64,000 nucleotides of DNA from Acidobacteriota bacterium (lineage in GTDB: Bacteria; Acidobacteriota; Terriglobia; Terriglobales; Acidobacteriaceae), in contig JACPYL010000012.1 of the NCBI GenBank assembly GCA_016196065.1, positions 124,001 through 188,000 on the forward strand. The letters are read 5' to 3'. Shown here piece by piece: positions 1-64,000 of this stretch. The translations under genes were made by a program, and so were the position numbers. Under the pieces are notes generated by a model. That model saw only the letters and a list, made by a program, of their open reading frames with translations. It was not told the DNA's origin and ran no database searches. The number at the start of each line of letters is the position of its first letter. Positions within the stretch are counted from its first letter, which is position 1.

Positions 1-1121
1 CGACTGGGGACTCCGCGTTCGACCAGGTAGGCGGCGGCGGCCCAGGCGTTCATGAAATTGGATTGGGCGTCGTGTTCCATTTTCTTCAAGTCAAATTCCA
101 CGGTGCGCATGAATCCGGTGACGAGCGGGAGCATGCTGGTGACGGTGTCGGCGGCAAGAAAAAGTGGTTCCTGACTCTCCTGCATATCTTTGTTGTAGGC
201 GAGGGGGAGGCCTTTTACGAGAGTCTGCAGGGTGGAGGCGTATCCCATGACGCGCGCCGACTTGCCTCTTACTAACTCGAGTAAGTCGGGATTCTTCTTT
301 TGCGGCATGGCGCTGCTGCCGGTGGAATAAGGCTCGGGCAACTCCACGAATCCGTAGGCGGGAGTGGAGAAGAGAATCATCTCTTCGGCCCAGCGGCTCA
401 GATGCAACGCCAGTTGCGCTAGTGTGTTGACGAATTCTATGGCGAAGTCGCGATCGCTGGTGGCGTCGATGCTGTTGGCGGTGGGCGCGTCGAAAGCGAG
501 ATCCTTGGCGATCTCCTGACGGTTGAGCGCGAGCGTGGCTCCGGCCACAGCGCCTGATCCAAGTGGGCATTGATTGGTGCGCCTTCGGCAATCCGCGAGG
601 CGGGTGCTATCGCGGAGGAACATCTCGGCATAAGCCAGAAGCCAGTGCGCAACGAGAACAGGCTCCGCAGGTTGCAGATGCGTGTAGGCGGGCATGGCTG
701 CCGGGCCGGCGGCGTCGGCGGGGGCGATGAGGGAGTCGATCCAGTCGGCCAGCTGGATTTGCAGGGTGTCAATGCCGGCGCGAACAAAGAGGCGGAGGTC
801 TGTGGCGATTTGTTCGTTGCGACTGCGTCCAGTGTGGAGTTTGTAGCCGGTGTCGCCGATTAATTTCGCGAGTTGCTTTTCTACGTAGTGGTGGACGTCT
901 TCCGCTTCGGAGTCGACGGGTTCGTGCTTTCCGATCTCGTCGAGGGCGGTTTGGATTTTCTCCAGTTCATCTTTCGTGAGAACCTGGGCGCGTTCGAGGG
1001 CACGGGCATGAGCCTTGCTGGCTGCGAGTTCGAAGAGGAGCAGGCGGCGATCGTAGGGGAACGAGCGCTGCCACTGTTCGAAGTCGGGATCGAGCGGTTG
1101 GCGGAAACGGCCGGACCACAT
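1..1121 (-). CDS. argH: Argininosuccinate lyase, C-terminal part beyond the window
   Basis: Last step of arginine synthesis: cleaves argininosuccinate to arginine and fumarate in the cytoplasm. Reading the minus strand from ATG at 1121 gives an uninterrupted frame of about 373 codons, opening MWSGRFRQPLDPDFEQW and running off the window start; the family is usually about 460 residues, so some 90 are missing. The fumarase/aspartase superfamily signature STGSSAMPQKKNPD is present, as are HTGRSRNEQ and THLQPAEP, both typical of ASL. It lies downstream of argF and argG on the same strand, but 378 bp of repeats separate it from argG. The family assignment is very secure. Confidence 0.95.
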   Translation of the reverse strand, partial: MWSGRFRQPLDPDFEQWQRSFPYDRRLLLFELAASKAHARALERAQVLTKDELEKIQTALDEIGKHEPVDSEAEDVHHYVEKQLAKLIGDTGYKLHTGRSRNEQIATDLRLFVRAGIDTLQIQLADWIDSLIAPADAAGPAAMPAYTHLQPAEPVLVAHWLLAYAEMFLRDSTRLADCRRRTNQCPLGSGAVAGATLALNRQEIAKDLAFDAPTANSIDATSDRDFAIEFVNTLAQLALHLSRWAEEMILFSTPAYGFVELPEPYSTGSSAMPQKKNPDLLELVRGKSARVMGYASTLQTLVKGLPLAYNKDMQESQEPLFLAADTVTSMLPLVTGFMRTVEFDLKKMEHDAQSNFMNAWAAAAYLVERGVPS

Positions 1122-1136
1122 TTTCACAACGCTACC

Positions 1137-1466
1137 TCGGGGGCTAAAGCCCCAATCACAAAGAGTCTATATCGCAGCGGTGAACCGCTGCGCCACCCAA
1201 AAGCAAAGGCAACGGACAACCGCCTGCGCCACCCAAAAAAAGTCAACGGAGAACCGCCGCGCCACCAAAAGCAAGTCGGCGGTGAACCACCGCGTCACGC
1301 AAAAGCAAAGTCAAGATCGTATTTGTTCATGTCTGCATTGGCTGGCGGTCGTTGACTCAACCTGCGCGTTCGCTTCTTTCGCCCCGTCGGGGCTGGCGTC
1401 CTTCTGACAAAAGAAACCCACGGCTTGCGCCGTGGGCTGTAATCTTACGCCGCTGCGCGGCTGCGG
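1137..1466. repeat. Intergenic palindrome cluster between argG and argH
   Basis: No gene is seen in the 378 bp between argH and argG. The interval holds a GGGGCTAAAGCCCC-type palindrome and several diverged copies of a phrase built on 'GGTGAACCGCTGCGCCACCCAAA' (written here only as its idea: an AACCGC block followed by CGCCACCCAAA). It also has CCCACGGCTTGCGCCGTGGG at 1418-1437, followed by a second small hairpin. The same pieces recur at 3.9-4.1, 7.3-7.4 and 49.1 kb. They look like REP-type elements, possibly also acting as transcription terminators; that role is inferred. Confidence 0.8.
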
Positions 1467-1499
1467 CAATTTGCTATTGTGACGCCGTCCTCGAACCGC

Positions 1500-2714
1500 T
1501 CATCCGACTTCGACCTGTTTTTCGGTTTGCGTCTTGGCGCGGACGCGGGAGGGGAGGCCGAGGATTTTGATGAAGCCTTCGGCATCTTTCTGATCGTAGC
1601 TGGCTCCCATGGTGAAAGACGAAAGATCGGTGCGGTAGAGCGAGTAATCGGATTTGCGTCCGGTCACGGTTACGTTGCCTTTGTAGAGCGAGAGGCCCAC
1701 GGCGCCAGTGATCGTTTGCTGGGTGGGCGCTACAAATGCGTCGAGCGCTTCGCGCAGCGGAGTGAACCAGAGGCCGAAGTAAACCAGTTCGGCATACTTC
1801 AGGGCGACGTGCTGCTTGAAGTGCAGCAGATCACGGTCGAGGCAGAGGGCTTCGAGTTCTCCGTGGGCGGTTAGGAGCAGAGTGCCTCCGGGAGTTTCGT
1901 AGCAGCCGCGGGATTTGATTCCTACGAAGCGATTTTCTACCAGGTCGATGCGTCCGACGGCGTTGCGTCCGGCGATTTCATTGAGAAGTTCGACCAGGGA
2001 AATGGGATCGAGCTTCATGCCATTGACGGATACGGGCACGCCTTTCTCGAATCCGATTTCTACTTTTTCTTCGCGGTCGGGAGCTTCCTGCGGAGATTTG
2101 GTCAGTTGCCAGGTGTTTTCGAAAGGCGCGTTGTTGGCGTCTTCGAGTTCCCCACCTTCATGGCTCAGGTGCCAGAGGTTGCGGTCGCGGGAATGAATCT
2201 TCTCGCGGCTGGCGGTTACGGAGATGCCGCGTTTTTCGGCATAGTCGAGGCAGTCTTCGCGCGACTTCAAATCCCATTCACGCCAGGGGGCAATTACTTT
2301 TAACTCGGGCGCGAGGGCTTGGTAGGCCATCTCGAAGCGAACCTGATCGTTGCCTTTGCCGGTGCATCCATGGCTGACGGCGGACGCGCCTTCGCGCAGG
2401 GCAACTTCGACCTGATGCTTCGCAATTACCGGACGAGCGAGCGACGTGCCCAAGAGATATTTGTTTTCGTAGACGGCTCCGGCTTGCAGCGCGGGCCACA
2501 CGTATTCGGTGAGGAATTCCTCGCGGAGATCTTCGACGACGACTTTGGCGGCGCCGGTCTTATAAGCTTTTTCGACTACGGCTTCGACGTCGTCACCTTG
2601 TCCCACATCGGCGACCATGGCGATGACTTCGCAGGCGTAGTTTTCCTTCAGCCAGGGAATGATGATCGAAGTATCCAGTCCGCCGGAATAGGCGAGGACA
2701 ATTTTCTCAGGCAT
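1500..2714 (-). CDS. argG: Argininosuccinate synthase
   Basis: Joins citrulline and aspartate, using ATP, to make argininosuccinate. The product is 404 residues, normal for the family. The N-terminal nucleotide-binding loop AYSGGLDTS is at residues 8-16, and the characteristic [15 protein letters not shown] segment follows. The start overlaps the end of argF by 8 bp, and an AAGGAG-like ribosome site lies inside the last codons of argF, so the two genes are probably translated in series. Together with argF and argH this covers the ornithine-to-arginine branch. Confidence 0.97.
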
Positions 2715-3714
2715 GCGCGCTCCTTACGGGCAAGCGGCCCACGCCGTTGCCGAGCAGCCACATCAAGATGGCTTTTTGAATATGCAGGCGATTTTCCGCC
2801 TGGTCGAAAACGACCGAGCTGGGAGAGTCTATCACTTCGTTGGTGACTTCCCATCCGCGATGCGCAGGCAAACAGTGCATGAACAGGGCATGCGGAGCGG
2901 CGTCCTGCATGAGGTCGCTATTGACCTGATAGGGCGCGAACAATGCGGAGCGGGAATTGGCTTCGTGCTCCTGTCCCATACTGGCCCAGACATCGGTGTA
3001 CACGGCGTCAGCTCCGGCGACTGCCTCGCGCGGATCGGTGTAGATGTTGATCGCAGCTCCGCTTTGTTCGGCGATCGCTTCGGCAGCTTCCACAATCGCT
3101 GCGAGAGGAGCGTGGGAAGCGGGAGTCGCAATCGAGACCGATGTTCCCAGCGCGGCCCCGGCCAGCAGCAGCGAGTGCGCGACGTTGTTGCCATCGCCAA
3201 CATAGGCGAGATGCACTTTCGAGAGACTGCCGAAGTGCTCTTGCAAAGTGAAGAGGTCGGCGAGCGCCTGACAAGGGTGCTCGAGATCGCTGAGCGCGTT
3301 GATCACGGGGACATCGGCATGAGCGGCCATGTCCTCGACGGTCGAATGCCGGAAAGTGCGGAGCACGATGAGGTCGATCCAACGCTCGAGATTATGCGCG
3401 ATGTCGCTGAGCGATTCGCGGGCGTCGAGGCGGCTGGCGGTTTGGTCGACGAAGAAAGTGGAACCGCCCAGGCTGTCCATGCCGGCTTCAAAAGTGAGGC
3501 GGGTGCGCAGGGAGGGCTTTTCGAAGAACATCACCATCTGCTTGCCGGCGAGCGCGCTGCGGAAGTCAGCGGGGCGCTCCTTGAGCATGGCGGTCAGGTT
3601 GAAGAGAGCGTGAATCTCGTGGGGAGCGAGATCGTGCGTGGAGATGAGGTCGCGCGCGGGGATCTCCGGTTGTGGCTTGGGGGCGTTCGTTGATTCGATG
3701 GTCTGCGTTCTCAT
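2707..3714 (-). CDS. argF: Ornithine carbamoyltransferase
   Basis: Transfers the carbamoyl group to ornithine to form citrulline. The carbamoyl-phosphate site FEKPSLRTR is at residues 64-72, HPCQALAD at 146-153, the ornithine-type DVWASMG loop follows, and HCLPAHRG starts near 280. The frame is open up to ATG at 3789. I prefer ATG 3714 (335 aa, a normal length), because the extra 25 residues are basic and proline-rich and the upstream start lies within a possible regulatory site. The 3' end overlaps argG by 8 bp. Confidence 0.95.
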
Positions 3715-3778
3715 GGTCGCGGGCTGCGTGCTCCTGGCTTTCCGGGGGCGGTGTGCGCGCTCCCGTTTTGTCTCTGGA

Positions 3779-3808
3779 TTAATATTCATTCAGATGCATA
3801 AGTATCCA
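3779..3808 (-). promoter_or_regulatory. Possible ArgR-type operator upstream of argF
   Basis: On the argF strand, TGGATACTTATGCA (3808-3795) fits the TGNAT-N4-ATNCA core of the ARG box exactly. TGAATGAATATTAA (3792-3779) fits with one mismatch. The two cores are 16 bp apart centre to centre, not the 21 bp known in enterobacteria. No argR gene is in the window, so control by ArgR is only a suggestion. Confidence 0.3.
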
Positions 3809-3916
3809 TTGGGGTTGGCGGGGATGTCAAGGGGAAATACGGGCGGGGATGGCGGGAGTAATGAGGGTCGATATCGCGAGCCGATTTTCGGAAGACAGGA
3901 CGGCCGTAAAGACGTT

Positions 3917-4110
3917 CTTTCGCCCCGTTGGGGCTGGTCTGACATACGACCTAACCCACGGCTTGCGCCGTGGGCTGCAATCTTGCGCCGCTACGCGGCT
4001 GCAGTGACCCACGGCTTGTGCCGTGGCTGCAATCTTGCGCCGCTACGCGGCTGCAGTGACCCACGGCTTCTGCCGTGGGCTGTAATCTTGCGCGGCTTCG
4101 CGGCTGGAGT
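3917..4110. repeat. Tandem 52-53 bp palindrome array (three units)
   Basis: The interval between argF and the next gene (about 330 bp) has no coding sequence. It carries three head-to-tail units of 53 and 52 bp starting near 3955, 4008 and 4060. Each has two hairpins: one on CCCACGGCTTGCGCCGTGGG and one on CGCCGCTACGCGGCTGCAG. A shorter CGCCCCGTTGGGGCTGG motif precedes them. Single copies of the same unit occur near 1418 and 7390. Confidence 0.85.
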
Positions 4111-4118
4111 TGACTCGC

Positions 4119-5303
4119 CTAGACGGGGAACATCATGCCGTCGCGGCGTTGGGGCCTCGACTGGGCTACTTTGGCGGTGACGGCGCCGGACATTACTTTC
4201 TTCAAGGCGTCCTGGAACTGGTCCATTTCGGGGCGGGTTCCGACGGTGATGCGGGCGTAGGTGGGCCAGACGGGCCAGATGCGTCCGATGAATACTTTTT
4301 GTGTGGCCATGGCGTCGATCACTTCTTTTGCAGGACGTTTGGTGTCGAGCATGAAGCAGTTCGATTCGGAACGGACGTAGGAGTATCCATTGCGATCGAG
4401 CCACTGGAAAGTTTCTTCGCGGATGCCGGCGTTGATCTTCTTGCGCTCCTGCACCAGGCCGGTGTGTTTCAGGCTGGCAGTGGCAGCAACCATGGCGGTG
4501 ACGGGCATGAAGTTCCATCCGCCGAAGTTGTGAATCTTTTCGAGCAGCTCGGGACGGGCGATGGCGGCGCCGCAGCGCAGACCGGCCATTCCATAAAGTT
4601 TCGAAAACGTGCGCAGAACGATCACGTCCTTGTCGGCTTTGACCAGATCGAGTGCGGTGGTCGCGTCGGAGAAATGGATGTAGGCTTCGTCGATCAAAAC
4701 GATCGAACCTTTCGGTTTGTTCTCCACCAGGTACTCAATATCGGAGTGGCTGGTGAGCGTGCCGGTGGGATTGTTAGGGGAGCAGACGTAGAAGACGCCT
4801 GCATCGGAACCGGCGGCCAGCATGGCTTTTACGTCGTGAGCGTAGGTCCTGGTGAGCGGAACTTTGACGACTCGCGCGCCGACGGCGGCGGCGGCAAACA
4901 TTCCGGCTTCGTATCCGGGGTCGGCGGTGACGTAGGAGTGGGCCGGCGATGTGAAGGCGCACACGCTGTGATGAAGAGCGTCGCTTGATCCAGGATAGAT
5001 GTGAACGTAGTCCGGCTTGAGGCCTTCGGTTTCGGCGATGGTTTTCGCGAGATCTTCGGTGAGGCCGTCTAGGTAGCGTCCGCCCTGCGGGGTGATGGTA
5101 ACGACCGCCTCGCGGGCGGAGACGCAGGGGCCGAGCGGGTTTTCATTGGCGTCGATCATGATCGAACCGGCCGGCGGATGATGTTCACGCGCGCGGGCGA
5201 GCATGGGTTCGGTGACAATGCGCAAGGCGACGGCAGCGGAAGCTGCGGTAGTCAGGCTGAGGAACGATCGGCGGGACGTGGAAGCAGGAGTAGAAGCCAT
5301 CAC
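4119..5303 (-). CDS. Tat-signal PLP-dependent aminotransferase (HisC-like fold type I)
   Basis: A 394-residue aminotransferase of class I/II resembling histidinol-phosphate aminotransferase. The N-terminus carries a twin-arginine signal (TSRRSFLSL followed by a hydrophobic, Ala-rich stretch), so the folded enzyme is probably exported with its cofactor. Substrate-site features are DANENPLGP at 51-59, SPNNPTG at 175-181, DEAY at 205-208 and the PLP lysine K235 in TFSKLYGMAGLR. A GAGG-type ribosome site precedes the start. Export is unusual for an amino-acid biosynthetic fold, so this is unlikely to be the housekeeping HisC. The true substrate cannot be read from sequence. Confidence 0.85.
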   Translation of the reverse strand: MMASTPASTSRRSFLSLTTAASAAVALRIVTEPMLARAREHHPPAGSIMIDANENPLGPCVSAREAVVTITPQGGRYLDGLTEDLAKTIAETEGLKPDYVHIYPGSSDALHHSVCAFTSPAHSYVTADPGYEAGMFAAAAVGARVVKVPLTRTYAHDVKAMLAAGSDAGVFYVCSPNNPTGTLTSHSDIEYLVENKPKGSIVLIDEAYIHFSDATTALDLVKADKDVIVLRTFSKLYGMAGLRCGAAIARPELLEKIHNFGGWNFMPVTAMVAATASLKHTGLVQERKKINAGIREETFQWLDRNGYSYVRSESNCFMLDTKRPAKEVIDAMATQKVFIGRIWPVWPTYARITVGTRPEMDQFQDALKKVMSGAVTAKVAQSRPQRRDGMMFPV

Positions 5304-5360
5304 TCACCTCGTGGCGGACAGTTTACCCCAGTTCTCAGTTCCCGGTTCGCAGTTCTCAGG

Positions 5361-6623
5361 TTAACTTGCGTCGGCTTCGGCGTCGGCTAGCTCGGGAACG
5401 AGGCGGTTTTTATTGCTGCCGCCGTCGTCTCCGGTGACGAATGCGGCGATCACGAGCGAGATGAGCAGCAGTGCTGCGGCTAGATACCACGGGGCTCCGG
5501 CTAGCGTGTGGGCGGGGGCGATAAAGTAGGCGAAAGTCAGTGAGAACATTCCCGGTCCAATCAACATCGCGACGCCGCGCAGGGATGCGATTGCACCCTG
5601 CAATTCTCCTTGTACTGAGCCCGAGACACGCTTCGTCATGAGGGCTTGCGAAGTGGGTCCGGCGAGCGACCAGAGTGAGTTGACGAGGATGGATCCCAGG
5701 AACATCGAAGTGGACCAGGACACTCCGTACATGGCGAAGCCAACGGCGGCGAAGAATAGTCCGGTAAGGAGTGCGCGGCGTTCGCCGAGCGCTTTCACGA
5801 TGGGACCGACGAGTCCGGACATGACGATCGAGGTGACGCCGACGACGGCGAGCGACAGTCCAACCATGCGCTGGTTCCATCCAAAGCGGTAGATCACATA
5901 CAGGACGAAGACGGTGAGATAAACCTCGTGCGCGACGTAGCCGAGGAAGTTGACGGCGGCGAGTCCCATCAGTTCCGCGTGCGAGCGGAGCAGGCGGAGA
6001 GCGCCGAGGGGATTCGCATTTTCCCAGCGCAAGCGCGGCTGACGTTTCTCAGGCGCGAGCGACTCGGGCAACACAAACAATCCATACATCGCGTTCAGCA
6101 GGCTGCCGCCGCATCCCACCCAGAAGGGGAGACGCGGGTTGTACATGCCGAGCCATCCACCTAACGCTGGACCCAGCACAAAACCGACACCAAAAGCCGC
6201 GCCCAGCAGGCCAAATGCTTTGGAGCGTTTCTCCGGCGGGGTGACGTCGCTGATGTAGGCGGTGGCGGTGGGAATGCTGGCGGAGGTGATGCCGGAGAGC
6301 AGGCGTCCGAGAAAAAGCCAGCTAATGTTGGGCGCGAGCGCCATGATGAGGTAGTCGAGGGAGAGGCCGAAGTTGGAGATCAGGATCACGCGACGGCGGC
6401 CGAAGCGGTCGGAGAGTAGTCCGAGGACAGGCGCGAAGAAGAATTGCATCAGCGCCCACGTCGTGATGAAGAGGCCGAGATATTCCGAAGCGCGCGCGGT
6501 GTTGCCGCCGAGAAAATCGGAGATCAGTTTCGGCATGACGGGCGCAACCACGCCGAAAGACAACATGTCGATGAGGACCGTGACAAAGATGAAACTGAGG
6601 GCGGCGTGACGTTTACCGAGCAT
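5361..6623 (-). CDS. MFS efflux transporter, TetA-like
   Basis: A 420-residue major facilitator with about 12 hydrophobic segments. It opens MLGKRHAALSFIFVTVLIDM and has the loop 2-3 motif GLLSDRFGRRRV that marks proton-driven drug exporters of the TCR/Tet type. The frame is open further upstream (to 6842), but ATG 6623 puts the protein in register with the family and overlaps the end of the TetR gene by 11 bp. The pair therefore looks like a regulator-exporter operon. The exported compound is unknown. Confidence 0.88.
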   Translation of the reverse strand: MLGKRHAALSFIFVTVLIDMLSFGVVAPVMPKLISDFLGGNTARASEYLGLFITTWALMQFFFAPVLGLLSDRFGRRRVILISNFGLSLDYLIMALAPNISWLFLGRLLSGITSASIPTATAYISDVTPPEKRSKAFGLLGAAFGVGFVLGPALGGWLGMYNPRLPFWVGCGGSLLNAMYGLFVLPESLAPEKRQPRLRWENANPLGALRLLRSHAELMGLAAVNFLGYVAHEVYLTVFVLYVIYRFGWNQRMVGLSLAVVGVTSIVMSGLVGPIVKALGERRALLTGLFFAAVGFAMYGVSWSTSMFLGSILVNSLWSLAGPTSQALMTKRVSGSVQGELQGAIASLRGVAMLIGPGMFSLTFAYFIAPAHTLAGAPWYLAAALLLISLVIAAFVTGDDGGSNKNRLVPELADAEADAS

Positions 6624-7212
6624 GAGAGTTCTCCTGCAGATACGATGAGATGGTGTCGAGAGAGTGCAGCCAGAGATCGACGGCGTGGTCGATGCGCGGC
6701 CGGTCGCGGGAAGCGCAGTAGTCGAGCATGAAGCCGCGAAAGCCAGCGAGGACGATAGTGGCGAAGGCATGCGCGTCCTTGCCGGGTAGCCCTTTGCGGA
6801 GCAACGGAGCGGCGACGAAATCAATCCAGTCCTGCACTGCATTGTGCAGGAAGTCGCCGAAGCGTTTGGGATGGCGCAGGGCGAGCGCGTACGTCTCGAA
6901 GAAAAATTGGAACAGGCGTTCAGACTGGGGAGCGGACATCTGCATCCAGATGGCGCGGCAAGCGTCGGATGGGCGGTCGTACTTTGCTTCGCGCATGGCG
7001 CCGAAAGTGCTTCGCTGGCGCTCGCGCAAACGGGTGAGCGCTTTGACGATCAGCTCTTCTTTGGACCCGAAATAGTAAAGGAGTACGCGGGGGCTGGAGC
7101 CTACCGCTTTGGCAAGAGGACGCAGGGACAATTCAGCGACGCCGTGTTTGACGAGGTAGCCGACGATATCGTCGAGCAACTCGGCGGGACGGGACTGGCT
7201 CGCGATCCTCAC
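6613..7212 (-). CDS. TetR-family transcriptional regulator
   Basis: A 199-residue protein with an N-terminal helix-turn-helix of TetR type (residues about 10-55: LSLRPLAKAVGSSPRVLLYYFGSKEELI) and a helical ligand-binding C-terminal part. It is translated just ahead of the MFS exporter and overlaps it by 11 bp. It probably represses its own operon until an inducer, likely a substrate of the pump, binds. Target and inducer are inferred from family and position only. Confidence 0.9.
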   Translation of the reverse strand: MRIASQSRPAELLDDIVGYLVKHGVAELSLRPLAKAVGSSPRVLLYYFGSKEELIVKALTRLRERQRSTFGAMREAKYDRPSDACRAIWMQMSAPQSERLFQFFFETYALALRHPKRFGDFLHNAVQDWIDFVAAPLLRKGLPGKDAHAFATIVLAGFRGFMLDYCASRDRPRIDHAVDLWLHSLDTISSYLQENSHAR

Positions 7213-7319
7213 GATGAGGCAGAGCGTAGCATAAATGAAACGAGTGTTTCAAGTATGAGGCTGCGAGCCGTGAAGCGGCACAAGCGGTGGGTCACATCGG
7301 GCAGAAGAGAAAAGCCCCA

Positions 7320-7440
7320 ATGAGGCGACATCTAGCAATGGGATCGATTCTTCCGCCCCTTCAGGGCTCGCGTCTCCTAACGAAACAAACCCACGGCTTG
7401 CGCCGTGGGCTGCATTCTTCCGCCGCTTCGCGGCTTTCGC
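7320..7440. repeat. Single copy of the CCCACGGC-type palindrome
   Basis: The 278-bp gap upstream of tetR has no convincing gene. It carries CGCCCCTTCAGGGCTCG, then CCCACGGCTTGCGCCGTGGG at 7390-7409, then a CCGCCGCTTCGCGGC hairpin. The order and spacing match the repeat units at 1.4 and 3.9-4.1 kb. Confidence 0.8.
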
Positions 7441-7490
7441 GATGTGGTTGGGTACCGGTTAAAAGGGGCTCCGGTTAAAAGCGGCTCGGG

Positions 7491-8033
7491 TTAAAAGCGG
7501 AGCACGACTCCGGCGGAGTAGCGCATGTTGTTGAGGTTGGATCCGTTGCTGCGAATCTGCAGGAAGTCGGCCTGGCCCAGGCGAACGCTGAGCAAGGGAG
7601 CGATGTTCAGGTCAACGCCTCCGCCGACGGCCCAGGCAGCGTCGGTTTCAGAAACGCTAACGCCGGCGGATCCGCCCGAAAGACGCGCGGCACCGCCGAG
7701 GGCATGAACAAAGGGAGTGAGATGGGTCGGATTCGGCAAGCGCAAGGTCGGGCCGAACATGAAGGTGTGGTACTTGGTGTGGATGGGGATGCCCAGAAAC
7801 TCAGGAGTTCCATACATGCCGCCGAAATCGCCGGTCACGCCGACATAGCGGTTAAAGTAACCGCTCAACGAGGCATTCCATCCGTTGAGGTTGAAGTCAC
7901 TCAGGCTGGGGGTGCCGGTACCGGCACGGAAATACTGGAAGCCGCCAAAGACTTCCGCGCGAGGCGCGTCTTGAGCCAAAACTTGTCCAGTCAGAAGGGA
8001 TGCGAAAAAAAGTACAGCGAGAATCCGGTGCAT
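7491..8033 (-). CDS. Small outer-membrane beta-barrel protein
   Basis: A 180-residue protein with a clear signal peptide (MHRILAVLFFASLLTGQVLAQ) followed by alternating hydrophobic/polar strands rich in Gly and aromatics. It ends in VVLRF, with the C-terminal phenylalanine that Gram-negative barrels use for outer-membrane assembly. The size suits an eight-stranded OmpA/OmpX-type barrel. No enzyme motif is visible; a structural or adhesion role is a guess. Confidence 0.75.
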   Translation of the reverse strand: MHRILAVLFFASLLTGQVLAQDAPRAEVFGGFQYFRAGTGTPSLSDFNLNGWNASLSGYFNRYVGVTGDFGGMYGTPEFLGIPIHTKYHTFMFGPTLRLPNPTHLTPFVHALGGAARLSGGSAGVSVSETDAAWAVGGGVDLNIAPLLSVRLGQADFLQIRSNGSNLNNMRYSAGVVLRF

Positions 8034-8211
8034 AGTTCTCTCCTATTGGTTTTCCGGCGGTACGCACACGAGTACGTTGCGGCGCATCGGGACGCGCCCG
8101 CTGGAAACGTCACATTGAATGTTGGTCTCTGTCGAAGTTGGATGCGGAGTAGTTGCCCAGTGGTCGCCTACGAAGAAACCCCACTGGACATGAACTTTGG
8201 AATCGGAACCG

Positions 8212-8748
8212 TTACTGTCGAAGCCCGATCCAACCTTCGGAAACCACCATCGAGTTTCCGGGATTGTGGGGATCGTATTTCACCGAACTGGGCACGCCGA
8301 GACGGCAGGAATGAAGGTTGATCCACTGGCGCAGATAGGTGACGTCCTGGGAAGCTTCATAGGAAACTCCGGCCACGTCGTATTGATAGATGAGCATCGT
8401 GGCGGGCGGTTCGGAAGGAAGCTCCTGGACGTCAATGACCGTGCCGTCCGTGATGCGGCCGACTTCGGAGAGCCAGGTGCGGCGCTTGCGCTCCAGTTCG
8501 TCCGCAGTTTTAGGCTTGCGTCGAAACAAGACATAGCTCATCGCGGCCAAGGCAAGCGCGCCCAGGGCTAATGTGTAAGTGCCGAAAGGAATAACAGCCT
8601 CCGAAAGTCTTCCGGGATCAGTGTTTCCGGTAGTGCATTCAGCATAAATGCAAAATGCAGTTGCGGAAAGTGAACGGAAGTGTGCTCTTGAGGCGAAGAT
8701 TGTGGGCGGGAAACCAGATTTGACAACAAAGTGACATTTCGCTGACAA
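8212..8748 (-). CDS. Membrane-anchored protein with DUF3592-like domain; start uncertain
   Basis: The reliable part begins with one membrane helix (TYTLALGALALAAMSYVLF). A domain follows with the pattern of DUF3592: a first strand around GTVIDVQELP, IYQYDVAGVSYEAS, then LGVPSSVKYDPHNPGNSMV. Function is unknown. The first 50 or so residues of the open frame are low-quality sequence, so the real start is probably closer to the helix, perhaps at a rare start codon after the GGAGG near 8600. It stands alone between an outer-membrane protein and a non-coding stretch. Confidence 0.55.
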   Translation of the reverse strand: MSAKCHFVVKSGFPPTIFASRAHFRSLSATAFCIYAECTTGNTDPGRLSEAVIPFGTYTLALGALALAAMSYVLFRRKPKTADELERKRRTWLSEVGRITDGTVIDVQELPSEPPATMLIYQYDVAGVSYEASQDVTYLRQWINLHSCRLGVPSSVKYDPHNPGNSMVVSEGWIGLRQ

Positions 8749-9127
8749 CTGAGGTTGAACGGTGCCCTACATTGACGGCACTTGGCTGGCCCTGCGCCGC
8801 ACTCGTTTCCGGCGCCGTTGGACATCTCTCCAGGGATGGCTGACGGGGTTGGGGACGCTTAGGTCACTCCAAGCATGACTTGTGTGGCCAGGGCAGCGTT
8901 TCAAACCGAACGCGGATTTTCGGAGTGAAAGTCGCGGGGGACAAAACGGGCTAGCACTGCCGATTCGTTCCGCGCTCGGGAAATGGCCGGAGTGTCCCCC
9001 GGCCTTTTTTTATTGCCTCCGATTTGGGTTTGCGAGGGGTTTCAGTCGTGCCTCCGGCACTGCAACGGAACGGTGTCACGATACCCGCCAGTAAACTGGC
9101 GGGCTATTTTCGAACGTCCCTCCGGGA
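8749..9127. other. Non-coding interval with repeats and an orphan terminator
   Basis: No convincing gene lies between the DUF3592-like gene and the GH30 gene (about 600 bp). Within it are an intrinsic terminator at 8985-9011 and a palindrome cluster at 9046-9127 (CGTGCCTCCGGCACTG, CCCGCCAGTAAACTGGCGGG, GTCCCTCCGGGAC). The same three palindromes occur, in another order, at 55.9-56.0 kb. Confidence 0.6.
8985..9011 (+). terminator. Intrinsic terminator without an obvious plus-strand gene
   Basis: GGCCGG, an 8-bp loop region and CCGGCC are followed directly by seven T residues. On the plus strand there is no gene upstream for over 1 kb, so it may end a small RNA transcribed from about 8.83-8.98 kb. 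Confidence 0.6.
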
Positions 9128-9367
9128 CGAGACGACGGTCGCTGATTGTCGGGAAGACAACATCCTCAACAGGGCAAAGGCCATCCAGTAAGGCACACCA
9201 CCGTTAGGACCGCACCACGCACAGAACCGCACCACCCATAGAACAACATCACCTATCACAGGATGCTGTGACACGTGCGCTTGGCGGTGCTCCGGTTGGC
9301 GCGGGTAGAATATGGGTTCCTGCCGGAGTATTTGCTCTTTCGTCACGATGAAGAGGGAGCCACAATC

Positions 9368-10870
9368 ATGGACACTCTTACCCCCACTACTGACCCCCTC
9401 ATGCGCTCCAGCCGTTTTCAGATTTTCTTGACAGTGCTTCTCGTGGCGATTGTTTTGGCGTGCGTCGCGTGTGGAGGCGGGGGTAGCAGTTCGCCGCCAC
9501 CGCCACCACCGCCGCCCGGGCCGACGGTGCAGCCGGTGGTGACAACGGGCGATCGATCCTTATTACTGGCATCCCAGCCGACCGTGCAATTCACTTCCGG
9601 GGGCGGGTCGGGCCAATTCAACATCACGGTGGACGATAGCGTCGCGTACCAGCAGATGGATGGCGTGGGCGCGTCGCTGACGGATTCGTCGGCGTGGTTG
9701 ATGTGGAACAAGCTCGATGGCTCGCAGCAAGCGGACCTGATGCAGAAACTGTTCAGCCGGTCGAATGGGATCGGGATTACTTTTCTGCGGCAGCCGATGG
9801 GTGCGAACGACTTTTCCAACTCCGGCAATTACAGCTACGACGACATGCCGAGCGGTCAGACTGATCCGAACCTGGTGAATTTTTCGATTGCGCACGACCA
9901 AGACGCGATCATTCCGCTGCTGCAGCAGGCGATCGTGGTGAATCCTGCAGTCAAAGTTGTCGCGCTGCCGTGGAGTCCTCCGGCGTGGATGAAGACGACT
10001 GGGACGATGAATGGCGGAGGCATGATCACGACGTACTTTCCGAGCCTGGCGCAATATTTCGTGAAGTATGTGCAGGCGTACCAGCAGCAGGGCATTCCAA
10101 TCTATGCGATTTCGGTGCAGAACGAGCCGCTCAACTCGACGCTCAATTATCCGAGCGAATTTCTATCGGCGGCGGACGCTTCTGATTTTCTAGCCAATCA
10201 TCTTGGGCCCGCTTTAGCCGGAGCCAGTCTCTCGGGGGTGAAGGTCTTCGGCTATGACCACAACTGGGACAACCCCGGTTACCCGGAGTCGATCCTGGCA
10301 AGTTCGGCAGCGCCGTATGTGGCGGGCACTGCTTTCCATTGCTATGCCGGTGACGTAACGGCTCAATCCGATGTGAAAACGGCGTATCCGGATAAAGACA
10401 TCTGGTTCACGGAATGTTCCGGGACAGTGGGATCGAACTTCGCGGGCGATCTGGCGTGGAACACGGAGCACCTGTTGATCGGCGCGACGCGCAACTGGGC
10501 GCGCAGCATCTCATTGTGGAATATTGCGCTCGATCAGAACTCAGGACCAACGAATGGCGGATGCGCGCAATGCCGGGGCGTGGTGACGATCGACACGAGC
10601 ACGAGTCCTTCTACGGTGAGTTATAACGTCGAGTACTACGTATTGGGGCACATGGGAAAATTCGTCGTGCCCGGCTCGCACCGGATTACGTCCAATACAT
10701 TCGGAGCAGGAAGTATCGAGGATGTTGCTTTTCGAAATCCGGACGGATCGATTGCACTGTTAGTACTGAATGCGGCCAACAGTACGAACCAGTTCACGGT
10801 GACTTGGAAGAGCCAGAAATTCAGCTATTCATTGCCCGCCGGTGCGGTCGCCACGTTCACCTGGAAATAA
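9368..10870 (+). CDS. Glycoside hydrolase family 30 lipoprotein (glucosylceramidase-like)
   Basis: A 500-residue secreted hydrolase. ATG 9368 is preceded by a GAGGGAG ribosome site. A signal segment ends in a lipobox-like cysteine (C35, VACGGGG), followed by a Pro-rich linker. The TIM barrel shows the two GH30 glutamates: acid/base E253 in SVQNEPL and nucleophile E349 in WFTECSG. PWSPPAWMK is another GH30 hallmark, and a C-terminal beta-sandwich ends the protein. It probably cleaves beta-linked glucosides, glucans or glucuronoxylan outside the cell; subfamily and substrate cannot be fixed by eye. Confidence 0.9.
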   Translation: MDTLTPTTDPLMRSSRFQIFLTVLLVAIVLACVACGGGGSSSPPPPPPPPGPTVQPVVTTGDRSLLLASQPTVQFTSGGGSGQFNITVDDSVAYQQMDGVGASLTDSSAWLMWNKLDGSQQADLMQKLFSRSNGIGITFLRQPMGANDFSNSGNYSYDDMPSGQTDPNLVNFSIAHDQDAIIPLLQQAIVVNPAVKVVALPWSPPAWMKTTGTMNGGGMITTYFPSLAQYFVKYVQAYQQQGIPIYAISVQNEPLNSTLNYPSEFLSAADASDFLANHLGPALAGASLSGVKVFGYDHNWDNPGYPESILASSAAPYVAGTAFHCYAGDVTAQSDVKTAYPDKDIWFTECSGTVGSNFAGDLAWNTEHLLIGATRNWARSISLWNIALDQNSGPTNGGCAQCRGVVTIDTSTSPSTVSYNVEYYVLGHMGKFVVPGSHRITSNTFGAGSIEDVAFRNPDGSIALLVLNAANSTNQFTVTWKSQKFSYSLPAGAVATFTWK

Positions 10871-10872
10871 AA

Positions 10873-11610
10873 CTAAGTGCGACGTTTGTAATAGATGTTG
10901 AATTCGAATCCGGGATTGGGCGGGAAGATTTCAGCGATCTTGCGGAGGCGTTCGGCGAGAGGCGCAGGCGCCAGCAACGGGTAGTCGCGTTCCCGAAGAT
11001 CGTAGTAGTCGACGTCGAGGCAGAGCGAGAGCAGGTAGATCGAAATCGCGTCGGCGAAGGTGGCAGTCAGATACTCGGTCTTATACTTCTCGGCTTCGGG
11101 ACCATTGGCCGTGGCGAGCTTGCGCGACTCCCAGGCATCCAGCGAAGTTTCCCCTCGAACACCCGCTTCCACCTGCTGCCAGACCATGTCCGCGAAAGGC
11201 TGCGAGACTCCGGCGCGTTCGACGAGCGCGTGCCCAACGTTGATATAGAACTCGAAGGCGACGGAAAACTTGTCGTCCATCAGGCGGGTAGAAATGAAGA
11301 CGCACTGCGCGTCGCCGAGATTCAGATTGCGGTGACAGACGGCGTTGTCGCTGAGCGCGACGTCGTAGCGATCGGCAATTACGGTTTCATCGCCCTGGCT
11401 GACGGTGAGCGGGACGAAGTAGTACGCCTTGCGGGTGAGCGCAGATGCTGCGGCGACCGGGACGGTCGCGATCATGCGGTCGAGATCGTTGTCGGAGATC
11501 GCGACTTCGCCGGCCCGGGCATAGCAGATGCCATTGGCGGCCTGCGAGACCGGAGTGGTCCGGACAATGTCCGCGGGGCTGCGCGTGATCGCCGAAACGG
11601 CTTGCGACAT
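10873..11610 (-). CDS. Conserved hypothetical protein
   Basis: A 245-residue protein with no signal peptide, membrane helix or motif that I recognise. Composition is that of a soluble mixed alpha/beta protein, and codon use is like its neighbours. It converges with the GH30 gene with only 2 bp between the stops. Function unknown. Confidence 0.7.
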   Translation of the reverse strand: MSQAVSAITRSPADIVRTTPVSQAANGICYARAGEVAISDNDLDRMIATVPVAAASALTRKAYYFVPLTVSQGDETVIADRYDVALSDNAVCHRNLNLGDAQCVFISTRLMDDKFSVAFEFYINVGHALVERAGVSQPFADMVWQQVEAGVRGETSLDAWESRKLATANGPEAEKYKTEYLTATFADAISIYLLSLCLDVDYYDLRERDYPLLAPAPLAERLRKIAEIFPPNPGFEFNIYYKRRT

Positions 11611-11681
11611 AGTGTTTATTGTAGCGCAACGTAGTCACTGCCTAATCCTGCGGCGGTGGTTTCATGGTGTAGCCTAGAAGC

Positions 11682-11978
11682 ATGCCGGAAACAACTTCGA
11701 GCCGCCCGCGATGGATCGGAATTCCGTTGCGCGTCCTGCTCATGACGGTGGTAGTGACTCTGCTGGCGTTTGCCGTCAGCTTACTGTTGAGCATCCTGGG
11801 GACGATCGTGTATTCGCAGGTGAACCACACGGCGCCCAATATGCCGTATGCGTATCGTTATATTGCGTTTCCGTTTGCGATCAGCGTGGGCGTGATTGTC
11901 CTGGTGCTGTCGTTGACGATGGAAATCCGGCACTACCGCCGGCGCAAGAATCTGGCCGGCGCCGAGCGGGCAGGTTAG
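11682..11978 (+). CDS. Small two-helix membrane protein
   Basis: 98 residues with two strong hydrophobic segments (about 17-43 and 60-80) and a basic C-terminal tail (RHYRRRKN). It lies 24 bp upstream of the class I glutamine-amidotransferase-like gene in the same direction, so it may be co-transcribed. No family recognised. Confidence 0.65.
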   Translation: MPETTSSRPRWIGIPLRVLLMTVVVTLLAFAVSLLLSILGTIVYSQVNHTAPNMPYAYRYIAFPFAISVGVIVLVLSLTMEIRHYRRRKNLAGAERAG

Positions 11979-12002
11979 GTAAGGGATAAGTAAAGATACG
12001 GA

Positions 12003-12725
12003 ATGATCACGCCGCGCATAGCCATTCCCATTCCACACTCTGGCGACCGCGCCTATGCCGAGCGGGCGCTTCCGCAATATGAAGAGGCGGTACGCAAGGC
12101 AGGCGGCGAGCCGGTCCGCATCGAACTCGAGCAAACTCCTGAGCAGGTCCGGCGGCAGCTTGCAGGCTGCGAAGGCGTGTTGCTGCCCGGCAGCCGGGCG
12201 GATATTGATCCTGCAGAATATCGAGCGGAGCGGCATCCAAAGACGGCTGCAGCGGATCCCAAGCGCGATGCGGTGGATAGACTCCTGTTAGAAGATGCGT
12301 ACCGTGCGCGCAAACCGATTCTCGGAATCTGCTACGGACTGCAGACACTGAATGTGTTTCGATCGGGCACGCTGGTGCAGGACATCGAGTCGTCGATCAA
12401 GCACGAAGCGGGACGCACGGTTTCGAATGCACACCGGGCGGAAGTGGATCCGAAATCCACGCTGGCGTCGATCGTCGGGGGCGAAGTGGATCTCGCCGTC
12501 AATTCTTCGCATCATCAATCCGCTGATGAGGTCGGCGACGGCTTGCGGGTGGTGGCGCGATCTCCGGTTGACGGCGTGATTGAAGCACTCGAAGGAACGG
12601 TTCCGGGACATTTTGTGCTGGCGGTGCAATGGCATCCGGAGCGCTCCGTGAATGACGAGCCGGAAGTTGCGGAGTCGGCCAAGAAAATCTTTGAGGCATT
12701 TATTGCAGCCGCGCGGAAGAGATAG
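12003..12725 (+). CDS. Gamma-glutamyl-gamma-aminobutyrate hydrolase family protein
   Basis: A 240-residue class I glutamine amidotransferase-like hydrolase (peptidase C26). The nucleophile is C110 in LGICYGLQ, and the His-Glu partners are H211 and E213 in VQWHPERS. Relatives of the PuuD type hydrolyse gamma-glutamyl bonds, for example gamma-glutamyl-GABA in putrescine breakdown. No putrescine pathway genes are nearby, so the substrate remains open. Confidence 0.85.
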   Translation: MITPRIAIPIPHSGDRAYAERALPQYEEAVRKAGGEPVRIELEQTPEQVRRQLAGCEGVLLPGSRADIDPAEYRAERHPKTAAADPKRDAVDRLLLEDAYRARKPILGICYGLQTLNVFRSGTLVQDIESSIKHEAGRTVSNAHRAEVDPKSTLASIVGGEVDLAVNSSHHQSADEVGDGLRVVARSPVDGVIEALEGTVPGHFVLAVQWHPERSVNDEPEVAESAKKIFEAFIAAARKR

Positions 12726-12744
12726 CCTGCGCATTGCCGGATTG

Positions 12745-13812
12745 CTACAGCTTTCGTGAACGGCGAAGGGTTTCGCTGGGTAGTTCTCCGAACATCGCGC
12801 GATATTCCTGGGCGAAGCGGCCAAAATGCAGGAAGCCCCAACGAGCCGCTTCGTTGGTCACGCTCGTAGAACCATTAGGATGCTGCAATCCGGCACGCAC
12901 TCCATCCATTCTGACCCGGTAAAGAAATTGCAGGGGAGTGCAGCCGCGTTTGTTTCGAAACGAATGTTGCAGGGTGCGCGCATTGATGCCTACGGCCTGG
13001 CAGATATCGCCCAGGGAAGGCGAGAGATGCGCGTGGGCGACAATGTATTCCTCGGCAGTTCTCAGCTGCCAGGCGCCGGCAGCGCTGTGGCGGTTGAGCA
13101 ATCGGGTGTAGTTGTGCGGTTGTGCCTGCAGAAGGAGCGTGATGATGTCGTTCTCTAGACGCTGCACGGAGAGCGATTCGCGAATCGCAAGGAGATCCAG
13201 ACTGCAAAGTACACGCGAATAATTCCTGCAGAGCTCGCGGAGGCGCTCGCCCGCCACGGTTTCCATGTTGCAAACCGGAGAAAACACCAGGTCGGTGCGC
13301 GCCTCGCGTTCCAACATTTTCTGCAATTCCTGGACAACGCCGTCAGTGGCAATCCTGAGAAAAGCTACGTCGAAATCGGCGGGAGTTAGAACTTCCACAC
13401 GCCGCAGAGGGGATTGAACAAAGGCAAATTGTGAGTTGACGACAACGCTGCCTTTCTCCGAGCGATGCAATCCTGCGCCGTTACGGCGATCCAGGACGAG
13501 CGCATAGGAATCGGCGGGCAACTTCGATCGGACTCGCATGGTCCCACTGGTGACGACGCGCGCCAGGCGCATGAGCCGGCCCTTGCCGACAAAAATCTGG
13601 GTCGAAAAAGGCGGAGAGCCGGGCAGCAATTCCGAAACATAGGGGATGGCGGCATCCGCCAAAAGGGATGCGGCCTCGTCCGGATCTCTGGTCTGAAGAA
13701 CCAGGTCGCGGGGAAAGGGACTTGCCTTAATACCTATCTCCTTCCCCGCATGAGGTTGGTGTCGTAATGAAAATCCTCTGGGACCGGTTTCATGAATAGT
13801 GGTTAGGGGCAC
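12745..13812 (-). CDS. AraC-family transcriptional regulator
   Basis: 355 residues. The N-terminal two thirds resemble the cupin-like ligand domain of AraC-binding-like regulators. The C-terminal 100 residues carry two helix-turn-helix units (LGDICQAVGINARTLQHSFR, and the later EAARWGFLHFGRFAQEYRAMFGE with the typical F...F..YR..FG pattern). It converges with the C26 hydrolase gene. Target genes cannot be inferred. Confidence 0.9.
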   Translation of the reverse strand: MPLTTIHETGPRGFSLRHQPHAGKEIGIKASPFPRDLVLQTRDPDEAASLLADAAIPYVSELLPGSPPFSTQIFVGKGRLMRLARVVTSGTMRVRSKLPADSYALVLDRRNGAGLHRSEKGSVVVNSQFAFVQSPLRRVEVLTPADFDVAFLRIATDGVVQELQKMLEREARTDLVFSPVCNMETVAGERLRELCRNYSRVLCSLDLLAIRESLSVQRLENDIITLLLQAQPHNYTRLLNRHSAAGAWQLRTAEEYIVAHAHLSPSLGDICQAVGINARTLQHSFRNKRGCTPLQFLYRVRMDGVRAGLQHPNGSTSVTNEAARWGFLHFGRFAQEYRAMFGELPSETLRRSRKL

Positions 13813-14196
13813 GATTTTAGCAAAAATTCGTGACTCAACCCCATAAGATTCTGTTTACCCTGCCACGCAGATGTGCTCGAAAAGCCGCGTCCAACAGGTC
13901 AATTGCGCAATCTGGATAGCGAGGCGGGACGGATTTCGATGGCGCGTGGGTCCCCAGATTCAGCGAGCGGCCCGCACTCCCGTAACCGGATCGCTTCAGT
14001 TGCGCTATGTGGATAGACCGGACCGGAGAGTTGCGAGAGATTGAATTCCAGAGTCCAAGCCTCCGTTCGGCGCACGCGGAAGTATCCGAGGGGATCGAGC
14101 CGTGCGGGGATTGGGTGTTCTGCAAAGCAGCGAATCGAGCCTTCAATCGGGGGAGGTTGAAGGCTCGAGCTGCGAAGAAAGGCAATCCACAAAAGA
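13813..14196. other. Interval without a supported gene
   Basis: Between the AraC regulator and the PilZ gene (384 bp) several overlapping frames are open on both strands, but none has a ribosome site, a recognisable domain or convincing composition. One inverted repeat, GAGCCTTCAATC with GATTGAAGGCTC-like halves, is visible near 14137-14167. It probably includes the divergent promoters of both neighbours. Confidence 0.4.
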
Positions 14197-14559
14197 ATGG
14201 TTCACGTTCCAGTCGACCCAACCAGCCCGGCTGATCGGATCGCCCCGCGGCATTTGTTTGAGGCGAGGATACGGATCCGCTGGCAACGGGAGAACCAGAA
14301 GCTTGCAGCACAGGGCTGGACCCGCGATCTCAGCGAGAGCGGCTTGTCGGCATTTGTCGCTGACCTGCTCATCGTGGGCGAACTCATTTCGCTCGAAGTG
14401 CCGCTGTCAACCGCAGAGCGGATGGTCATTCCAGCGAAGGTGGCGCGCAGCCGTGGAACCGAATACGGATTTCAGTTCACAGCCTTGAGCTTTGCGCAGC
14501 GCAAGGAGATTCAGGCGATTCTGCGGGGGCAACCAGAGATTCCGTTTTCGAGTCGGTAG
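14197..14559 (+). CDS. PilZ-domain protein
   Basis: 120 residues forming one PilZ-like domain: an R..R box near RHLFEARIRIRW, the DLSESGLSAFV strand that corresponds to the (D/N)xSxxG motif, then the barrel ending in GTEYGFQFTALSFAQRKEIQ. PilZ domains bind cyclic di-GMP and control motility or exopolysaccharide. The N-terminal RxxxR is imperfect here, so binding is uncertain. A 64-residue gene follows 35 bp downstream. Confidence 0.75.
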   Translation: MVHVPVDPTSPADRIAPRHLFEARIRIRWQRENQKLAAQGWTRDLSESGLSAFVADLLIVGELISLEVPLSTAERMVIPAKVARSRGTEYGFQFTALSFAQRKEIQAILRGQPEIPFSSR

Positions 14560-14594
14560 GCGAGGCAGAGGGTCCAGTACACGGGAGCGGTTCC

Positions 14595-14789
14595 ATGTCT
14601 GACAGAGCGCAGAAGAAGGGCATCACCGCCAAGCTGATCCAGGCGCGCAATGAACTCGATGATGCGCTGAGGTTAGCAACTCCTGCCGCGCGCTTTGATC
14701 CGATCGTGGTTCCCGTGCGGCTGCGGAATCTGCTTACTGAACTGCGAGACAACCTGAACAATATTATTGGCGAACTCGAAGCCAGCTAA
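14595..14789 (+). CDS. Small conserved hypothetical protein
   Basis: 64 residues, charged and predicted helical (AKLIQARNELDDALRLA... RLRNLLTELRDNLNNIIGEL). It follows the PilZ gene and is followed by an intrinsic terminator at 14865, so the two probably form a short operon. Function unknown. Confidence 0.6.
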   Translation: MSDRAQKKGITAKLIQARNELDDALRLATPAARFDPIVVPVRLRNLLTELRDNLNNIIGELEAS

Positions 14790-14864
14790 CCCACGAGTTG
14801 GCTTCCGGCTTGCGTGCGATACGCCATCGTTCTCCATCGAACCATCATCCATCGAAATACGGAA

Positions 14865-14917
14865 ACGCCCCACTCCTCGCAGGGTGCGCGAGAAATGGGG
14901 CGTCTTGTTATTTGTTA
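14865..14917. terminator. Terminator between convergent genes
   Basis: ACGCCCCA and TGGGGCGT enclose an inner CTCGC/GCGAG stem; a T-rich run follows on the plus side. It lies between the 64-aa gene and the convergent secreted-protein gene and could serve the plus strand, and weakly the minus strand. Confidence 0.65.
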
Positions 14918-15394
14918 CTTCGAAATTTGAACGGTGAGCGTGTTATTTCCGATGGTGATGGCTGCGGCGTCCGAATTCGCGCCTCCGCCACAGACCTGAA
15001 ATGTGTTGTTGCCCTTCAGGAGTCCGTCGCCGGGGAAGAGAACCCACTGATAGGTCACGGCCTGGAAACCGCTGCCCGGGATAGTAAGTAGAGGGCCTAC
15101 TCCCGATCCGTAAGAGAGGCACGAACCGCCATTCAGACTGAGCCCGATGCGGAATTCGTCGTTGATGGAGTAATCGCTGTTCCAAGTCACAATTACGGGA
15201 GCGACGGCGGTTGGTTCGGTGATCGAGACGGCGGGGCCAAACAGAACACAGCACTTGGCGGTAACCGTTTTGGCGGTCAGGCTGCGTGCTACCTGCTTGG
15301 TGGGGATCGCAAAGGCCGAAACCGCGCCGGCGATGATCAGGCAGGCGAGGACTGCCCGCAATACAACATTTCGAGTGTTTGTTGATGGCATCAC
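14915..15394 (-). CDS. Secreted hypothetical protein
   Basis: 159 residues. A signal peptide (VLRAVLACLIIAGAVSAFA) is followed by a beta-rich domain with a fibronectin/Ig-like feel (VTWNSDYSINDEFRIGLSLNGG, then a terminal NNTLTVQISK strand). Four cysteines could form disulfides outside the cytoplasm. No family recognised. Confidence 0.6.
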   Translation of the reverse strand: MMPSTNTRNVVLRAVLACLIIAGAVSAFAIPTKQVARSLTAKTVTAKCCVLFGPAVSITEPTAVAPVIVTWNSDYSINDEFRIGLSLNGGSCLSYGSGVGPLLTIPGSGFQAVTYQWVLFPGDGLLKGNNTFQVCGGGANSDAAAITIGNNTLTVQISK

Positions 15395-15843
15395 TTTTTA
15401 CCTCTTCGCTTTTTCTAGAAGTCCGCTCTCGGTGATGAGGCCCGATAAGCGTCTAGTCCTGAAATCGAAGACGGGAAGAAAAACACGACATCTGGACAAG
15501 AAAATGATGAGGTGGGAGGAAAAGTTTGATTTTGTCGAAAGCCTGGTGCGTACACATGAAGAAGGTCTTTGTGATTGGGAATTTGTGATTGAACTGGGCC
15601 GCGGGTGCAATCTCCACCTCGGAGTATGGGGGCTGGCACTTTCGCGACAAATCACAGGCCACGGCTGGCGCGCCAGGTGCGCGACTCATTTCCAGGCGCG
15701 GGGTGCCCCATTTCTCGCGCTTTTTGCGAGAAGTGGGGAATGATGCTGTCTGCCGCGAAGGGTGTTGTTCCTAGGCAGCGGGCGCGGTGTAAGCGGGATT
15801 TTTCGCCAACAATCACGAGCCCGGTCAGGAACGGAAGATGCAA
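15395..15843. other. Non-coding interval with a REP palindrome
   Basis: About 450 bp with no supported gene. A palindrome at 15697-15738 (GCGGGGTGCCCCATTTCTCGC, then TTGCGAGAAGTGGGG in inverse) matches the one overlapping the RAYT transposase end at 17343-17402. Shared GGGGTGCCCCATT and TTGCGA parts make them one family. Confidence 0.6.
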
Positions 15844-16749
15844 TCAGTGCCTGTCTGCGGGTACACCTTTCTTCGACCTCTCCAGCCATTCGATCACTAT
15901 CGTCTGCAATGCAATGCGACGATCTGAGAAGGTATGGTCAGTCGCCACTGCCACATGACTAAGCGCAACGGCGCCCTTCTGCTGTAACGCGCCGACAAGG
16001 GCTTCCATGTCGGCATGGTTCTGATCGTCAGCCTCGACGAGTAGTACTGGCCGGGCGCGCAGAGCGTCAGCCCATTGCACATAGTCCCAGTCCTTGGCGT
16101 GCCGCTCTGCCTCGCTAAAAAGGGCTGCCGCACTAGTTCCCTGTACCGGGTGCAGGTTGTTTTGCCAACGCTTCAAGCGCTCCTCGCGTTCCTTAGGATC
16201 AGCATTGACCTTGCCCAAATTCACCGCTGAGATCATCGCCACCGCCGTAATGTCCGGGTCGTGGGCGGCCTCGTATCCAGCCAGGAATCCACCCATACTG
16301 TGGCCAACTACCACCAACCTCTTCGGATCGCTGCGGTACTTTGCTGCGGTTGCCGGATCACGCAAGAACCGCACAGCCTCGGCCGTGTCTTCGATGGCAG
16401 ACGACTGCGAAAATGTGCCCGCCGTGCCCCACGTCCCACGATAATGGAAGAGCAGCACGTTCCAACCCGCGCGTCGGATCGACTGCGCAAGATCGACGTT
16501 ACTCTCATAACCCGGTAGCCCTTGCAGCAGGAGCACGGTCACATGCGGTCCCGCCCCGCTGGCAAGATAGTAGGTAGCATCCATGTCCACGCCGTGGCTC
16601 GGGACTGTGATTCCGGCGATGCCAGGCGGAAATTTCGCGTCTACCGGTGGATCTGCAACTACGGCAGTTGTTATCATCTGCCCTCGCAGCGACTGCTCAC
16701 CGGTACACGCCAGCGCGAGCAGAGTAAGCACAGCAACACGGGTCATCAA
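15844..16749 (-). CDS. Secreted alpha/beta hydrolase
   Basis: 301 residues: an N-terminal export signal (MTRVAVLTLLALACTG), then an alpha/beta hydrolase fold with oxyanion region LLLQGLPGYESN, nucleophile S151 in VVGHSMGGFLAG, an acidic residue around LLVEADDQNH and the catalytic histidine in VATDHTFSD. The closest known types are dienelactone-hydrolase or peptidase-S9-like esterases. Substrate unknown. Confidence 0.8.
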   Translation of the reverse strand: MMTRVAVLTLLALACTGEQSLRGQMITTAVVADPPVDAKFPPGIAGITVPSHGVDMDATYYLASGAGPHVTVLLLQGLPGYESNVDLAQSIRRAGWNVLLFHYRGTWGTAGTFSQSSAIEDTAEAVRFLRDPATAAKYRSDPKRLVVVGHSMGGFLAGYEAAHDPDITAVAMISAVNLGKVNADPKEREERLKRWQNNLHPVQGTSAAALFSEAERHAKDWDYVQWADALRARPVLLVEADDQNHADMEALVGALQQKGAVALSHVAVATDHTFSDRRIALQTIVIEWLERSKKGVPADRH

Positions 16750-16817
16750 GTCCGCATCTCCTCAAACGGTAGTCCAATACCTTGGCCCTTCATTTGAATT
16801 ATTGTAAATCCGTCTCA

Positions 16818-16850
16818 GGCGGGCACCCTTGAATGTATGGGCCACCTGCC
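16818..16850. repeat. REP-like palindrome, copy 1 of the RAYT family
   Basis: The phrase GGCACCC-TTGAATGTATGGGCCACC-TGCC recurs nearly unchanged at 18076-18106, inside the upstream region of the RAYT gene. A shortened GTGGGCCACCCGCC lies at about 16877. Their place on the same side as the transposase suggests they are its substrates. Confidence 0.65.
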
Positions 16851-16923
16851 ACCGAATTTGTCTATGATGGCGGAGAAGTGGGCCACCCGCCAAATCGCCC
16901 TACTCTTGTTAAGGAGTTGCATA

Positions 16924-17322
16924 ATGATTGGGAGACAAGTTCTGCTGCTCGGGGCATCGTTGGTTGGCTCATTGCTATTTATGGACCAGCGGAGTGCCAC
17001 TGCCGAATCCGTTGGCCCGATTGTGCGGATAGCAGAACTGGAAATTGACCCGGCGCAGCTTGACGCCTACAGGGCCGCGCTCAAAGAAGAAATTGAGACC
17101 TCGATTCGCATAGAGCCGGGGGTCTTGACGCTGCTCGCCGTTTCGCTCAAGGAACATCCTGAACAAATTAGATTGTTCGAGACCTACAAGGATGCCGCTG
17201 CATACGAATCGCATATCCAGAGTCCACATTTCAAAACATACAAAACTCGCACTGGGCAGATGGTCAAATCTCTCAGGTTGGTGGAAACCGACCCAATTCT
17301 ACTCGGCTCAAAATCGAAATGA
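16924..17322 (+). CDS. Exported antibiotic-biosynthesis-monooxygenase-domain protein
   Basis: 132 residues from ATG 16924, which has a good AAGGAG site. A signal peptide (QVLLLGASLVGSLLFMDQRSATA) precedes one ABM-type ferredoxin-like domain: IVRIAELEIDPAQLDAYRAAL, then EPGVLTLLAVSLKEHPEQIRLFETYKD, then HIQSPHFKTYK. Small quinol monooxygenases of the YgiN kind share this pattern, but a periplasmic version is less usual. An earlier in-frame start at 16837 would place REP sequence into the protein and is rejected. Confidence 0.8.
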   Translation: MIGRQVLLLGASLVGSLLFMDQRSATAESVGPIVRIAELEIDPAQLDAYRAALKEEIETSIRIEPGVLTLLAVSLKEHPEQIRLFETYKDAAAYESHIQSPHFKTYKTRTGQMVKSLRLVETDPILLGSKSK

Positions 17323-17342
17323 ACTCCCGAGCACACTCCTAC

Positions 17343-17402
17343 GCGCGGGGTGCCCAGGTAACTCGGGGTGCCCCATTCATTCGCGTACTTTGCGAATGAG
17401 TG
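17343..17402. repeat. REP-like palindrome overlapping the RAYT 3' end
   Basis: GGGGTGCCC occurs twice, followed by CATTCATTCGCG-TACTT-TGCGAATGAGTG, a hairpin of nearly 10 bp. It covers the last codons of the transposase gene (stop at 17377) and matches 15697-15738. Confidence 0.65.
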
Positions 17403-17982
17403 AGCGAAGCGTGGTGCTTCCGTCAGTAAAGTGTTCCATCGGACGCGCCTTGATCTCCAGCGGCCAATCCTGAAAGTTGACGCGGACCAGACCCTTCTCA
17501 CCACAGTAGTACGAACGGAAGCTGCTCCACCGCCATTGATCCGGTTGTTCGACGAGTCCGCGATTGACCGGGTTACGATGCATGTAGCGCAGCTTCTCAA
17601 TGCGCTTTCGTTCAGTCCAAACGTTGAAATCGTAGAAACGCTTCTGCCAGATAGGGTCAGGAATAGAATCCCAGAGCGCGATCTGGGCCGGGTGAATTCG
17701 TTTTCGGGGTTGGTTGACGCGTCGTGCAAAACGCTGTTTGATCACTTTCATCACCACCGAAGGATCGCCGACTTCGGGTTCGGTGATGAGCAGATGGAAA
17801 TGTTCCGGCATGACGACATATCCGTGCACGACGAAGCGGTACTTACGGCGTGTTTCTTCGAGGATTGTCAGGAACAGGTCGCGGCGTTTGGCGGTTCGCA
17901 ATTGCGCTTGCCGGCGATAGCAACTGCACGTAATAAAATGCAGGTCTTGGTTGCCGTAATAGCGAATGAGTCCTTTGGTCAC
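17377..17982 (-). CDS. REP-associated tyrosine transposase (RAYT, Y1 HUH family)
   Basis: A transposase-like HUH nuclease that cuts single-stranded DNA at REP hairpins. Visible motifs are HFITCSCYRRQ near the start, the HUH pair in VVMPEHFHLLITEP, and the nucleophile tyrosine probably in LRYMHRNPVNRGLV, followed by WRWSSFRSYY, a RAYT hallmark. I chose GTG 17982 (201 aa); the open frame reaches 18126, but the extra residues are translated palindrome. The gene is bracketed by REP-like repeats on both sides. RAYTs are thought to spread REPs rather than move themselves. Confidence 0.88.
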   Translation of the reverse strand: MTKGLIRYYGNQDLHFITCSCYRRQAQLRTAKRRDLFLTILEETRRKYRFVVHGYVVMPEHFHLLITEPEVGDPSVVMKVIKQRFARRVNQPRKRIHPAQIALWDSIPDPIWQKRFYDFNVWTERKRIEKLRYMHRNPVNRGLVEQPDQWRWSSFRSYYCGEKGLVRVNFQDWPLEIKARPMEHFTDGSTTLRSLIRKVRE

Positions 17983-18048
17983 TCGGTTAGAGTAGTGGTC
18001 GGACGGCAGGGCGTCGGTGATCCCGATACATCGTGATGGTGACAAAAC

Positions 18049-18106
18049 CCACACATCGCAACGAACGCGATGTGTGGGGCACCCTCGAATGTATGGGCCA
18101 CCCGCC
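18049..18106. repeat. Hairpin plus REP copy 2 upstream of the RAYT gene
   Basis: CCACACATCGC and GCGATGTGTGG form an 11-bp stem (18049-18077). A near copy of the 16818 repeat follows at 18076-18106. Together with the 3' palindrome this frames the transposase gene. Confidence 0.65.
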
Positions 18107-18226
18107 AGCACTTGGCAAGTAACCACCTAGTCTGGTGCTTGAACCGCGAACGCCCAACAGCTTGTTACCCCCCTGCTGATCCGCAAGACTCCCTGGGATG
18201 AAGAAGCCACTGGTCTTGGCGTATCA

Positions 18227-18278
18227 TTTCGCTGTTCGCTATGAGGCACCGGCATAGGGTCTGCCAAAAACAGCGAAA
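18227..18278. repeat. Inverted repeat before the membrane-protein gene
   Basis: TTTCGCTGTT and AACAGCGAAA are perfect 10-bp arms separated by 32 bp, ending 24 bp before the chosen start at 18303. They could be an operator or a weak hairpin; nothing else supports either. Confidence 0.4.
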
Positions 18279-18302
18279 CAGTCTAGCTTGGAGCTAAACC
18301 AG

Positions 18303-18992
18303 ATGCCACTTCGAGGTCCCGACGATGAGGATAGGAGAAAACTGCATCAGGAGATTACGCAAGTTGTAAATCAGCGGTTGCTGGTCACCACGTTCGCCGT
18401 GACGGTGTTTGGGGCCGTTGTCGCCTGGTCCTTCCCGCAAATGGATGCAGGAAAGGTGGCAGTTCCTGAAAGACCGTTCATAGCCTCCGTTGTGTTAAAC
18501 GTGATTCTCACCGCTCTCCTCTGGTTACACCACGAACTAATATTGTGGGCTAGAACTCTGACAACCTATCTGCAAGAAACGGAAGACTCCGGCTGGGAAG
18601 CAGACTGGGCAGAGTTTCGAAGACATGAGGAATTTGAGTATGAAGGCTACAGCAAACCCCAAATGAATGTGTTCAAATCGCTCGGAATTATCAGTTTAGT
18701 TTTTCCGTGGGCTCTTTGCTTGCTCTATTTGCCCCCGGTGGACCTCGCGCATCGCGTGTATCACCCGGCTGATGCATTCCAAGGTGTGATTTTATGGTGC
18801 ACCGGCATTCATCTGAGGAGCTACGTCTCAGCCCTTCTTTCTTGTGCGACTGGCTACATCTACTTGAGGTTCTGTAAGGAATGGGGTGGCAGCAGCAGGG
18901 TCAAGGCCTATGAAAAGAAGGTGCGTGGCTATTGGAAGAAGCTTAAAGAAGAACCAAGCATCGTCGGCGTGGAATCGAAGCCTCCAGTTTAA
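18303..18992 (+). CDS. Hypothetical multi-pass membrane protein
   Basis: 229 residues from ATG 18303, which has GGAG nine bases ahead. There are about four hydrophobic segments in two pairs (near 30-50, 60-80, 120-145 and 165-190), separated by an acidic soluble loop (EDSGWEADWAEFRRHEEFEYEG), and a basic tail. No family recognised. Its 3' end overlaps the convergent SIS-domain gene by 4 bp. Confidence 0.6.
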   Translation: MPLRGPDDEDRRKLHQEITQVVNQRLLVTTFAVTVFGAVVAWSFPQMDAGKVAVPERPFIASVVLNVILTALLWLHHELILWARTLTTYLQETEDSGWEADWAEFRRHEEFEYEGYSKPQMNVFKSLGIISLVFPWALCLLYLPPVDLAHRVYHPADAFQGVILWCTGIHLRSYVSALLSCATGYIYLRFCKEWGGSSRVKAYEKKVRGYWKKLKEEPSIVGVESKPPV

Positions 18993-19612
18993 GGTTGTTT
19001 GTTTTCTGTGCTCGACGAATAGATGTATTCCCACCTGTTCATTCTCCGCTTCAGTGTGGGATGCGAAACTAAGAGGTGCAAAACCACTGCCTGCACACTC
19101 TCGGTAATCGGCGTGAGGCGCTCGCCGCGTTCAGCCGGAATCAGTATGCATATGTCCGATATTTCTTTGGCGAAGCCGCCGCTGGGACCGACGATTGAGT
19201 AGATTTCGGACCCAATTTCACGCCCATACTTCATAGCTTCGACAAGTGGCACGCTTACACCTTTTTCTACGCTGCCACCTCCAACAGAAAATACCAAAAG
19301 TGAATCTCGACGGCTAAAATGCGTTGCTTTTAGCCAGCCAGTGATCGCTGTATTCCAACCATAGTCGTTGATTCTCGCCGTCAGCTCCGGAACATTATCA
19401 GCGAACGCGTAGGCCTCCAGATCAGCTGTCATGCGTAGGTCACTCGCCGCGTGCGCTGCTAAACTCGCTCCACCCCCCAAACCGGCGACAAGAATCCGCC
19501 CGTTGCGATCACGGACTGCCGCAAGTGAAGACGCTAGACGTTCCAGAGCCTCCCCGTCGAGCCTACGGATTACCGATTGGACGTCTGCAAGGTATTGTTC
19601 TGAGAAAGTCAT
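18989..19612 (-). CDS. SIS-domain protein (GmhA-like sugar isomerase fold)
   Basis: 207 residues resembling sedoheptulose-7-phosphate isomerase: ILVAGLGGGASLAAHAASDLR at the sugar-phosphate loop, INDYGWNTAITGWL, and LLVFSVGGGSVEKG where GmhA has its StSGnS loop. The serines of that loop are partly replaced by glycine, so catalysis may differ. GmhA makes a heptose precursor for lipopolysaccharide, but no other heptose gene is near. A sugar-phosphate-binding or isomerase role is likely; the exact reaction is unsure. Confidence 0.75.
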   Translation of the reverse strand: MTFSEQYLADVQSVIRRLDGEALERLASSLAAVRDRNGRILVAGLGGGASLAAHAASDLRMTADLEAYAFADNVPELTARINDYGWNTAITGWLKATHFSRRDSLLVFSVGGGSVEKGVSVPLVEAMKYGREIGSEIYSIVGPSGGFAKEISDICILIPAERGERLTPITESVQAVVLHLLVSHPTLKRRMNRWEYIYSSSTENKQP

Positions 19613-19728
19613 TGGAAAGTCTCGTCTCTGAAATGATTTGCCATTGTTAAATTATAGAAGTCCCACTCAAAAAAGGCTGCGAGCAAATAGGCCGTTCAAC
19701 GGAAAACGGTTTAAGCGGGCCGCGCGGC

Positions 19729-19819
19729 AGGGGGGTGCATATTCCATCCCGTGGTGTTCTCACCCCGTCATCCGTTTGACGGGGTGGTGTATACGGACGG
19801 CAAAATGCTCCCTCCCCGC
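19729..19819. repeat. About 90-bp palindromic element, copy A
   Basis: Core ACCCCGTCA-TCCGTT-TGACGGGGT (19762-19785) lies within a longer imperfect palindrome bounded by G/C runs. Its complement matches copy B at 25.6 kb through CATTTTGCCGTCCGTATACA. It lacks room for a gene and looks like a MITE or REP-type element. It marks the left edge of the accessory block. Confidence 0.75.
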
Positions 19820-19885
19820 TTTCCCTACGCTCAGGGACTCCGATTTCGACAGTTGACCGGGCCGGCCCGGGTTCCGTGGAGATCA

Positions 19886-20916
19886 TCAACGAAGGAGTAG
19901 CGTTAGCGGATCGCTCACTAGATCCTCGAAAGAGTTCCTTTTGTAGTCCAAATCGAATCCCGAGCCAAAGAATCGTTTCAGTCGATTCTCCTCGGTCTTG
20001 GCCTCGTTCTTCTTCTTCTTTGAATGCCAATTGAAAACGAGCACTCGGCGGAACTTTGAAGAATTAACTTGGACTCTCTTCAGCAAATATTTCAAATGCA
20101 TGTCGGCCTCTGGGAACGAATATCCACAGAAAACCCACACATCCGACTTGGATAGCAACTGTTCCGCAGCATTCCACACTTCCTGCAAATACAGATTGGA
20201 GAGCACCTTGAAGTAGCTCGGCGGAATGACTATGGGTACTGACAGCGTCCCGCACGAACAGATACACGCGTCGGGGTCAGTGACCAACTTACAGACGCTC
20301 TTGTCCTTAGGTGTTAGGGTCATCGTTCGACAAGTTGGACAATAGAGCCAGTTCAAAGAACCGTGTAGTTTAAGAAGCCGCACTGAATTCTTAGGATTGG
20401 GGCGATGCCATTGTCCTACATTATCGAAATTCGTGAATTCCAAGCAGTAGTCAAGGTCAAAGATTCTTTCCTGTGCAACCAGCGCGTTGTCGACCAAGAT
20501 GTCGTAGTTCAGGCTGAGAAATTCAAAATTCTTGACGATCTCCTCCTCGACGAGTCGCGAGATCAGACGGTTGTGCAAGTCTTTGGAGTTCTCTAGCGTA
20601 TGATCCAGAATGATAGCTATTAGGAGAATCAAGGACTGCCTGACGCTTCTTATCCGGGAGCCCTGCCCAAACAACGTGGGAAGATCGAGTCCGCGAAAAT
20701 GTTCTTCCCGAGAGATCGCCAGCTCTAGTGTCCCGAGCGCTTCTTCAAAGGTTGGGAAGACAGTCTTTTTCATGTTGTCGTGATCTACGTCAATACCGAA
20801 GAACGTACGAAAGAATGTCGCCAGTTCAGCGTTGATGATGCTTCTCTTTCCACCGGGGTCCTTGTCGGTCTGATTGAACTTGAAATAGGCATTGAATAGG
20901 TCCGCACATCTTTTGA
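19886..20916 (-). pseudogene. SIR2-like defence-type protein, N-terminus missing
   Basis: ATG 20773 gives 295 residues, but the homologous-looking frame continues upstream to a junction near 20916, reading ...DLFNAYFKFNQTDKDPGG..., where it meets an in-frame stop. Visible SIR2_2-type features are FEFLSLNYDILVDNAL, LKLHGSLNWLYC, a CxxC...CxC cysteine set, and VFCGYSFPEADMHLKYLL. Such proteins normally begin with a GAGAS nucleotide loop, which is absent, so the first 40 or so residues have been cut off. Intact relatives deplete NAD in phage defence. This copy is probably inactive. Confidence 0.7.
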
Positions 20917-21365
20917 TCCAGTATCAGCGGCATCCGGAAGCGAAAAGCCTATCGCCTGACGGCGCGCCGTGCACCGCAGAAACCAGAGGGTTGTTAAGGC
21001 GTGCGCACGTGCTCGCCGGGGAAATTCGTTACGTCGGCAAGGAAACTGATCGTAAATGGGAAGAAGGCGACGAGATCAGCGTGTTGGAGTTTGCGGCCGC
21101 CGAATACGGGCGAAAAGGGATGGTTGTCGCGAGTGAGGAGGTAAGAGCGAAGATCAGCAGCATCGGAATCAACAAATGCGCTCGTGAAAGCCGATTCGAT
21201 CGTAAGAACGTCATCAGAAAACTAGTTCGCGGATTGCCCGTGAAACGAAACTCTTACGAGGAATTCTTGCACTGGCTGAATTCATTTCACTCTGCTTGCT
21301 ACCGTGAAACTGTTAGAGCCAGTCTCAAAGGATTGGGGCAGTGCCAGAGAGGAGAAGCGGGTTAG
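20905..21365 (+). pseudogene. Tail fragment of a second casposon-type DNA polymerase
   Basis: The plus-strand frame IQYQRHPEAKSLSPDG then PCTAETRGLLRRA, YVGKETDRKWEEGDEISVLEF parallels the C-terminus of the polymerase at 33 kb (HLHPEDKSLSPNG, CDAYTRGLLLRR, FIGKEIERRAQEGEDPSMLEH). Both end in a short helix-turn-helix-like stretch (here FDRKNVIRKLVRGLPVKR). The roughly 850 residues that should precede it are missing: the sequence changes into the SIR2-like gene at the junction. It is a remnant of a related element, not a working gene. Confidence 0.75.
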
Positions 21366-21394
21366 TAGCGAAGTCATGGATTATTCGAATGTGT

Positions 21395-21530
21395 TTAGAA
21401 CAGTTTTATGGGCGGAATGCGATCATCATTTAAGGAAGTTGTCATTAAGCAAATGCGCACGCGAGCAGGTTTGATCGCAAGAACTATATTGGGAGTTAGT
21501 TCAGGGTATATCGGTGAAGCACGATGATTG
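21395..21530 (+). pseudogene. Second, frameshifted copy of the polymerase-tail helix-turn-helix
   Basis: LRKLSLSKCAREQ in one frame and FDRKNYIGS in the next parallel INKCARESRFDRKNVIRKL of the fragment just upstream, with a one-base shift between them near 21470. This is a further decayed duplicate of the same C-terminal DNA-binding segment. Confidence 0.5.
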
Positions 21531-21642
21531 TAAATGAAATTGAGGTTGCTTCAATTTGAAGGAAAACTGTGCTAAACTCCTGACCCCATAGAAGATTACT
21601 GCTTCCCACTTTAACCATTGTTGACCTTTTGGAGTGTTTGTA

Positions 21643-23013
21643 ATGGAGTGTCGAGCTGTCAGCAAGCTTTCGTTCAGCGACCTTCAAAAGAGGTTAAAAG
21701 TTGTTCCCAATGCGTCGCGCATCGTCTCTGCGCTAGAGAAATTCATTGGGCCGAAACAACCCGAGGCATCCGAGCCTCTCTTCTTTGAGGCGGAGTATGA
21801 GTACGGAGATTTAATTGTCGACAATGGAGTGTTCGTCCCCCCGTGTGGGGCTGATGCAAATAACTGCGAACAGTGCTTAGATTTAAAAAACCGGGTCTCA
21901 TACAGTTCCGTACCCTTATCGCTTGTACTCAATCAATGCGTTGAAGTGTTCACCGACCGCTCTCCGAAATTAGTTGATAATCGGAACAAGTTGGTTCCCC
22001 TGAAGATCATCGAAAGTGCTGAACTGTTCGGAACGTTTGAGACCTTAGATTATTTCCTTGCGCAATGCACGACAAAACCGCCTTGGAGTGTATCAGCAGG
22101 CAGTCGGTCCGTTTGGATACTAGCTCCGCTTAACGACAACAGACTACCGAGTTTCTTATCCGAGACGACGGGTGCTGATGTTTACTGGGATAGGACTGAA
22201 CCACAGTGGAAGCTTATAAAAAGCTCTATGAAAACAAGCCCGTGGAAAACCTCAATTATTCTGTTTTCGCGATCATTCATAGAGACTGTCAAGAAGAATC
22301 GGACACAAGCAAACTCATTTTTCAAGCTGTTGCTGGAAACAGGATGGCTCCAATCAGCGCCGTTCCGTCATTCAACCGTGGAGCATGCCGAACTCAGAAC
22401 TTGGTTTCTTGAGGGGCCGGCTCGATCAATACCAGCACCATTAGGAGAACTGTACCAGTTCGCAACCGTTTGTCATATATTGAGTATCGCACGAGGAGAC
22501 ATCCCCGCTTTTCAGCCAGCCGGAAGTGCCAAAACCGTCGCTGGGCCTTTCATCGCTTTCGAGAAGGCGCTGTACGAAGCTCTGTCACTTCTTAAGCCAA
22601 AAACCCCAGACATTGCACGCTATTTTCCCGTTGTGCTCCAACCAGGCCATCTCACGAGCGGAGGTGCAAGTGGCTATTATTCTTTCCGTTGCCCGTCAAT
22701 TGCTGGGCCTACCATGTCAGCAGTTCCAAATTTCAGCGAAATCCCCGATCCAATCCGGCGAACTCTAAATGGGCTAAAAAACGGTTTTCAGCCTGAATAC
22801 CTCGATCGGGAGAAATCGACGTTTTTCGCTCAGTCTGGTAGATACTCAGTGACAAGGGAAGGAAGTCAATTTCCGTGGCAGGATTTTTTTTCACATGTCA
22901 AGCACATCCCGCTACGCCGCTCTAACTTGTATACAGAAAGTGCTTTTCTCATATCGGGTATGCGCATTGTCAGGAGCGCTGATGCTCAGCTTGCAAGACA
23001 TTCTGCGGCGTAA
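21643..23013 (+). CDS. Unknown 456-residue protein in the accessory block
   Basis: ATG 21643 has a GGAG site eight bases ahead. I recognise no domain. It has a CGADANNCEQC cysteine cluster near 70-80 that could bind zinc, no signal peptide and no membrane helix, and lower GC with more A/T-ending codons than flanking housekeeping genes, which suggests transfer. It converges with the SAHH-like gene and overlaps it by 44 bp at the 3' ends, an arrangement that hints at long association. A role in defence or nucleotide metabolism would be a guess from context. Confidence 0.65.
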   Translation: MECRAVSKLSFSDLQKRLKVVPNASRIVSALEKFIGPKQPEASEPLFFEAEYEYGDLIVDNGVFVPPCGADANNCEQCLDLKNRVSYSSVPLSLVLNQCVEVFTDRSPKLVDNRNKLVPLKIIESAELFGTFETLDYFLAQCTTKPPWSVSAGSRSVWILAPLNDNRLPSFLSETTGADVYWDRTEPQWKLIKSSMKTSPWKTSIILFSRSFIETVKKNRTQANSFFKLLLETGWLQSAPFRHSTVEHAELRTWFLEGPARSIPAPLGELYQFATVCHILSIARGDIPAFQPAGSAKTVAGPFIAFEKALYEALSLLKPKTPDIARYFPVVLQPGHLTSGGASGYYSFRCPSIAGPTMSAVPNFSEIPDPIRRTLNGLKNGFQPEYLDREKSTFFAQSGRYSVTREGSQFPWQDFFSHVKHIPLRRSNLYTESAFLISGMRIVRSADAQLARHSAA

Positions 23014-24289
23014 GCCCTTCTCGATGAACTGGGCGCTGGCAGCTTCCTCCGGAGTGGGCAATAACCCATCGTTCAGAGTCAAAACCACTCGTTATTTCAT
23101 TGTCGTAAAGCGTCGCGTTCTGGCGTCTTTCATCCAACCACTTTTTTACAATCGCAATCTGCATATCGGGGTTCAACATGATCCGGTTGGACAAGCACCC
23201 GTCCCAATCCTGCGCTGCTTGTAACACACCACAGAGTAGCAGGGCGCGCGTCAGCTGAATGTCTGGACCGGGAACCGACTCGGGAGAACCATCAAAATTC
23301 ACCGGGAATCCACCGTTCACAAGCTTTATTGATCCATCCCTTAAAGGGATGGTTATGTCCGACCTGCGATCATTGACTTCGAATTCTGGGCGTGCGTCTA
23401 GCGTAGCTAGAATAGAGCGAAACTCATGGTCCTGTGAGGAACAACTGATAAAAATTTTGTCGCCTTTGATATTCCTCCAGCTCTGGTCGGTTGCAAACAG
23501 ATCAACGCCAGTGCAACCCCAAACCACATCCACCGACTCAACTAGTTCGGCCAACGAATTTGAAACGACGACCCCTTTCAAAGCCAGCGTTGTCATCAAG
23601 TCAATATCATAGACATGGACCACTTGGGCGTGGCCAATTAAAGCCTTCGCAACTGCCGCGCCTATGTTGCCAGCCCCCACCACTCCGACCGTTCTCTTTT
23701 CGCGTAAAACACCCCTAGATGCGACTCGATTCAGCACGGCCTCGCGAATCAGACGAGGCTCCAGAAGCGTCTTAGCTGCAGAAGAGGCAACTTCTATTAC
23801 GGGGACAGAGGGGGGGCGACCGCCATGCCTGGCGATCCCGCTCATCGTTTGTTCTACGGCATTAACCGATCGGGTCAATGCGATCGCATCAGGCATAGTT
23901 TCTAGACCCACGCCCCCATCATCAAGAATGACGATGTGATCGCCAGGGCTTGATTCAACCTGAACAGTTTTCCACATCGCGCGCGCCTCTGTCGCTAAAT
24001 GCTCGGAATAGGCACCCCACTTGAAGTTTCCACCTGAGTGATGAACGCGCACCCCGAGCGTTTTCAACCTTTCTACGACACTCTCGTTTGCGGAGTAGAT
24101 TTTGCCTAGGATGTGCAGCTTCTGGGGTTCGCAGCCTAGATCAATGAGCGCCTGAATCAAGCTTCCGGTCGTTTCAAGTAGATGCTGAATACAAACAACA
24201 TAGTATTTATCCAAAGGATTCGGAACATGCGACATTTGCGTCTTCGCGAATTCCAGTACCGGAAGATTGGAAAATGTTTTGGTAGCCAT
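22970..24289 (-). CDS. S-adenosylhomocysteine-hydrolase-like NAD-binding protein
   Basis: 439 residues from ATG 24289. The NAD loop VGVVGAGNIGAAVAKAL resembles the cofactor domain of adenosylhomocysteinase. Upstream, CIQHLLETTGSLIQALIDLG and LHILGKIYSANES resemble the family's substrate-domain start, but the usual catalytic segments are hard to find. It is therefore a divergent relative, perhaps acting on another adenosine derivative. The frame extends to 24334 but lacks a ribosome site there. It sits in the low-GC accessory block, not in a methionine cycle cluster. Confidence 0.7.
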   Translation of the reverse strand: MATKTFSNLPVLEFAKTQMSHVPNPLDKYYVVCIQHLLETTGSLIQALIDLGCEPQKLHILGKIYSANESVVERLKTLGVRVHHSGGNFKWGAYSEHLATEARAMWKTVQVESSPGDHIVILDDGGVGLETMPDAIALTRSVNAVEQTMSGIARHGGRPPSVPVIEVASSAAKTLLEPRLIREAVLNRVASRGVLREKRTVGVVGAGNIGAAVAKALIGHAQVVHVYDIDLMTTLALKGVVVSNSLAELVESVDVVWGCTGVDLFATDQSWRNIKGDKIFISCSSQDHEFRSILATLDARPEFEVNDRRSDITIPLRDGSIKLVNGGFPVNFDGSPESVPGPDIQLTRALLLCGVLQAAQDWDGCLSNRIMLNPDMQIAIVKKWLDERRQNATLYDNEITSGFDSERWVIAHSGGSCQRPVHREGLTPQNVLQAEHQRS

Positions 24290-24619
24290 AATGCCCTCGA
24301 AAGAAGTGAAACACCGCCCACCGGTGAATCCCATTGGATAGTTGAAGCCAAGATTTCACCCTGAGATTTCAGAGCCAAAATCTGGGCTTAGGTCCGAATG
24401 CAGGGCTCCACAGCGCCAATCCCCGACCTGAAATCGATTCTTGTTTCGCCCAATCCATTTTGGTTCCCTACATCGCAACTGGGTTTGAAAGAACTATTTA
24501 CAACTCGATTGAAGTACTTGGTTTGTCTTAAGCGGTATTGCATGATGCTCGCGTTGATGAGGCGCTCGAACGTGGTTCGCGTAGCCCAACACACAGCCGG
24601 AGAGAGTGGAGAGAAAAAT

Positions 24620-25453
24620 ATGAAATCGCAAATTCAGAAAACGCTGACTATCACTATGGTAGGCATTCTGTTGGGGCTGCAGGCACATGCGAGCGACCTA
24701 AGCGATGCCTTAGGTATTAACATCGACCCGTCCGCCGGTAAGTTTGAAGTGGGCCCGCCGAACCCCGGTCCAGTCATCCAGCGGCTACCGCAGATCATCC
24801 AACGGCTACCCCAGGACATCGCCAACTTGGGCAACCCTGCTGGTCTAGCACTTGCAGCCGCAGTACGCCATGCGGAAGCTCAAGCCAGCTACGGAGCTCG
24901 GCCAATACCACCAGCGGTCTACCAGCAGTTGCAGGGGTATTTTGCACCCAACTTCCTCCAGGGGGTTCGGTACAACACGTTTGACAATGCGCGGATCTCG
25001 CTGGACAGCGCAGTGATGATGCTTAACAACGATGTTGCTGCAATCACGTTGAATAACATCGTCGTGTTTCGTAACGAAAATGAAGCTCAGAACGCATACA
25101 CGTGGGCGCACGAACTTACGCACGTGCTCCAATATCAAAATTTGGGCATCGATGCGTTCGCGAACATGTACACAACCAATGCTTGGGTGTTGGAAAACCA
25201 GGCAAAGGACAATGCGGCACGCTTTGGGCAGGTTCAGGCTGGGGCGCAGGGGCAGCAACAACAACAGCAGTTCGCGTACTTCAACGTTACTGGTCAGTTC
25301 CTTTACGGAGATGCGAATGGGAACCTTTATCCCGCAAATCCCAATAACGGACAAGTCGTGGGACCGGCTAACGGCCGCGTGGTCTTCCAAAACGGGCAAT
25401 ACTGGGCTATCGATTCATTTGGTCGCACTTGGTTAGCCACGCGAATTCGCTAA
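24620..25453 (+). CDS. Secreted DUF4157-type putative metalloprotease
   Basis: 277 residues from ATG 24620. A signal peptide (ITMVGILLGLQAHA) is followed by a domain with the zinc-protease motif HELTH inside YTWAHELTHVLQYQNLG. The flanking pattern (helix ending in YFAPNFLQGVRY, then ITLNNIVVFRN) is that of DUF4157, the domain often found in toxins and extracellular contractile injection systems. Gln-rich and Asn/Gly-rich tails follow. No injection-system genes are near. A strong terminator follows at 25478. Confidence 0.75.
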   Translation: MKSQIQKTLTITMVGILLGLQAHASDLSDALGINIDPSAGKFEVGPPNPGPVIQRLPQIIQRLPQDIANLGNPAGLALAAAVRHAEAQASYGARPIPPAVYQQLQGYFAPNFLQGVRYNTFDNARISLDSAVMMLNNDVAAITLNNIVVFRNENEAQNAYTWAHELTHVLQYQNLGIDAFANMYTTNAWVLENQAKDNAARFGQVQAGAQGQQQQQQFAYFNVTGQFLYGDANGNLYPANPNNGQVVGPANGRVVFQNGQYWAIDSFGRTWLATRIR

Positions 25454-25477
25454 GGTAGGGCGCCTCACATCCCGCAA

Positions 25478-25517
25478 CGGCCCATGAGCAGAGGTAGCTT
25501 ATGGGCCGCGCTTTTTT
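25478..25517 (+). terminator. Intrinsic terminator of the DUF4157 gene
   Basis: CGGCCCATGAGC and GCTTATGGGCCG form a nearly perfect 12-bp stem with a 7-base loop, followed by CGC and six T residues. It is 25 bp after the stop codon. Confidence 0.9.
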
Positions 25518-25624
25518 ATGTGTTCGATTCCTCGCAGCACTTCCTCCAAGCAGGTTATGTGCCAAAAACAGAAAGGAACATCCACAGGACTCGTAGCACC
25601 CTTGGGTGCCAACGTAACCATAAT

Positions 25625-25720
25625 CAGGGGGGAGGGGGCATTTTGCCGTCCGTATACACCACCCCGTCATCCGTTTGACGGGGTAGTACACTTCGGGAAA
25701 AATTGTCGACCCCCTCCTGG
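25625..25720. repeat. About 90-bp palindromic element, copy B
   Basis: Core ACCCCGTCA-TCCGTT-TGACGGGGT at 25661-25684 with long imperfect arms. The left arm matches the complement of copy A and the right arm matches copy C at 42.85 kb (GTCGACAATTTTTCCCGAAG in complement). This is the most complete of the three. Confidence 0.8.
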
Positions 25721-25782
25721 TACCGATCATGGAATGTGGTTTGAGGCGGGGCGCGCGAGCGAGTGGGGTAGAGTAGCCAGAG

Positions 25783-25815
25783 TTGTTGGTGTAATCGCCT
25801 GATTACAGCAATTGA
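25783..25815. repeat. Cassette-border-like palindrome E1
   Basis: TGTAATC-GCCT-GATTACA (25790-25807) is a perfect short palindrome preceded by GTTGG and followed by GCAATTG. Related ends border the longer elements at 27662 and 28363 and occur at 28730. The TspO gene starts 47 bp downstream. Confidence 0.6.
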
Positions 25816-25861
25816 TGGATAAAGCGTTGGAAGGCCCTGCATCTGCGTACAATTGTCGCCG

Positions 25862-26359
25862 ATGACTCCTTTCGTCCTCGCCAGCGTGTTCGTCATTTCC
25901 GGCGTGGTCGTGGAAACACTTTGCGCTGGCAAAGAGCCAAGCGGCGTAATGAAGAAGTTGCATCCACCGCGATGGGCATTCCCGATGCCCGTTTGGTATG
26001 CGGTCGGCTTCTTCTACTACGTGATGTGTTTTGCGGTCGTGTATCGCATGACGGCGTCAGGCAGGTCAGAGGCTCCTGGTCTAATGCTGATCGCAGCATT
26101 GATGGCTGCGAATGCCGGATGGAATCTCATTTTCTTTCGGCTACGCTCATTGCGATGGAGTTTTTGGTTCTACGTGCCATATATCGTGCTCGCGGCCGCT
26201 CTGATAAGGGCTCTGTGGTCCGTGGACAGGGTCTCCACCACGTTGCTTCTCATCTATTCGGCGTATCTGCCCTACGCCATAGTCTGGTCCTACTTCGTCA
26301 TGAGATTGAATGCGTCGCCCTCAAACCACTCGATAGGCGGACCCATTTCCGGCCCGTGA
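25862..26359 (+). CDS. TspO/MBR-family membrane protein
   Basis: 165 residues with five hydrophobic segments. The family signatures LHPPRWAFPMPVWYAVGFFYY and ANAGWNLIFF (the usual NxxWSxLFF) are present. TspO proteins bind porphyrins and help control tetrapyrrole and oxygen responses. The N-terminus is at ATG 25862; a TTG three codons earlier is possible. It is the first of several small genes in the palindrome-bordered stretch. Confidence 0.8.
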   Translation: MTPFVLASVFVISGVVVETLCAGKEPSGVMKKLHPPRWAFPMPVWYAVGFFYYVMCFAVVYRMTASGRSEAPGLMLIAALMAANAGWNLIFFRLRSLRWSFWFYVPYIVLAAALIRALWSVDRVSTTLLLIYSAYLPYAIVWSYFVMRLNASPSNHSIGGPISGP

Positions 26360-26392
26360 CCCTACCACCTTGGAACCAGAGCAAGCTGGCCG

Positions 26393-26722
26393 CTACCAAC
26401 CAATCACGGCAATCTTGTACACGAGCAGAACGGGTACGGTCACCAGTGTGATCCAAGCGGATAGCGTGTAGCGTCGGAAGAAGTACAAGGTCACGCCCGC
26501 CCAGCAGGAACAAGCTGCGATCAAAGTGCCGCCGACATAGAGCGCAGCCACTGCGGTCGAGAAGTCCGAGCCTTGGACATGTCTGAGCCGGAAGAACTCC
26601 CCAAGGGTCCTCACGACGATAAGGAATTCGATCGTGATTCCCATCTGCGCCCAACGTTCTTTAGTCACGTTAAGAATTCTAATTGGGAGAACAAACGAAT
26701 GGACAATCTTGAGCGCGCTCAT
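26393..26722 (-). CDS. Small membrane protein
   Basis: Up to 109 residues with three hydrophobic segments. The last 83 residues, from MGITIEFL, look like the genuine protein, with a start at 26644 as an alternative. No family recognised. It lies tail to tail with the TspO gene. Confidence 0.5.
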   Translation of the reverse strand: MSALKIVHSFVLPIRILNVTKERWAQMGITIEFLIVVRTLGEFFRLRHVQGSDFSTAVAALYVGGTLIAACSCWAGVTLYFFRRYTLSAWITLVTVPVLLVYKIAVIGW

Positions 26723-26755
26723 TGACCTTCGTGGGGTCAGGACCTGCTCAATCGC

Positions 26756-27079
26756 TCATCGCCACAGAGCAACCGTCACTCCGCCGATGACTATGAACGC
26801 TCCACCTACCATGATGGCTGGTGTTGGAAGAGTACCGAAAAAAACAAAGTTAGAGATCTGGAAAACTACGAAGAGCGTCGCGACGTACATACCAGTGACG
26901 GCCGCAAACTCCACGGGGGCCAGGTTGAGGGAAGTACCGTAAAGCGCGAGTAACGTGTACCCGAGCAGGAAGAGGCTGATCCGGCCTGACAAAGACTGAC
27001 GGTGCAGCGCAATGCGCACGATAGCATCGCCTGCTGCTTCAAAGACCGTCGCCGCGAGCACGAACAAGAAGATTTTCAT
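26756..27079 (-). CDS. Small multidrug resistance (SMR)-like membrane protein
   Basis: 107 residues with four membrane helices. Glu14, the proton/substrate-coupling residue of EmrE-type pumps, is at the expected place in TVFEAAGDAIVRIAL. The fourth helix has the usual Gly-rich end (GGAFIVIGGVTVALW). Loop residues differ from classical EmrE, so the substrate may not be a drug; relatives move guanidinium or lipid intermediates. Confidence 0.65.
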   Translation of the reverse strand: MKIFLFVLAATVFEAAGDAIVRIALHRQSLSGRISLFLLGYTLLALYGTSLNLAPVEFAAVTGMYVATLFVVFQISNFVFFGTLPTPAIMVGGAFIVIGGVTVALWR

Positions 27080-27188
27080 GCGCCATGTTCTCAGGTCCTA
27101 ACAACAAGGCGCAAATCTCAGGGTTATCGGCGAAAAATCGCAATTACCCTCAAAACCCGGTCGAAGTGCCCACAGTCGTAGCTTACGA

Positions 27189-27578
27189 TTATTCCGGCAC
27201 CTCGACGCCACCGCCTGAACGAACCGAAAGCTTGAATACATGTCGTAGTTCCCGTCCACGAAGGGCTTTCACAGACGGGGCTTGGACAATTGCAACAGTC
27301 GGTACAAATGCGGGGGCGGAAGCAAAGACCTCATATTCCTGCGGGGCAACATCGAAGCTTGCTCGTCCCTGAGAATCGGTCGCGGAGACACCGTCCTGAA
27401 CAATTCGAGGTTTACTGCCAATCGGGATAGCCCAATGCTGCACCTGAACTGATGCCCCAGCTATCGGTGCTCCACTGGAGTCTTCGACGACGACAAGCAG
27501 GGTTGGCGATGATTGTGCCAACAACATTGAAGTTATTAGCACGAGTGACCCGACGGCGAGAACAGCGTTTACGCGCAT
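27189..27578 (-). CDS. Secreted carboxypeptidase-regulatory-like domain protein
   Basis: 129 residues from ATG 27578: a signal peptide (MRVNAVLAVGSLVLITSMLLAQ), then one beta-sandwich domain of the CarboxypepD_reg type (LLVVVEDSSGAPIAGASVQV, TDSQGRASFDVAPQEYEVFASAPAF). These domains usually attach to other surface proteins; here one stands alone. The longer frame to 27755 would translate the palindrome E2 and is rejected. Confidence 0.7.
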   Translation of the reverse strand: MRVNAVLAVGSLVLITSMLLAQSSPTLLVVVEDSSGAPIAGASVQVQHWAIPIGSKPRIVQDGVSATDSQGRASFDVAPQEYEVFASAPAFVPTVAIVQAPSVKALRGRELRHVFKLSVRSGGGVEVPE

Positions 27579-27661
27579 TTCTTGCACCCAAATTCCCGAC
27601 CCGTCCAAAAGATCGCAGGGGACCCGGTTGCGTACACTATATGCCAGTTGCTTTACCAAAT

Positions 27662-27760
27662 GACTGTTGTTAATCGCGATTACACTCATTGACCCACGGG
27701 TCACATCCCGGCCCGGCCCGTGGCGGGAGCAGTTGGTGCTAACGCGTGTTAACAACAGTC
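27662..27760. repeat. Cassette-border-like palindrome E2 (full, 99 bp)
   Basis: Ends GACTGTTGTTAATCGCG and the inverse CGCGTGTTAACAACAGTC pair over about 25 bp including a GATTACAC/GTGCTAAC block. The middle holds GC-rich inverted parts (CCCACGGG, CCGGCCCGGCCCG). Size and two-block arms resemble an integron attC site, but the canonical GTTRRRY core is not present. Confidence 0.65.
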
Positions 27761-27798
27761 TCGTAGCGCAACAATCTCGCCAGCTATAATCCCTGCCA

Positions 27799-28356
27799 AT
27801 GGGCAGACGCGCGATCTTGGGGTTGATCTCATTGTTCGTGAGTGCTTCTCTGGAAGCGAGTGCTCAATCTAAAGCCAACGGTCTATGTCAGCTCTCGACT
27901 CTCAAAGATGGCCAGACGGTCTCACTTCTCGGGAGAGTGGGAGATGCCCCTCACGACATGGTTTTTCTACCGGCCGGATGCACTGAGACGGTTGTGCTGG
28001 TGTATGCAGGTAATTCGGAGAGTGGCGAACTGAGCGAGAAGTTGGTCAAAGATAAGAACCTCGAACGCTTCGGTAAATACACCCGCGCCACCTACGGAAA
28101 AATCGGACGAAACGGGACGTGCGCGCAATGTGCTATGTACGAGGTCCGCGCCACGCTAACAGGAAGGCTAAACGTTGCTCCTGATGTCGTCCCGCAAGGG
28201 TTGTGGAAGGACAAGCTCGGAATGCTCCATGATCAGACTGGGAAGTTCGTAGGCCAAGCTGGCTTCGGCCATCCACCCATCTGGAAATACCGACTCGCAA
28301 TCGTGTCCGTGTCGAATGTTGAAGCAAAGAAGCTTCCAGAGCCAAAGATCGAATAG
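27799..28356 (+). CDS. Secreted hypothetical protein between palindromes E2 and E3
   Basis: 185 residues: a signal peptide (RRAILGLISLFVSASLEASAQ), then a compact domain (LKDGQTVSLLGRVGDAPHDMVFLPAGCTE, GTCAQCAMYEVRATLTGRL) with a CxxC. No family recognised. It starts 38 bp after E2 and stops 6 bp before E3, the packing expected of a gene cassette. Confidence 0.65.
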   Translation: MGRRAILGLISLFVSASLEASAQSKANGLCQLSTLKDGQTVSLLGRVGDAPHDMVFLPAGCTETVVLVYAGNSESGELSEKLVKDKNLERFGKYTRATYGKIGRNGTCAQCAMYEVRATLTGRLNVAPDVVPQGLWKDKLGMLHDQTGKFVGQAGFGHPPIWKYRLAIVSVSNVEAKKLPEPKIE

Positions 28357-28362
28357 CAGTTA

Positions 28363-28460
28363 GTTGGCGTAACATCGCCATTACACTAGTTTGCGCTTTC
28401 CTTTCGCCGACCTGGCGAAGAAACGGCGCAAGCTGGTGCTAACGCCTGATTACAACAACC
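28363..28460. repeat. Cassette-border-like palindrome E3 (full, 98 bp)
   Basis: Left end GGCGTAACATCGCCATTACACTAG and right end GGTGCTAACGCCTGATTACAACA pair imperfectly. Inside, TTTGCGC/GCGCAAG and TTTCGCC/GGCGAAG form two further stems, giving a long stem with bulges. Confidence 0.65.
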
Positions 28461-28501
28461 ATCTCGAACTAGCCATCGGAGAAGCGTATAAAGTTCTAGC
28501 A

Positions 28502-28716
28502 ATGCGAAGGCGACGCGTACTCACCGGATGGCGGCTGTGGACTGGCATGGGACTGGCCACAGTTGTTTTTTCTCGGGATGGTTCAGCCTCGCGAAAGTCT
28601 TCGCTCCACATGACTCACGTTGGGATATTTCGTGGTCTGCTGTCGGGTGGACAGTGGCAGCGGTAACTGCATTCGTCCTGCTAGGGACCTATCTTGATTC
28701 TGGCAGAAAGGGTTGA
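28502..28716 (+). pseudogene. Small membrane protein with a probable frameshift at a T6 run
   Basis: ATG 28502 opens MRRRRVLTGWRLWTGMGLATVVF. After the T6 run at 28566-28571 the good reading moves to another frame, SGWFSLAKVFAPHDSRW... VGWTVAAVTAFVLLGTYL, ending at 28716. Joined, this is a plausible 71-residue protein with two membrane helices. Either the gene is broken or the homopolymer is a sequencing error. It lies between palindromes E3 and E4. Confidence 0.45.
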
Positions 28717-28729
28717 TTCGGCCAGCAGG

Positions 28730-28762
28730 TCAATGAGTGTAATCGCCTGATTTCGACAGTTA
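28730..28762. repeat. Cassette-border-like palindrome E4 (partial)
   Basis: GTGTAATCGCCTGATTTC followed by GACAGTTATGG resembles the right end of E1-E3. The left end is not seen. Confidence 0.5.
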
Positions 28763-28788
28763 TGGTGCTCCCCCTACCGCGTCATGCA

Positions 28789-28817
28789 AGAGAAAAGCCG
28801 CCCAGACATCGGGCGGC
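28789..28817 (-). terminator. Minus-strand intrinsic terminator
   Basis: GCCGCCC-7 nt-GGGCGGC; on the minus strand the stem is followed by CTTTTCTCTT. It would end transcripts coming from the gene fragment at 28951-29067. Confidence 0.7.
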
Positions 28818-28950
28818 AGGTAATCGCGTTGAAGGAATTCGGACTCGGAGCAGCGGACACCCCCTGCATGATCAGTACTCAGCTGGAATCGTTGCCCATG
28901 CATAGCACTATCAGGCTCTAAGGGGATGCCGCAACCGCGGTTGCTCGCGC

Positions 28951-29067
28951 CTATTGCTGTGCCATCCAGCCATGGACAGCGCCAGAACCATCAAACCAGT
29001 TGCCGACCATTAGGCCGGCAGCGTTAATGCCCCATCCAGATGTCAGCGCAGCCCCCGTCGGCGTTCT
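28951..29067 (-). pseudogene. Fragment of an HAF-repeat extracellular protein
   Basis: The minus strand reads LNRTPTGAALTSGWGINAAG then LMVGNWFDGSGAVHGWMAQQ and a stop. The GINAAGLMVGNWFDGSGAVHGW rhythm is that of HAF/choice-of-anchor repeats common in secreted proteins. Nothing recognisable precedes it, so only the last repeat of a once larger gene seems left. Confidence 0.45.
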
Positions 29068-29126
29068 GTTCAGAAATACGATGTGACATGTTGAGCGTCG
29101 ATGGTGTCTATTAGACTTAGAACGAG

Positions 29127-29285
29127 ATGACGAAAAATGCGCCCCAACCTCGCAACATACACTTGATCTTTTTGGCGAAAAGGCCCAAGGAGTTTTACAA
29201 GATAGTACCTGAGAAACTGAGGGAAGGTCTCAGCACTCGCAACCAGGTAATCGCCGATCTCGACCGCGCGCAAAATCGACATTAG
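29127..29285 (+). CDS. Possible small protein, 52 residues
   Basis: ATG 29127 gives a charged frame (IHLIFLAKRPKEFYKIVPEK, then LREGLSTRNQVIADLDRAQN) ending one base before the next ATG. The close spacing suggests a pair with the 107-residue frame. No ribosome site or family is visible. Confidence 0.3.
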   Translation: MTKNAPQPRNIHLIFLAKRPKEFYKIVPEKLREGLSTRNQVIADLDRAQNRH

Positions 29286-29286
29286 A

Positions 29287-29610
29287 ATGGAAATCGTTGC
29301 GCTTTCTTATGATGATGCCAAGAAGGTGGTGACCGGTGGATGGCAAACTTTCGAGCAACGGTATTCCCGCTGTCCCGGCATTATGTTGCTGGCATTGTCC
29401 GCGTTGAATGGGGAGCAAGATCAGGCGCTGTTGTACAAAGGGAATTCATCCGGAATGCTCTGTGGCGAAGACAAGCTCCTGCTAATGATGAAGAAAGACG
29501 ACATTGGTCCGTTAAGAAAGAGGCTACTGTATCGGTCTTGTAATTTGGTGCGTTTGCTTTCGCGAGGGCTTGGTTGGCGAAAAAAACGACCGTACTTTAA
29601 CAACCTTTAG
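29287..29610 (+). CDS. Possible hypothetical protein, 107 residues
   Basis: It starts just after the stop of the small frame upstream and reads MEIVALSYDDAKKVVTGGW... with a basic C-terminus. It has no recognisable domain and no ribosome site of its own. It could be translated by coupling; it could also be spurious. Confidence 0.35.
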   Translation: MEIVALSYDDAKKVVTGGWQTFEQRYSRCPGIMLLALSALNGEQDQALLYKGNSSGMLCGEDKLLLMMKKDDIGPLRKRLLYRSCNLVRLLSRGLGWRKKRPYFNNL

Positions 29611-29625
29611 TTTTCTGTAAAGCTT

Positions 29626-31257
29626 ATGGATCGATCTCAATTGGCCGTGTTTTCGTCCTTAGTTCAGGCCGCGATTCGACTGACGCTACTAGGTTGTGGA
29701 ATTGCGGTCCCCTTAGCGGATGCCCAGACCGAACAAGTTCAGAATCAGGCACCAAGGGCTGGTGCGCACGTGGTCAGCGGTACTGTCACCAATTCTGTAA
29801 CCGGAATGCCGATCGCGCGTGCCTTGGTCGAACTTGATGCCCAAACTGTTCGTCACATTCTGACAGATGCCAGCGGCATGTTCCGATTCGAAAGTGTTCC
29901 GGAAGGTTTGGCAAAACTAGAAGCGGAAAGACCCGGCTTTTTGCAACCTTCCGATGTGGGAACGGAAATGAGACGTTCCGTTAGCGTACAGGTGTCGGCC
30001 GATGTCCAAGGCATTGTTTTGAAGCTTGTGCCACAGGGTGTGTTGGCCGGATATGTTCGCTCCATCCAAGGAATACCGATAGAAGCGTTTCCCGTTCGTG
30101 TGTACTACCGAAGCGTCGTTGACGGCAAGACACGATGGCAGAAGGCGGCTTCCTTGAGCTCGGGCGAGGACGGTTATTTCCGAGTCTTCGAAATGCCCGC
30201 AGAGTCGGTTGTTGTTTCCGCTGGCCCAGAGCTCTGGCGACCCCGCCCGCCCGGAGCAAAACATCTTGGATATCCATCTGTGTTTTATCCCAATGCAAGA
30301 GGGCGCGCGGCAGCCAGTGAGATCACTGTGACGCCAGGACAGGAGGTGCAGACCGACTTTTCCTTGAGTCAGGAGCCGCTTTTCGAAGTCTCAGGAGAAG
30401 TTGCTGGCCTTCAGGAAACCATCGACACAAAGGTCGAGTTGAGCAATAGTTCGGGAGAAGCTTTGCCTCTGGTGCAGGTCCACTCGGGACGGCACGACTT
30501 CTCCGCCTATGTTACCGAGGGTAGATATACTCTGCGGGCTTCAGCTGAGGTGGACGGTCAGGCATGGCAAGCGACAGTGCCTCTAACAATCACGTCGAAT
30601 ATGGTCGGGATTCGCGTTGTGTTGGGGCGCCGACCGCCCATTGCGGTGAAAGTGCGCAACGAGTCTACCGTCAACCACAATCAAAAGCCAAATCCGTTGA
30701 CCGCCGCAGTTACTCTGACCACAGGAGCACCATCTCTCAATCCGCTCCAGTTCGTAGCCCGACAATTGGCAAATGGGGATCAGACTTCCATGGTAGTTGC
30801 TGGTGTGGAGCCGGGGAACTATTCCGTTGAAATCAGCGCGTACGGCGCCTATGTAAAATCTGCCATCTCTGGTTCTACGGACCTCTTACACGATGAATTA
30901 CTGGTTCCGGAGGATGGAGGCGTTGCGCCCGTCGATGTTGTACTGAGCGACGATGGTGGTCAGGTTACCGGAAGCGTCAAGTTGCCTGAGCATGACAGTT
31001 CGGCTACCGTACTGTTGGTGCCCGAAGCCGGGTCATCCAAAGAAGTCCGAACTGTGATCACAGAGGCAACCGGCCAATTCGAGTTCGTACAAGTCCGCCC
31101 CGGAAGTTTTATTCTGCTTGCTTTCGATCGTGTCGAAAGTTTGGAGTTTAGGAATTCGGATGTGCTGAGCAGATATCTGTCGAGTGGCGTCCACGTCAGT
31201 GTGGCAGAGAGGCAGGTGGTAACAGCAAGCCCGGAATTGATTTTGTTTGACAAATGA
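29626..31257 (+). CDS. Large secreted protein with carboxypeptidase-regulatory domains, first of two
   Basis: 543 residues. The signal region (LTLLGCGIAVPLADAQ) is followed by several beta-sandwich domains; the first is VSGTVTNSVTGMPIARALVELDAQTVRHI...GMFRFESVPEG, a clear CarboxypepD_reg unit, with weaker units near 130-180 and at the C-terminus (GGQVTGSVKLPEHD... GQFEFVQVRPGSFILLAF). Such proteins are abundant in soil Acidobacteria and are thought to be surface or matrix proteins. The stop overlaps the start of the next, related gene by 4 bp. Confidence 0.8.
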   Translation: MDRSQLAVFSSLVQAAIRLTLLGCGIAVPLADAQTEQVQNQAPRAGAHVVSGTVTNSVTGMPIARALVELDAQTVRHILTDASGMFRFESVPEGLAKLEAERPGFLQPSDVGTEMRRSVSVQVSADVQGIVLKLVPQGVLAGYVRSIQGIPIEAFPVRVYYRSVVDGKTRWQKAASLSSGEDGYFRVFEMPAESVVVSAGPELWRPRPPGAKHLGYPSVFYPNARGRAAASEITVTPGQEVQTDFSLSQEPLFEVSGEVAGLQETIDTKVELSNSSGEALPLVQVHSGRHDFSAYVTEGRYTLRASAEVDGQAWQATVPLTITSNMVGIRVVLGRRPPIAVKVRNESTVNHNQKPNPLTAAVTLTTGAPSLNPLQFVARQLANGDQTSMVVAGVEPGNYSVEISAYGAYVKSAISGSTDLLHDELLVPEDGGVAPVDVVLSDDGGQVTGSVKLPEHDSSATVLLVPEAGSSKEVRTVITEATGQFEFVQVRPGSFILLAFDRVESLEFRNSDVLSRYLSSGVHVSVAERQVVTASPELILFDK

Positions 31258-32951
31258 GTCTTATGTTCCGCAAATGGATTCTGACAACGGTGCTAGTGGC
31301 GACTGCCGCATCTGCTCAGCCATCGCCTCCGCAGGCCCCGATGAAGTCCCGAATTTCCGGGACGGTGGTGGACGCCGTTCGCGGCGAGGTCCTTCCCGAT
31401 ATTGAGGTTTCCATTCGGGTGAACAGGGCGGAGAACGCGCTGCAATCTGTGGTCACTGGGTCAGATGGACGATTTGAGTTTGGCGACTTGGCGACAGCCA
31501 AGTACTCGCTCTCCGCTCGCGGGCACGGCTACCTGCCACAGGCGTATCAGCAACACCATGGGCTGGCTACTGCTGTTGTCACTGGACCTGGGTTCGAGTC
31601 GGAAAATTTGATTTTCGGGTTGAAGCGCGACGCGTCAATCTCGGGCACCGTGACGGATGGTGTAGGAGCCCCAGTTAGTTTGGCGGAAGTCTTGCTCTTC
31701 ACGAGTTTGCCAGCCTTGACACAGGTAGTGAGGCTCAGGTCAAAACAGAAAACCGATGATGCAGGCCAGTTCCAGTTCAGTCACCTAACGGAAGGCAAGT
31801 ACTATCTGGCAGTATCTGCCCATCCGTGGTACGCGCGAGACGACTCCGAAGAGGCAGAAGGAAGCACCTCGCTCGAAGGTGAAAGAGGGCTCGCAATAGA
31901 AGAGTCCGCTCAGCCTAAGGAGGCCGTCTCCTCGCGGGGGGCGCCTATGCATTCCGAGTTGGACGTGGCCTTCCAGACACGGTACTACGTCAATGCCACA
32001 GAACCGGAACTAGCAACGCCGATTGTTCTAAAGCCCGCAGATCGGGCGACAGCGGATTTGCATCTTGTCGCCGTGCCTGCCATACGTCTTAAGATCCGAG
32101 GCGAACCCGGTTTCAAACACACGGCGGACCCCCTTGTTCTGCACGAGCGGATATTCTCCTACTCGCGGCAAGTTGTCTCCCAGAGCTTCGATCAGGACGG
32201 TGCAGAACTGGACAGCTTGGCACCAGGACGCTATCGCCTAGAACTTCCATCGCAAGGAGCGGGCGGCCTGCCACAACAGCAAATGATTGACTTGGTTGCC
32301 GATGCGGAGGTTATTCCCGGTGAAAGTAGCAAGTCCGTCAGCAGTGTTACGGGCAACGTATTGCTCGACGGAACCGAAGTGTCATGCCAGCGCTGCAATA
32401 TTCAGCTTCTGAGCCTGCCCTCTGGCGAAGCGTTTGTAGCTCGAAAAACTCCCAAGGGCTTCGAGATCGACGGAGGTGTGCGACCAGGTGTCTATTTTGT
32501 TTTAGCACTCAGCCCTGAAGACGACTATTGGGTCAAAGAGATTTCTGCGGTTGGCGCCCGAGTCTTCGGAAAACAGGTCGAGATCCAGTCCGGAGCACCC
32601 GTTCGATTATCCATAGTCATGACCAAGAATGCCGGGACGGTTGATGGGCTCGCCCTCCGCGGCGGCAAACCCGTCAGCCAAGCTGCTGTGTTTCTCGTGC
32701 CGAATGATCCCGCGCACAATCTAGACCGTTTTCGCTTCGACCAGAGCGATAGCGACGGAAGTTTTACATTCCGACGGATACTGCCCGGCGACTATACGGC
32801 CTTTGCAGTTGCTGAGGGATGGGACTTAGAGTGGACGAATCCGGCTACGCTTGGGCCTTACCTCGGCGGCGGTGTGAGAGTGCGAGTTCAGCCAGGAAAT
32901 AAAATTCGCCTTGAACTTACGGTCCAATTGCTCGCGGGCGTTTCCAACTAG
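31254..32951 (+). CDS. Large secreted protein with carboxypeptidase-regulatory domains, second of two
   Basis: 565 residues, coupled to the preceding gene through an ATGA overlap. Signal peptide (ILTTVLVATAASAQ), then CarboxypepD_reg units: ISGTVVDAVRGEVLPDIEVS...DGRFEFGDLATAKYSLSARG, ISGTVTDGVGAPVSLAEVLL, and a final GTVDGLALRGGKPVSQAAVF...GSFTFRRILPGDYTAFAVAEG. Domain order and end match the first gene, so the pair arose by duplication. The 3' end lies 34 bp from the end of the casposon polymerase. Confidence 0.8.
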   Translation: MSLMFRKWILTTVLVATAASAQPSPPQAPMKSRISGTVVDAVRGEVLPDIEVSIRVNRAENALQSVVTGSDGRFEFGDLATAKYSLSARGHGYLPQAYQQHHGLATAVVTGPGFESENLIFGLKRDASISGTVTDGVGAPVSLAEVLLFTSLPALTQVVRLRSKQKTDDAGQFQFSHLTEGKYYLAVSAHPWYARDDSEEAEGSTSLEGERGLAIEESAQPKEAVSSRGAPMHSELDVAFQTRYYVNATEPELATPIVLKPADRATADLHLVAVPAIRLKIRGEPGFKHTADPLVLHERIFSYSRQVVSQSFDQDGAELDSLAPGRYRLELPSQGAGGLPQQQMIDLVADAEVIPGESSKSVSSVTGNVLLDGTEVSCQRCNIQLLSLPSGEAFVARKTPKGFEIDGGVRPGVYFVLALSPEDDYWVKEISAVGARVFGKQVEIQSGAPVRLSIVMTKNAGTVDGLALRGGKPVSQAAVFLVPNDPAHNLDRFRFDQSDSDGSFTFRRILPGDYTAFAVAEGWDLEWTNPATLGPYLGGGVRVRVQPGNKIRLELTVQLLAGVSN

Positions 32952-32985
32952 CTTTTGGGTCTCAAGTCTCTTTTGTGAAAGCAAA

Positions 32986-35979
32986 CTAATTTGATAATCC
33001 CTCTCTCGATTTAGTGACCTGCGAGGATTCACGCTCTAGTTCTTGCATAGTCTCTGCCAGTTGGGTGCACGTACTAGGGTGAACGCGTTCTCCCCGGCGC
33101 GCTTTGATAATCGTGTCGCGACTCAGGCCGGTTCGCTCCAGTTGACTCAGGGAGAAATCGTTGAGCCTCTTCACGAGTTCAGGGGTACATGGGCGAGTCT
33201 TGAGCGTTTGGTGCCGGTGATATCGGATAGGTCCGGTGTGTTCGAGCATGCTAGGGTCTTCGCCTTCCTGGGCTCGTCTCTCAATTTCCTTTCCGATAAA
33301 GACAAATGGTGTCATCGCCGTGATGGGACGACGCAACAACAATCCCCTGGTGTAGGCATCGCAGGGCTCGCCATTGGGGGAAAGGGATTTGTCTTCCGGG
33401 TGGAGGTGATGACGCCAGATCACGCTCGAAAGCGTTTGCGGCGACAGAATCACTCCATTGAACTCTTCCGACAGATGAACCGTGATCCCACTATGGATCT
33501 CCGTATACTCCCGCGTTATCCACTCCTCGGAATTTTTGCTGGCGGGCGCAATCAAAGTGCAATTGGGCGGAGGCTGAACGAGTATCGGCGACAACGCAAA
33601 ATTGTACGGTTTGGCTGCACCCGGATCGCGCTGCCGCAAAACCTTCAGCACATTTGGTGTAGTGATGCGAACTCGCATGACGGCGGGCAAATTGTCGAAC
33701 CACAATTCGCGTGAGAGGAGCGCATTCTCGGGGTTTTCGATATTGCGGAAATGGTCGTCAATAAGGCGCTGCCATACTTCCACGATCCATCGCGGATAAT
33801 CGGTGTCCTGATCTTTGCAGTCTTCTGGTTTATACCGGGGTCGTTTGTCGGGAACGAAGACGATGCCCAGGCCATGCTCACTTGGCTTGATGATTTCAAT
33901 GCTTCGTTTCCTTCTTGTATAAACGACATATCGTTTTGCCGATATTGCCAAGCCGTATAGTTGCTGTGGTTTGCCCTTACGATCAAGATTGCAGTCTTCA
34001 ATCTTAAGAATCTCTCCAACCACGCTCTTGTCGTATGGATTCAGTCGGTTGAGTTTTGCGCAAATCTCATCGACTTGTTTCCACTTTATCGCTCGAATGG
34101 CCGGTTTCCCGTCGCTAAGTTTGTGCTGTCCGCCGGGACACGGAACCAAGCCGCCGTTCCTGGAAGCGACAAAATGCATCGAGTCCGTATCGGTTAGCAA
34201 GTAAGTGCCGCCAAGGTCTTTGACCATGTGCTCCAGGACAGCCAAAATTAACCGGCCACCGGATGTAATCAGCGCCGCCGCTGGAGCGAATTGAAATTTA
34301 CCTGGGCGTTCAACCACAAATGTTGGCTGTTCGAATCTGTGATCGCCGGAAAATACTTCCAATTGTTTAGCGGCATTTTTTCCATACTCGTATTTGTTCA
34401 ATTCCGCAAAGATTCCGTACAGTGCGTTGGCGATTATTTTCAGTAGGAGATAGTGCGGATGTGTTTTTGGCAGTTTTTTCCGTTCTTCGATTACGGTGCG
34501 GAAGAAATCGTCTTTCTCAGGATCGAACGCCCGCGTGCCGATTACCGTGGGCTTCATCCCTTCCTGTACACCGTAGGAAACGAGCCTGAACGCTTGAAGG
34601 ATTTTCGGCGTGCGCCCGGTGGCGAGTTTGGACGCAGCCAGGTCCGGTCCGGCATACCAGATCGGCTCTTTTGAACTAATCGGGTTCAAACCAATGTTGG
34701 TGCTGCCAGTATCGTTATATAGAGCACGAACCGGGAGGATGTCTGCCGATGGCTCGACTAGGGCGAAAAAGCCCAGTTCCAGCCAAGTTGAAGGGGCAAG
34801 CACCGTTTCAACATCCACATCGTTCAACGTTTTCTGGGCGGCTTTAGTGCAGTATGCAACTCCAACGTTGGATGAAATTAGCAGGGGCCAGAGGCCGAGC
34901 AATCCCGCAACCGAAGGATACTCGGACGTTGTATCACAGACCACGATGGGCACTTCCTGATGCCGTATCCGAATTTCGCTGCGGCCTCCGTAGTACGCCT
35001 GCATGCACTTGCCTAGGATATGGTCTGGTAGATCAAACTTTCGGCGTGGCTGCTCGATACCCATTTCTTCCAGAAACGCTTTGGTGATACTGGCTGCACT
35101 CATGGCTCTTTCAGGCGGGAGCTTGAGTGGAAACCCGTCATATTCGAGTTTCATCGAGTTCAGTAGTGCAACGGTGCGTTCAACATCGCGTCGACCGTAC
35201 TCCAATTCCTTTTTTGTAACGCGGCCCGTTGGCTCATGGTCCATCTTGCCTTCAAGGCCAAAAGAAGCCAGAAAACCGCCGAGGGTCATGTGTCTATTAC
35301 GGAGTGCCCAGCCCAAAACAGAGAGATCAAGGAAACGCCCGCGATAGACCGCACGGTTGTTCGGATCTCCGCCTGCCAGGCTGATGAATGCCGAGCGCGA
35401 ATCCTTCGGCTTAATTCTCACTTTTGGCCGGAAAACGTCGGAGCCGCCTTTGCGCGTCCACAGAACCATCGACCATCCGGTGTTTTTGCTCTGAGCCTCG
35501 CGATACTCCAGCGCTAGTCGACTGAGGTCGAATGGGGCATTAAAACAAACGATGGAAGCCCCGGCCTGAATGGCCTCCCAGAATTCCCCGTCGACAAACT
35601 GGGTGCGCGACTGCACCAGAATTTCCTTCGGGCATCCCTCCTCTACGTCGGCGAGTTTCTTGTGCGCGAAATTGCGAATCAACCGGACTGACTCGGCGTC
35701 CAGATTGTCTGCATACACAAGACCTTCCTGCTGGCAGACGTATGTTCCATCCTTCAGTTCGCAAAATCGCCACCACAGAAAGTTGAGATCCTGGCGAATA
35801 CCGGTTGTGGTTTCACAATCGAAGACAAGCGCAAAATTTGCCCACTTGTCTGCTAAACGGCCCTCGCCATCCGGGCGTGGTTTTTCGTTTACTACTCTGG
35901 TGTGGACCCGAAGGAAGATGGGTGCCAGTTCGGATTGAATCTTGCGCGGATGGCGACTTCCGGAAAGACTGTCGGGCAT
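32986..35979 (-). CDS. polB: Family-B DNA polymerase of the casposon-like element
   Basis: 997 residues with complete exonuclease and polymerase cores. Exo I FDCETTT (D54, E56), Exo II FNAPFD (N147, D151) and Exo III YGRRD (Y261, D265) precede a YYGG motif (329-332), which in protein-primed enzymes links the two activities. Motif A is DTTSEYP (349-355), motif B KIIANALYG (514-522) and motif C TDTDS (596-600). Key residues are intact. After the core, about 150 residues end in a helix-turn-helix-like stretch (SRDTIIKARRGERVH). It likely copies the element. Third gene of the minus-strand set after the DNA-binding protein and HNH genes. Confidence 0.93.
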   Translation of the reverse strand: MPDSLSGSRHPRKIQSELAPIFLRVHTRVVNEKPRPDGEGRLADKWANFALVFDCETTTGIRQDLNFLWWRFCELKDGTYVCQQEGLVYADNLDAESVRLIRNFAHKKLADVEEGCPKEILVQSRTQFVDGEFWEAIQAGASIVCFNAPFDLSRLALEYREAQSKNTGWSMVLWTRKGGSDVFRPKVRIKPKDSRSAFISLAGGDPNNRAVYRGRFLDLSVLGWALRNRHMTLGGFLASFGLEGKMDHEPTGRVTKKELEYGRRDVERTVALLNSMKLEYDGFPLKLPPERAMSAASITKAFLEEMGIEQPRRKFDLPDHILGKCMQAYYGGRSEIRIRHQEVPIVVCDTTSEYPSVAGLLGLWPLLISSNVGVAYCTKAAQKTLNDVDVETVLAPSTWLELGFFALVEPSADILPVRALYNDTGSTNIGLNPISSKEPIWYAGPDLAASKLATGRTPKILQAFRLVSYGVQEGMKPTVIGTRAFDPEKDDFFRTVIEERKKLPKTHPHYLLLKIIANALYGIFAELNKYEYGKNAAKQLEVFSGDHRFEQPTFVVERPGKFQFAPAAALITSGGRLILAVLEHMVKDLGGTYLLTDTDSMHFVASRNGGLVPCPGGQHKLSDGKPAIRAIKWKQVDEICAKLNRLNPYDKSVVGEILKIEDCNLDRKGKPQQLYGLAISAKRYVVYTRRKRSIEIIKPSEHGLGIVFVPDKRPRYKPEDCKDQDTDYPRWIVEVWQRLIDDHFRNIENPENALLSRELWFDNLPAVMRVRITTPNVLKVLRQRDPGAAKPYNFALSPILVQPPPNCTLIAPASKNSEEWITREYTEIHSGITVHLSEEFNGVILSPQTLSSVIWRHHLHPEDKSLSPNGEPCDAYTRGLLLRRPITAMTPFVFIGKEIERRAQEGEDPSMLEHTGPIRYHRHQTLKTRPCTPELVKRLNDFSLSQLERTGLSRDTIIKARRGERVHPSTCTQLAETMQELERESSQVTKSREGLSN

Positions 35980-36021
35980 CGGTTCTCAATCCGACTGCTG
36001 CGCGGCATCCTAAACTTCAGT

Positions 36022-36456
36022 TCAATTAATCTTGGGGTTAAGCGCAGGGTCAGACAATGATAACGCTTCCGCTTTACGACGAAGGGACGCGGCTGTTTCC
36101 TGTAACGCTTTCGCGATCAACTTGGGCGGGGTAGTCAGTACTTGTTCGGCAATCGTGTCTTGGTCTTCGGCCAACAACAATAGATAACGGCGCAGCGCTT
36201 CGAGGCCCGACTCCTTGCTACCGTGCTTCCCGTTCTTGGCGAGCCGTTTGATGTCTCTTCTGCCTTCCAATTTGCGATGACAATTGCGACAGACGACTCT
36301 CTTGAAGTCCGCATCCAGTTCCCAGGAAACGGGATGATCCGCTTCGAAACAAAAGAGATCCGATTCTGGACAGTAAAAACATCGAGTTGGATACCCCAAC
36401 TGCTTGCGGCGCATCTCCGTGCGCTTGGCTCGCGTGATGGGGTAAGGATTTTTCAC
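36022..36456 (-). CDS. HNH endonuclease of the casposon-like element
   Basis: 144 residues from GTG 36456, which overlaps the stop of the upstream gene as GTGA. The HNH core reads CFYC...FEADHPVSWELD...VVCRNCHRKLEG: two CxxC pairs for structural zinc and the catalytic DH and final H. The C-terminal half is helical. HNH nucleases accompany Cas1 and PolB in most casposons, where their role is not settled. It lies 42 bp upstream of the polymerase gene. Confidence 0.88.
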   Translation of the reverse strand: MKNPYPITRAKRTEMRRKQLGYPTRCFYCPESDLFCFEADHPVSWELDADFKRVVCRNCHRKLEGRRDIKRLAKNGKHGSKESGLEALRRYLLLLAEDQDTIAEQVLTTPPKLIAKALQETAASLRRKAEALSLSDPALNPKIN

Positions 36457-37025
36457 GCGCTCGCGTCCGGACTGACGTAAAGAGTATCGAGCTGCCCCAC
36501 GTCACCCGCTTGGCCAAGGGATAACAGCAACTCATAGTCACTAATCAGTTCATGGCCGCCAATCTTCTTCCCGCGATACTGCCCCAGAGCCGACGGCGGT
36601 TCTTTCCCCTGCAGTACGCGTAAGTACGTCGCGCGGTGTTGTCCCGCGAGCTCGCGCTCACGAGAGCCGCGTGCGTTCACCGACAAGGCTCCTCGGTCAG
36701 TTAGGATTTGCACCGTGGCGGAGTATCTGTCGCTCGCTTTTACGCGAATGCGACCGCCCGGTCGGTCCTGAATCAGTGCGTTGGGGACCAGTTTTCGCAT
36801 TGCTCTCACGGTGGTTCCCTCCGCGCGTGCGGCTCTGGTAGCTGACTTCGCTTCTCCCCGGCGGATTCGATTAAGAGCGGCAAGAACGCGTACTCTTTCT
36901 TCTTGTTGACGCCGGGAAGGGCCACGGTCGCCCTTCTTGGCTTGGTTACTTGAGCGGTGTCGTGAATGTTTGGCCTTCTGGCGCGAAGGCCGCGTCTTTC
37001 GCGAATTGGAATTTCGAGGACTCAT
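36453..37025 (-). CDS. Basic DNA-binding (HTH-like) protein of the casposon-like element
   Basis: 190 residues from ATG 37025. The first 45 are strongly basic (SRKTRPSRQKAKHSRHRSSN); a helix-turn-helix-like section follows (VLAALNRIRRGEAKSATRAARAEGTTVRAMRKLV), then a beta-rich region and a conserved-looking GKKIGGHELISD segment. It probably binds element DNA as a regulator or replication accessory; the exact role is unknown. The frame is open to 37106, but that would overlap the divergent gene. Confidence 0.7.
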   Translation of the reverse strand: MSPRNSNSRKTRPSRQKAKHSRHRSSNQAKKGDRGPSRRQQEERVRVLAALNRIRRGEAKSATRAARAEGTTVRAMRKLVPNALIQDRPGGRIRVKASDRYSATVQILTDRGALSVNARGSRERELAGQHRATYLRVLQGKEPPSALGQYRGKKIGGHELISDYELLLSLGQAGDVGQLDTLYVSPDASA

Positions 37026-37104
37026 GAGCTGAATCTCTCGTTGATTCAGCCTGCGAGCAATGAGAAAATAGAACTGTTGGCACGCTTTGGCATGAGTTTC
37101 TTCC
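37026..37104. promoter_or_regulatory. Shared divergent promoter region of the casposon-like element
   Basis: 79 bp separate the outward-facing starts of the two gene sets and must hold both promoters. No clear -35/-10 pair could be chosen by eye. The basic HTH protein encoded at its left edge is a candidate regulator. Confidence 0.45.
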
Positions 37105-37971
37105 ATGGGACATCGAGGGCCAAAACCGGTCGCAATCGGCTTAATGACGACCTGGGAATTCGAGTTCTACAAGGCCTTCCGGTCGTTGCGAGACGGAAGA
37201 TCGCTTCCCTCCCAGTCAGCTTCTCCCGCAACTGGGCTTAGCAGGCAGCAACTCCGCTCCTTCATCGGACGACTAAAGCAAATGAACCCAGACCACTATT
37301 GGCTGACGACTCAACGCCTTACGAAAGAAATGGGCTATCCTGTGACGCTCTCACGGCCACCAGTGAGCGTTCAGCTACAGTGGGCCGAACAACAGAAGGA
37401 AGAAGAAATCCGGTCTCTGGCAATGGAATTGAACCCTCCTGGCCTGCGGGCTTTGGACAGACGACGGAAGATCTGGGACGACCTGATTAGAGCTGTCACC
37501 TATGCCGCTCTTCGGAAGGCTTGCGGACGTTGGGCCCAGTTGGCGGATGTTCGGAGTTCAGGAACTACCCCGTATCCCCGACATATCGTTCGGAACGCTG
37601 CGGCGTTTCTTATGATGAAGAGAAACGAAAGGTTTCCCAAATCGACCTATGGTGACGATGCCCGCGTGGATTATTTGGCGCGCGGGATGGCTGGAGTGCT
37701 CTGCGATCTCAGCCCCATGACTGGTATTGAGCGCTTACGCAACATGCAGCACAATCGGACTGGGCCGCTCTGGGTGACGCGTGAGGGAAATCGAGAGTTA
37801 CCAGAACGCGAGCGGTATTGCGGCTGCTGGCGATGCAAGATTGAGAAATCGAGCAAGCTTACGGAATTCATGCGTTCTGGATACGACAACGGTTTGAAAG
37901 TCTTTATGGAACTCTCCGCCACCACCAAGGTTCCAGTCGAGTGGCGTGCGAAGCGTTCCCGATTGGTCTAA
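37105..37971 (+). CDS. Unknown protein encoded ahead of cas1
   Basis: 288 residues, basic and without signal or membrane segments. It has an N-terminal helix-turn-helix-like stretch (SASPATGLSRQQLRSFIGRL), a helical middle (WDDLIRAVTYAALRKACGRWAQL) and a CGCWRCK cysteine cluster near 257-263. I recognise no family. It is 82 bp upstream of cas1 in the same direction, so the two are probably one transcript. As a conserved-position partner of Cas1 and a polymerase that may need a protein primer, it is worth testing as a terminal protein or an integration cofactor. Confidence 0.7.
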   Translation: MGHRGPKPVAIGLMTTWEFEFYKAFRSLRDGRSLPSQSASPATGLSRQQLRSFIGRLKQMNPDHYWLTTQRLTKEMGYPVTLSRPPVSVQLQWAEQQKEEEIRSLAMELNPPGLRALDRRRKIWDDLIRAVTYAALRKACGRWAQLADVRSSGTTPYPRHIVRNAAAFLMMKRNERFPKSTYGDDARVDYLARGMAGVLCDLSPMTGIERLRNMQHNRTGPLWVTREGNRELPERERYCGCWRCKIEKSSKLTEFMRSGYDNGLKVFMELSATTKVPVEWRAKRSRLV

Positions 37972-38053
37972 GAGAGTTTGAAATACGAAAACGGGCCTGC
38001 CGTCTGTTCGAAGCAGCCGACAAGCCCTAACCACCAATGGAGAGTGAACTCCG

Positions 38054-39583
38054 ATGGCAGCTACGAAAACCGTACCGCAACTACCGCAATCCCACAATTC
38101 ACTAGTGCCCCGTCACGGCGTCGTAACGCTTTTTGGCTACGGCATCCAGGTCCGCGTTGATCGCGGTCACCTTCTGTTGGAGGACGGCATCGGAGCCGAG
38201 CGTTGCCAGTATCGTCTTCCGCGCGTCGGACACGGCCTTAAACGTCTAGTTGTTATCGGCTCGGACGGGAATGTTTCGTTGGCCGCGCTCCGTTGGCTGG
38301 CGGATCAAAAAGCCGCTTTCGTCATGCTGGAGCGTGACGGCTCGGTCGTGGCAGCAATTGGACCGGTTCGCCCATCTGATGCCCGACTTCGCCGCGCTCA
38401 ATCACTGGCGGGCCAATCAGGAGCTGCAATCCGGATCGCTCGGGAACTCATCGACAGAAAACTTGCCGGACAAGAGGAAGTGGCTCGTCAAAAACTGCAT
38501 GCCACGCAGATCGCCGACACAATTCACCGCTACCGATCTGAGTTGGCAGAAGCTGACACGACGGAGTCCATAAGATTAGTAGAATCGAAGGCGGCTGGTG
38601 CTTTTTGGTCTGCTTGGCGAAGCTTGCCTATTAGCTTTCCAAGAAAAGACGAGCTACGAGTTCCGGACCACTGGCGGACTTTCGGCGCACGGGTATCACC
38701 TTTGACAGGGTCCCCTCGTCTAGCGGTTAACCCACCGAACGCAATACTCAATTATCTCTACGCGATTCTCGAATCCGAATCTCGGTTGGCTGCGGCTGCT
38801 CTTGGCCTCGACCCCGGAATTGGCGTCCTACACGTAGACACCCCTGCTCGCGATAGCCTTGCCTGCGATCTCATGGAAGTTGTTCGTCCCCAAGTGGACG
38901 CATTCGTACTGGACTGGATCACTCGCGAACCTCTGAAACGAGAATGGTTCTTGGAGCAGCGGGACGGCAATTGCCGCCTTATGGCAGATCTCGCTATCCA
39001 GCTTTCTGAAACTGCGCCGACATGGAGTCGGGCGGTCGCGCCAATTGCTGAATGGGTCGCCGAGGTACTGTGGTCGCGAAGTCGGAAACCAATCGGTTCG
39101 GCTTCACTTCCTACTCGCTTGACTCAACGGCACAAACGCGAGGCGAAAGGTATGTCATCGGAGCCCTCTCCGATTCCGCACCTACAGAGGGCGAACCTTT
39201 GTCGCGGGTGCGGGAAGACAATCCGGATGGGGCGCACAAACTGTGCAGAGTGCGCAGTTGGCGCGGCGACAGAACGCCTGGCTAGTGCCTCGAGACTTGG
39301 CCGCACGGCTGCGCGCAGCCCGGCGGCACGCGCTAAGCATGCGACTTCGCGGAGGCGGCACGCGCAGGCATGCTCGGACTGGGACGCATCGACGCAGCCA
39401 GCCTGGCTTACGAGCGAAGTGTTCTTACACCAAATCCAGCCCCTGCTCTCGAACATTTCAACAACTGCGATTCGAGCACGGATTGGTGTCTCGCGCTGGT
39501 ATGCAAGCAAGATTCGAAAAGGTTATGCTTCACACCCAAGGCATTGGCAAGCTCTGGCCGAGTTGGTTGGCATCGGGATGTGA
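38054..39583 (+). CDS. cas1: Cas1 homologue (casposase-like integrase) with zinc and HTH tail
   Basis: 509 residues; Cas1 proteins of CRISPR systems are usually 300-350. ATG 38054 follows a GGAGAG site. Residues 20-100 form the N-terminal beta domain (RHGVVTLFGYG...LAALRWLADQKAAFVML). The catalytic domain has E177 (RLVESKAAGAFW), H260 (GLDPGIGVLH) and E275 (CDLMEVVRP), after NPPNAILNYLYAILESESR. From about 380 there is a CRGCG...NCAEC zinc-ribbon-like motif and at 470-505 a helix-turn-helix (ARIGVSRWYASKIRKG...HPRHWQALAELVG). Casposases carry a comparable C-terminal HTH. No cas2, effector or array is in the window. Confidence 0.93.
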   Translation: MAATKTVPQLPQSHNSLVPRHGVVTLFGYGIQVRVDRGHLLLEDGIGAERCQYRLPRVGHGLKRLVVIGSDGNVSLAALRWLADQKAAFVMLERDGSVVAAIGPVRPSDARLRRAQSLAGQSGAAIRIARELIDRKLAGQEEVARQKLHATQIADTIHRYRSELAEADTTESIRLVESKAAGAFWSAWRSLPISFPRKDELRVPDHWRTFGARVSPLTGSPRLAVNPPNAILNYLYAILESESRLAAAALGLDPGIGVLHVDTPARDSLACDLMEVVRPQVDAFVLDWITREPLKREWFLEQRDGNCRLMADLAIQLSETAPTWSRAVAPIAEWVAEVLWSRSRKPIGSASLPTRLTQRHKREAKGMSSEPSPIPHLQRANLCRGCGKTIRMGRTNCAECAVGAATERLASASRLGRTAARSPAARAKHATSRRRHAQACSDWDASTQPAWLTSEVFLHQIQPLLSNISTTAIRARIGVSRWYASKIRKGYASHPRHWQALAELVGIGM

Positions 39584-39693
39584 TCAGCATCACCGACGAA
39601 CGCCATTGTCTCACTAGAATATCCCATTGTGTTAGACTCCTGCGCTTTTTATCCAGCTCGTTCTAGACTCGAGAGAGTCTGGTTAGAAAACAT
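39584..39693. other. Candidate right end of the casposon-like element
   Basis: The 110 bp between cas1 and the next gene include TAGACTCGAGA at 39664-39674, the complement of which matches TCTCAAGTCTC at 32960-32970 in 9 of 11 positions. If these are terminal inverted repeats, the element is about 6.7 kb. The match is short and no target duplication is seen next to it. Confidence 0.3.
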
Positions 39694-42600
39694 ATGAGAG
39701 AAATCCGTGGAAGTGCCAGGTTACACATCATCGTCCTTTGGCAAGTACTGGGAGTGTCTTTGGTGACGATGCTTGGTTGTGGCGGCGGCAGCTCAGGTGG
39801 CGGTGAGCCGCCCCCACCACCGAAACCCGATTTCAGTTTGGCGGTCCAACCGACTATGCAAACTTTGGCGGCTGGAAGTTCCGTTTCTGTTTCTTTGTCC
39901 GCCACGGCACGGAACGGTTTCTCATCTCAAATCACGGTTCGAGTGACGGGACAACAAGGTGGCGTCTCAGTATCGCCTCAGAATTTCACACTCACTCCCG
40001 GCACTCCACAAACAGTTACACTTATGGCTGCTGTTAATACCCCCACGAGCAGCGCTAATGTTGATCTTTCTGGCAGTTCTGGCTCGTTGGCCCACACAGC
40101 GCAGCTAACGTTGTCGGTGAGCGGACCATATAGTGGGCCGCCGGTGCGCACTCGCTACGTGCGGACAGATGCAACAACCATTTACAGCCTCTGGTTGAAT
40201 CAGCACTGGGAAGTCTACGATCCTCCCACGGCTCGTTTCTTCGTTACCGACCCGTCTTCAAGCCATGTTTTTGTCTTGGACGATGTCACCGAGTCTGAGA
40301 TCGCCAGTATCAGCGTCCCGGGAGCCTACGGAATTGATGAATCTCCCGATCACAGCGCGCTGTACGTTGGCACGCTTATCGGAGACGTGTACGTGATTAA
40401 TCCTGTGTCGATGAAAATCACACAGCGGTACAAGGCCTCGCAAATCGGATCCAGTGGCTTTCAGGCTTGGATCGCTCTTGTTTTGGCTGACGGGCGGTTG
40501 ACACTGCTAGGGCAGCAAAACATCGTGGGCGGAGACGTTGGTTACGCTGTTTGGAATCCGTCGGACAATTCCATTAACGTATGTGTCATCGGTGCCTGCG
40601 GCGGCGGTGGTGAGGCATTCAGTTCGTCGTTCGCAACGACCGCAGATCGCACAAAGATTCTCACCGGCGGCCGGGGAGGCTTCTTTGTAATCGACCCCAG
40701 CACGCAACAAGTTAGTAGTGTTCCCGCGTTCAACGCTAGCCATATCCTGACTTCACCAGACGGAAAATACATCATTCTTCCGGGATCTAATTCCGACGCT
40801 GTTGTTTACGACGCACATACGCTCCAGCAGGTCGCTGACTTTAGCGTTGCCGGGGACGCGTCCAGCGCGTCTGGCTTCGCTGTGAGCGCGGACTCAAGCA
40901 CACTCTACACATCCGGCAACGACCACGGAGGGTTTGTTTATGCGTATAGTCTTCCCACTGGCCAAGCCCTCGGATGGACGCCGGACATGGTTGTCATCCC
41001 ACAGGGCGGTGGGTCAGCGGTCGGGCCTATTGCTACTCCCTACATGTTGGCAGTTGATGGTACGGGACTATTCGCCGGACCTCTCGAGGAAGGGGTGGGC
41101 TTCGTCGACGTGGCGACTCTGCAAGCTGCCTCTGGAGCTACGCAATTCGAGAATGGATATTTGATTCCACCAACGGGTCCAGCATCAGGCGGAACCGCAA
41201 CACAGAACGCCGACCCAAACGTGGTCGGCACGCTGCAGAGCGTATATTTCGGCTCGCAACAGGCGACCGGCCTTTCTCTCGGCCCGCAATTTACGATCAA
41301 CGCCACCAGTCCTCCGGGTCCGGCGGGTCCTGTGGATGTCTACACGTTCACAGCCGACGGCGGTATGCAATTGCTTCCGGAGGCTTTCAGTTACGGCCCG
41401 ACGATCCTCCAAGTAACGCCGAGTATGGCCACGCAGGAGGGTGGAGGAACCGGGTACATTTACGGCTATGGATTCGGTACGAACGCAAAGGGTATTCCGG
41501 CCGATTTGCAGCTCACGATGAACGGCAGTCCAGCTACTATCACTTCTTACAGTTACTTCGGCTATCCCTTTCAAGCGGCTCCATACCCCATGGAAGTTTT
41601 CACCTACACGATTCCACCGAGTGCAAGTGGAGCGAGTGATGTCACGGTCACCACCACTTCGGGAAGTGCCACTTCTCATGGGGGATTCACATACCTTCCT
41701 CCGACGCAGCAGTTTCCGTTAGCAGGCGCCGAACTAGTTCAGGGTATTTACGATCCTCATCGTGCCTTGTACTACTTTACGGACAATAGCCAAATTGACG
41801 TGTTTTCGCGTACGCAGGGAAAGTGGTTGTCGCCTATTGCGATTCCTGCCCCTCAGGGAGCGACACAGCGGCTGTGGGGAATCTCACTTTCGCCAGATGG
41901 CAGCAAGCTGGCGGTCTCTGATGCCTCGGCAGGTGTCATCTATCTCCTAAACCCATCCAATCCGGCCTCCGTGAAGACATTCACGGTGCAAGTCATTAAC
42001 CCTGCCGGCAATTTGAATCCCTGTGGGCTCGCCGTTAGCAACTCTGGGATCGTTTATTACTCTATGTTTGGTGGCGCAACAGGTTATTACAAACTCAACA
42101 CAAATAGCGGGACCATTACAAACTATGAGACCGGCCCGGCGGTTCAAGACGGCGCCTATCTGCGAGCAGCAATCACTGCTGACAATTCAACCGTGTTCTT
42201 TAACAGCATTGGATATCTTGTCAGCATTGATACCGCAACCGATGTCCTATCACTGGTCGCGGTCAAACCATTGTGCTGTGGGAACAATGAGCTGTCGCTA
42301 TCGAACAACCAGCTGCAGGTTGTATCTAGTTCATATCTTTATGACTCAGCCCTAAATGCGGAATCATTTTACGCGTTGAACGATCGTGAAATTCAGCACA
42401 TTGCCTATGCTTATGGCGCAAAGATGAGTGCTGATGGGCGGGTCGTGTTCCAGCCATCGACGAACGGGATTGACGTGCTCGACGGCAGATTAGGAAACCT
42501 GCTCCAGCGCGTTTCACTGCCTTTCCCTCTTTCAACGAACTATGATGCACTGGTCGATGACGGCCAGGACAATATTCTGATTGCAATCACGAGTGCGAAT

Positions 42601-42822
42601 GGCAGCGGAATCGCAATTGTTGATTTAAGTTCCATCCCGGAGCCGCCCGCATTGATGTACAACGGGAGCGCTTTCCAGGCACCTCGTACCACCAGTTCGG
42701 AAGAATATCCGCGAGCTTGGCAAAAACAGACCATAAGCGTTTCCACGGCGAAACGTTTCGCAACAGGGCAAGTGCGCACAGTTCCACACGTCACGAAACT
42801 ATTCCGGGCGATGACCAATTAG
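39694..42822 (+). CDS. Secreted beta-propeller/IPT lipoprotein
   Basis: 1042 residues. The signal ends in a lipobox (VTMLGC) with a Gly/Pro-rich linker. An Ig-like domain follows (LAAGSSVSVSLSATARNGFS), then YVTN-type propeller repeats (LDDVTESEIASISVPGAYGI, then ESPDHSALYVG), an IPT/TIG-like segment near 560-670 and a second propeller half. Typical of acidobacterial cell-surface proteins; ligand unknown. It lies just outside the casposon-like element, and a truncated copy of the 90-bp palindrome follows it. Confidence 0.8.
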   Translation: MREIRGSARLHIIVLWQVLGVSLVTMLGCGGGSSGGGEPPPPPKPDFSLAVQPTMQTLAAGSSVSVSLSATARNGFSSQITVRVTGQQGGVSVSPQNFTLTPGTPQTVTLMAAVNTPTSSANVDLSGSSGSLAHTAQLTLSVSGPYSGPPVRTRYVRTDATTIYSLWLNQHWEVYDPPTARFFVTDPSSSHVFVLDDVTESEIASISVPGAYGIDESPDHSALYVGTLIGDVYVINPVSMKITQRYKASQIGSSGFQAWIALVLADGRLTLLGQQNIVGGDVGYAVWNPSDNSINVCVIGACGGGGEAFSSSFATTADRTKILTGGRGGFFVIDPSTQQVSSVPAFNASHILTSPDGKYIILPGSNSDAVVYDAHTLQQVADFSVAGDASSASGFAVSADSSTLYTSGNDHGGFVYAYSLPTGQALGWTPDMVVIPQGGGSAVGPIATPYMLAVDGTGLFAGPLEEGVGFVDVATLQAASGATQFENGYLIPPTGPASGGTATQNADPNVVGTLQSVYFGSQQATGLSLGPQFTINATSPPGPAGPVDVYTFTADGGMQLLPEAFSYGPTILQVTPSMATQEGGGTGYIYGYGFGTNAKGIPADLQLTMNGSPATITSYSYFGYPFQAAPYPMEVFTYTIPPSASGASDVTVTTTSGSATSHGGFTYLPPTQQFPLAGAELVQGIYDPHRALYYFTDNSQIDVFSRTQGKWLSPIAIPAPQGATQRLWGISLSPDGSKLAVSDASAGVIYLLNPSNPASVKTFTVQVINPAGNLNPCGLAVSNSGIVYYSMFGGATGYYKLNTNSGTITNYETGPAVQDGAYLRAAITADNSTVFFNSIGYLVSIDTATDVLSLVAVKPLCCGNNELSLSNNQLQVVSSSYLYDSALNAESFYALNDREIQHIAYAYGAKMSADGRVVFQPSTNGIDVLDGRLGNLLQRVSLPFPLSTNYDALVDDGQDNILIAITSANGSGIAIVDLSSIPEPPALMYNGSAFQAPRTTSSEEYPRAWQKQTISVSTAKRFATGQVRTVPHVTKLFRAMTN

Positions 42823-42853
42823 GGCTGGCTGGAGAAAACCTCGGATCCCGAAG

Positions 42854-42908
42854 ACGGGAGGGGGTCGACAATTTTTCCCGAAGTGTACTACCCCGTCATC
42901 CGTTTGAC
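42854..42908. repeat. About 90-bp palindromic element, copy C (half)
   Basis: GTCGACAATTTTTCCCGAAG, TGTACTA and CCCCGTCATCCGTTTGAC match the complement of the right half of copy B, then the similarity stops. It lies at the right edge of the accessory block, 110 bp before valS. Confidence 0.75.
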
Positions 42909-43017
42909 CCTGCTTTTCACCCGCCTGTAAGATCAAACATTCCTCCCTTCACCAGAAATCTGCCGAGCGGGGCTTGGCTTCGATGGTTGAGGGTGGTGGT
43001 TTCTATAAAGACAAAAC

Positions 43018-45963
43018 ATGCCGCACGAATTGCCTAAAGCGTACGAGCCGGGCGCGATTGAAACGCGCTGGGCGGAGTATTGGATCCGCGAGAAAATCTT
43101 TCACGTGGAGACGCCGGACCCTCAGGGGCTAAAGCCCCCGTCAGAGGGGGCATCAGGCGGCACGGCTGAAGCCGTGCCCTCCCCGGTCGTTCCGTCTTCG
43201 GCCGCTGCTTCCCCAGCGGTGCCTTCTCCATATCCGCAGGGGACTAGCGAGGTTGGCGGGCGGGGGCGCCCGCCCCACACTGGCAAGCCGGTGTTTACTT
43301 TGTTGTTGCCTCCTCCCAATGTGACGGGACGGCTGCACATGGGGCACATGTTCGGGCAGACGCAGATGGATATCCTCGTGCGCTGGCATCGCATGCGCGG
43401 GTTTCTGACTTTGTGGCTGCCGGGGACCGATCATGCGGGCATCGCTACGCAGATGATGGTCGACCGGCAGTTGCGCTCCGAGGGGAAGTCGCGGCTGGCG
43501 ATGGGGCGCGAAAAATTTGTCGAGCGGGTTTGGGAGTGGAAGCGGCTCTACGGTGGCAACATTCTCGAGCAGATGAAGCGGCTGGGCGCGTCCGTGGATT
43601 GGGGGCGCGAGTACTTCACGATGGACGAGAACCTTTCGCGCGCGGTGCGCGAAGTGTTTGTCCGGCTGTATGAGCAGGGACTGATCTATCGCGGGAAGTA
43701 CATCGTCAACTGGTGCGCGGATTGCGGCACGGCGATTTCGGATCTCGAAGTGAAGCACGAGGATGTGGCGGGCAAGCTGTATGAGATTCGCTATCCCATC
43801 GTCGAGGCGGGCGAGGGCGCCCGCCCCACACCACCCACCCAATACATTACGGTGGCGACTACGCGGCCGGAGACGATGCTGGGGGATACGGCGATTGCGG
43901 TGAATCCGCGGGATGAGCGTTATTCGCATCTGCGGGGGAAGCATGCTTTACTGCCGCTGATGAATCGCGCGATTCCGATCATCTTTGACGAACTGGCACA
44001 GCCGGAATTTGGGACGGGTGCGGTGAAGGTGACGCCGGCGCATGATCCAAATGATTTCGAGGCGGGGAAGCGTCACAACCTGCCGCAGATTGAAGTCATC
44101 GACGAGCACAACAAGATGAACTCGAACGCCGGCGCCTACGCGGGGCTGGACCGGTTTGCGGCGCGGGCTCGCGTGATCGCGGATCTGACTGAGCAGGGAT
44201 TCCTGGTCGGCACGAAGGACTACACGATTGCTTTGGGCAAGTGCGATCGGTCGGACACGATCGTCGAGCCGCGGCTTTCGGAACAGTGGTTTGTGAAGAT
44301 CGCGCCGCTTGCGAAGAAGGCGATTGCGGCGGTTGAGTCGGGCGAGATCACAATTACGCCGGACAACTACCGGCAGATTTATCTGAACTGGATGTACAAC
44401 ATCCACGACTGGTGCGTATCGCGGCAGTTGTGGTGGGGACACCGGATTCCGGCATGGACGTGCGGCGACTGCAAAGAAGTAATCGTCGCGCGCGAGGCTC
44501 CAACGAAGTGCACGAAGTGTGGTGGAGCGAAGCTGGAACAGGTGACGGACGTGCTCGACACGTGGTTCTCGTCAGGGCTTCTGCCGTTCACAACTTTGGG
44601 ATGGCCGGACAAGACGCGCGACCAGGCGGTGTTTTATCCGACGACGCTGCTGATTACGGCGTACGAGATCCTATTCTTCTGGGTGGCACGCATGATCATG
44701 TTCGGCTGCCACTTCATGGAAGGGCATGAACAGGATCCGGCGCTGAAGAAGGCGAGCGGGTGGGGCGACAAGAAGAATGACAGCGTGCCGTTCCGCGAGG
44801 TTTATATTCACGCGCTGGTGCGCGATGCGGACCGGCAGAAGATGTCGAAGACAAAAGGGAACGTGATCGATCCACTGGAGATCATTGACCGGTTTGGTAC
44901 GGATGCGACGCGGTTTACTTTGGCGGCGATGGCTGCGCCGGGGACCGATATTGCGTTCAACGAGAGCCGGACGGAGGGCTATCGGGCGTTCGCCAACAAG
45001 ATATGGAATGCGGCGCGCTTCATGTTTATGAATGTGGAGCGGGTGGGGACAGGTCTTCGACCTGTCCTGGACAAGTCAGAGACCTGTCCCCACACGGGCA
45101 TTGCTGGGTTCCAGGCTCAGACGCTTGAAGATCGGTGGATTCTTTCTCGCTTCAACCGGGTCACGGGCGAGGTCAACGAGGCGCTCAAGCTTTATCGCTT
45201 TCACGAAGCGGCGAACCGGATTTACGATTTCTTCTGGGGCGAGTTCTGCGATTGGTATCTGGAACTGCTCAAGCCGCGGCTGATGGAAACGGCTTCCGCG
45301 GAAACGGCCAAGCTTGCGTGTGAAAATCTGGCTGGAGTGTTTGAGGCGTCGTTGCGGTTGCTGCATCCGGTGATGCCGTTCATCACGGAAGAGATCTGGC
45401 ACGCGATGTATGACGGGAAGCCTCCGCTGAAGTCGATTGCGCTGGCGGCGTATCCGGCGGCGGACGAAGCGCAGATCGATCTGGCGGCGGAAACGGAAAT
45501 GGCGGTGTTGCAGGACTTGATCGTCAGTGTGCGCAATCTACGGGCTGAGTTGAAAGTGGAGCCCAAGGTCAAGGTGCCGATCGAGTTGTTTGCACAGGAT
45601 CCTGCGATTCGTAAGATGATTGAACAGAACCGGGGTTCGGTAGAGCGGCTCGGGAATGTGCAGTCGATCCAGTTCGTGCAGGAGTCGCTGGCGAGTCGTC
45701 CGGGTGCCCGGGGCACTGCGCGATTTGACGTGCACGTAATTTACGAGAGAAAGATAGACGTCGCGGCCGAGTGCGCGCGGCTGACCAAGGAACTGGAGAA
45801 GATTGAAAAACCCTTGGCCAGTTCGCAAGCCCGGCTGGCGGATGAAGGGTTCCTGGGTAAGGCTCCAGCCCACGTGGTGGAAGGATTGCGAAAGCAAGTG
45901 GGCGAAATGGAAGTGGTACGTGACAAGGCGCTGGCGAAGATGAAAGAGCTGGGGTGCAAGTAA
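43018..45963 (+). CDS. valS: Valyl-tRNA synthetase with three palindrome-derived insertions
   Basis: 981 residues, longer than many bacterial ValRS. HIGH-type motif PPPNVTGRLHMGHM near 99-112; KMSKT at 608-612; zinc-type CGDC...CTKC cysteines near 480-500; C-terminal tRNA-binding coiled coil. Three in-frame stretches are translated intergenic repeats: residues about 35-88 (43121-43281), 263-271 (43806-43830) and 676-692 (45043-45093). All lie outside catalytic motifs, and the frame stays open, so the enzyme is presumably active. It is the start of a housekeeping run with nadC and birA. Confidence 0.96.
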   Translation: MPHELPKAYEPGAIETRWAEYWIREKIFHVETPDPQGLKPPSEGASGGTAEAVPSPVVPSSAAASPAVPSPYPQGTSEVGGRGRPPHTGKPVFTLLLPPPNVTGRLHMGHMFGQTQMDILVRWHRMRGFLTLWLPGTDHAGIATQMMVDRQLRSEGKSRLAMGREKFVERVWEWKRLYGGNILEQMKRLGASVDWGREYFTMDENLSRAVREVFVRLYEQGLIYRGKYIVNWCADCGTAISDLEVKHEDVAGKLYEIRYPIVEAGEGARPTPPTQYITVATTRPETMLGDTAIAVNPRDERYSHLRGKHALLPLMNRAIPIIFDELAQPEFGTGAVKVTPAHDPNDFEAGKRHNLPQIEVIDEHNKMNSNAGAYAGLDRFAARARVIADLTEQGFLVGTKDYTIALGKCDRSDTIVEPRLSEQWFVKIAPLAKKAIAAVESGEITITPDNYRQIYLNWMYNIHDWCVSRQLWWGHRIPAWTCGDCKEVIVAREAPTKCTKCGGAKLEQVTDVLDTWFSSGLLPFTTLGWPDKTRDQAVFYPTTLLITAYEILFFWVARMIMFGCHFMEGHEQDPALKKASGWGDKKNDSVPFREVYIHALVRDADRQKMSKTKGNVIDPLEIIDRFGTDATRFTLAAMAAPGTDIAFNESRTEGYRAFANKIWNAARFMFMNVERVGTGLRPVLDKSETCPHTGIAGFQAQTLEDRWILSRFNRVTGEVNEALKLYRFHEAANRIYDFFWGEFCDWYLELLKPRLMETASAETAKLACENLAGVFEASLRLLHPVMPFITEEIWHAMYDGKPPLKSIALAAYPAADEAQIDLAAETEMAVLQDLIVSVRNLRAELKVEPKVKVPIELFAQDPAIRKMIEQNRGSVERLGNVQSIQFVQESLASRPGARGTARFDVHVIYERKIDVAAECARLTKELEKIEKPLASSQARLADEGFLGKAPAHVVEGLRKQVGEMEVVRDKALAKMKELGCK
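43121..43281. repeat. Palindrome cluster inserted in valS (first site)
   Basis: Three palindromes in a row: GGGGCTAAAGCCCC (43125-43138), GGCACGGCTGAAGCCGTGCC (43159-43178) and GGCGGGCGGGGGCGCCCGCC (from 43256). The same types are intergenic at 1.1, 60.4 and 45.96 kb. Confidence 0.85.
43806..43830. repeat. Palindrome inserted in valS (second site)
   Basis: GGCGGGCGAGGGCGCCCGCC followed by CCACA is the same sequence type as the one between valS and nadC at 45963-45987. It is translated as AGEGARPTPP in the editing-domain region. Confidence 0.85.
45043..45093. repeat. Palindrome inserted in valS (third site)
   Basis: GTGGGGACAGGTCT and AGACCTGTCCCCAC are perfect 14-bp arms with a further CAGGTC/GACCTG repeat inside. 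It is translated as VGTGLRPVLDKSETCPHTG between the catalytic and anticodon domains. Confidence 0.85.
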
Positions 45964-45987
45964 GGCGGGCGAGGCGCCCGCCCCACA
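45963..45987. repeat. Palindrome between valS and nadC
   Basis: GGCGGGCGAGGCGCCCGCC followed by CCACAC. It fills most of the 35-bp gap between the two genes. Confidence 0.75.
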
Positions 45988-45998
45988 CAAACATAAAC

Positions 45999-46877
45999 AT
46001 GGACTGGAACTCACGACGCATTACCGCGATTATCGAGAACGCGCTGAACGAAGACAAAGCGACGCGCGATGCGACTAGCTACGCCTGCATTGATGCGAAT
46101 CAGCGGGCGGCGGCGACGATTATCGCGAAGCAGAGTTGCATCCTGGCCGGACTGGGCTGCGTGCCGCGAATTCTTGACGCGTACGCTACGCTGGACGGCG
46201 CGGTCACGTCGCACTTTGAAGTCACCAGTCATCCGTCAATTTTCGATGGGATCCGGCTGCATGAAGGGCAGCAGATTGCGGTGATCACGCACAACGCGCG
46301 GGTGCTGCTGTCGTGCGAGCGCGTGATCCTGAATTTTCTGCAACGCATGAGCGGAGTCGCGACCAGCACGCGGCAATTTGTGGACGCGGTCCACGGGACG
46401 CGGGCCCGCATTCTGGATACTCGCAAAACTGTGCCCGGCCTGCGCGTGATCGATAAGTACGCGGTGCGCTGCGGCGGCGGACAGAATCACCGGCTCGATT
46501 TGTCCGACGGAATCCTGATCAAGAACAATCACGTGGCTCTGGCGGGCGGTGCGGCGAGTGCGCTGGATCGGGCGCTCCGCAACCGGCGCGGCAACCAGCC
46601 GATTGAAATCGAAGTGCGATCGCTGGAAGAGATGCGGCAGGCCCTGGAGCACGGAGCGGAAGCGATCCTGCTCGACAACATGACCGCCAAGGACGTGAAG
46701 GAAGCAGTCGAGACCTGTTCGCGGCTTACACGGCGTCCGCCGCTGGAGTGCGCGGGCGGAATCACGCTCGAGAATGTGCGCGCCTACGCGGATACGGGCG
46801 TGGACTTTATTTCCGTCGGCGCACTGACGCATTCGTCGGTGGCGGTGGATATGAGTATGAGAGTGGTGCCGGCGTAG
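45999..46877 (+). CDS. nadC: Quinolinate phosphoribosyltransferase
   Basis: Converts quinolinate and PRPP to nicotinate mononucleotide, releasing CO2, in NAD synthesis. 292 residues from ATG 45999; an earlier in-frame start would translate the palindrome. Family motifs: ILDTRKTVPGLR, KYAVRCGGGQNHR, LIKNNH, and the C-terminal barrel EVRSLEEMRQAL...ILLDNM, LECAGGITLENVRAYADTGVDFISVGALTHS. All PRPP- and quinolinate-contacting residues that I can place are present. Confidence 0.96.
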   Translation: MDWNSRRITAIIENALNEDKATRDATSYACIDANQRAAATIIAKQSCILAGLGCVPRILDAYATLDGAVTSHFEVTSHPSIFDGIRLHEGQQIAVITHNARVLLSCERVILNFLQRMSGVATSTRQFVDAVHGTRARILDTRKTVPGLRVIDKYAVRCGGGQNHRLDLSDGILIKNNHVALAGGAASALDRALRNRRGNQPIEIEVRSLEEMRQALEHGAEAILLDNMTAKDVKEAVETCSRLTRRPPLECAGGITLENVRAYADTGVDFISVGALTHSSVAVDMSMRVVPA

Positions 46878-46883
46878 AAAATC

Positions 46884-46983
46884 GTCGTTGGTCGCTCGTC
46901 GTTCGCGACCCGCTGTCTTGCCGCGGACGTTGCCGCTGACACTGCCCGATACCGCGAACGACGATCGACGATCGACCAACGAC
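46884..46983. repeat. Long imperfect inverted repeat downstream of nadC
   Basis: GTCGTTGGTCG...CGTCGTTCGCG and CGCGAACGACG...CGACCAACGAC form about 24 paired positions around a 45-bp loop. It begins 7 bp after nadC and may act as its terminator or be a mobile palindrome. Confidence 0.6.
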
Positions 46984-47092
46984 AATTTCACTTCCCCGCT
47001 ATAATTCCCGCATCGAAAGCAAACCTAAATCCCGCACGGCTGGCGGAGCGGTTGGCGCTTCGGCGCGGACGGACGATCGCCTCGGGCGGATT

Positions 47093-48049
47093 GTGCGCCT
47101 GCTGATGGATCATGCAACCGTGGTGGCGAGTGGCACGAAGATCGCGGAAGAAATTGGCAGCAGCCGTTCCGCAGTGTGGCGAATGATCCAGCAATTGCGC
47201 GGGCTGGGAGTGGATGTGGCGGGACATCCGGCGACGGGATATCAGTTGCGCGCGGTGCCGGACCTTTTGCTGCCGGAGATTGTCGCTCCGCTCGTGAAGA
47301 GCACGATCTTCGCGAAGAGTCTTCATCATTACTACAAGATTGGATCGACCAACTCCGAAGCAATGACGGCGGCGGCGGAGGGTGCGCCGGAGGGAAGTGT
47401 ATTCCTTGCCGAGGAACAACTCGCGGGCCGGGGCCGGGGCGCGCATACATGGCATTCGGCGCGGTCGGCGGGGATTTATTGTTCGGTGGTCTTGCGGCCT
47501 CCCATGCCGCCTTCGGAGGCGCTGCTCTTTTCTCTGGCGGCGGGACTGGCGGTGCACGCGGCTGTGGCGGAGACATTCCCGGGATTACGTCCGGATCTGA
47601 AGTGGCCGAATGATGTGCTGCTCAACGGCAAGAAGTTCTGCGGAATCCTCACGGAGATGAATTCGGAGGCGACGCGCGTGCGGCACCTGGTGGTGGGCGT
47701 CGGGATCAATGTGAACCAGACGAAGTTTCCGGCGGAATTGCGCGAGATTGCGACTTCGCTGAAGAGTGAAACCGGCACCGAGTGGTCGCGCGTGGAACTG
47801 TGCGCAGCTTTGCTAAAATCGCTCGACCGCGAGTATCGGAACTTGTTGCGCGATCCGGAAGCGCGGGAAGCGATCCTGCGGCGCTTTCAGGAAAACTCGT
47901 CGTCGACGCGCGGACAACGAGTGCGAGTGGAGGAAAATAGCGGGATCGAAGGCGTCACGGAAGGGCTTGATCCGCGCGGGTTCCTGCAGGTCAGGACCGC
48001 GAGCGGATTGAGAACGGTGCTGAGTGGAACGGTCAAGCTGATTACGTAA
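47093..48049 (+). CDS. birA: Biotin-protein ligase with N-terminal HTH (BirA)
   Basis: 318 residues. An N-terminal winged helix (GTKIAEEIGSSRSAVWRMIQ, ending GYQLRA) precedes the ligase domain with the biotinyl-AMP loop LAGRGRGAHTWHSA, LKWPNDVLLNGKKFCGIL and VVGVGINVN, and a C-terminal SH3-like part. It attaches biotin to carboxylases and probably also represses biotin genes. The start is GTG 47093; the frame has no earlier ATG, though about ten upstream codons read well (TDDRLGRIV), so another non-ATG start is possible. Confidence 0.93.
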   Translation: MRLLMDHATVVASGTKIAEEIGSSRSAVWRMIQQLRGLGVDVAGHPATGYQLRAVPDLLLPEIVAPLVKSTIFAKSLHHYYKIGSTNSEAMTAAAEGAPEGSVFLAEEQLAGRGRGAHTWHSARSAGIYCSVVLRPPMPPSEALLFSLAAGLAVHAAVAETFPGLRPDLKWPNDVLLNGKKFCGILTEMNSEATRVRHLVVGVGINVNQTKFPAELREIATSLKSETGTEWSRVELCAALLKSLDREYRNLLRDPEAREAILRRFQENSSSTRGQRVRVEENSGIEGVTEGLDPRGFLQVRTASGLRTVLSGTVKLIT

Positions 48050-48130
48050 TTTTGTAATTGTGTAATCTTGTAATTGAGAATCGGCAGCGATTTTTAGATT
48101 GCCAAATTACACAATTACCAAATTACAAAT
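48050..48130. repeat. A/T-rich inverted repeat between birA and coaX
   Basis: TTTGTAATTGTGTAAT, CTTGTAATT and, in inverse, AATTACACAATTACC, AAATTACAAA. This arm-pair fills the gap and contrasts with the GC-rich surroundings. It could be a terminator-like hairpin for birA or a mobile repeat. Confidence 0.65.
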
Positions 48131-48134
48131 CCCT

Positions 48135-49037
48135 ATGCTTCTCGTGATTGATGTCGGCAACACGAATACTGTGCTGGGTGTGTTTGGCCCCGCTCCTGGA
48201 GATGGCTCGGATAGCGAGGCGTCCGGGAACGTTCCACACGATGCTCAACTGGTGGCGAACTGGCGCGTCGGATCGCACCTGGCGCGCACGGTGGACGAGT
48301 ACGGCGTGATTTTCCGGAATTTGTTTTCGATGGAGAATCTGGAAGTTTCAGACGTCAACGGGATTGTGATTTCGTCGGTCGTGCCTCCGCTGGATTCGGT
48401 TTTGCGGCAGGTTTGCGAACGATACTTCAAGACGAAGCCGCTATTCATTGAGCCGGGCGTGAAGACGGGCATGCCGGTGTTGTATGACAATCCGGCGGAA
48501 GTGGGCGCCGATCGGGTCGTGAACGCGGTGGCCGCGTTTGAGAAATATGGCGGCCCGTGCGTGATCGTGGACTTCGGCACGGCGACGACGTTTGATTGCG
48601 TATCGAAAAAGGGCGAGTACATGGGAGGGGTGATTTGTCCGGGGATCGGTATTTCGGCGGACGCACTTTTTCAGCGGACGGCGCGCCTGCCGCGCGTCGA
48701 GATTCGGAAGCCGGCGCGAGTGATTGGATCGAACACGGTGGGGAGCCTGCAATCGGGACTCTACTATGGATATCTCGGATTGGTGGACGGGATCCTCGAA
48801 AGACTCCGCGATGAAATGGGAGAACAGACGAAGGTCGTGGCCACGGGCGGACTGGGTACGTTGATCGGCACGGCGTCGCACTTCATCAAGGAAGTGGATG
48901 AGTTCCTGACGCTGGAAGGGTTGCGCATTATCTGGGAGAGGAACTTGTCACTGACTTCGAAAACCAGCAAGGCCGCGACGAAGCCGGTGGTGGATGCGAA
49001 ACCGTGGCCTTCGCCGAAGAGTCCGAAGGGGCATTGA
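48135..49037 (+). CDS. coaX: Type III pantothenate kinase
   Basis: Phosphorylates pantothenate, the first step to coenzyme A. 300 residues from ATG 48135. ASKHA-fold motifs: [12 protein letters not shown] at the phosphate loop, [34 protein letters not shown] and the glycine-rich [12 protein letters not shown]. Residues about 18-35 ([15 protein letters not shown]) are an insertion not usual at this hairpin. The C-terminus is extended by 25 low-complexity residues. The neighbour birA is a frequent partner in other bacteria. Confidence 0.94.
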
Positions 49038-49089
49038 GAGTTGTTCCACGGCGGCTAAACAGTTTGCTGAAAAAGTCCGGGCCGAATAC

Positions 49090-49160
49090 CTCAGGGGCTG
49101 AAGCCCGAATCGAAACAAAGGCTTTACTGCAGCGGTAAACCGCTGCGCCACCCAAAGGCT
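49090..49160. repeat. Palindrome pair as at 1.14-1.2 kb
   Basis: CAGGGGCTGAAGCCCG, then GCAGCGGTAAACCGCTGCGCC and ACCCAAAGG. The order and the second palindrome match 1137-1210 closely. Confidence 0.75.
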
Positions 49161-49223
49161 TGCCCGGAAGAGAGAAAAGCGGTTGCCGTCCTGGCGGATC
49201 AATCTCCTGCATCGCGGACTATC

Positions 49224-49922
49224 TTGGAAAACTACTTCAATTACTTCACGGAAATCGAAGAGCACTATCTGCGGCGGCGCGGGACGCATCTGCTTGTCTC
49301 CACGCTTGATTGGGCTCTGATTGAGACGTGGAAGTCGGCGGGGATTCCGCTGGAAGCGGTGTTGCGCGGGATTGATGCGACGTTTGATAAGTACGATCAG
49401 CGTCCGACGAAATCGAAGAAGGTGAACAGCCTGACGTATTGTGCGCAGGCCGTGCTGACGGCAGCAGAGGACATGAAAGAAGCGGCGGTGGGTGCAGAGT
49501 CGCCGCGGCCGCAGGTAGCAGGATTTGAAGCACCCGGAATCGCAGCGTTTCTTCGCGACAATGCCGAGCAACTTGGACGGGCGAAATTGCCGGAGCGCGA
49601 AGGATTTGCGACGGGAGCGCTGGCGCGCGAAATGGCCAAGTCGTTACGCGAGATCGCGGATGAGGTAGAGTCGAAGTTGCCGCGACTGGAAGATCTCGAA
49701 CGGCGTTTGACGGTGATGGAAGAAAAATTGTTCGCGGCGTTGCTGGCGGTGACGCCGGACTCCGACCTGGTCGCGGTACGAACTGAGTCGGATCGCGATC
49801 TTGCACCGTATCGTAAAAATATGACGGCGGCGCAAGTTGAGCAATTGCATAAGCAGTATGTCCACAAGCGGTTGTTGGAAAAATGCGGGGTGCCGCGGCT
49901 GAGCTTGTTCTACATGCATTAG
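49224..49922 (+). CDS. Conserved hypothetical protein
   Basis: 232 residues from TTG 49224; no ATG is near. Mainly helical. The opening ENYFNYFTEIEEHYLRRRG and the later LPRLEDLERRLTVMEEKL suggest coiled-coil contacts. Known to me only as the kind of uncharacterised protein common in Acidobacteria; function unknown. Confidence 0.65.
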   Translation: MENYFNYFTEIEEHYLRRRGTHLLVSTLDWALIETWKSAGIPLEAVLRGIDATFDKYDQRPTKSKKVNSLTYCAQAVLTAAEDMKEAAVGAESPRPQVAGFEAPGIAAFLRDNAEQLGRAKLPEREGFATGALAREMAKSLREIADEVESKLPRLEDLERRLTVMEEKLFAALLAVTPDSDLVAVRTESDRDLAPYRKNMTAAQVEQLHKQYVHKRLLEKCGVPRLSLFYMH

Positions 49923-49998
49923 CGTGGTGCGGGCACTCTTGCCCGCCTCCCTCGTACACAAAATCAAAAGCGGCGGACAAGAGTGTCCGCACCGCACG
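49923..49998. repeat. Palindromic spacer before the rlmD-like gene
   Basis: GTGCGGGCACTCTTGCCCGC and GCGGACAAGAGTGTCCGCAC are each partly self-complementary and also inverse to one another. Confidence 0.7.
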
Positions 49999-50009
49999 AT
50001 CAAGCACCT

Positions 50010-51305
50010 ATGCTTCTTACTATCGAAAAGCTGATTTACGGCGGAGACGGTTTAGCGCGTACTCCGCCGGATGTGGACGGCCGCAGCATGGCTGTCTTTG
50101 TGCCGTTTGTGTTGCCGGGAGAACGAGTGGAAGCGGAGATTGCGTCCGGGAAGGCAGGCTTTGCGCGGGGATCGGCTGCGAAGTTGGTGGAGGCGTCTGC
50201 AGAACGGATCGCAGGTGCGTGTACCTACTACGAACGCTGCGGCGGATGTCACTACCAGCACATTCCTTACGAACGGCAGTTGCAGTACAAGGCTGGAATC
50301 CTGCGCGAGACGTTGCAGAGGATCGCAAAGATCAAGCTCGGCCCCGAGATCCAACTGCATGCTTCGCCGCCGTGGAATTATCGCAATCGCGCGCGATTGC
50401 AGGTGAGGATTGCGCCGGAGTTCGCATTAGGATATTTCCGGTTTGGCTCGCATGAATTTCTGCCTGTGCGGGAGTGCCCGATCAGTTCGCCGCTGATCAA
50501 TCAAGTCCTCTCGCGATTGACGGAATTGCAAGGGTGCGAGTGTCCGGCAGGGATTGAAGAAATCGAATTGTTCGCGGATGCGGGGGATGAGCGGCTCCTC
50601 GCCTGGGCATTCTGTGGACGAGACGCCGATGCGGAACCTCTGGGACGTTGGGCGGAGACGGTGCGGAGGGAAGTACCGACGATTGCGGGTATCACTTTCT
50701 TTCCAACGCGGCGGCGTTCCGAGGAAGAGGAGCCGACGGATATGAGACCGCTGGCGTTGTCTGGGGCTTCCGAGATTCTGTACAAGGCGCAGGACGCCGA
50801 ATATCACGTGAGTGCCGGGTCGTTTTTCCAGGTCAATCGCCACCTCGTGGACGAGATGGTTTCGACCGTCACGGGAAATGCCGAAGGCGAGTTGGCGCTC
50901 GATCTCTATGCAGGAGTGGGGCTTTTCTCGGTGGCGCTGGCGAAAAAGTTTCATCACATATTTGCTGTAGAGGCGTCACAGACTTCATATGGGGACCTGG
51001 TGCACAATGGCCAACCGAATGTGAGGGCGGTCCGAGCGCGCATGGAGGAATTCCAGCGGCCGTCGCGACAGCGTCCTGATCTGGTTGTGCTGGATCCTCC
51101 GCGAGCCGGAGTAGGAAAAGCTGTGACCCGGCTGCTGGTGGAACTGGAGGCGCGGCGAGTCCGATATGTCTCGTGCGATCCGTCGACGCTGGCGCGCGAC
51201 CTGGTGCCGTTGCTGGCGGCGGGCTATCGCATCGAGGAAGCACACTTATTCGATCTCTTCCCCCAGACGTTCCATATCGAATCGGTGATGCTGCTGGCGC
51301 GCTGA
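50010..51305 (+). CDS. rlmD: RlmD/TrmA-type RNA (uracil-5)-methyltransferase
   Basis: 431 residues from ATG 50010 (the longer frame would start inside a palindrome). N-terminal TRAM domain (LTIEKLIYGGDGLAR... FVPFVLPGERVEAEI), an iron-sulfur cysteine set including CTYYERCGGCHYQH, then a SAM-binding domain with LDLYAGVGLFSVALA, VLDPPRAGVG and the catalytic cysteine in YVSCDPSTLARD. It methylates uridine in 23S rRNA or tRNA; which site cannot be told from sequence. Confidence 0.9.
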   Translation: MLLTIEKLIYGGDGLARTPPDVDGRSMAVFVPFVLPGERVEAEIASGKAGFARGSAAKLVEASAERIAGACTYYERCGGCHYQHIPYERQLQYKAGILRETLQRIAKIKLGPEIQLHASPPWNYRNRARLQVRIAPEFALGYFRFGSHEFLPVRECPISSPLINQVLSRLTELQGCECPAGIEEIELFADAGDERLLAWAFCGRDADAEPLGRWAETVRREVPTIAGITFFPTRRRSEEEEPTDMRPLALSGASEILYKAQDAEYHVSAGSFFQVNRHLVDEMVSTVTGNAEGELALDLYAGVGLFSVALAKKFHHIFAVEASQTSYGDLVHNGQPNVRAVRARMEEFQRPSRQRPDLVVLDPPRAGVGKAVTRLLVELEARRVRYVSCDPSTLARDLVPLLAAGYRIEEAHLFDLFPQTFHIESVMLLAR

Positions 51306-51388
51306 CCGCTTTCACATTCGCAGACCCTTCCTGGTCAATTGCATAACTCCGCCGATGCCACGGCGGGGCGTTTCCGCCATGTTGTCCT

Positions 51389-54098
51389 ATGACACGCGAA
51401 CTCAAGCCCGGGCGACAGCCGCTCTTGTGGGCGGCATTATTTTTTTCTTCAGGAATATGGATTGGCGTTCGTGCGTGGCGTCCTCCGCTGTGGTGGGTGA
51501 TTGCGGTGGTTGCGTTTGGGCTGGCGGCGGTGTGGTTCGTGCGCGCGCGGGCCTGGTTTGCGAAAGGGCTGGCTCTAGGAGCGTGGTTCCTTCTCGGCGC
51601 TTTTCTTGTTCAGGTTCGCGGCACGCCGGCCGCTGATCCGCGCATCGCTGAATTTGCAGACGGCAGCGTCGTGACGGTCACGGGACACGTGGTCCGGGAG
51701 GGATATGCGCGGGCTTCAGGACCGAGATCCGTTCGTCACCCGATTGATATCGAGACAGAGAGTATTGAGGGAGTGGGGCGGAGTGCGGATATCAAGTGCG
51801 GGCTGAGGCTGACAATTGCGGAGGTGGTAGAGGAGCAGGGCGTCGAGAGCGCGGAGATGTCAGCAAACTGCGATCGGAAGCGATCGGAAGATGTCAGTGT
51901 GACTGCCCCTGGAGGACAGCAGGTCCTTCGCTTCGCTCAGGATGACAAATCTCAGAAGGGCGCTGAGCGAAGAAGTCCCGGAGGGAGTGCCGATTGCTTG
52001 CGTTATGGCACGCGTTTGCGGGTGCGAGCGAAGTTGCATCCGCCGCGGAACTACCGTAATCCGGGCGCGTTTGACTACGAAGGCTATCTGCAGGAAAACG
52101 GGATCGCGGTTCTGGCGTCGGCGCGCGCGCAGGATGTTGAAGTGCTGGCAGGCTTCTCCGGAAGCCGGATTGAAGCGTGGCGTATGTACGTCCATTCGAG
52201 CCTGGTCGCGAAGATTCATGAGCTATGGCCGGCGCGGGAAGCGGCGCTGATGGACGCGATGGTGCTCGGTGAAGACGCGTTTCTTGAAAACGGAAGCAGG
52301 GTTGAGTTTCAGCGGTCGGGTACGTATCACGTTCTGGTTGTGTCGGGGATGAATCTCAGCATATTGGCGTTCGTCATTTTCTGGATGCTCCGGCAGTTTC
52401 ATCTCGATCAGTCGCTGGCGAGCGTGGTGACGGTCGCAGTGTCATTTGCCTACGCATTTGTTACGGGAGTCGGGCCGCCGGTATGGCGAGCGGCGCTGAT
52501 GCTGGCAATTTATCTGGGCGCACGCATTCTGTATCGCGAACGTAGCATGTTGAACGCGCTGGGGGCAGCGGCGATCGGCGTCTTGATCTACGATCCGCGC
52601 GCGCTTTTTGGTGCGAGCTTCCAACTGACGTTTCTGGCAGTACTGATCATTGCCGCGATTGGCATCCCGATGCTGGAGCGAACGACGCAACCGTACTCCA
52701 AGGGAATGCGGCTGCTGCGGTCGACAAGTTACGACGTACATGTTCCGGCAAAGGTGGCGCAATTCCGGCTGGACTTGCGGCTGATCGCGGGAAGGCTGAA
52801 AAGGTTCATCGGAGAGCGGCTCGCCTTTGTTCTTTCTCGAGGGCTTACGCACGTTGCGCTGGCGGTTTGTGAACTCGTCTTTGTCTCGGCGCTCATGCAG
52901 GCGGGCCTGGCATTGCCGATGGCGTATTACTTCCATCGCGCAACGACGACGGGAATGCCCGCCAACCTGGTGGTCGTCCCGCTGACGGAAATATTGATGC
53001 CGGCAGCGGTCGCGGCGGTGGGGCTGGGATACATCTCGTCGCTCGCGGCGCGCCCGGCAGTTTGGATTTCGAGTTGGTCGCTGAACCTGATCACCGGAAC
53101 CGTGCACTGGATGGGCGGTTCACGGCTGGCTGATCTGCGTGTAGCGACTCCAGCGCAGCTGATCGTGGTACTGGCACTGTTGGCACTCGCGATTGGAATG
53201 CTTCTGGTTTGGCGAAGACGGCTGGTGGTTTTCGCAACTCTGACCGCACTGGCTGCGGTGGCCGCCTGGATCGCGATCGGTCCACCGCGGCCACAGGTAC
53301 GGGCGGGAATTCTGGAAGTGACCGCGATTGACGTTGGCCAGGGTGACTCGATTCTGGTGGTGACGCCCCAGGGCCGCACGATTCTGGTCGATGCGGGCGG
53401 CCTTCCCTACTGGATGCATTCCTCTTTTGACATCGGCGAGCAGGTGGTGTCTTCCTACCTCTGGAATCGCGGGATGGAGCGCCTGGATGTTGTCGTCATC
53501 ACGCATGATCACTCCGACCATCTGGGAGGGATGCCGGGAGTGATAGCAAATTTTCGTCCGTCGGAATTGTGGTTGAGCACGGACGCGCCGAACCGGGAAC
53601 TGGATCCAATTCTGGCGCAGGCAAAAGAAGCGGGGATGAAAATTAAGGTCCGCACGGAAGGAGAGCAGTTCGATTTTTGGGGGCGCAAACTTCCATGTGC
53701 TTGGTCCGGATAAGGACGAAGCGCGGGTTGAATCGCATCCGAATTTTCAGTCGCTGGTTTTCACAGTCACGCTGGCGGGGACGACGGCGCTGCTCGAAGC
53801 GGATGCGGAGCGAGCGGAGGAGTGGCGCATCGTGCAGGAGCATCCTGAGGCACAGCTCCTGAAAGTGGCGCATCACGGCAGTTCCGGCTCGACGTCTGCC
53901 GACCTGCTGGCGACTGTTCATCCGCAATACGCAGTGATTTCAGCAGGAGTGCGAAATATGTATGGGCATCCGCGGCGCGAGGTGCTGGAGCGATTGCAGA
54001 AGGACGGAGTGAAGACGTATCGCACGGATATGACCGGCGCGGTGAGTTTCTATCTCGACGGCAAAACCGTGACGCCGGAGGTCGCGATTATCCGTTGA
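51389..54098 (+). pseudogene. comEC: DNA-uptake channel ComEC/Rec2, frameshifted in the metallo-hydrolase domain
   Basis: ComEC forms the inner-membrane channel for DNA uptake. The first frame (51389-53713, 774 residues) has the N-terminal membrane and OB-fold parts, the competence domain with many helices (VLVVSGMNLSILAFVIFWML) and the start of the metallo-beta-lactamase domain (THDHSDHLGG). After about 53694 the family sequence continues in another frame (LGPDKDEARVESHPNFQSLVF, LLKVAHHGSSG, NMYGHP) to 54098. Removing one C from CTTCCATG restores one protein. Either it is a real mutation or a base-call error. Residues about 170-205 include a translated repeat (VLRFAQDDK). Confidence 0.88.
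51924..51948. repeat. CTTCGCTTCGCTCAGGATGACA repeat inside comEC
   Basis: The phrase TCCTTCGCTTCGCTCAGGATG is nearly identical to the intergenic 57254-57277 (TCCCTCGCTTCGCTCGGGATG). Here it is translated in frame in the N-terminal region of ComEC. Confidence 0.75.
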
Positions 54099-54387
54099 TC
54101 TCAGCTGTCTCGTCATCGACGGGCGGCGATTTCCGATAGGACTCGATGATCCGGGTAGCTTCGCCGGCGTCTTCTTCGCTGACCAGCAGCACCACGCCAC
54201 CCAGGCCGGGAAATGCGTCCTGATTGAGATCGGTCGCCATCAATTGCGCTTCGATGCCGGCGGACTCGAGCAGTCCCTGCACGACGAGGGCTTCCGGTTC
54301 CTGTTCGCTGTCAAACACCTTGACGAGCTTTTCATCGGGATTGGGACTCGGATCGGTCTTCGGAACAGCATTATCAGCGTTTGGCAT
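54088..54387 (-). CDS. DUF2007-type small protein
   Basis: 99 residues: an acidic disordered start, then a ferredoxin-like domain (LVKVFDSEQEPEALVVQGLL, ESAGIEAQLMATDLN, LLVSEEDAGEATRIIESY) matching the DUF2007 pattern, a putative signal-transducing domain. It overlaps the comEC end by 11 bp on the opposite strand. Confidence 0.75.
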   Translation of the reverse strand: MPNADNAVPKTDPSPNPDEKLVKVFDSEQEPEALVVQGLLESAGIEAQLMATDLNQDAFPGLGGVVLLVSEEDAGEATRIIESYRKSPPVDDETAEING

Positions 54388-54566
54388 ACCTCCTCCGCAG
54401 ATTGCGTATTAACAGATTACGGCAGTCACCGTCGCCCTGTCTTGCTCCCACGAAAGTGCACGGTCCAAACGAAACTTGAAACAGGCGCGGAAGGTGCCAC
54501 AATGACGACTTGGATGCCGTAACGCGGGGTCGCGGCCAGACATCCAATCAAGTAGTGGGGGTGGGC

Positions 54567-54836
54567 ATGGAATCTGCGCAGTGGGCCGAGTCGTCGATGA
54601 GCGAGCGGAATGAACTGGATGAGTCGCGCAAAATTCGGCGCCTGCAGGTCATGATCAGCATGGTGATGTCCGTGATCAGCCAGGATCCAGATCTGACGGT
54701 GGAAGAAGCTGCGGCGATGGCGGCCAATGCCCGGAGCGCCGCGCTTGCCATGTTTCCCGGCAAGGAACTGGCCTACGACATTCTCTACAAGCCGCGGTTG
54801 CAGCGGTTGATGAATGAGCGCTTTCGGCTGCAGTAA
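54567..54836 (+). CDS. Conserved hypothetical protein
   Basis: 89 residues from ATG 54567; the frame opens at 54510. Helical and acidic/basic (RKIRRLQVMISMVMSVISQD, LTVEEAAAMAANARSAALAMFPGKELAYDILYKPRLQRL). The second half is of a type often seen in Acidobacteria beside other genes. Function unknown. Confidence 0.6.
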   Translation: MESAQWAESSMSERNELDESRKIRRLQVMISMVMSVISQDPDLTVEEAAAMAANARSAALAMFPGKELAYDILYKPRLQRLMNERFRLQ

Positions 54837-54887
54837 GTGCCTGCCGACTTATTGACTCGCGCCAGAAGCGGCTTGTACCCTCAACAA

Positions 54888-55865
54888 ATGAACGCAGCAT
54901 TTTGGAGAAACACTCTTTTCACCACCGTAATACTCTCCATTCTGGTTGTCCTCACAGACTTTGCTTCAGCTTCAGATAAGCAAGCGGAAGGCATGGCTTT
55001 GTTTAAGCATGCTATTGAACTTACGGACTTACGTCAGAGTGGGCCGTATCGCCTGCACTGGAACCTAACGGTGGCGGACGAAGTGCTGGGTAAGCGAGAA
55101 GGAACGGACGTGGTCACTTTTGCGTCAATGGAGCGATGGCGCCGCGACCTTCACATGACGGGTTACGACGAGGTTGCAGTATTCCTCGGTCACAATATGT
55201 ATCGCACCCGCAGCATTGCCTTCACGCCTCCCAGCATGCGTGGTGATGTGGCGGCCAGTCTTAGGAATCTTCCAGAAATGTTGAGTTTCAAAGTCCTGCG
55301 TGTATTCAATCGTAAGAAAGATGGCGTCGAGGAGCGTTGTGTTGATCTGGAGCTACCGAGCAAAGCAGAAATGATGTGGTGTTTCGATTCACAGACTGGA
55401 CTACCGTTGTTGCAACAATGGCCTGACTTTAATCGTCGAATCGAGTTCTCGAATTACAAACAGATCGCCGGTAAGTTTGTCCCCGGCGTAGTCGAGGCGA
55501 CGGCCAAAGGCAAGCAGGTGGATAAGGCCGTTCTTGAAGCGATCGATGTTCCCGATTCGCCTCAGGCCTTCGAACCTCCGCCGGGGGCCAACGTAAGACA
55601 GTGGTGCGACAACATGGAAAGGCCATTCCCGACGAAAAGGCTACCAGTGGATATCCGGCCCGATATGCGATCCCGCAAAGGCTTAGAGCTAAAGTACGAA
55701 CTTACGCTGGACGCGCAGGGCAAGGTGACGAATGTCGTTCCCATGGATCCGCAGCCATACGTGGACCGGCAAGTGATCGAAGCGGTACGTACCTGGCAAT
55801 TGGATCCGGCAACATGCGACGGTACACCGGTCCCCACCGACATCTTGCTTGATGCCGGGCGGTAG
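54888..55865 (+). CDS. Exported protein with TonB-like C-terminal domain
   Basis: 325 residues from ATG 54888: an N-terminal signal or anchor (LFTTVILSILVVLTDFASA), a central beta-rich domain and a C-terminal 75-residue TonB-type fold (ELTLDAQGKVTNVVPMDPQP, VDRQVIEAVRTWQLDPATCDGTPV). There is no proline-rich spacer of classical TonB, so it is probably a periplasmic protein that uses this fold for binding rather than an energy transducer. Confidence 0.7.
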   Translation: MNAAFWRNTLFTTVILSILVVLTDFASASDKQAEGMALFKHAIELTDLRQSGPYRLHWNLTVADEVLGKREGTDVVTFASMERWRRDLHMTGYDEVAVFLGHNMYRTRSIAFTPPSMRGDVAASLRNLPEMLSFKVLRVFNRKKDGVEERCVDLELPSKAEMMWCFDSQTGLPLLQQWPDFNRRIEFSNYKQIAGKFVPGVVEATAKGKQVDKAVLEAIDVPDSPQAFEPPPGANVRQWCDNMERPFPTKRLPVDIRPDMRSRKGLELKYELTLDAQGKVTNVVPMDPQPYVDRQVIEAVRTWQLDPATCDGTPVPTDILLDAGR

Positions 55866-55913
55866 GTTTACCGACCTGACAGTAGTGGCTTAATTTTCAA
55901 GCCGATAACCAAA

Positions 55914-56090
55914 CGTCCCGAAGGGACAATTGAAAGTAGCCCGCCAGTTTAATGGCGGGAGGCGGCCATTTCTGAAGTCGAGTGCCGGAGGCACGACTTA
56001 ATTTTTCATCGGGCGCAACCCCGAGATCAGTTGTCCGCCTGAGGACTAGGTCCTTCCGTGGGCCTGGCCAGGCGTTGAAACGCCGGGCCA
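55914..56090. repeat. Palindrome cluster matching 9.05-9.13 kb
   Basis: GTCCCGAAGGGAC, CCCGCCAGTTTAATGGCGGG and GTGCCGGAGGCAC, followed by two more hairpins. The gap between the TonB-like gene and the zinc-ribbon gene (228 bp) is almost completely filled by them. Confidence 0.75.
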
Positions 56091-56093
56091 TTG

Positions 56094-56315
56094 TCAGCTG
56101 TCCTTGCGGTACAACAGGTCGCGCATCGCCTGGCGGCGAGCTTCGTTGACTCCGCTGTCGGCATCCTTAAGACCGGCGTCCTTGCCGGATTTGCCGACGG
56201 GGCCAATGTACTCGGGCGCGCTGCAGTCGGGGCAATGCGTGGCAAACCCGGGTTTGTCGGGCTTCAGTTCAAATTCTTCCGAGCAGATTGCACAGACTTT
56301 CATGGGAAAAGCCAT
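56094..56315 (-). CDS. Small zinc-ribbon protein
   Basis: 73 residues with CAIC...CPDC (residues 8-11 and 28-31), a simple zinc ribbon, then a charged helical tail. It could bind RNA, DNA or protein. It stands alone. Confidence 0.65.
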   Translation of the reverse strand: MAFPMKVCAICSEEFELKPDKPGFATHCPDCSAPEYIGPVGKSGKDAGLKDADSGVNEARRQAMRDLLYRKDS

Positions 56316-56486
56316 TCCTACTCCTATCAGGACGATGCCAGAAAATTACGTTCATAAATCATAAAACTTAGATCCGTGAACCGACAAGATCGTTGCTTTT
56401 TCTTGGCCAGGCAACGGGCAAGGCGTCTCAGGAAGGGCACGAAGGAATTCACGAAGGAGCACTAAGGAAAACGCTTCGCCTCCTAC

Positions 56487-57218
56487 TCAACGTCGGGTTC
56501 CGCGCGGCGACAACGACTGAAGTAGCGCTTTGAAGTCAGAGGGGAGTTCACAATCTACCGAAATGGTTGTTCCTGAGCGTGGATGAACGAAATCGAGGTG
56601 GGCGGCGTGGAGGGCAACGCGATCAATCTTTCGCTCTGACGCTTCTGCGGGAGAATATTTGCGGTCGCCGATGACGGGGTGGCCGAACGCTGCGAACTGC
56701 ACTCGGATCTGATTCTGCAGTCCCGTAACCAGCGTGACCCGAACCAGCGACGCGCCGCGAAGGGATTGTTCGACGGTATAGCGAAGTTCCGCGCGAGTTG
56801 CTAGGGAATCTTTCTCGGTGCTCAGTTTTTGAAACATATCCTCACGTCGCAAGTAGTGAACGAGCTTGTCTTGCTTGGCGGAGAGATGTCCGCGCACGAC
56901 GGCGAGATACTGGCGCACGGGAGTATGCGCAAGAAACTGCTGCACGAGCGCCTCGCGATCCCGTTCGGTTTTCACAAAGAGCAGAACACCAGACGTGAAA
57001 CGGTCGATGCGATGCACGACGTAGGCGCGTTGTCGTCTGGATTTCAGTTCCGCGGAGAGAATCGACCATGCGGACGCTGCGTCAGATCCTGGGGCTGGCA
57101 CAGAGAGAAGTCCGGCCGGCTTGTTGAGAGCGACAACGGCGTCGTCTTCGTAAAGAACGGCCAGGTCGCGGGAGCGACGGGGGTTTCGACTACCGTGTTT
57201 GCCAGGCGATTTCTTCAT
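56487..57218 (-). CDS. RluA-family pseudouridine synthase
   Basis: 243 residues with the catalytic motif VVHRIDRFTSGVLLF (aspartate D72). LYEDDAVVALNKPAGLLSVP at the start and TGLQNQIRVQFAAFGHPVIGD are further family segments. It isomerises uridine in rRNA or tRNA. No S4 domain precedes the catalytic part, as in RluA/TruC-type members. The exact site is unknown. Confidence 0.88.
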   Translation of the reverse strand: MKKSPGKHGSRNPRRSRDLAVLYEDDAVVALNKPAGLLSVPAPGSDAASAWSILSAELKSRRQRAYVVHRIDRFTSGVLLFVKTERDREALVQQFLAHTPVRQYLAVVRGHLSAKQDKLVHYLRREDMFQKLSTEKDSLATRAELRYTVEQSLRGASLVRVTLVTGLQNQIRVQFAAFGHPVIGDRKYSPAEASERKIDRVALHAAHLDFVHPRSGTTISVDCELPSDFKALLQSLSPRGTRR

Positions 57219-57253
57219 GGCGAGAGATCAGTCGTTCGTTACAAAACTGCGGA

Positions 57254-57277
57254 TCCCTCGCTTCGCTCGGGATGACA
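57254..57277. repeat. TCCCTCGCTTCGCTCGGGATGACA repeat
   Basis: An intergenic copy of the sequence found in frame in comEC at 51924. A CCTCGC/GCGAGG-like inverted part makes it a small hairpin. Confidence 0.65.
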
Positions 57278-57387
57278 GTTTGCAAGAGTGAATGCTCACG
57301 TGCGACGCAATGGTATCAACAATCCACGCCGAGACGGTCTTGACCCTTTCTTGCGTTCCCCACTAGACTCGCTGGGCGGGGTGATCC

Positions 57388-58992
57388 ATGCGCAAACTTA
57401 TCTGGGTACTGTGTCTTGCTGTCTCCTATTGCGGAGCTGCTGCGGCCGATGAAGGCCATCATCATGAAGAACTCACGCAGGAGCAGTTGGGGACGGTGCA
57501 CTTTCCTGTGTCCTGCACGTCGGACGCGCAAAAGAACTTCGAGAAGGGCGTCGCGCTGCTGCATTCCTTCTGGTACGAGGAGTCGGCGAAGATGTTCGAG
57601 GCGATTCAGAAGCAGGATCCGAAATGCGCGATGGCGTATTGGGGCGAGGGGATGAGCGCGTGGCATCAGTTGTGGAACCGTCCGGATGCGAAGTTGATCA
57701 AGAAGGAGATGTCGGGGCTTAAGAAGGCGGAGAAGATTCACGCGAACACGGAGCGCGAGCGGGATTACATCGCGGCGCTCAAAATCTTCTATACGAACAG
57801 CAAGGCGGATCACCAGACGCGCGCCAAGGCTTATTCCGACGCGATGGAGAAGGTCTATCAGAAGTATCCTGACGATCACGAAGCGGCAATTTTCTACTCG
57901 CTGTCACTGCTGGCCTCGGAGCCGGAACAGGACACAACGTTCGCCAATCGCAAGAAAGCTGGGGCCATCCTGGGGAAGCTGTTCGACATTGAGCCGAATC
58001 ATCCGGGCGTGGCGCACTACCTGATTCACAGCTATGACAAGCCGCAGCTGGCCGAGTTGGGACTTCCGGCAGCGCAACGCTATGCGCAGATTGCACCATT
58101 CGCTCCGCATGCCGTGCACATGCCGTCGCATATCTTTGCCCGCGTTGGAGACTGGCCGGCATCGATCAAATCGAACCTGGCTTCCATCGATGCCACGCGC
58201 AAAACGGCGGCAATGCACATGGGCGGAGCGGGCCACCAGTTTCATGCGATGGACTATCTGATCTACGCGTATCTGCAAAGTGGGCGTGAAGCCGATGCGC
58301 AAAAGGAAATCGACGAAGTGAAAACCATGCCCGAGATGCACATGGGTGATGGACGGGATATGCAGCCGTTCGCGATGTCGAAGTTTCCGGCAATGCTGGC
58401 CATGGAGTTGCATCGCTGGAACGACGCCGCGCAGTTGCAGGTGATCGCCAAGGCTGAGGCGGGCGATCGCGCTTATACCTATTGGGCGCGGGCGATCGGC
58501 AACGCGCGCACTGGGAATCTGGCGGCGGCGAAAAAGGATCTGGCCGAGATCGATGCCATCTCCAAGGGAAAAGGCGCGCACAATGCCGGCTACGACGAAG
58601 AGTATCTCGGGATGCTTTATGCAGAGGGCAACGCGTGGGTACTGCATGGCGAGGGAAAGAATGATGAAGCCATCGCGGCGCTAAAGAAAGCCGCCGACAA
58701 GGAAGATAGTGTCGGCGAAGAAAACACCTCCATGCCGGCGCGGGAAATCCTGGCTGACATGCTTTTGGAATTAAACCGTCCCGCCGAAGCGCTGGCGGAG
58801 TATCGTGTCGCGCTGAAATTCAATCCGAAACGTTTCGACGGTTTGTATGGGGCGGGACGCGCCGCAGAGATGGCGGGACAAACCGCGGAAGCCTCGGAAT
58901 ACTACGCGCTGCTGGTCAAGACCTGCGACGGCGGGAGCTCCGAGCGTCCGGAGTTGAAGAAGGCGAAGGAGACGGCTCTGGCGGCGAAGTAG
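57388..58992 (+). CDS. Exported TPR-repeat protein
   Basis: 534 residues: a signal peptide (MRKLIWVLCLAVSYCGAAAA), a His-rich DEGHHHEE start, then TPR-like helical pairs: ALLHSFWYEESAKMFEAIQK, then DPKCAMAYWGEGMS, later NAWVLHGEGKNDEAIAALKKAA and EILADMLLELNRPAEALAEYRVAL. Family members of this form are periplasmic; the conserved HYLIHSYD and MPSHIFARVGDW segments are typical. Function unknown, probably scaffolding. Confidence 0.8.
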   Translation: MRKLIWVLCLAVSYCGAAAADEGHHHEELTQEQLGTVHFPVSCTSDAQKNFEKGVALLHSFWYEESAKMFEAIQKQDPKCAMAYWGEGMSAWHQLWNRPDAKLIKKEMSGLKKAEKIHANTERERDYIAALKIFYTNSKADHQTRAKAYSDAMEKVYQKYPDDHEAAIFYSLSLLASEPEQDTTFANRKKAGAILGKLFDIEPNHPGVAHYLIHSYDKPQLAELGLPAAQRYAQIAPFAPHAVHMPSHIFARVGDWPASIKSNLASIDATRKTAAMHMGGAGHQFHAMDYLIYAYLQSGREADAQKEIDEVKTMPEMHMGDGRDMQPFAMSKFPAMLAMELHRWNDAAQLQVIAKAEAGDRAYTYWARAIGNARTGNLAAAKKDLAEIDAISKGKGAHNAGYDEEYLGMLYAEGNAWVLHGEGKNDEAIAALKKAADKEDSVGEENTSMPAREILADMLLELNRPAEALAEYRVALKFNPKRFDGLYGAGRAAEMAGQTAEASEYYALLVKTCDGGSSERPELKKAKETALAAK

Positions 58993-59002
58993 GCGAAGCG
59001 GT

Positions 59003-59299
59003 TTAGCCCCCTGCAATCGCTCCCAAAATCACGAGCGGCTCTTTCCCGGACACGACTGCATCGGGCAGAGGCTGATCGGGCGAGTCGTGGGACAAATCTT
59101 CTTCGATCGCGAAGAAGCGCAGGAACGGCCTTCGTTGTAGCGTGACGTGATCGCGGATGGTGCCGCGCAGCATCGGATAGCGCGCTTCGAGGGCGTCGAG
59201 CACGGCGCGTAAAGTCACCTGGCCGTCGACCTCGAGACTTACCTCGGCGCCCACGTGGGCCAACGTGCGCAGATGTTGCGGGAGCAGGACGCGGATCAT
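59003..59299 (-). CDS. MoaD/ThiS-family ubiquitin-like protein
   Basis: 98 residues with a beta-grasp pattern and a C-terminal Gly-Gly ([10 protein letters not shown]), the sulfur-carrier end of MoaD and ThiS. The middle ([22 protein letters not shown]) fits. No moaE, moeB or thiG is near. A BNR-repeat protein lies 1.1 kb upstream on the same strand, a neighbourhood I have seen for this subtype. Confidence 0.8.
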
Positions 59300-59357
59300 A
59301 TTCGATTTCTTGACCTGTTCTTTTGAGTGTCGGCCAGCCGTAAGTGCAGCAGCCTTG

Positions 59358-59846
59358 TTATTCCCACCCGACTACCAGTTTGTAGATATTGTCGCGACTG
59401 TCCTTGGCGACGCCTTTGATGTTGGAAATGCCTTCCCTCTCGCCAGGCTGACTGAACATCTCCACATTCATCGTGGTTCCGCGGTTGCCGGTGACAACGG
59501 TCTGGGCGTAATACTGCGTTCCGAGGACGCGGGAGACATAGTAACCCGGCCCATAAATGCTGTCCCACACCGGTTGCATTGCGTTCGTTGGCGCGTTGGC
59601 GGTGGTTGCGCCTTTAGGAACTTGCGCGGGTTTCACGATCGTCCACCGCCCCTTGCAGATTTCGCCATCGGGCATCGTGACAAAGATATCCCCGGGAGTG
59701 AATTTCCCTGAGATCTTCGCGATCAGTACGGGTGCGGGTGTCTGCGCGGCAAGTGGACCCTGGACCGGATAAAAGCGCCCCGTGAGTGTGGCGCATCCGA
59801 GCATTGTGGAGATGGCCAGCAATACCAAGAAGAGTCTGATTTTCAC
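59358..59846 (-). CDS. Hypothetical lipoprotein
   Basis: 162 residues from GTG 59846, which has GGAGGG well placed. Lipobox TMLGC. The rest is a beta-rich domain ([40 protein letters not shown]). The frame is open to 60035, but those residues would precede the signal. No family recognised. Confidence 0.65.
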
Positions 59847-59928
59847 CGGATTGCCCTCCGTATGCTTAGATGCCGCTGCAGGTTGGCTACGTGAGCACAA
59901 ATAGTCCACTTCCGAAGTCACGAAAGGA

Positions 59929-60342
59929 CTATTCGGCCAGCGGACGTCCGATCTCCCAGTGATGCCCCCAGGGATCCACGACTCGGCCCAGTCGCCAACC
60001 GTACTCTTCCCCGACTGGATAGACTTCCTTCGCACCCGCAGCCAGCGCGCGGAAAAAAACCGCGTCCGGATCCGCCACAGTGAAGATCATGCGGACCGTG
60101 CCACCGCCAAGAGTCTGCGGGCTGAAGTTGAAGTGCTCGGGAGATTCGTCGCCCACCCAGAACTCCGCGCCTTCGATGGACAACTTCGCGACCACGCTTC
60201 CAGCGTCGCCTTCCATGCGATAGACCTCAGTCGCTCCGAATGCAGACTTGTAGAATTCGACGGCGCGCGCGCTTTCACGGACGGAGAGCCAAGGGGCTAT
60301 CGAGGTGCGGACAGAACCCGCGCTGGATGGATCAGAAGACAT
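59929..60342 (-). CDS. VOC/glyoxalase-superfamily protein (PhnB-like)
   Basis: 137 residues from ATG 60342 with AGGAAAT ahead. One vicinal-oxygen-chelate fold: IAPWLSVRESARAVEFYKSAFGATEVYRM, AEFWVGDESPE, MIFTVADPDAVFFRALAAGA and the end DPWGHHWEIG. A metal-dependent enzyme or resistance protein; substrate not evident. Confidence 0.85.
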   Translation of the reverse strand: MSSDPSSAGSVRTSIAPWLSVRESARAVEFYKSAFGATEVYRMEGDAGSVVAKLSIEGAEFWVGDESPEHFNFSPQTLGGGTVRMIFTVADPDAVFFRALAAGAKEVYPVGEEYGWRLGRVVDPWGHHWEIGRPLAE

Positions 60343-60369
60343 GATGGATTTCCTGAACTTGATCAACAA

Positions 60370-60432
60370 GCCCGGGGCTAAAGCCCCGGGTCATAGAGAG
60401 TAGTTTCGGCACGGCTGAAGCCGTGCCCTCCC
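60370..60432. repeat. Two palindromes of the valS-insert types
   Basis: CCCGGGGCTAAAGCCCCGGG and GGCACGGCTGAAGCCGTGCC in a row, the second identical to 43159-43178 inside valS. A diverged version (GGCACGACTCAAGCCGTGCC) is at 61728-61747. Confidence 0.85.
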
Positions 60433-60448
60433 ACCAAACGCATACGCA

Positions 60449-61636
60449 TCACGGCAATGTCTGTACTTCCACGCTGAGCACCGCCGGCAGATCGCGCACG
60501 ATTGGATTCCACGAATCGCCTGCATCGGCGGAGGCGTAGACCTGGCCGCCGCTGGTTCCGAAATAGATTCCGCACTTATCCAGGGTATCGACGGCCATGG
60601 CGTCGCGCAGGACGTTTACGTAGCAATTTTCTTGCGGGAGGCCCTTCGTGAGAGGCTCCCATTCGTTGCCGCCCGTGCGGCTACGGAAGACGCGCAGTTT
60701 GCCGTCGGGCACAAAGTGCTCGCTGTCGCTCTTGATGGGGATAACGTAAACGGTTTCTGGTTCGTGGGAATGGATGTCGATGACGAATCCGAAGTCGGTG
60801 GGTAAGTTGCCGCTGACCTCGCGCCAGTTATCGCCGGCATCGTCGCTGCGCATGACGTCCCAGTGTTTCTGCATGAAGAGGACGCCGGGCCGCTTCGGGT
60901 TCATGGCAATGTGGTGCACGCAGTGTCCGACCTCGGCGTTGGGATCGGGAATGTATTGCGACTTGAGTCCACGATTGATCGGCTTCCAGGTCTTGCCGCC
61001 GTCATCGGTGCGAAATGCCCCCGCCGCAGAAATTGCAATGTACATACGCTGCGGATTACTCGGGTCAAGGATGATGGTGTGCAGACACATTCCGCCCGCG
61101 CCGGGCTGCCACTTCGGGCCGGTGCCGTGGCCGCGCAGTCCGGGGAGTTCGCTCCAATTTTGTCCACCGTCGGTGGAGCGGAAGATGGCTGCATCTTCTA
61201 TGCCTGCGTACACGGTATTGGGTTCGGTGAGCGACGGTTCCAGATGCCACACCCGCTTGAACTCCCACGGATGCTGCGTGCCGTCATAAAACTGATGGGT
61301 CGTGAGCGGCTTGCCTGTCGCCTCAGACACGTCATAAGCAAATTTGTTGCTCTCGCCTTTGGGCATGCCATCGGGAGTGGTGGTGGGTTGGCCGGCGGGC
61401 GTTCCGGGCTGGTGCCAGGTTTTACCACCATCGTCCGAACGCTGAATGATTTGTCCAAACCATCCGCTGGTTTGCGAGGCGTAGATGCGATTGGGATCGA
61501 CCGGCGATCCTTTCAGGTGATACATTTCCCAGCCCGCAAAGTGCGGACCACTGACATCCCACTTTTCACGCTTGCCGTCGGACTCAAGAATGAATGCGCC
61601 TTTGCGCGTGCCTACCAGAACGCGGACTCTGCTCAT
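60449..61636 (-). CDS. BNR/sialidase-fold repeat protein
   Basis: 395 residues with at least four BNR-type Asp-box repeats ([43 protein letters not shown]), which form a propeller. No signal peptide, so probably cytoplasmic. Annotated relatives are called exo-alpha-sialidases or glycosyl hydrolases, but the sialidase arginine triad is not evident. It is on the same strand as the MoaD-like gene. Confidence 0.8.
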
Positions 61637-61781
61637 GCGTCGCTCCTTGAAAAACCTGTTTATTTTCGCACCGAATCAATTGTCTGCGTATGACTCGAGC
61701 TACTCTGATACGAATCTGAGTCGAAAAGGCACGACTCAAGCCGTGCCCTCCCCAACCAACATGTTCTTCCCAACGATCGAA

Positions 61782-62240
61782 CTACGCTGCCTTGGCGGGC
61801 GCGCTCATCATCTGCGTCATGAATTCGCGCATTTTCGCCACATGGCCGGGTGCGCGTTTGTCGCTCCACGCCTCATAGCGCTGGGCGGCTTTCTCCAGAT
61901 GCGCGAGGTATGCGGGGCTTGCAAATAGTTCACGCAACTGCGGGACGACGCCCTTGGCCATCTCCCAGACGCCAAAAAACTCGCCGGTCGTCTCGAAGAA
62001 GAGATCCTCGTTCAGGAGATCATAGTTCAAGAGCGCACAGGTTTGCTCCCAATAGCCCAGCACCATGTTGGCAAAGTTTCCGCCTTCGGTTCCGGGAGCT
62101 GCGATCTTCATTGCATCCTCCAGGTTTTGCACCCGGTAGTTCTTGAAGTACCAGTCGCGGGCCTTGCGCAGCAGGGCTTCGCGCCGCATTTCGTAAACCT
62201 GGAGTTGAAGCTGCGCTTGTTCGTGGGTTGGTTTCGCCAT
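61782..62240 (-). CDS. Conserved hypothetical protein, helical
   Basis: 152 residues from ATG 62240 with an AAGGAG site. Helical (ARDWYFKNYRVQNLEDAMKI, FANMVLGYWEQTCALLNYDL). I know of DUF-type relatives in which an acidobacterial group of about 150 residues has a four-helix form. It is divergent from the HxlR regulator, so it may be its target. Confidence 0.7.
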   Translation of the reverse strand: MAKPTHEQAQLQLQVYEMRREALLRKARDWYFKNYRVQNLEDAMKIAAPGTEGGNFANMVLGYWEQTCALLNYDLLNEDLFFETTGEFFGVWEMAKGVVPQLRELFASPAYLAHLEKAAQRYEAWSDKRAPGHVAKMREFMTQMMSAPAKAA

Positions 62241-62448
62241 GATCGTTCTCCTTAATTTGATTTTCATTACTGTTGGTACGACGTTGCAGCCACTACGAGA
62301 GCCGAGGTCGCTGCCGGAAATCCTCGGCGCGATCTGAGCTCTACCTGTGCAACGAAGGAGAAGGCTCAGGATCGACATTCTTTCTACCTATTTTAGGACC
62401 CCATCTGCCGGGGTTTCCTCCGCGAACGAATACTATGCAATATGTCGC

Positions 62449-62482
62449 TTGCGTTATGCAAGTGACTTGCTAGAATAGCAAT
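62449..62482 (+). promoter_or_regulatory. Candidate promoter of the HxlR gene
   Basis: TTGCGT, 16 bp, TAGAAT. The -10 box ends 6 bp before GTG 62483, so the mRNA would be leaderless or nearly so. A GCAAGTGACTTGC inverted repeat lies between the boxes, fit for an operator. Confidence 0.45.
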
Positions 62483-62917
62483 GTGCCCAGGCCAAGGCGC
62501 GGCTCCGCCCGCCGTTCGGGATGTCCGCTGAATGCTTCGATCGAGATGCTGGGGGACCGCTGGTCGTTGCTAATCATCCGCGACATGATGCTGCGCGGTT
62601 CGAAAACCTACAAAGAATTTCTGCATTCCCACGAACGAATCGCCACCAATATTCTTGCGGAACGTTTGCAGCGGCTCATCTCCTACGGGATTATTTCTGT
62701 GGAGCCGGATCCGGAGGATGGGCGCAAACAGATTTACTTGCTAACTCAAAAAGGGATTGACCTCGCGCCCGTCCTGACGGAGATGGTGCTCTGGGCTTCG
62801 GCGCACGAAGAAACTGGCAACCAGGCGCTGGTTCAACTCATGCGAACGGATCGAACGAAGTTTCTGATGGGCATCCGCCAGCGTTGGGCCGAGGCTACAA
62901 AACACAACAACGCTTAG
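62483..62917 (+). CDS. HxlR-family transcriptional regulator
   Basis: 144 residues from GTG 62483. One winged-helix domain of the MarR-like HxlR group: GCPLNASIEMLGDRWSLLII, MMLRGSKTYKEFLHS, ATNILAERLQRLISYGII, and the wing EDGRKQIYLLTQKG. It is divergent from the helical gene at 61.8 kb and likely controls it. A signal is unknown; some relatives sense aldehydes or redox changes. Confidence 0.88.
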   Translation: MPRPRRGSARRSGCPLNASIEMLGDRWSLLIIRDMMLRGSKTYKEFLHSHERIATNILAERLQRLISYGIISVEPDPEDGRKQIYLLTQKGIDLAPVLTEMVLWASAHEETGNQALVQLMRTDRTKFLMGIRQRWAEATKHNNA

Positions 62918-62918
62918 T

Positions 62919-64000
62919 TCAGTTATTTGCCGGTGAGGATTCCGCCGGCACGAAGTCGCTGAGCGTAAGCACTGCCTGCACCGTACCGTCTTTAATGTCG
63001 GCTTTCAAGCGGAAGCCGAGCTTGCGGCAGATTGCTTGCATGTCTCGATTCTCGGCGAGGATCGTAGATTCGACGCTCACCAACTTTTCAGCGCGGGCGA
63101 CTTCGATCAGTCGGCAGAACAGTTCCGTTCCTAATCCTTGATGTTGGAAACGATCGTCGACCAGCACGGCCATCTCGGCTTCATGGCGGCCGCGGAACTG
63201 GCTGAGGCGTCCGATCGCAATAATTTCGGGATCACCCTCGGCATTCTTCTGTTCAGCCACCAGCGCCATTTCCCGGTCGTAGTCAATGAAGCAGATGCGC
63301 GTCAGCCGTTCGTGCGCGGTGCGCTGACTCAGCTTCAGGGACTGGAAATAGCGCATGTAGACGGTGCGATCCGAAAGCGCGTGATGCAGTTTGATAAGCA
63401 AGGGTTCGTCTTCAGGACGGATGGGGCGGAACAGAATCTCCTTGCCATTTTTCATGGTCCCGGCGCGGACGTATTGCTTGGGGTAGGGCCGAATAGCGAG
63501 GCGAGGCAGTTGTTCCTCCTTCGCATCCTGCGGATAGACAATGACGCGGGCGTCGAGAGCGATCAGACGCTCGGGCGAAGCCAGCAGTGGATTGATGTCG
63601 ATCTCCCGGATCCAGCGCTGTTCGACGACGAGTTGGCTGAAACGCACCAGCAGGTCTTCGAGCGCGCCCATGTCGATGGCTTTGCGTCCGCGCACACCCT
63701 GTAGAGCGGCAAAGATCTTCGTCTGCTCCATCACGCGGCGCGCCAGCGTGGTATTGAGAGGAGGCAGGGACAGAGCGCGGTCCTTAAAAACCTCTACCAG
63801 TTGTCCGCCGGTGCCGAAGAGCAGAACCGGCCCAAACTGCGCGTCCACCGAGCTGCCGAGAATCAGTTCGTAGCCGTCCGCACGGATGAAGGGCTGCACC
63901 GTGACTCCCTGAAAACTATCGGCGCCGGCTTTTTCTCGGACGGACGATTCAATTTCCCGCCACGCGCGCTTTACGGCTGCGGCGCCGCTCAGGTTCAACT
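62919..64000 (-). CDS. GNAT acetyltransferase fused to an ATP-grasp/acyl-CoA-synthetase domain, C-terminal part
   Basis: The frame runs off the window end, so the N-terminus is absent; about 359 residues are visible. The first 170 match the ATP-grasp end of ADP-forming acyl-CoA synthetases (VTVQPFIRADGYELILGSSVD, FGPVLLFGTGG, EIDINPLLA). Residues about 185-350 form a GNAT domain (FRPIRPEDEPLLIKLH... LVDDRFQHQGLGTELFCRLI, acetyl-CoA loop). Proteins of this layout are Pat-type lysine acetyltransferases acting on enzymes such as acetyl-CoA synthetase. Confidence 0.85.
   Translation of the reverse strand, partial: LNLSGAAAVKRAWREIESSVREKAGADSFQGVTVQPFIRADGYELILGSSVDAQFGPVLLFGTGGQLVEVFKDRALSLPPLNTTLARRVMEQTKIFAALQGVRGRKAIDMGALEDLLVRFSQLVVEQRWIREIDINPLLASPERLIALDARVIVYPQDAKEEQLPRLAIRPYPKQYVRAGTMKNGKEILFRPIRPEDEPLLIKLHHALSDRTVYMRYFQSLKLSQRTAHERLTRICFIDYDREMALVAEQKNAEGDPEIIAIGRLSQFRGRHEAEMAVLVDDRFQHQGLGTELFCRLIEVARAEKLVSVESTILAENRDMQAICRKLGFRLKADIKDGTVQAVLTLSDFVPAESSPANN

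What the first reader, a model, noticed from the sequence alone, without database searches (positions are those of the whole stretch)
32986..39583. Casposon-like element in a probable acidobacterium
Five genes in a compact divergent block: PolB, HNH nuclease and basic HTH protein on the minus strand; an unknown protein and a Cas1 homologue on the plus strand. Seen: complete exonuclease and polymerase motifs in PolB, HNH cysteines and histidines, and the Cas1 triad E177/H260/E275. Known: Cas1 with a family-B polymerase, HNH nuclease and HTH protein is the gene set of casposons, whose Cas1 acts as integrase. Most described ones are archaeal. Absent in the window: cas2, effector genes and CRISPR repeats. 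Inferred: a self-synthesising transposon of a possibly undescribed bacterial group.
Basis: partly seen in the sequence, partly recalled or inferred. Interest (0 to 1): 0.95.

Follow-up and report, generated by a model that had tools for sequence, protein, structure and literature searches.

The report
Bacterial casposons that target gene promoters
A soil acidobacterium carries a 17-kb jumping element that appears to use a relative of the CRISPR memory enzyme Cas1 to insert itself, and it and its relatives land almost exactly on the start signal (the -35 box) of gene promoters, often stacking up there in rows much as CRISPR memories do.

Summary
The five-gene block is real and is the core of a casposon, but the element is far larger than reported. 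A 42-nt perfect terminal inverted repeat (TIR) and a 14-nt target duplication (TSD) place its ends at 25680 and 42894 (17.2 kb), about 120 nt upstream of valS. A core-less element (19781-25665) and the end of a third sit behind it in tandem; the 14-mer occurs three times in the 5.5-Mb genome, all here. Of 30 loci scanned, window included, 15 were delimited by TIR plus a 13-14-nt TSD. One relative's 16.4-kb element is missing, with a single 14-nt target left, from a genome about 97% identical over 20 kb of flank; a second site searched gave no empty copy. So the group is mobile. Every TSD has TTG at the same place, 12 of 15 end in TTGAC, and a -10-like hexamer follows 17-18 nt outward at 16 of 17 element-host boundaries (p=5e-12 against TTGAC sites of the same loci). 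Targets include promoters of valS, thrS, tRNA-Ala and tRNA-Gln; one exception lies inside a coding gene. Arrays seem to grow at the promoter end. I file it as a bacterial casposon resembling family 3, with a promoter target not described in the papers I could read.

The parts
25680..42894 (.). element A: casposon with complete core, 17,215 bp
   Evidence: perfect TIRs and 14-nt target duplication
25676..25717 (+). left terminal inverted repeat of A (42/42; its outer 4 nt overlap the target duplication)
42857..42898 (-). right terminal inverted repeat of A
25666..25679 (+). target duplication GTCATCCGTTTGAC between elements B and A
   Evidence: 3 copies in the whole genome, all here
42895..42908 (+). 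target duplication, promoter-proximal copy; ends in TTGAC of the putative valS -35 box
32986..35979 (-). family B DNA polymerase with HTH-like C-terminal tail (tail by eye)
36022..36456 (-). small HNH-type nuclease (CxxC...DH...CxxCH, by eye)
   Evidence: weak PHROG HNH match 0.022
36453..37106 (-). basic HTH protein with homologues in relatives
   Evidence: low-confidence model
37105..37971 (+). X, unknown protein in a slot whose content differs between elements
38054..39583 (+). Cas1 integrase (casposase-like) with C-terminal zinc cysteines and HTH
25853..32951 (.). cargo left of the core: TspO/MBR protein, carboxypeptidase-regulatory-like proteins
   Evidence: four ORFs scanned
39694..42822 (+). 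cargo right of the core: large beta-propeller/TIG-like protein
   Evidence: matches below curated cut-off
19781..25665 (.). element B: 5,885-bp tandem element without cas1, own TIRs, same 14-nt target on both sides
19767..19780 (+). target duplication between elements C and B
20892..21365 (+). PolB C-terminal fragment inside element B
19729..19766 (-). right end of a third element C (inner limit approximate; no left end found)
   Evidence: end score 0 of 100 shuffles
42904..42933 (+). putative valS promoter (TTGACC-18-TAAGAT)
   Evidence: conserved upstream of valS in many relatives; scored; not mapped
43018..45963 (+). valS, host gene behind the target

Best explanation
A casposon: a DNA transposon that encodes Cas1 and its own family B polymerase. 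Shown from sequence: TIRs; 13-14-nt target duplications; insertion at a promoter -35 box so that the host gene keeps a complete -35/-10 pair; repeated insertion at one promoter giving tandem arrays; an occupied and an empty site in two close relatives. Inferred from known casposases: Cas1 joins the element's ends to both strands at positions 14 nt apart, the promoter side acting like the 'leader' that casposases and CRISPR Cas1 need; gap filling makes the duplication; PolB copies the element; HNH, HTH protein and X help with end processing or target choice. Each insertion rebuilds the target next to the promoter, so the next one enters there and older copies move away and decay. Core-less elements with similar ends and a leftover PolB fragment (such as B) are probably moved by Cas1 acting in trans.
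For: TIR plus TSD in 15 of 30 loci (window included) by an unguided inverted-repeat scan; TSDs 14 nt in 12 and 13 nt in 3. Empty site: G329 matches the joined flanks of the G233 element at 100% over 614 nt; over 20 kb it aligns to the two G233 flanks at 97.1 and 97.6%, overlapping by exactly 14 nt where G233 has 16,368 bp. Target: 17 of 17 boundaries (15 delimited elements plus both sides of G539) have TTG at positions 10-12 and 14 of 17 have TTGAC; a -10-like hexamer follows at 17-18 nt in 16 of 17, mean score 5.18 against -3.5 for 1792 TTGAC sites of the same loci (targets among them), p=5.2e-12; 11 non-redundant sites p=3e-8 (-10 weights recalled). Six further promoter-side ends from an end scan all fit. 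Another casposon end lies on the promoter-distal side of 12 of 16 elements. 11 of 21 family genomes with a recognisable valS -35 carry a casposon-like end abutting it; 8 of 15 further genomes of the window's genus do so clearly. The best solved match of the Cas1 profile is the M. mazei casposase 6opm, 2.3e-31, just ahead of a CRISPR Cas1, 4n06, 3.8e-29.
Against: 14 of 30 scanned loci gave no TIR/TSD (many are cut contigs or short fetched flanks), and G539 has TIRs but two different target sequences. G579 lies inside a coding gene with no -10. Of two sites searched for empty copies, one (G485) gave none spanning the junction; the window's own site was not shown empty anywhere, and its left flank found no synteny. 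-35/-10 calls are consensus matches, not mapped start sites. In the Cas1 tree the single casposase reference 6opm joins 4n06 on a long branch, not the block. Single-sequence search ranks 4n06 above 6opm. Many relatives are draft genomes. Polarity of array growth rests on a few decayed distal copies; in G503b the distal element still has most of PolB and part of Cas1.
Confidence: 0.9

Rival explanations
1. A reading within the casposon view, about targeting only: the target is recognised as a short DNA word (GTTTGAC plus a few bases), and promoters are hit because that word is common in -35 boxes; RNA polymerase or promoter geometry plays no part.
For: TTG is invariant and TTGAC present at 14 of 17 boundaries; in vitro the A. 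boonei casposase is guided by a leader motif and border bases (PMC6614799, passages).
Against: For 10 of 11 non-redundant targets only 0.1-2.2% of 1792 TTGAC sites have as good a -10 score (19.5% for G579); the sites with TTGCG (G675) and TTGAG (G233) still have a good -10.
Confidence: 0.35
2. A chromosomal Cas1-PolB defence or DNA-capture system that is not itself mobile and merely lies in a mobile island.
For: Neighbouring genes in some relatives look defence-like by eye; element B carries a SIR2-like gene.
Against: In the 15 delimited cases the core lies between TIRs and TSDs; precise empty site; Pfam named no other transposase or recombinase among the 15 ORFs of elements A and B that were scanned.
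Confidence: 0.05
3. A diverged CRISPR adaptation module that has lost cas2 and arrays.
For: Cas1 matches CRISPR Cas1 models well; 6opm does not group with the block in the tree.
Against: One Cas1 in the genome, no CRISPR-like repeats in the window, the block's Cas1s on their own branch, PolB partner, TIRs and TSDs.
Confidence: 0.03

Closest known systems
Family 3 casposons (bacteria; e.g. Ca. 'Acetothermum autotrophicum' AceAut-C1), Krupovic et al. 2014, PMC4046053 (passages and section 7 seen)
   Same: Bacterial hosts; Cas1 with zinc-binding and HTH domains at the C-terminus, as in AceAut-C1; PolB, HNH, HTH protein; TIRs; TSDs; families 3 and 4 are described as intergenic (PMC6614799, passage)
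   Different: Acidobacteriota; a near-constant 13-14-nt TSD placed on promoter -35 boxes; a variable X slot. Membership of the family 3 clade was not tested (reference Cas1s not available)
Family 2 casposons (M. mazei MetMaz-C1, A. boonei)
   Same: HTH on Cas1 and, by eye, on PolB; 14-nt targets; excision to one empty target and tandem integration are reported for MetMaz-C1 (PMC10359463, passages)
   Different: Archaeal; targets reported at tRNA genes, not promoters
Tn7 at attTn7 by glmS (comparison taken from PMC4046053)
   Same: Insertion beside an essential gene without breaking it; tandem copies
   Different: Unrelated transposase (recalled); enters downstream of the gene
CRISPR spacer acquisition by Cas1-Cas2 (recalled, and PMC6614799 passages)
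   Same: Cas1 chemistry, duplication of a short repeat, growth at the leader end
   Different: Adds short spacers and needs Cas2; here whole elements of 10-17 kb

Membership tests
casposon | Cas1 with intact catalytic residues | tested here: met
   E177/H260/D272/E275 identical in 34 of 34, window included
casposon | Cas1 not associated with CRISPR-cas | tested here: inconclusive
   one Cas1 in the genome, no CRISPR-like repeats in the window; cas2 and effectors not searched with profiles, relatives not checked
casposon | family B DNA polymerase gene in the element | tested here: met
   PF03175 3.8e-7, motifs invariant in 5 of 5; protein- or RNA-primed not resolved
casposon | terminal inverted repeats | tested here: met
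   42/42 in the window; 16 of 30 loci incl. G539
casposon | target site duplication | tested here: met
   14 nt in the window; 13-14 nt in 15 of 15 delimited; absent in G539
casposon | mobility | tested here: met
   for the relative G233 against G329, not for G485; for the window only tandem copies and a solo end elsewhere
casposon | Cas1 inside the casposase clade (Cas1-solo group 2) | tested here: inconclusive
   block apart from presumed CRISPR Cas1s (support 86), but the only casposase reference joins 4n06 on a long branch
casposon | no other transposase or recombinase in the element | tested here: met
   Pfam on 15 ORFs of A and B; others, e.g. 27799-28356, not scanned
casposon | integrase activity of the Cas1 | not testable with these tools
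   -
casposon family 3 | clade membership in the Cas1 tree | not tested
   family 3 reference sequences not available
casposon family 3 | HNH and conserved HTH genes; zinc-binding and HTH domains fused to Cas1 | tested here: met
   HNH and HTH by motif only
CRISPR-Cas adaptation module | cas2 and array beside cas1 | tested here: inconclusive
   no array in the window; no cas2 noticed in the ORF lists, not searched by profile

The most novel reading that the evidence does not exclude
A radiation of bacterial casposons whose integration complex reads a sigma70-type promoter (-35 with a properly spaced -10) as its target, perhaps by touching RNA polymerase or sigma itself, and builds polar arrays at promoters, with those of translation genes as hotspots. 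The promoter then plays the part of the CRISPR leader, which would make these arrays a living analogue of the step between casposon and CRISPR locus.
Probability: 0.5. Interest if true: 0.88.

Novelty: new variant of a known kind. Interest (0 to 1): 0.75.

Why it matters
Casposons are the proposed source of CRISPR's Cas1, yet the target sites described in the papers I saw are tRNA 3' ends, ends of coding genes or unspecified intergenic places. Here a group of soil bacteria (Cas1 match in 46 of 398 genomes of one family) carries elements that target promoters and stack up in rows there. It shows how a mobile element can use essential genes as landing sites while leaving the promoter intact, offers bacterial material for testing, and makes the leader-equals-promoter idea for CRISPR's origin testable.

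Tried and rejected
TIRs right beside the five genes (32.7-40 kb): none convincing; the ends lie kilobases out. The 227-nt inverted DUF4268-like pieces around the L002 block have no target duplication, so I do not call them TIRs. X as target selector: X falls into several sets; of ten pairings of five sets only X1-X3 shows remote similarity (hhalign E 1e-5); the set seen at the delimited tRNA promoters is also one Cas1 clade, so the link is confounded. Plasmids with Cas1 and PolB: no match; viral contigs: none (narrow patterns); the phage collection was not searched. Empty sites: G233 yes, G485 no; joined sites for G675, G579 and the window were made but not searched. Synteny of the window's left flank: one protein from it found only in its own genome among 24; tblastx of the window's first 43 kb found nothing from 1-16 kb beside valS in 16 family stretches and nothing at 1e-20 in 16 genus stretches. 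Structure models were poor (Cas1 mean pLDDT 55.7, HTH protein 63.7) and carry no claim; no fold search was run. Rfam at the G513 target: nothing. A defence-cargo reading was not pursued: the window's cargo gave TspO, carboxypeptidase-regulatory-like, SIR2-like, dehydrogenase-like and eCIS-core matches; PADLOC was run on the five core proteins only. One row (L258) was dropped before the genus count because its upstream stretch was too short.

Full report
Observation. Cas1 matches PF01867 at 2.7e-40 and PolB matches DNA_pol_B_2 at 3.8e-7; HNH, HTH protein and X have no significant Pfam match. By single-sequence search the closest solved structures are 4n06 (1.8e-20) and the M. mazei casposase 6opm (9e-20); with a profile of eight Cas1s, 6opm is first at 2.3e-31 and 4n06 second at 3.8e-29. 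The catalytic residues and four C-terminal cysteines are the same in 34 of 34 Cas1s aligned, window included. PolB motifs are invariant in five PolBs. Cas1 and PolB both end in an HTH-like stretch (read by eye).

Ends. No convincing inverted repeat flanks the five genes closely. A wider scan found a perfect 42-nt TIR at 25676-25717 and 42857-42898, with GTCATCCGTTTGAC at 25666-25679 and 42895-42908 and a third copy at 19767-19780. The whole genome has exactly these three copies. Element A between the last two is 17,215 bp. Between the first two lies element B (5,885 bp) with its own TIRs, a SIR2-like gene, an eCIS-core protein and a PolB C-terminal fragment, but no cas1. To the left of B is the right end of a third element, C.

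Relatives. 46 of 398 genomes of the same family, the window's own included, have a Cas1 match at E<=1e-30, in 13 of 79 genera. The arrangement PolB facing Cas1, with HNH, HTH and X between, recurs in the loci read, although HNH, HTH and X are often too diverged for tblastn and many contigs are cut. An unguided inverted-repeat scan of 30 loci, window included, gave TIR plus TSD in 15, TIR without TSD in one (G539), and nothing in 14. Delimited elements are 9.9-17.2 kb; TSDs are 14 nt in 12 and 13 nt in 3.

Mobility. The flanks of the G233 element, joined at the target, match G329 at 100% over 614 nt; the other 58 genomes searched beside these two matched only parts. Over 20 kb, G329 aligns to the left and right flanks of G233 at 97.1% and 97.6%, overlapping by exactly 14 nt where G233 holds 16,368 bp. 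The site is the promoter side of a tRNA-Ala gene. The same test for the thrS site of G485 in nine genomes of its genus gave no match across the junction. In the window's own genome a single TIR-A end remains at C10:1642577, again beside a -35-like word.

Target. 17 element-host boundaries (15 delimited elements and both sides of G539) were compared. All have TTG at the same place, 14 have TTGAC, and 16 have a -10-like hexamer 17-18 nt further out. The mean -10 score is 5.18 against -3.5 for 1792 TTGAC sites in the same loci, the targets among them (p=5.2e-12); with 11 non-redundant sites p=3e-8 (the -10 weights are recalled). Genes behind the promoters: valS in six species (window, G452, G464, G662, G503, G084), thrS (G485, named by eye from its start), tRNA-Ala (G233) and tRNA-Gln (G329, G687), and others. 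The exception is G579, inside a coding gene. An end-score scan of 1787 TTGAC sites picked 37 at 30 or more: 23 are ends already known, which match their own entries in the library, and 14 are new. Of the 14, six are promoter-side ends, all with a -10-like hexamer (tRNA-Gln in G094, G163 and a second G233 locus; one shared gene in G345 and G648; G503a), and eight are junctions inside arrays. Cas1 faces the promoter in 9 of 14 elements (G579 left out; table coded by hand, counted), so the element enters in either direction.

The valS hotspot. Of 60 family genomes searched, the 30 best valS matches were read; 21 of these have a TTGAC where the -35 is expected, and in 11 of the 21 a casposon-like end abuts it with 0 of 100 shuffles as good (L050 is the weakest; two of the 11 are the window and G084). 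In the window's genus, 16 further loci were fetched and one dropped; of 15, eight show an end clearly, G474 at 1 of 100 shuffles, G594 at 4 of 100, and five do not. Core-less elements with paired targets and the PolB C-terminal fragment also lie at valS in G435 and G423.

Arrays. On the promoter-distal side 12 of 16 elements (15 plus window B) meet another casposon end, 11 at 0 of 100 shuffles and G084 at 1 of 100. Distal content is decayed or core-less in the window (B, C) and G084, and only Cas1 fragments were found distally in G452 and G687; in G503b the distal element still has most of PolB and part of Cas1 up to the contig end. This fits growth at the promoter end, but the number is small.

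Mechanism. Shown: ends, duplication, site, tandem structure, presence/absence in relatives. Inferred: Cas1 as integrase needing a 'leader' next to the target. Passages of PMC6614799 report a leader motif and border bases for the A. boonei casposase; passages of PMC10359463 report excision to a single empty target and tandem integration in M. mazei. The promoter side would be the leader here. Whether a DNA word, promoter shape or RNA polymerase is read is open.

Family. Gene set and domain plan fit family 3 as described in PMC4046053 (passages and section 7) and in the review PMC9939771 (outline and section 11). The Cas1 tree (quick method) puts the 34 block Cas1s on one side of a branch (SH-aLRT 86), apart from 11 acidobacterial Cas1s presumed to be CRISPR ones and two solved CRISPR Cas1s; the casposase 6opm joins 4n06 on a long branch, so the tree does not place the block among casposons. 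PMC9755687 (passages) proposes a family 5, not compared here. [quoted passage not shown] In the three casposon papers searched for it, the word 'promoter' occurs 0 times in the main text (PMC4046053, PMC10359463, PMC6614799). By title and start of abstract, the rows listed by searches show no paper on acidobacterial or promoter-targeting casposons; PMC7305122 (passages) only cites casposons. Only open-licence papers are held, the 2016 casposon paper (PMC4779613) was not available, and several searches listed only part of their hits.

Noticed in passing
window 20892-21365; L124; L135: A PolB C-terminal fragment with about 71-74% protein identity between species is kept in core-less elements at valS; it may be a conserved small gene rather than debris.
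   Followed up: partly
L003 / L162 (G639 contig): Two cas1 genes (60 and 68% identical to the window's) on either side of one PolB gene.
   Followed up: no
L161 (G539), 5604 and 19063: TIRs without matching target duplication; both sides are different TTGACC promoters, as if two elements had recombined.
   Followed up: no
L002 4410 and 12975: 227-nt pieces of a DUF4268-like gene (named by eye) in inverted order on both sides of the block.
   Followed up: no
window 1417-9129: Five Acido-Lenti-1 RNAs left of the island.
   Followed up: no
window 17377-18126: An ORF that by eye resembles a REP-associated tyrosine transposase, left of the array.
   Followed up: no
G000:C10:1642577 (L265): Solo TIR-A end next to CTCATCCGTTTGAC/C (read outward), no partner within the 20 kb fetched.
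   Followed up: partly
G000:C10:758983 (L266): A TIR-B-like sequence with 3 mismatches that is not next to TTGAC and has no second copy in the 19 kb fetched.
   Followed up: partly
L034, L038, L158, L165, L169, L153, and the G560 join (L157/L166): Array-internal junctions TTGAC|GGG between two casposon ends; G560 has three copies of one 14-mer.
   Followed up: partly
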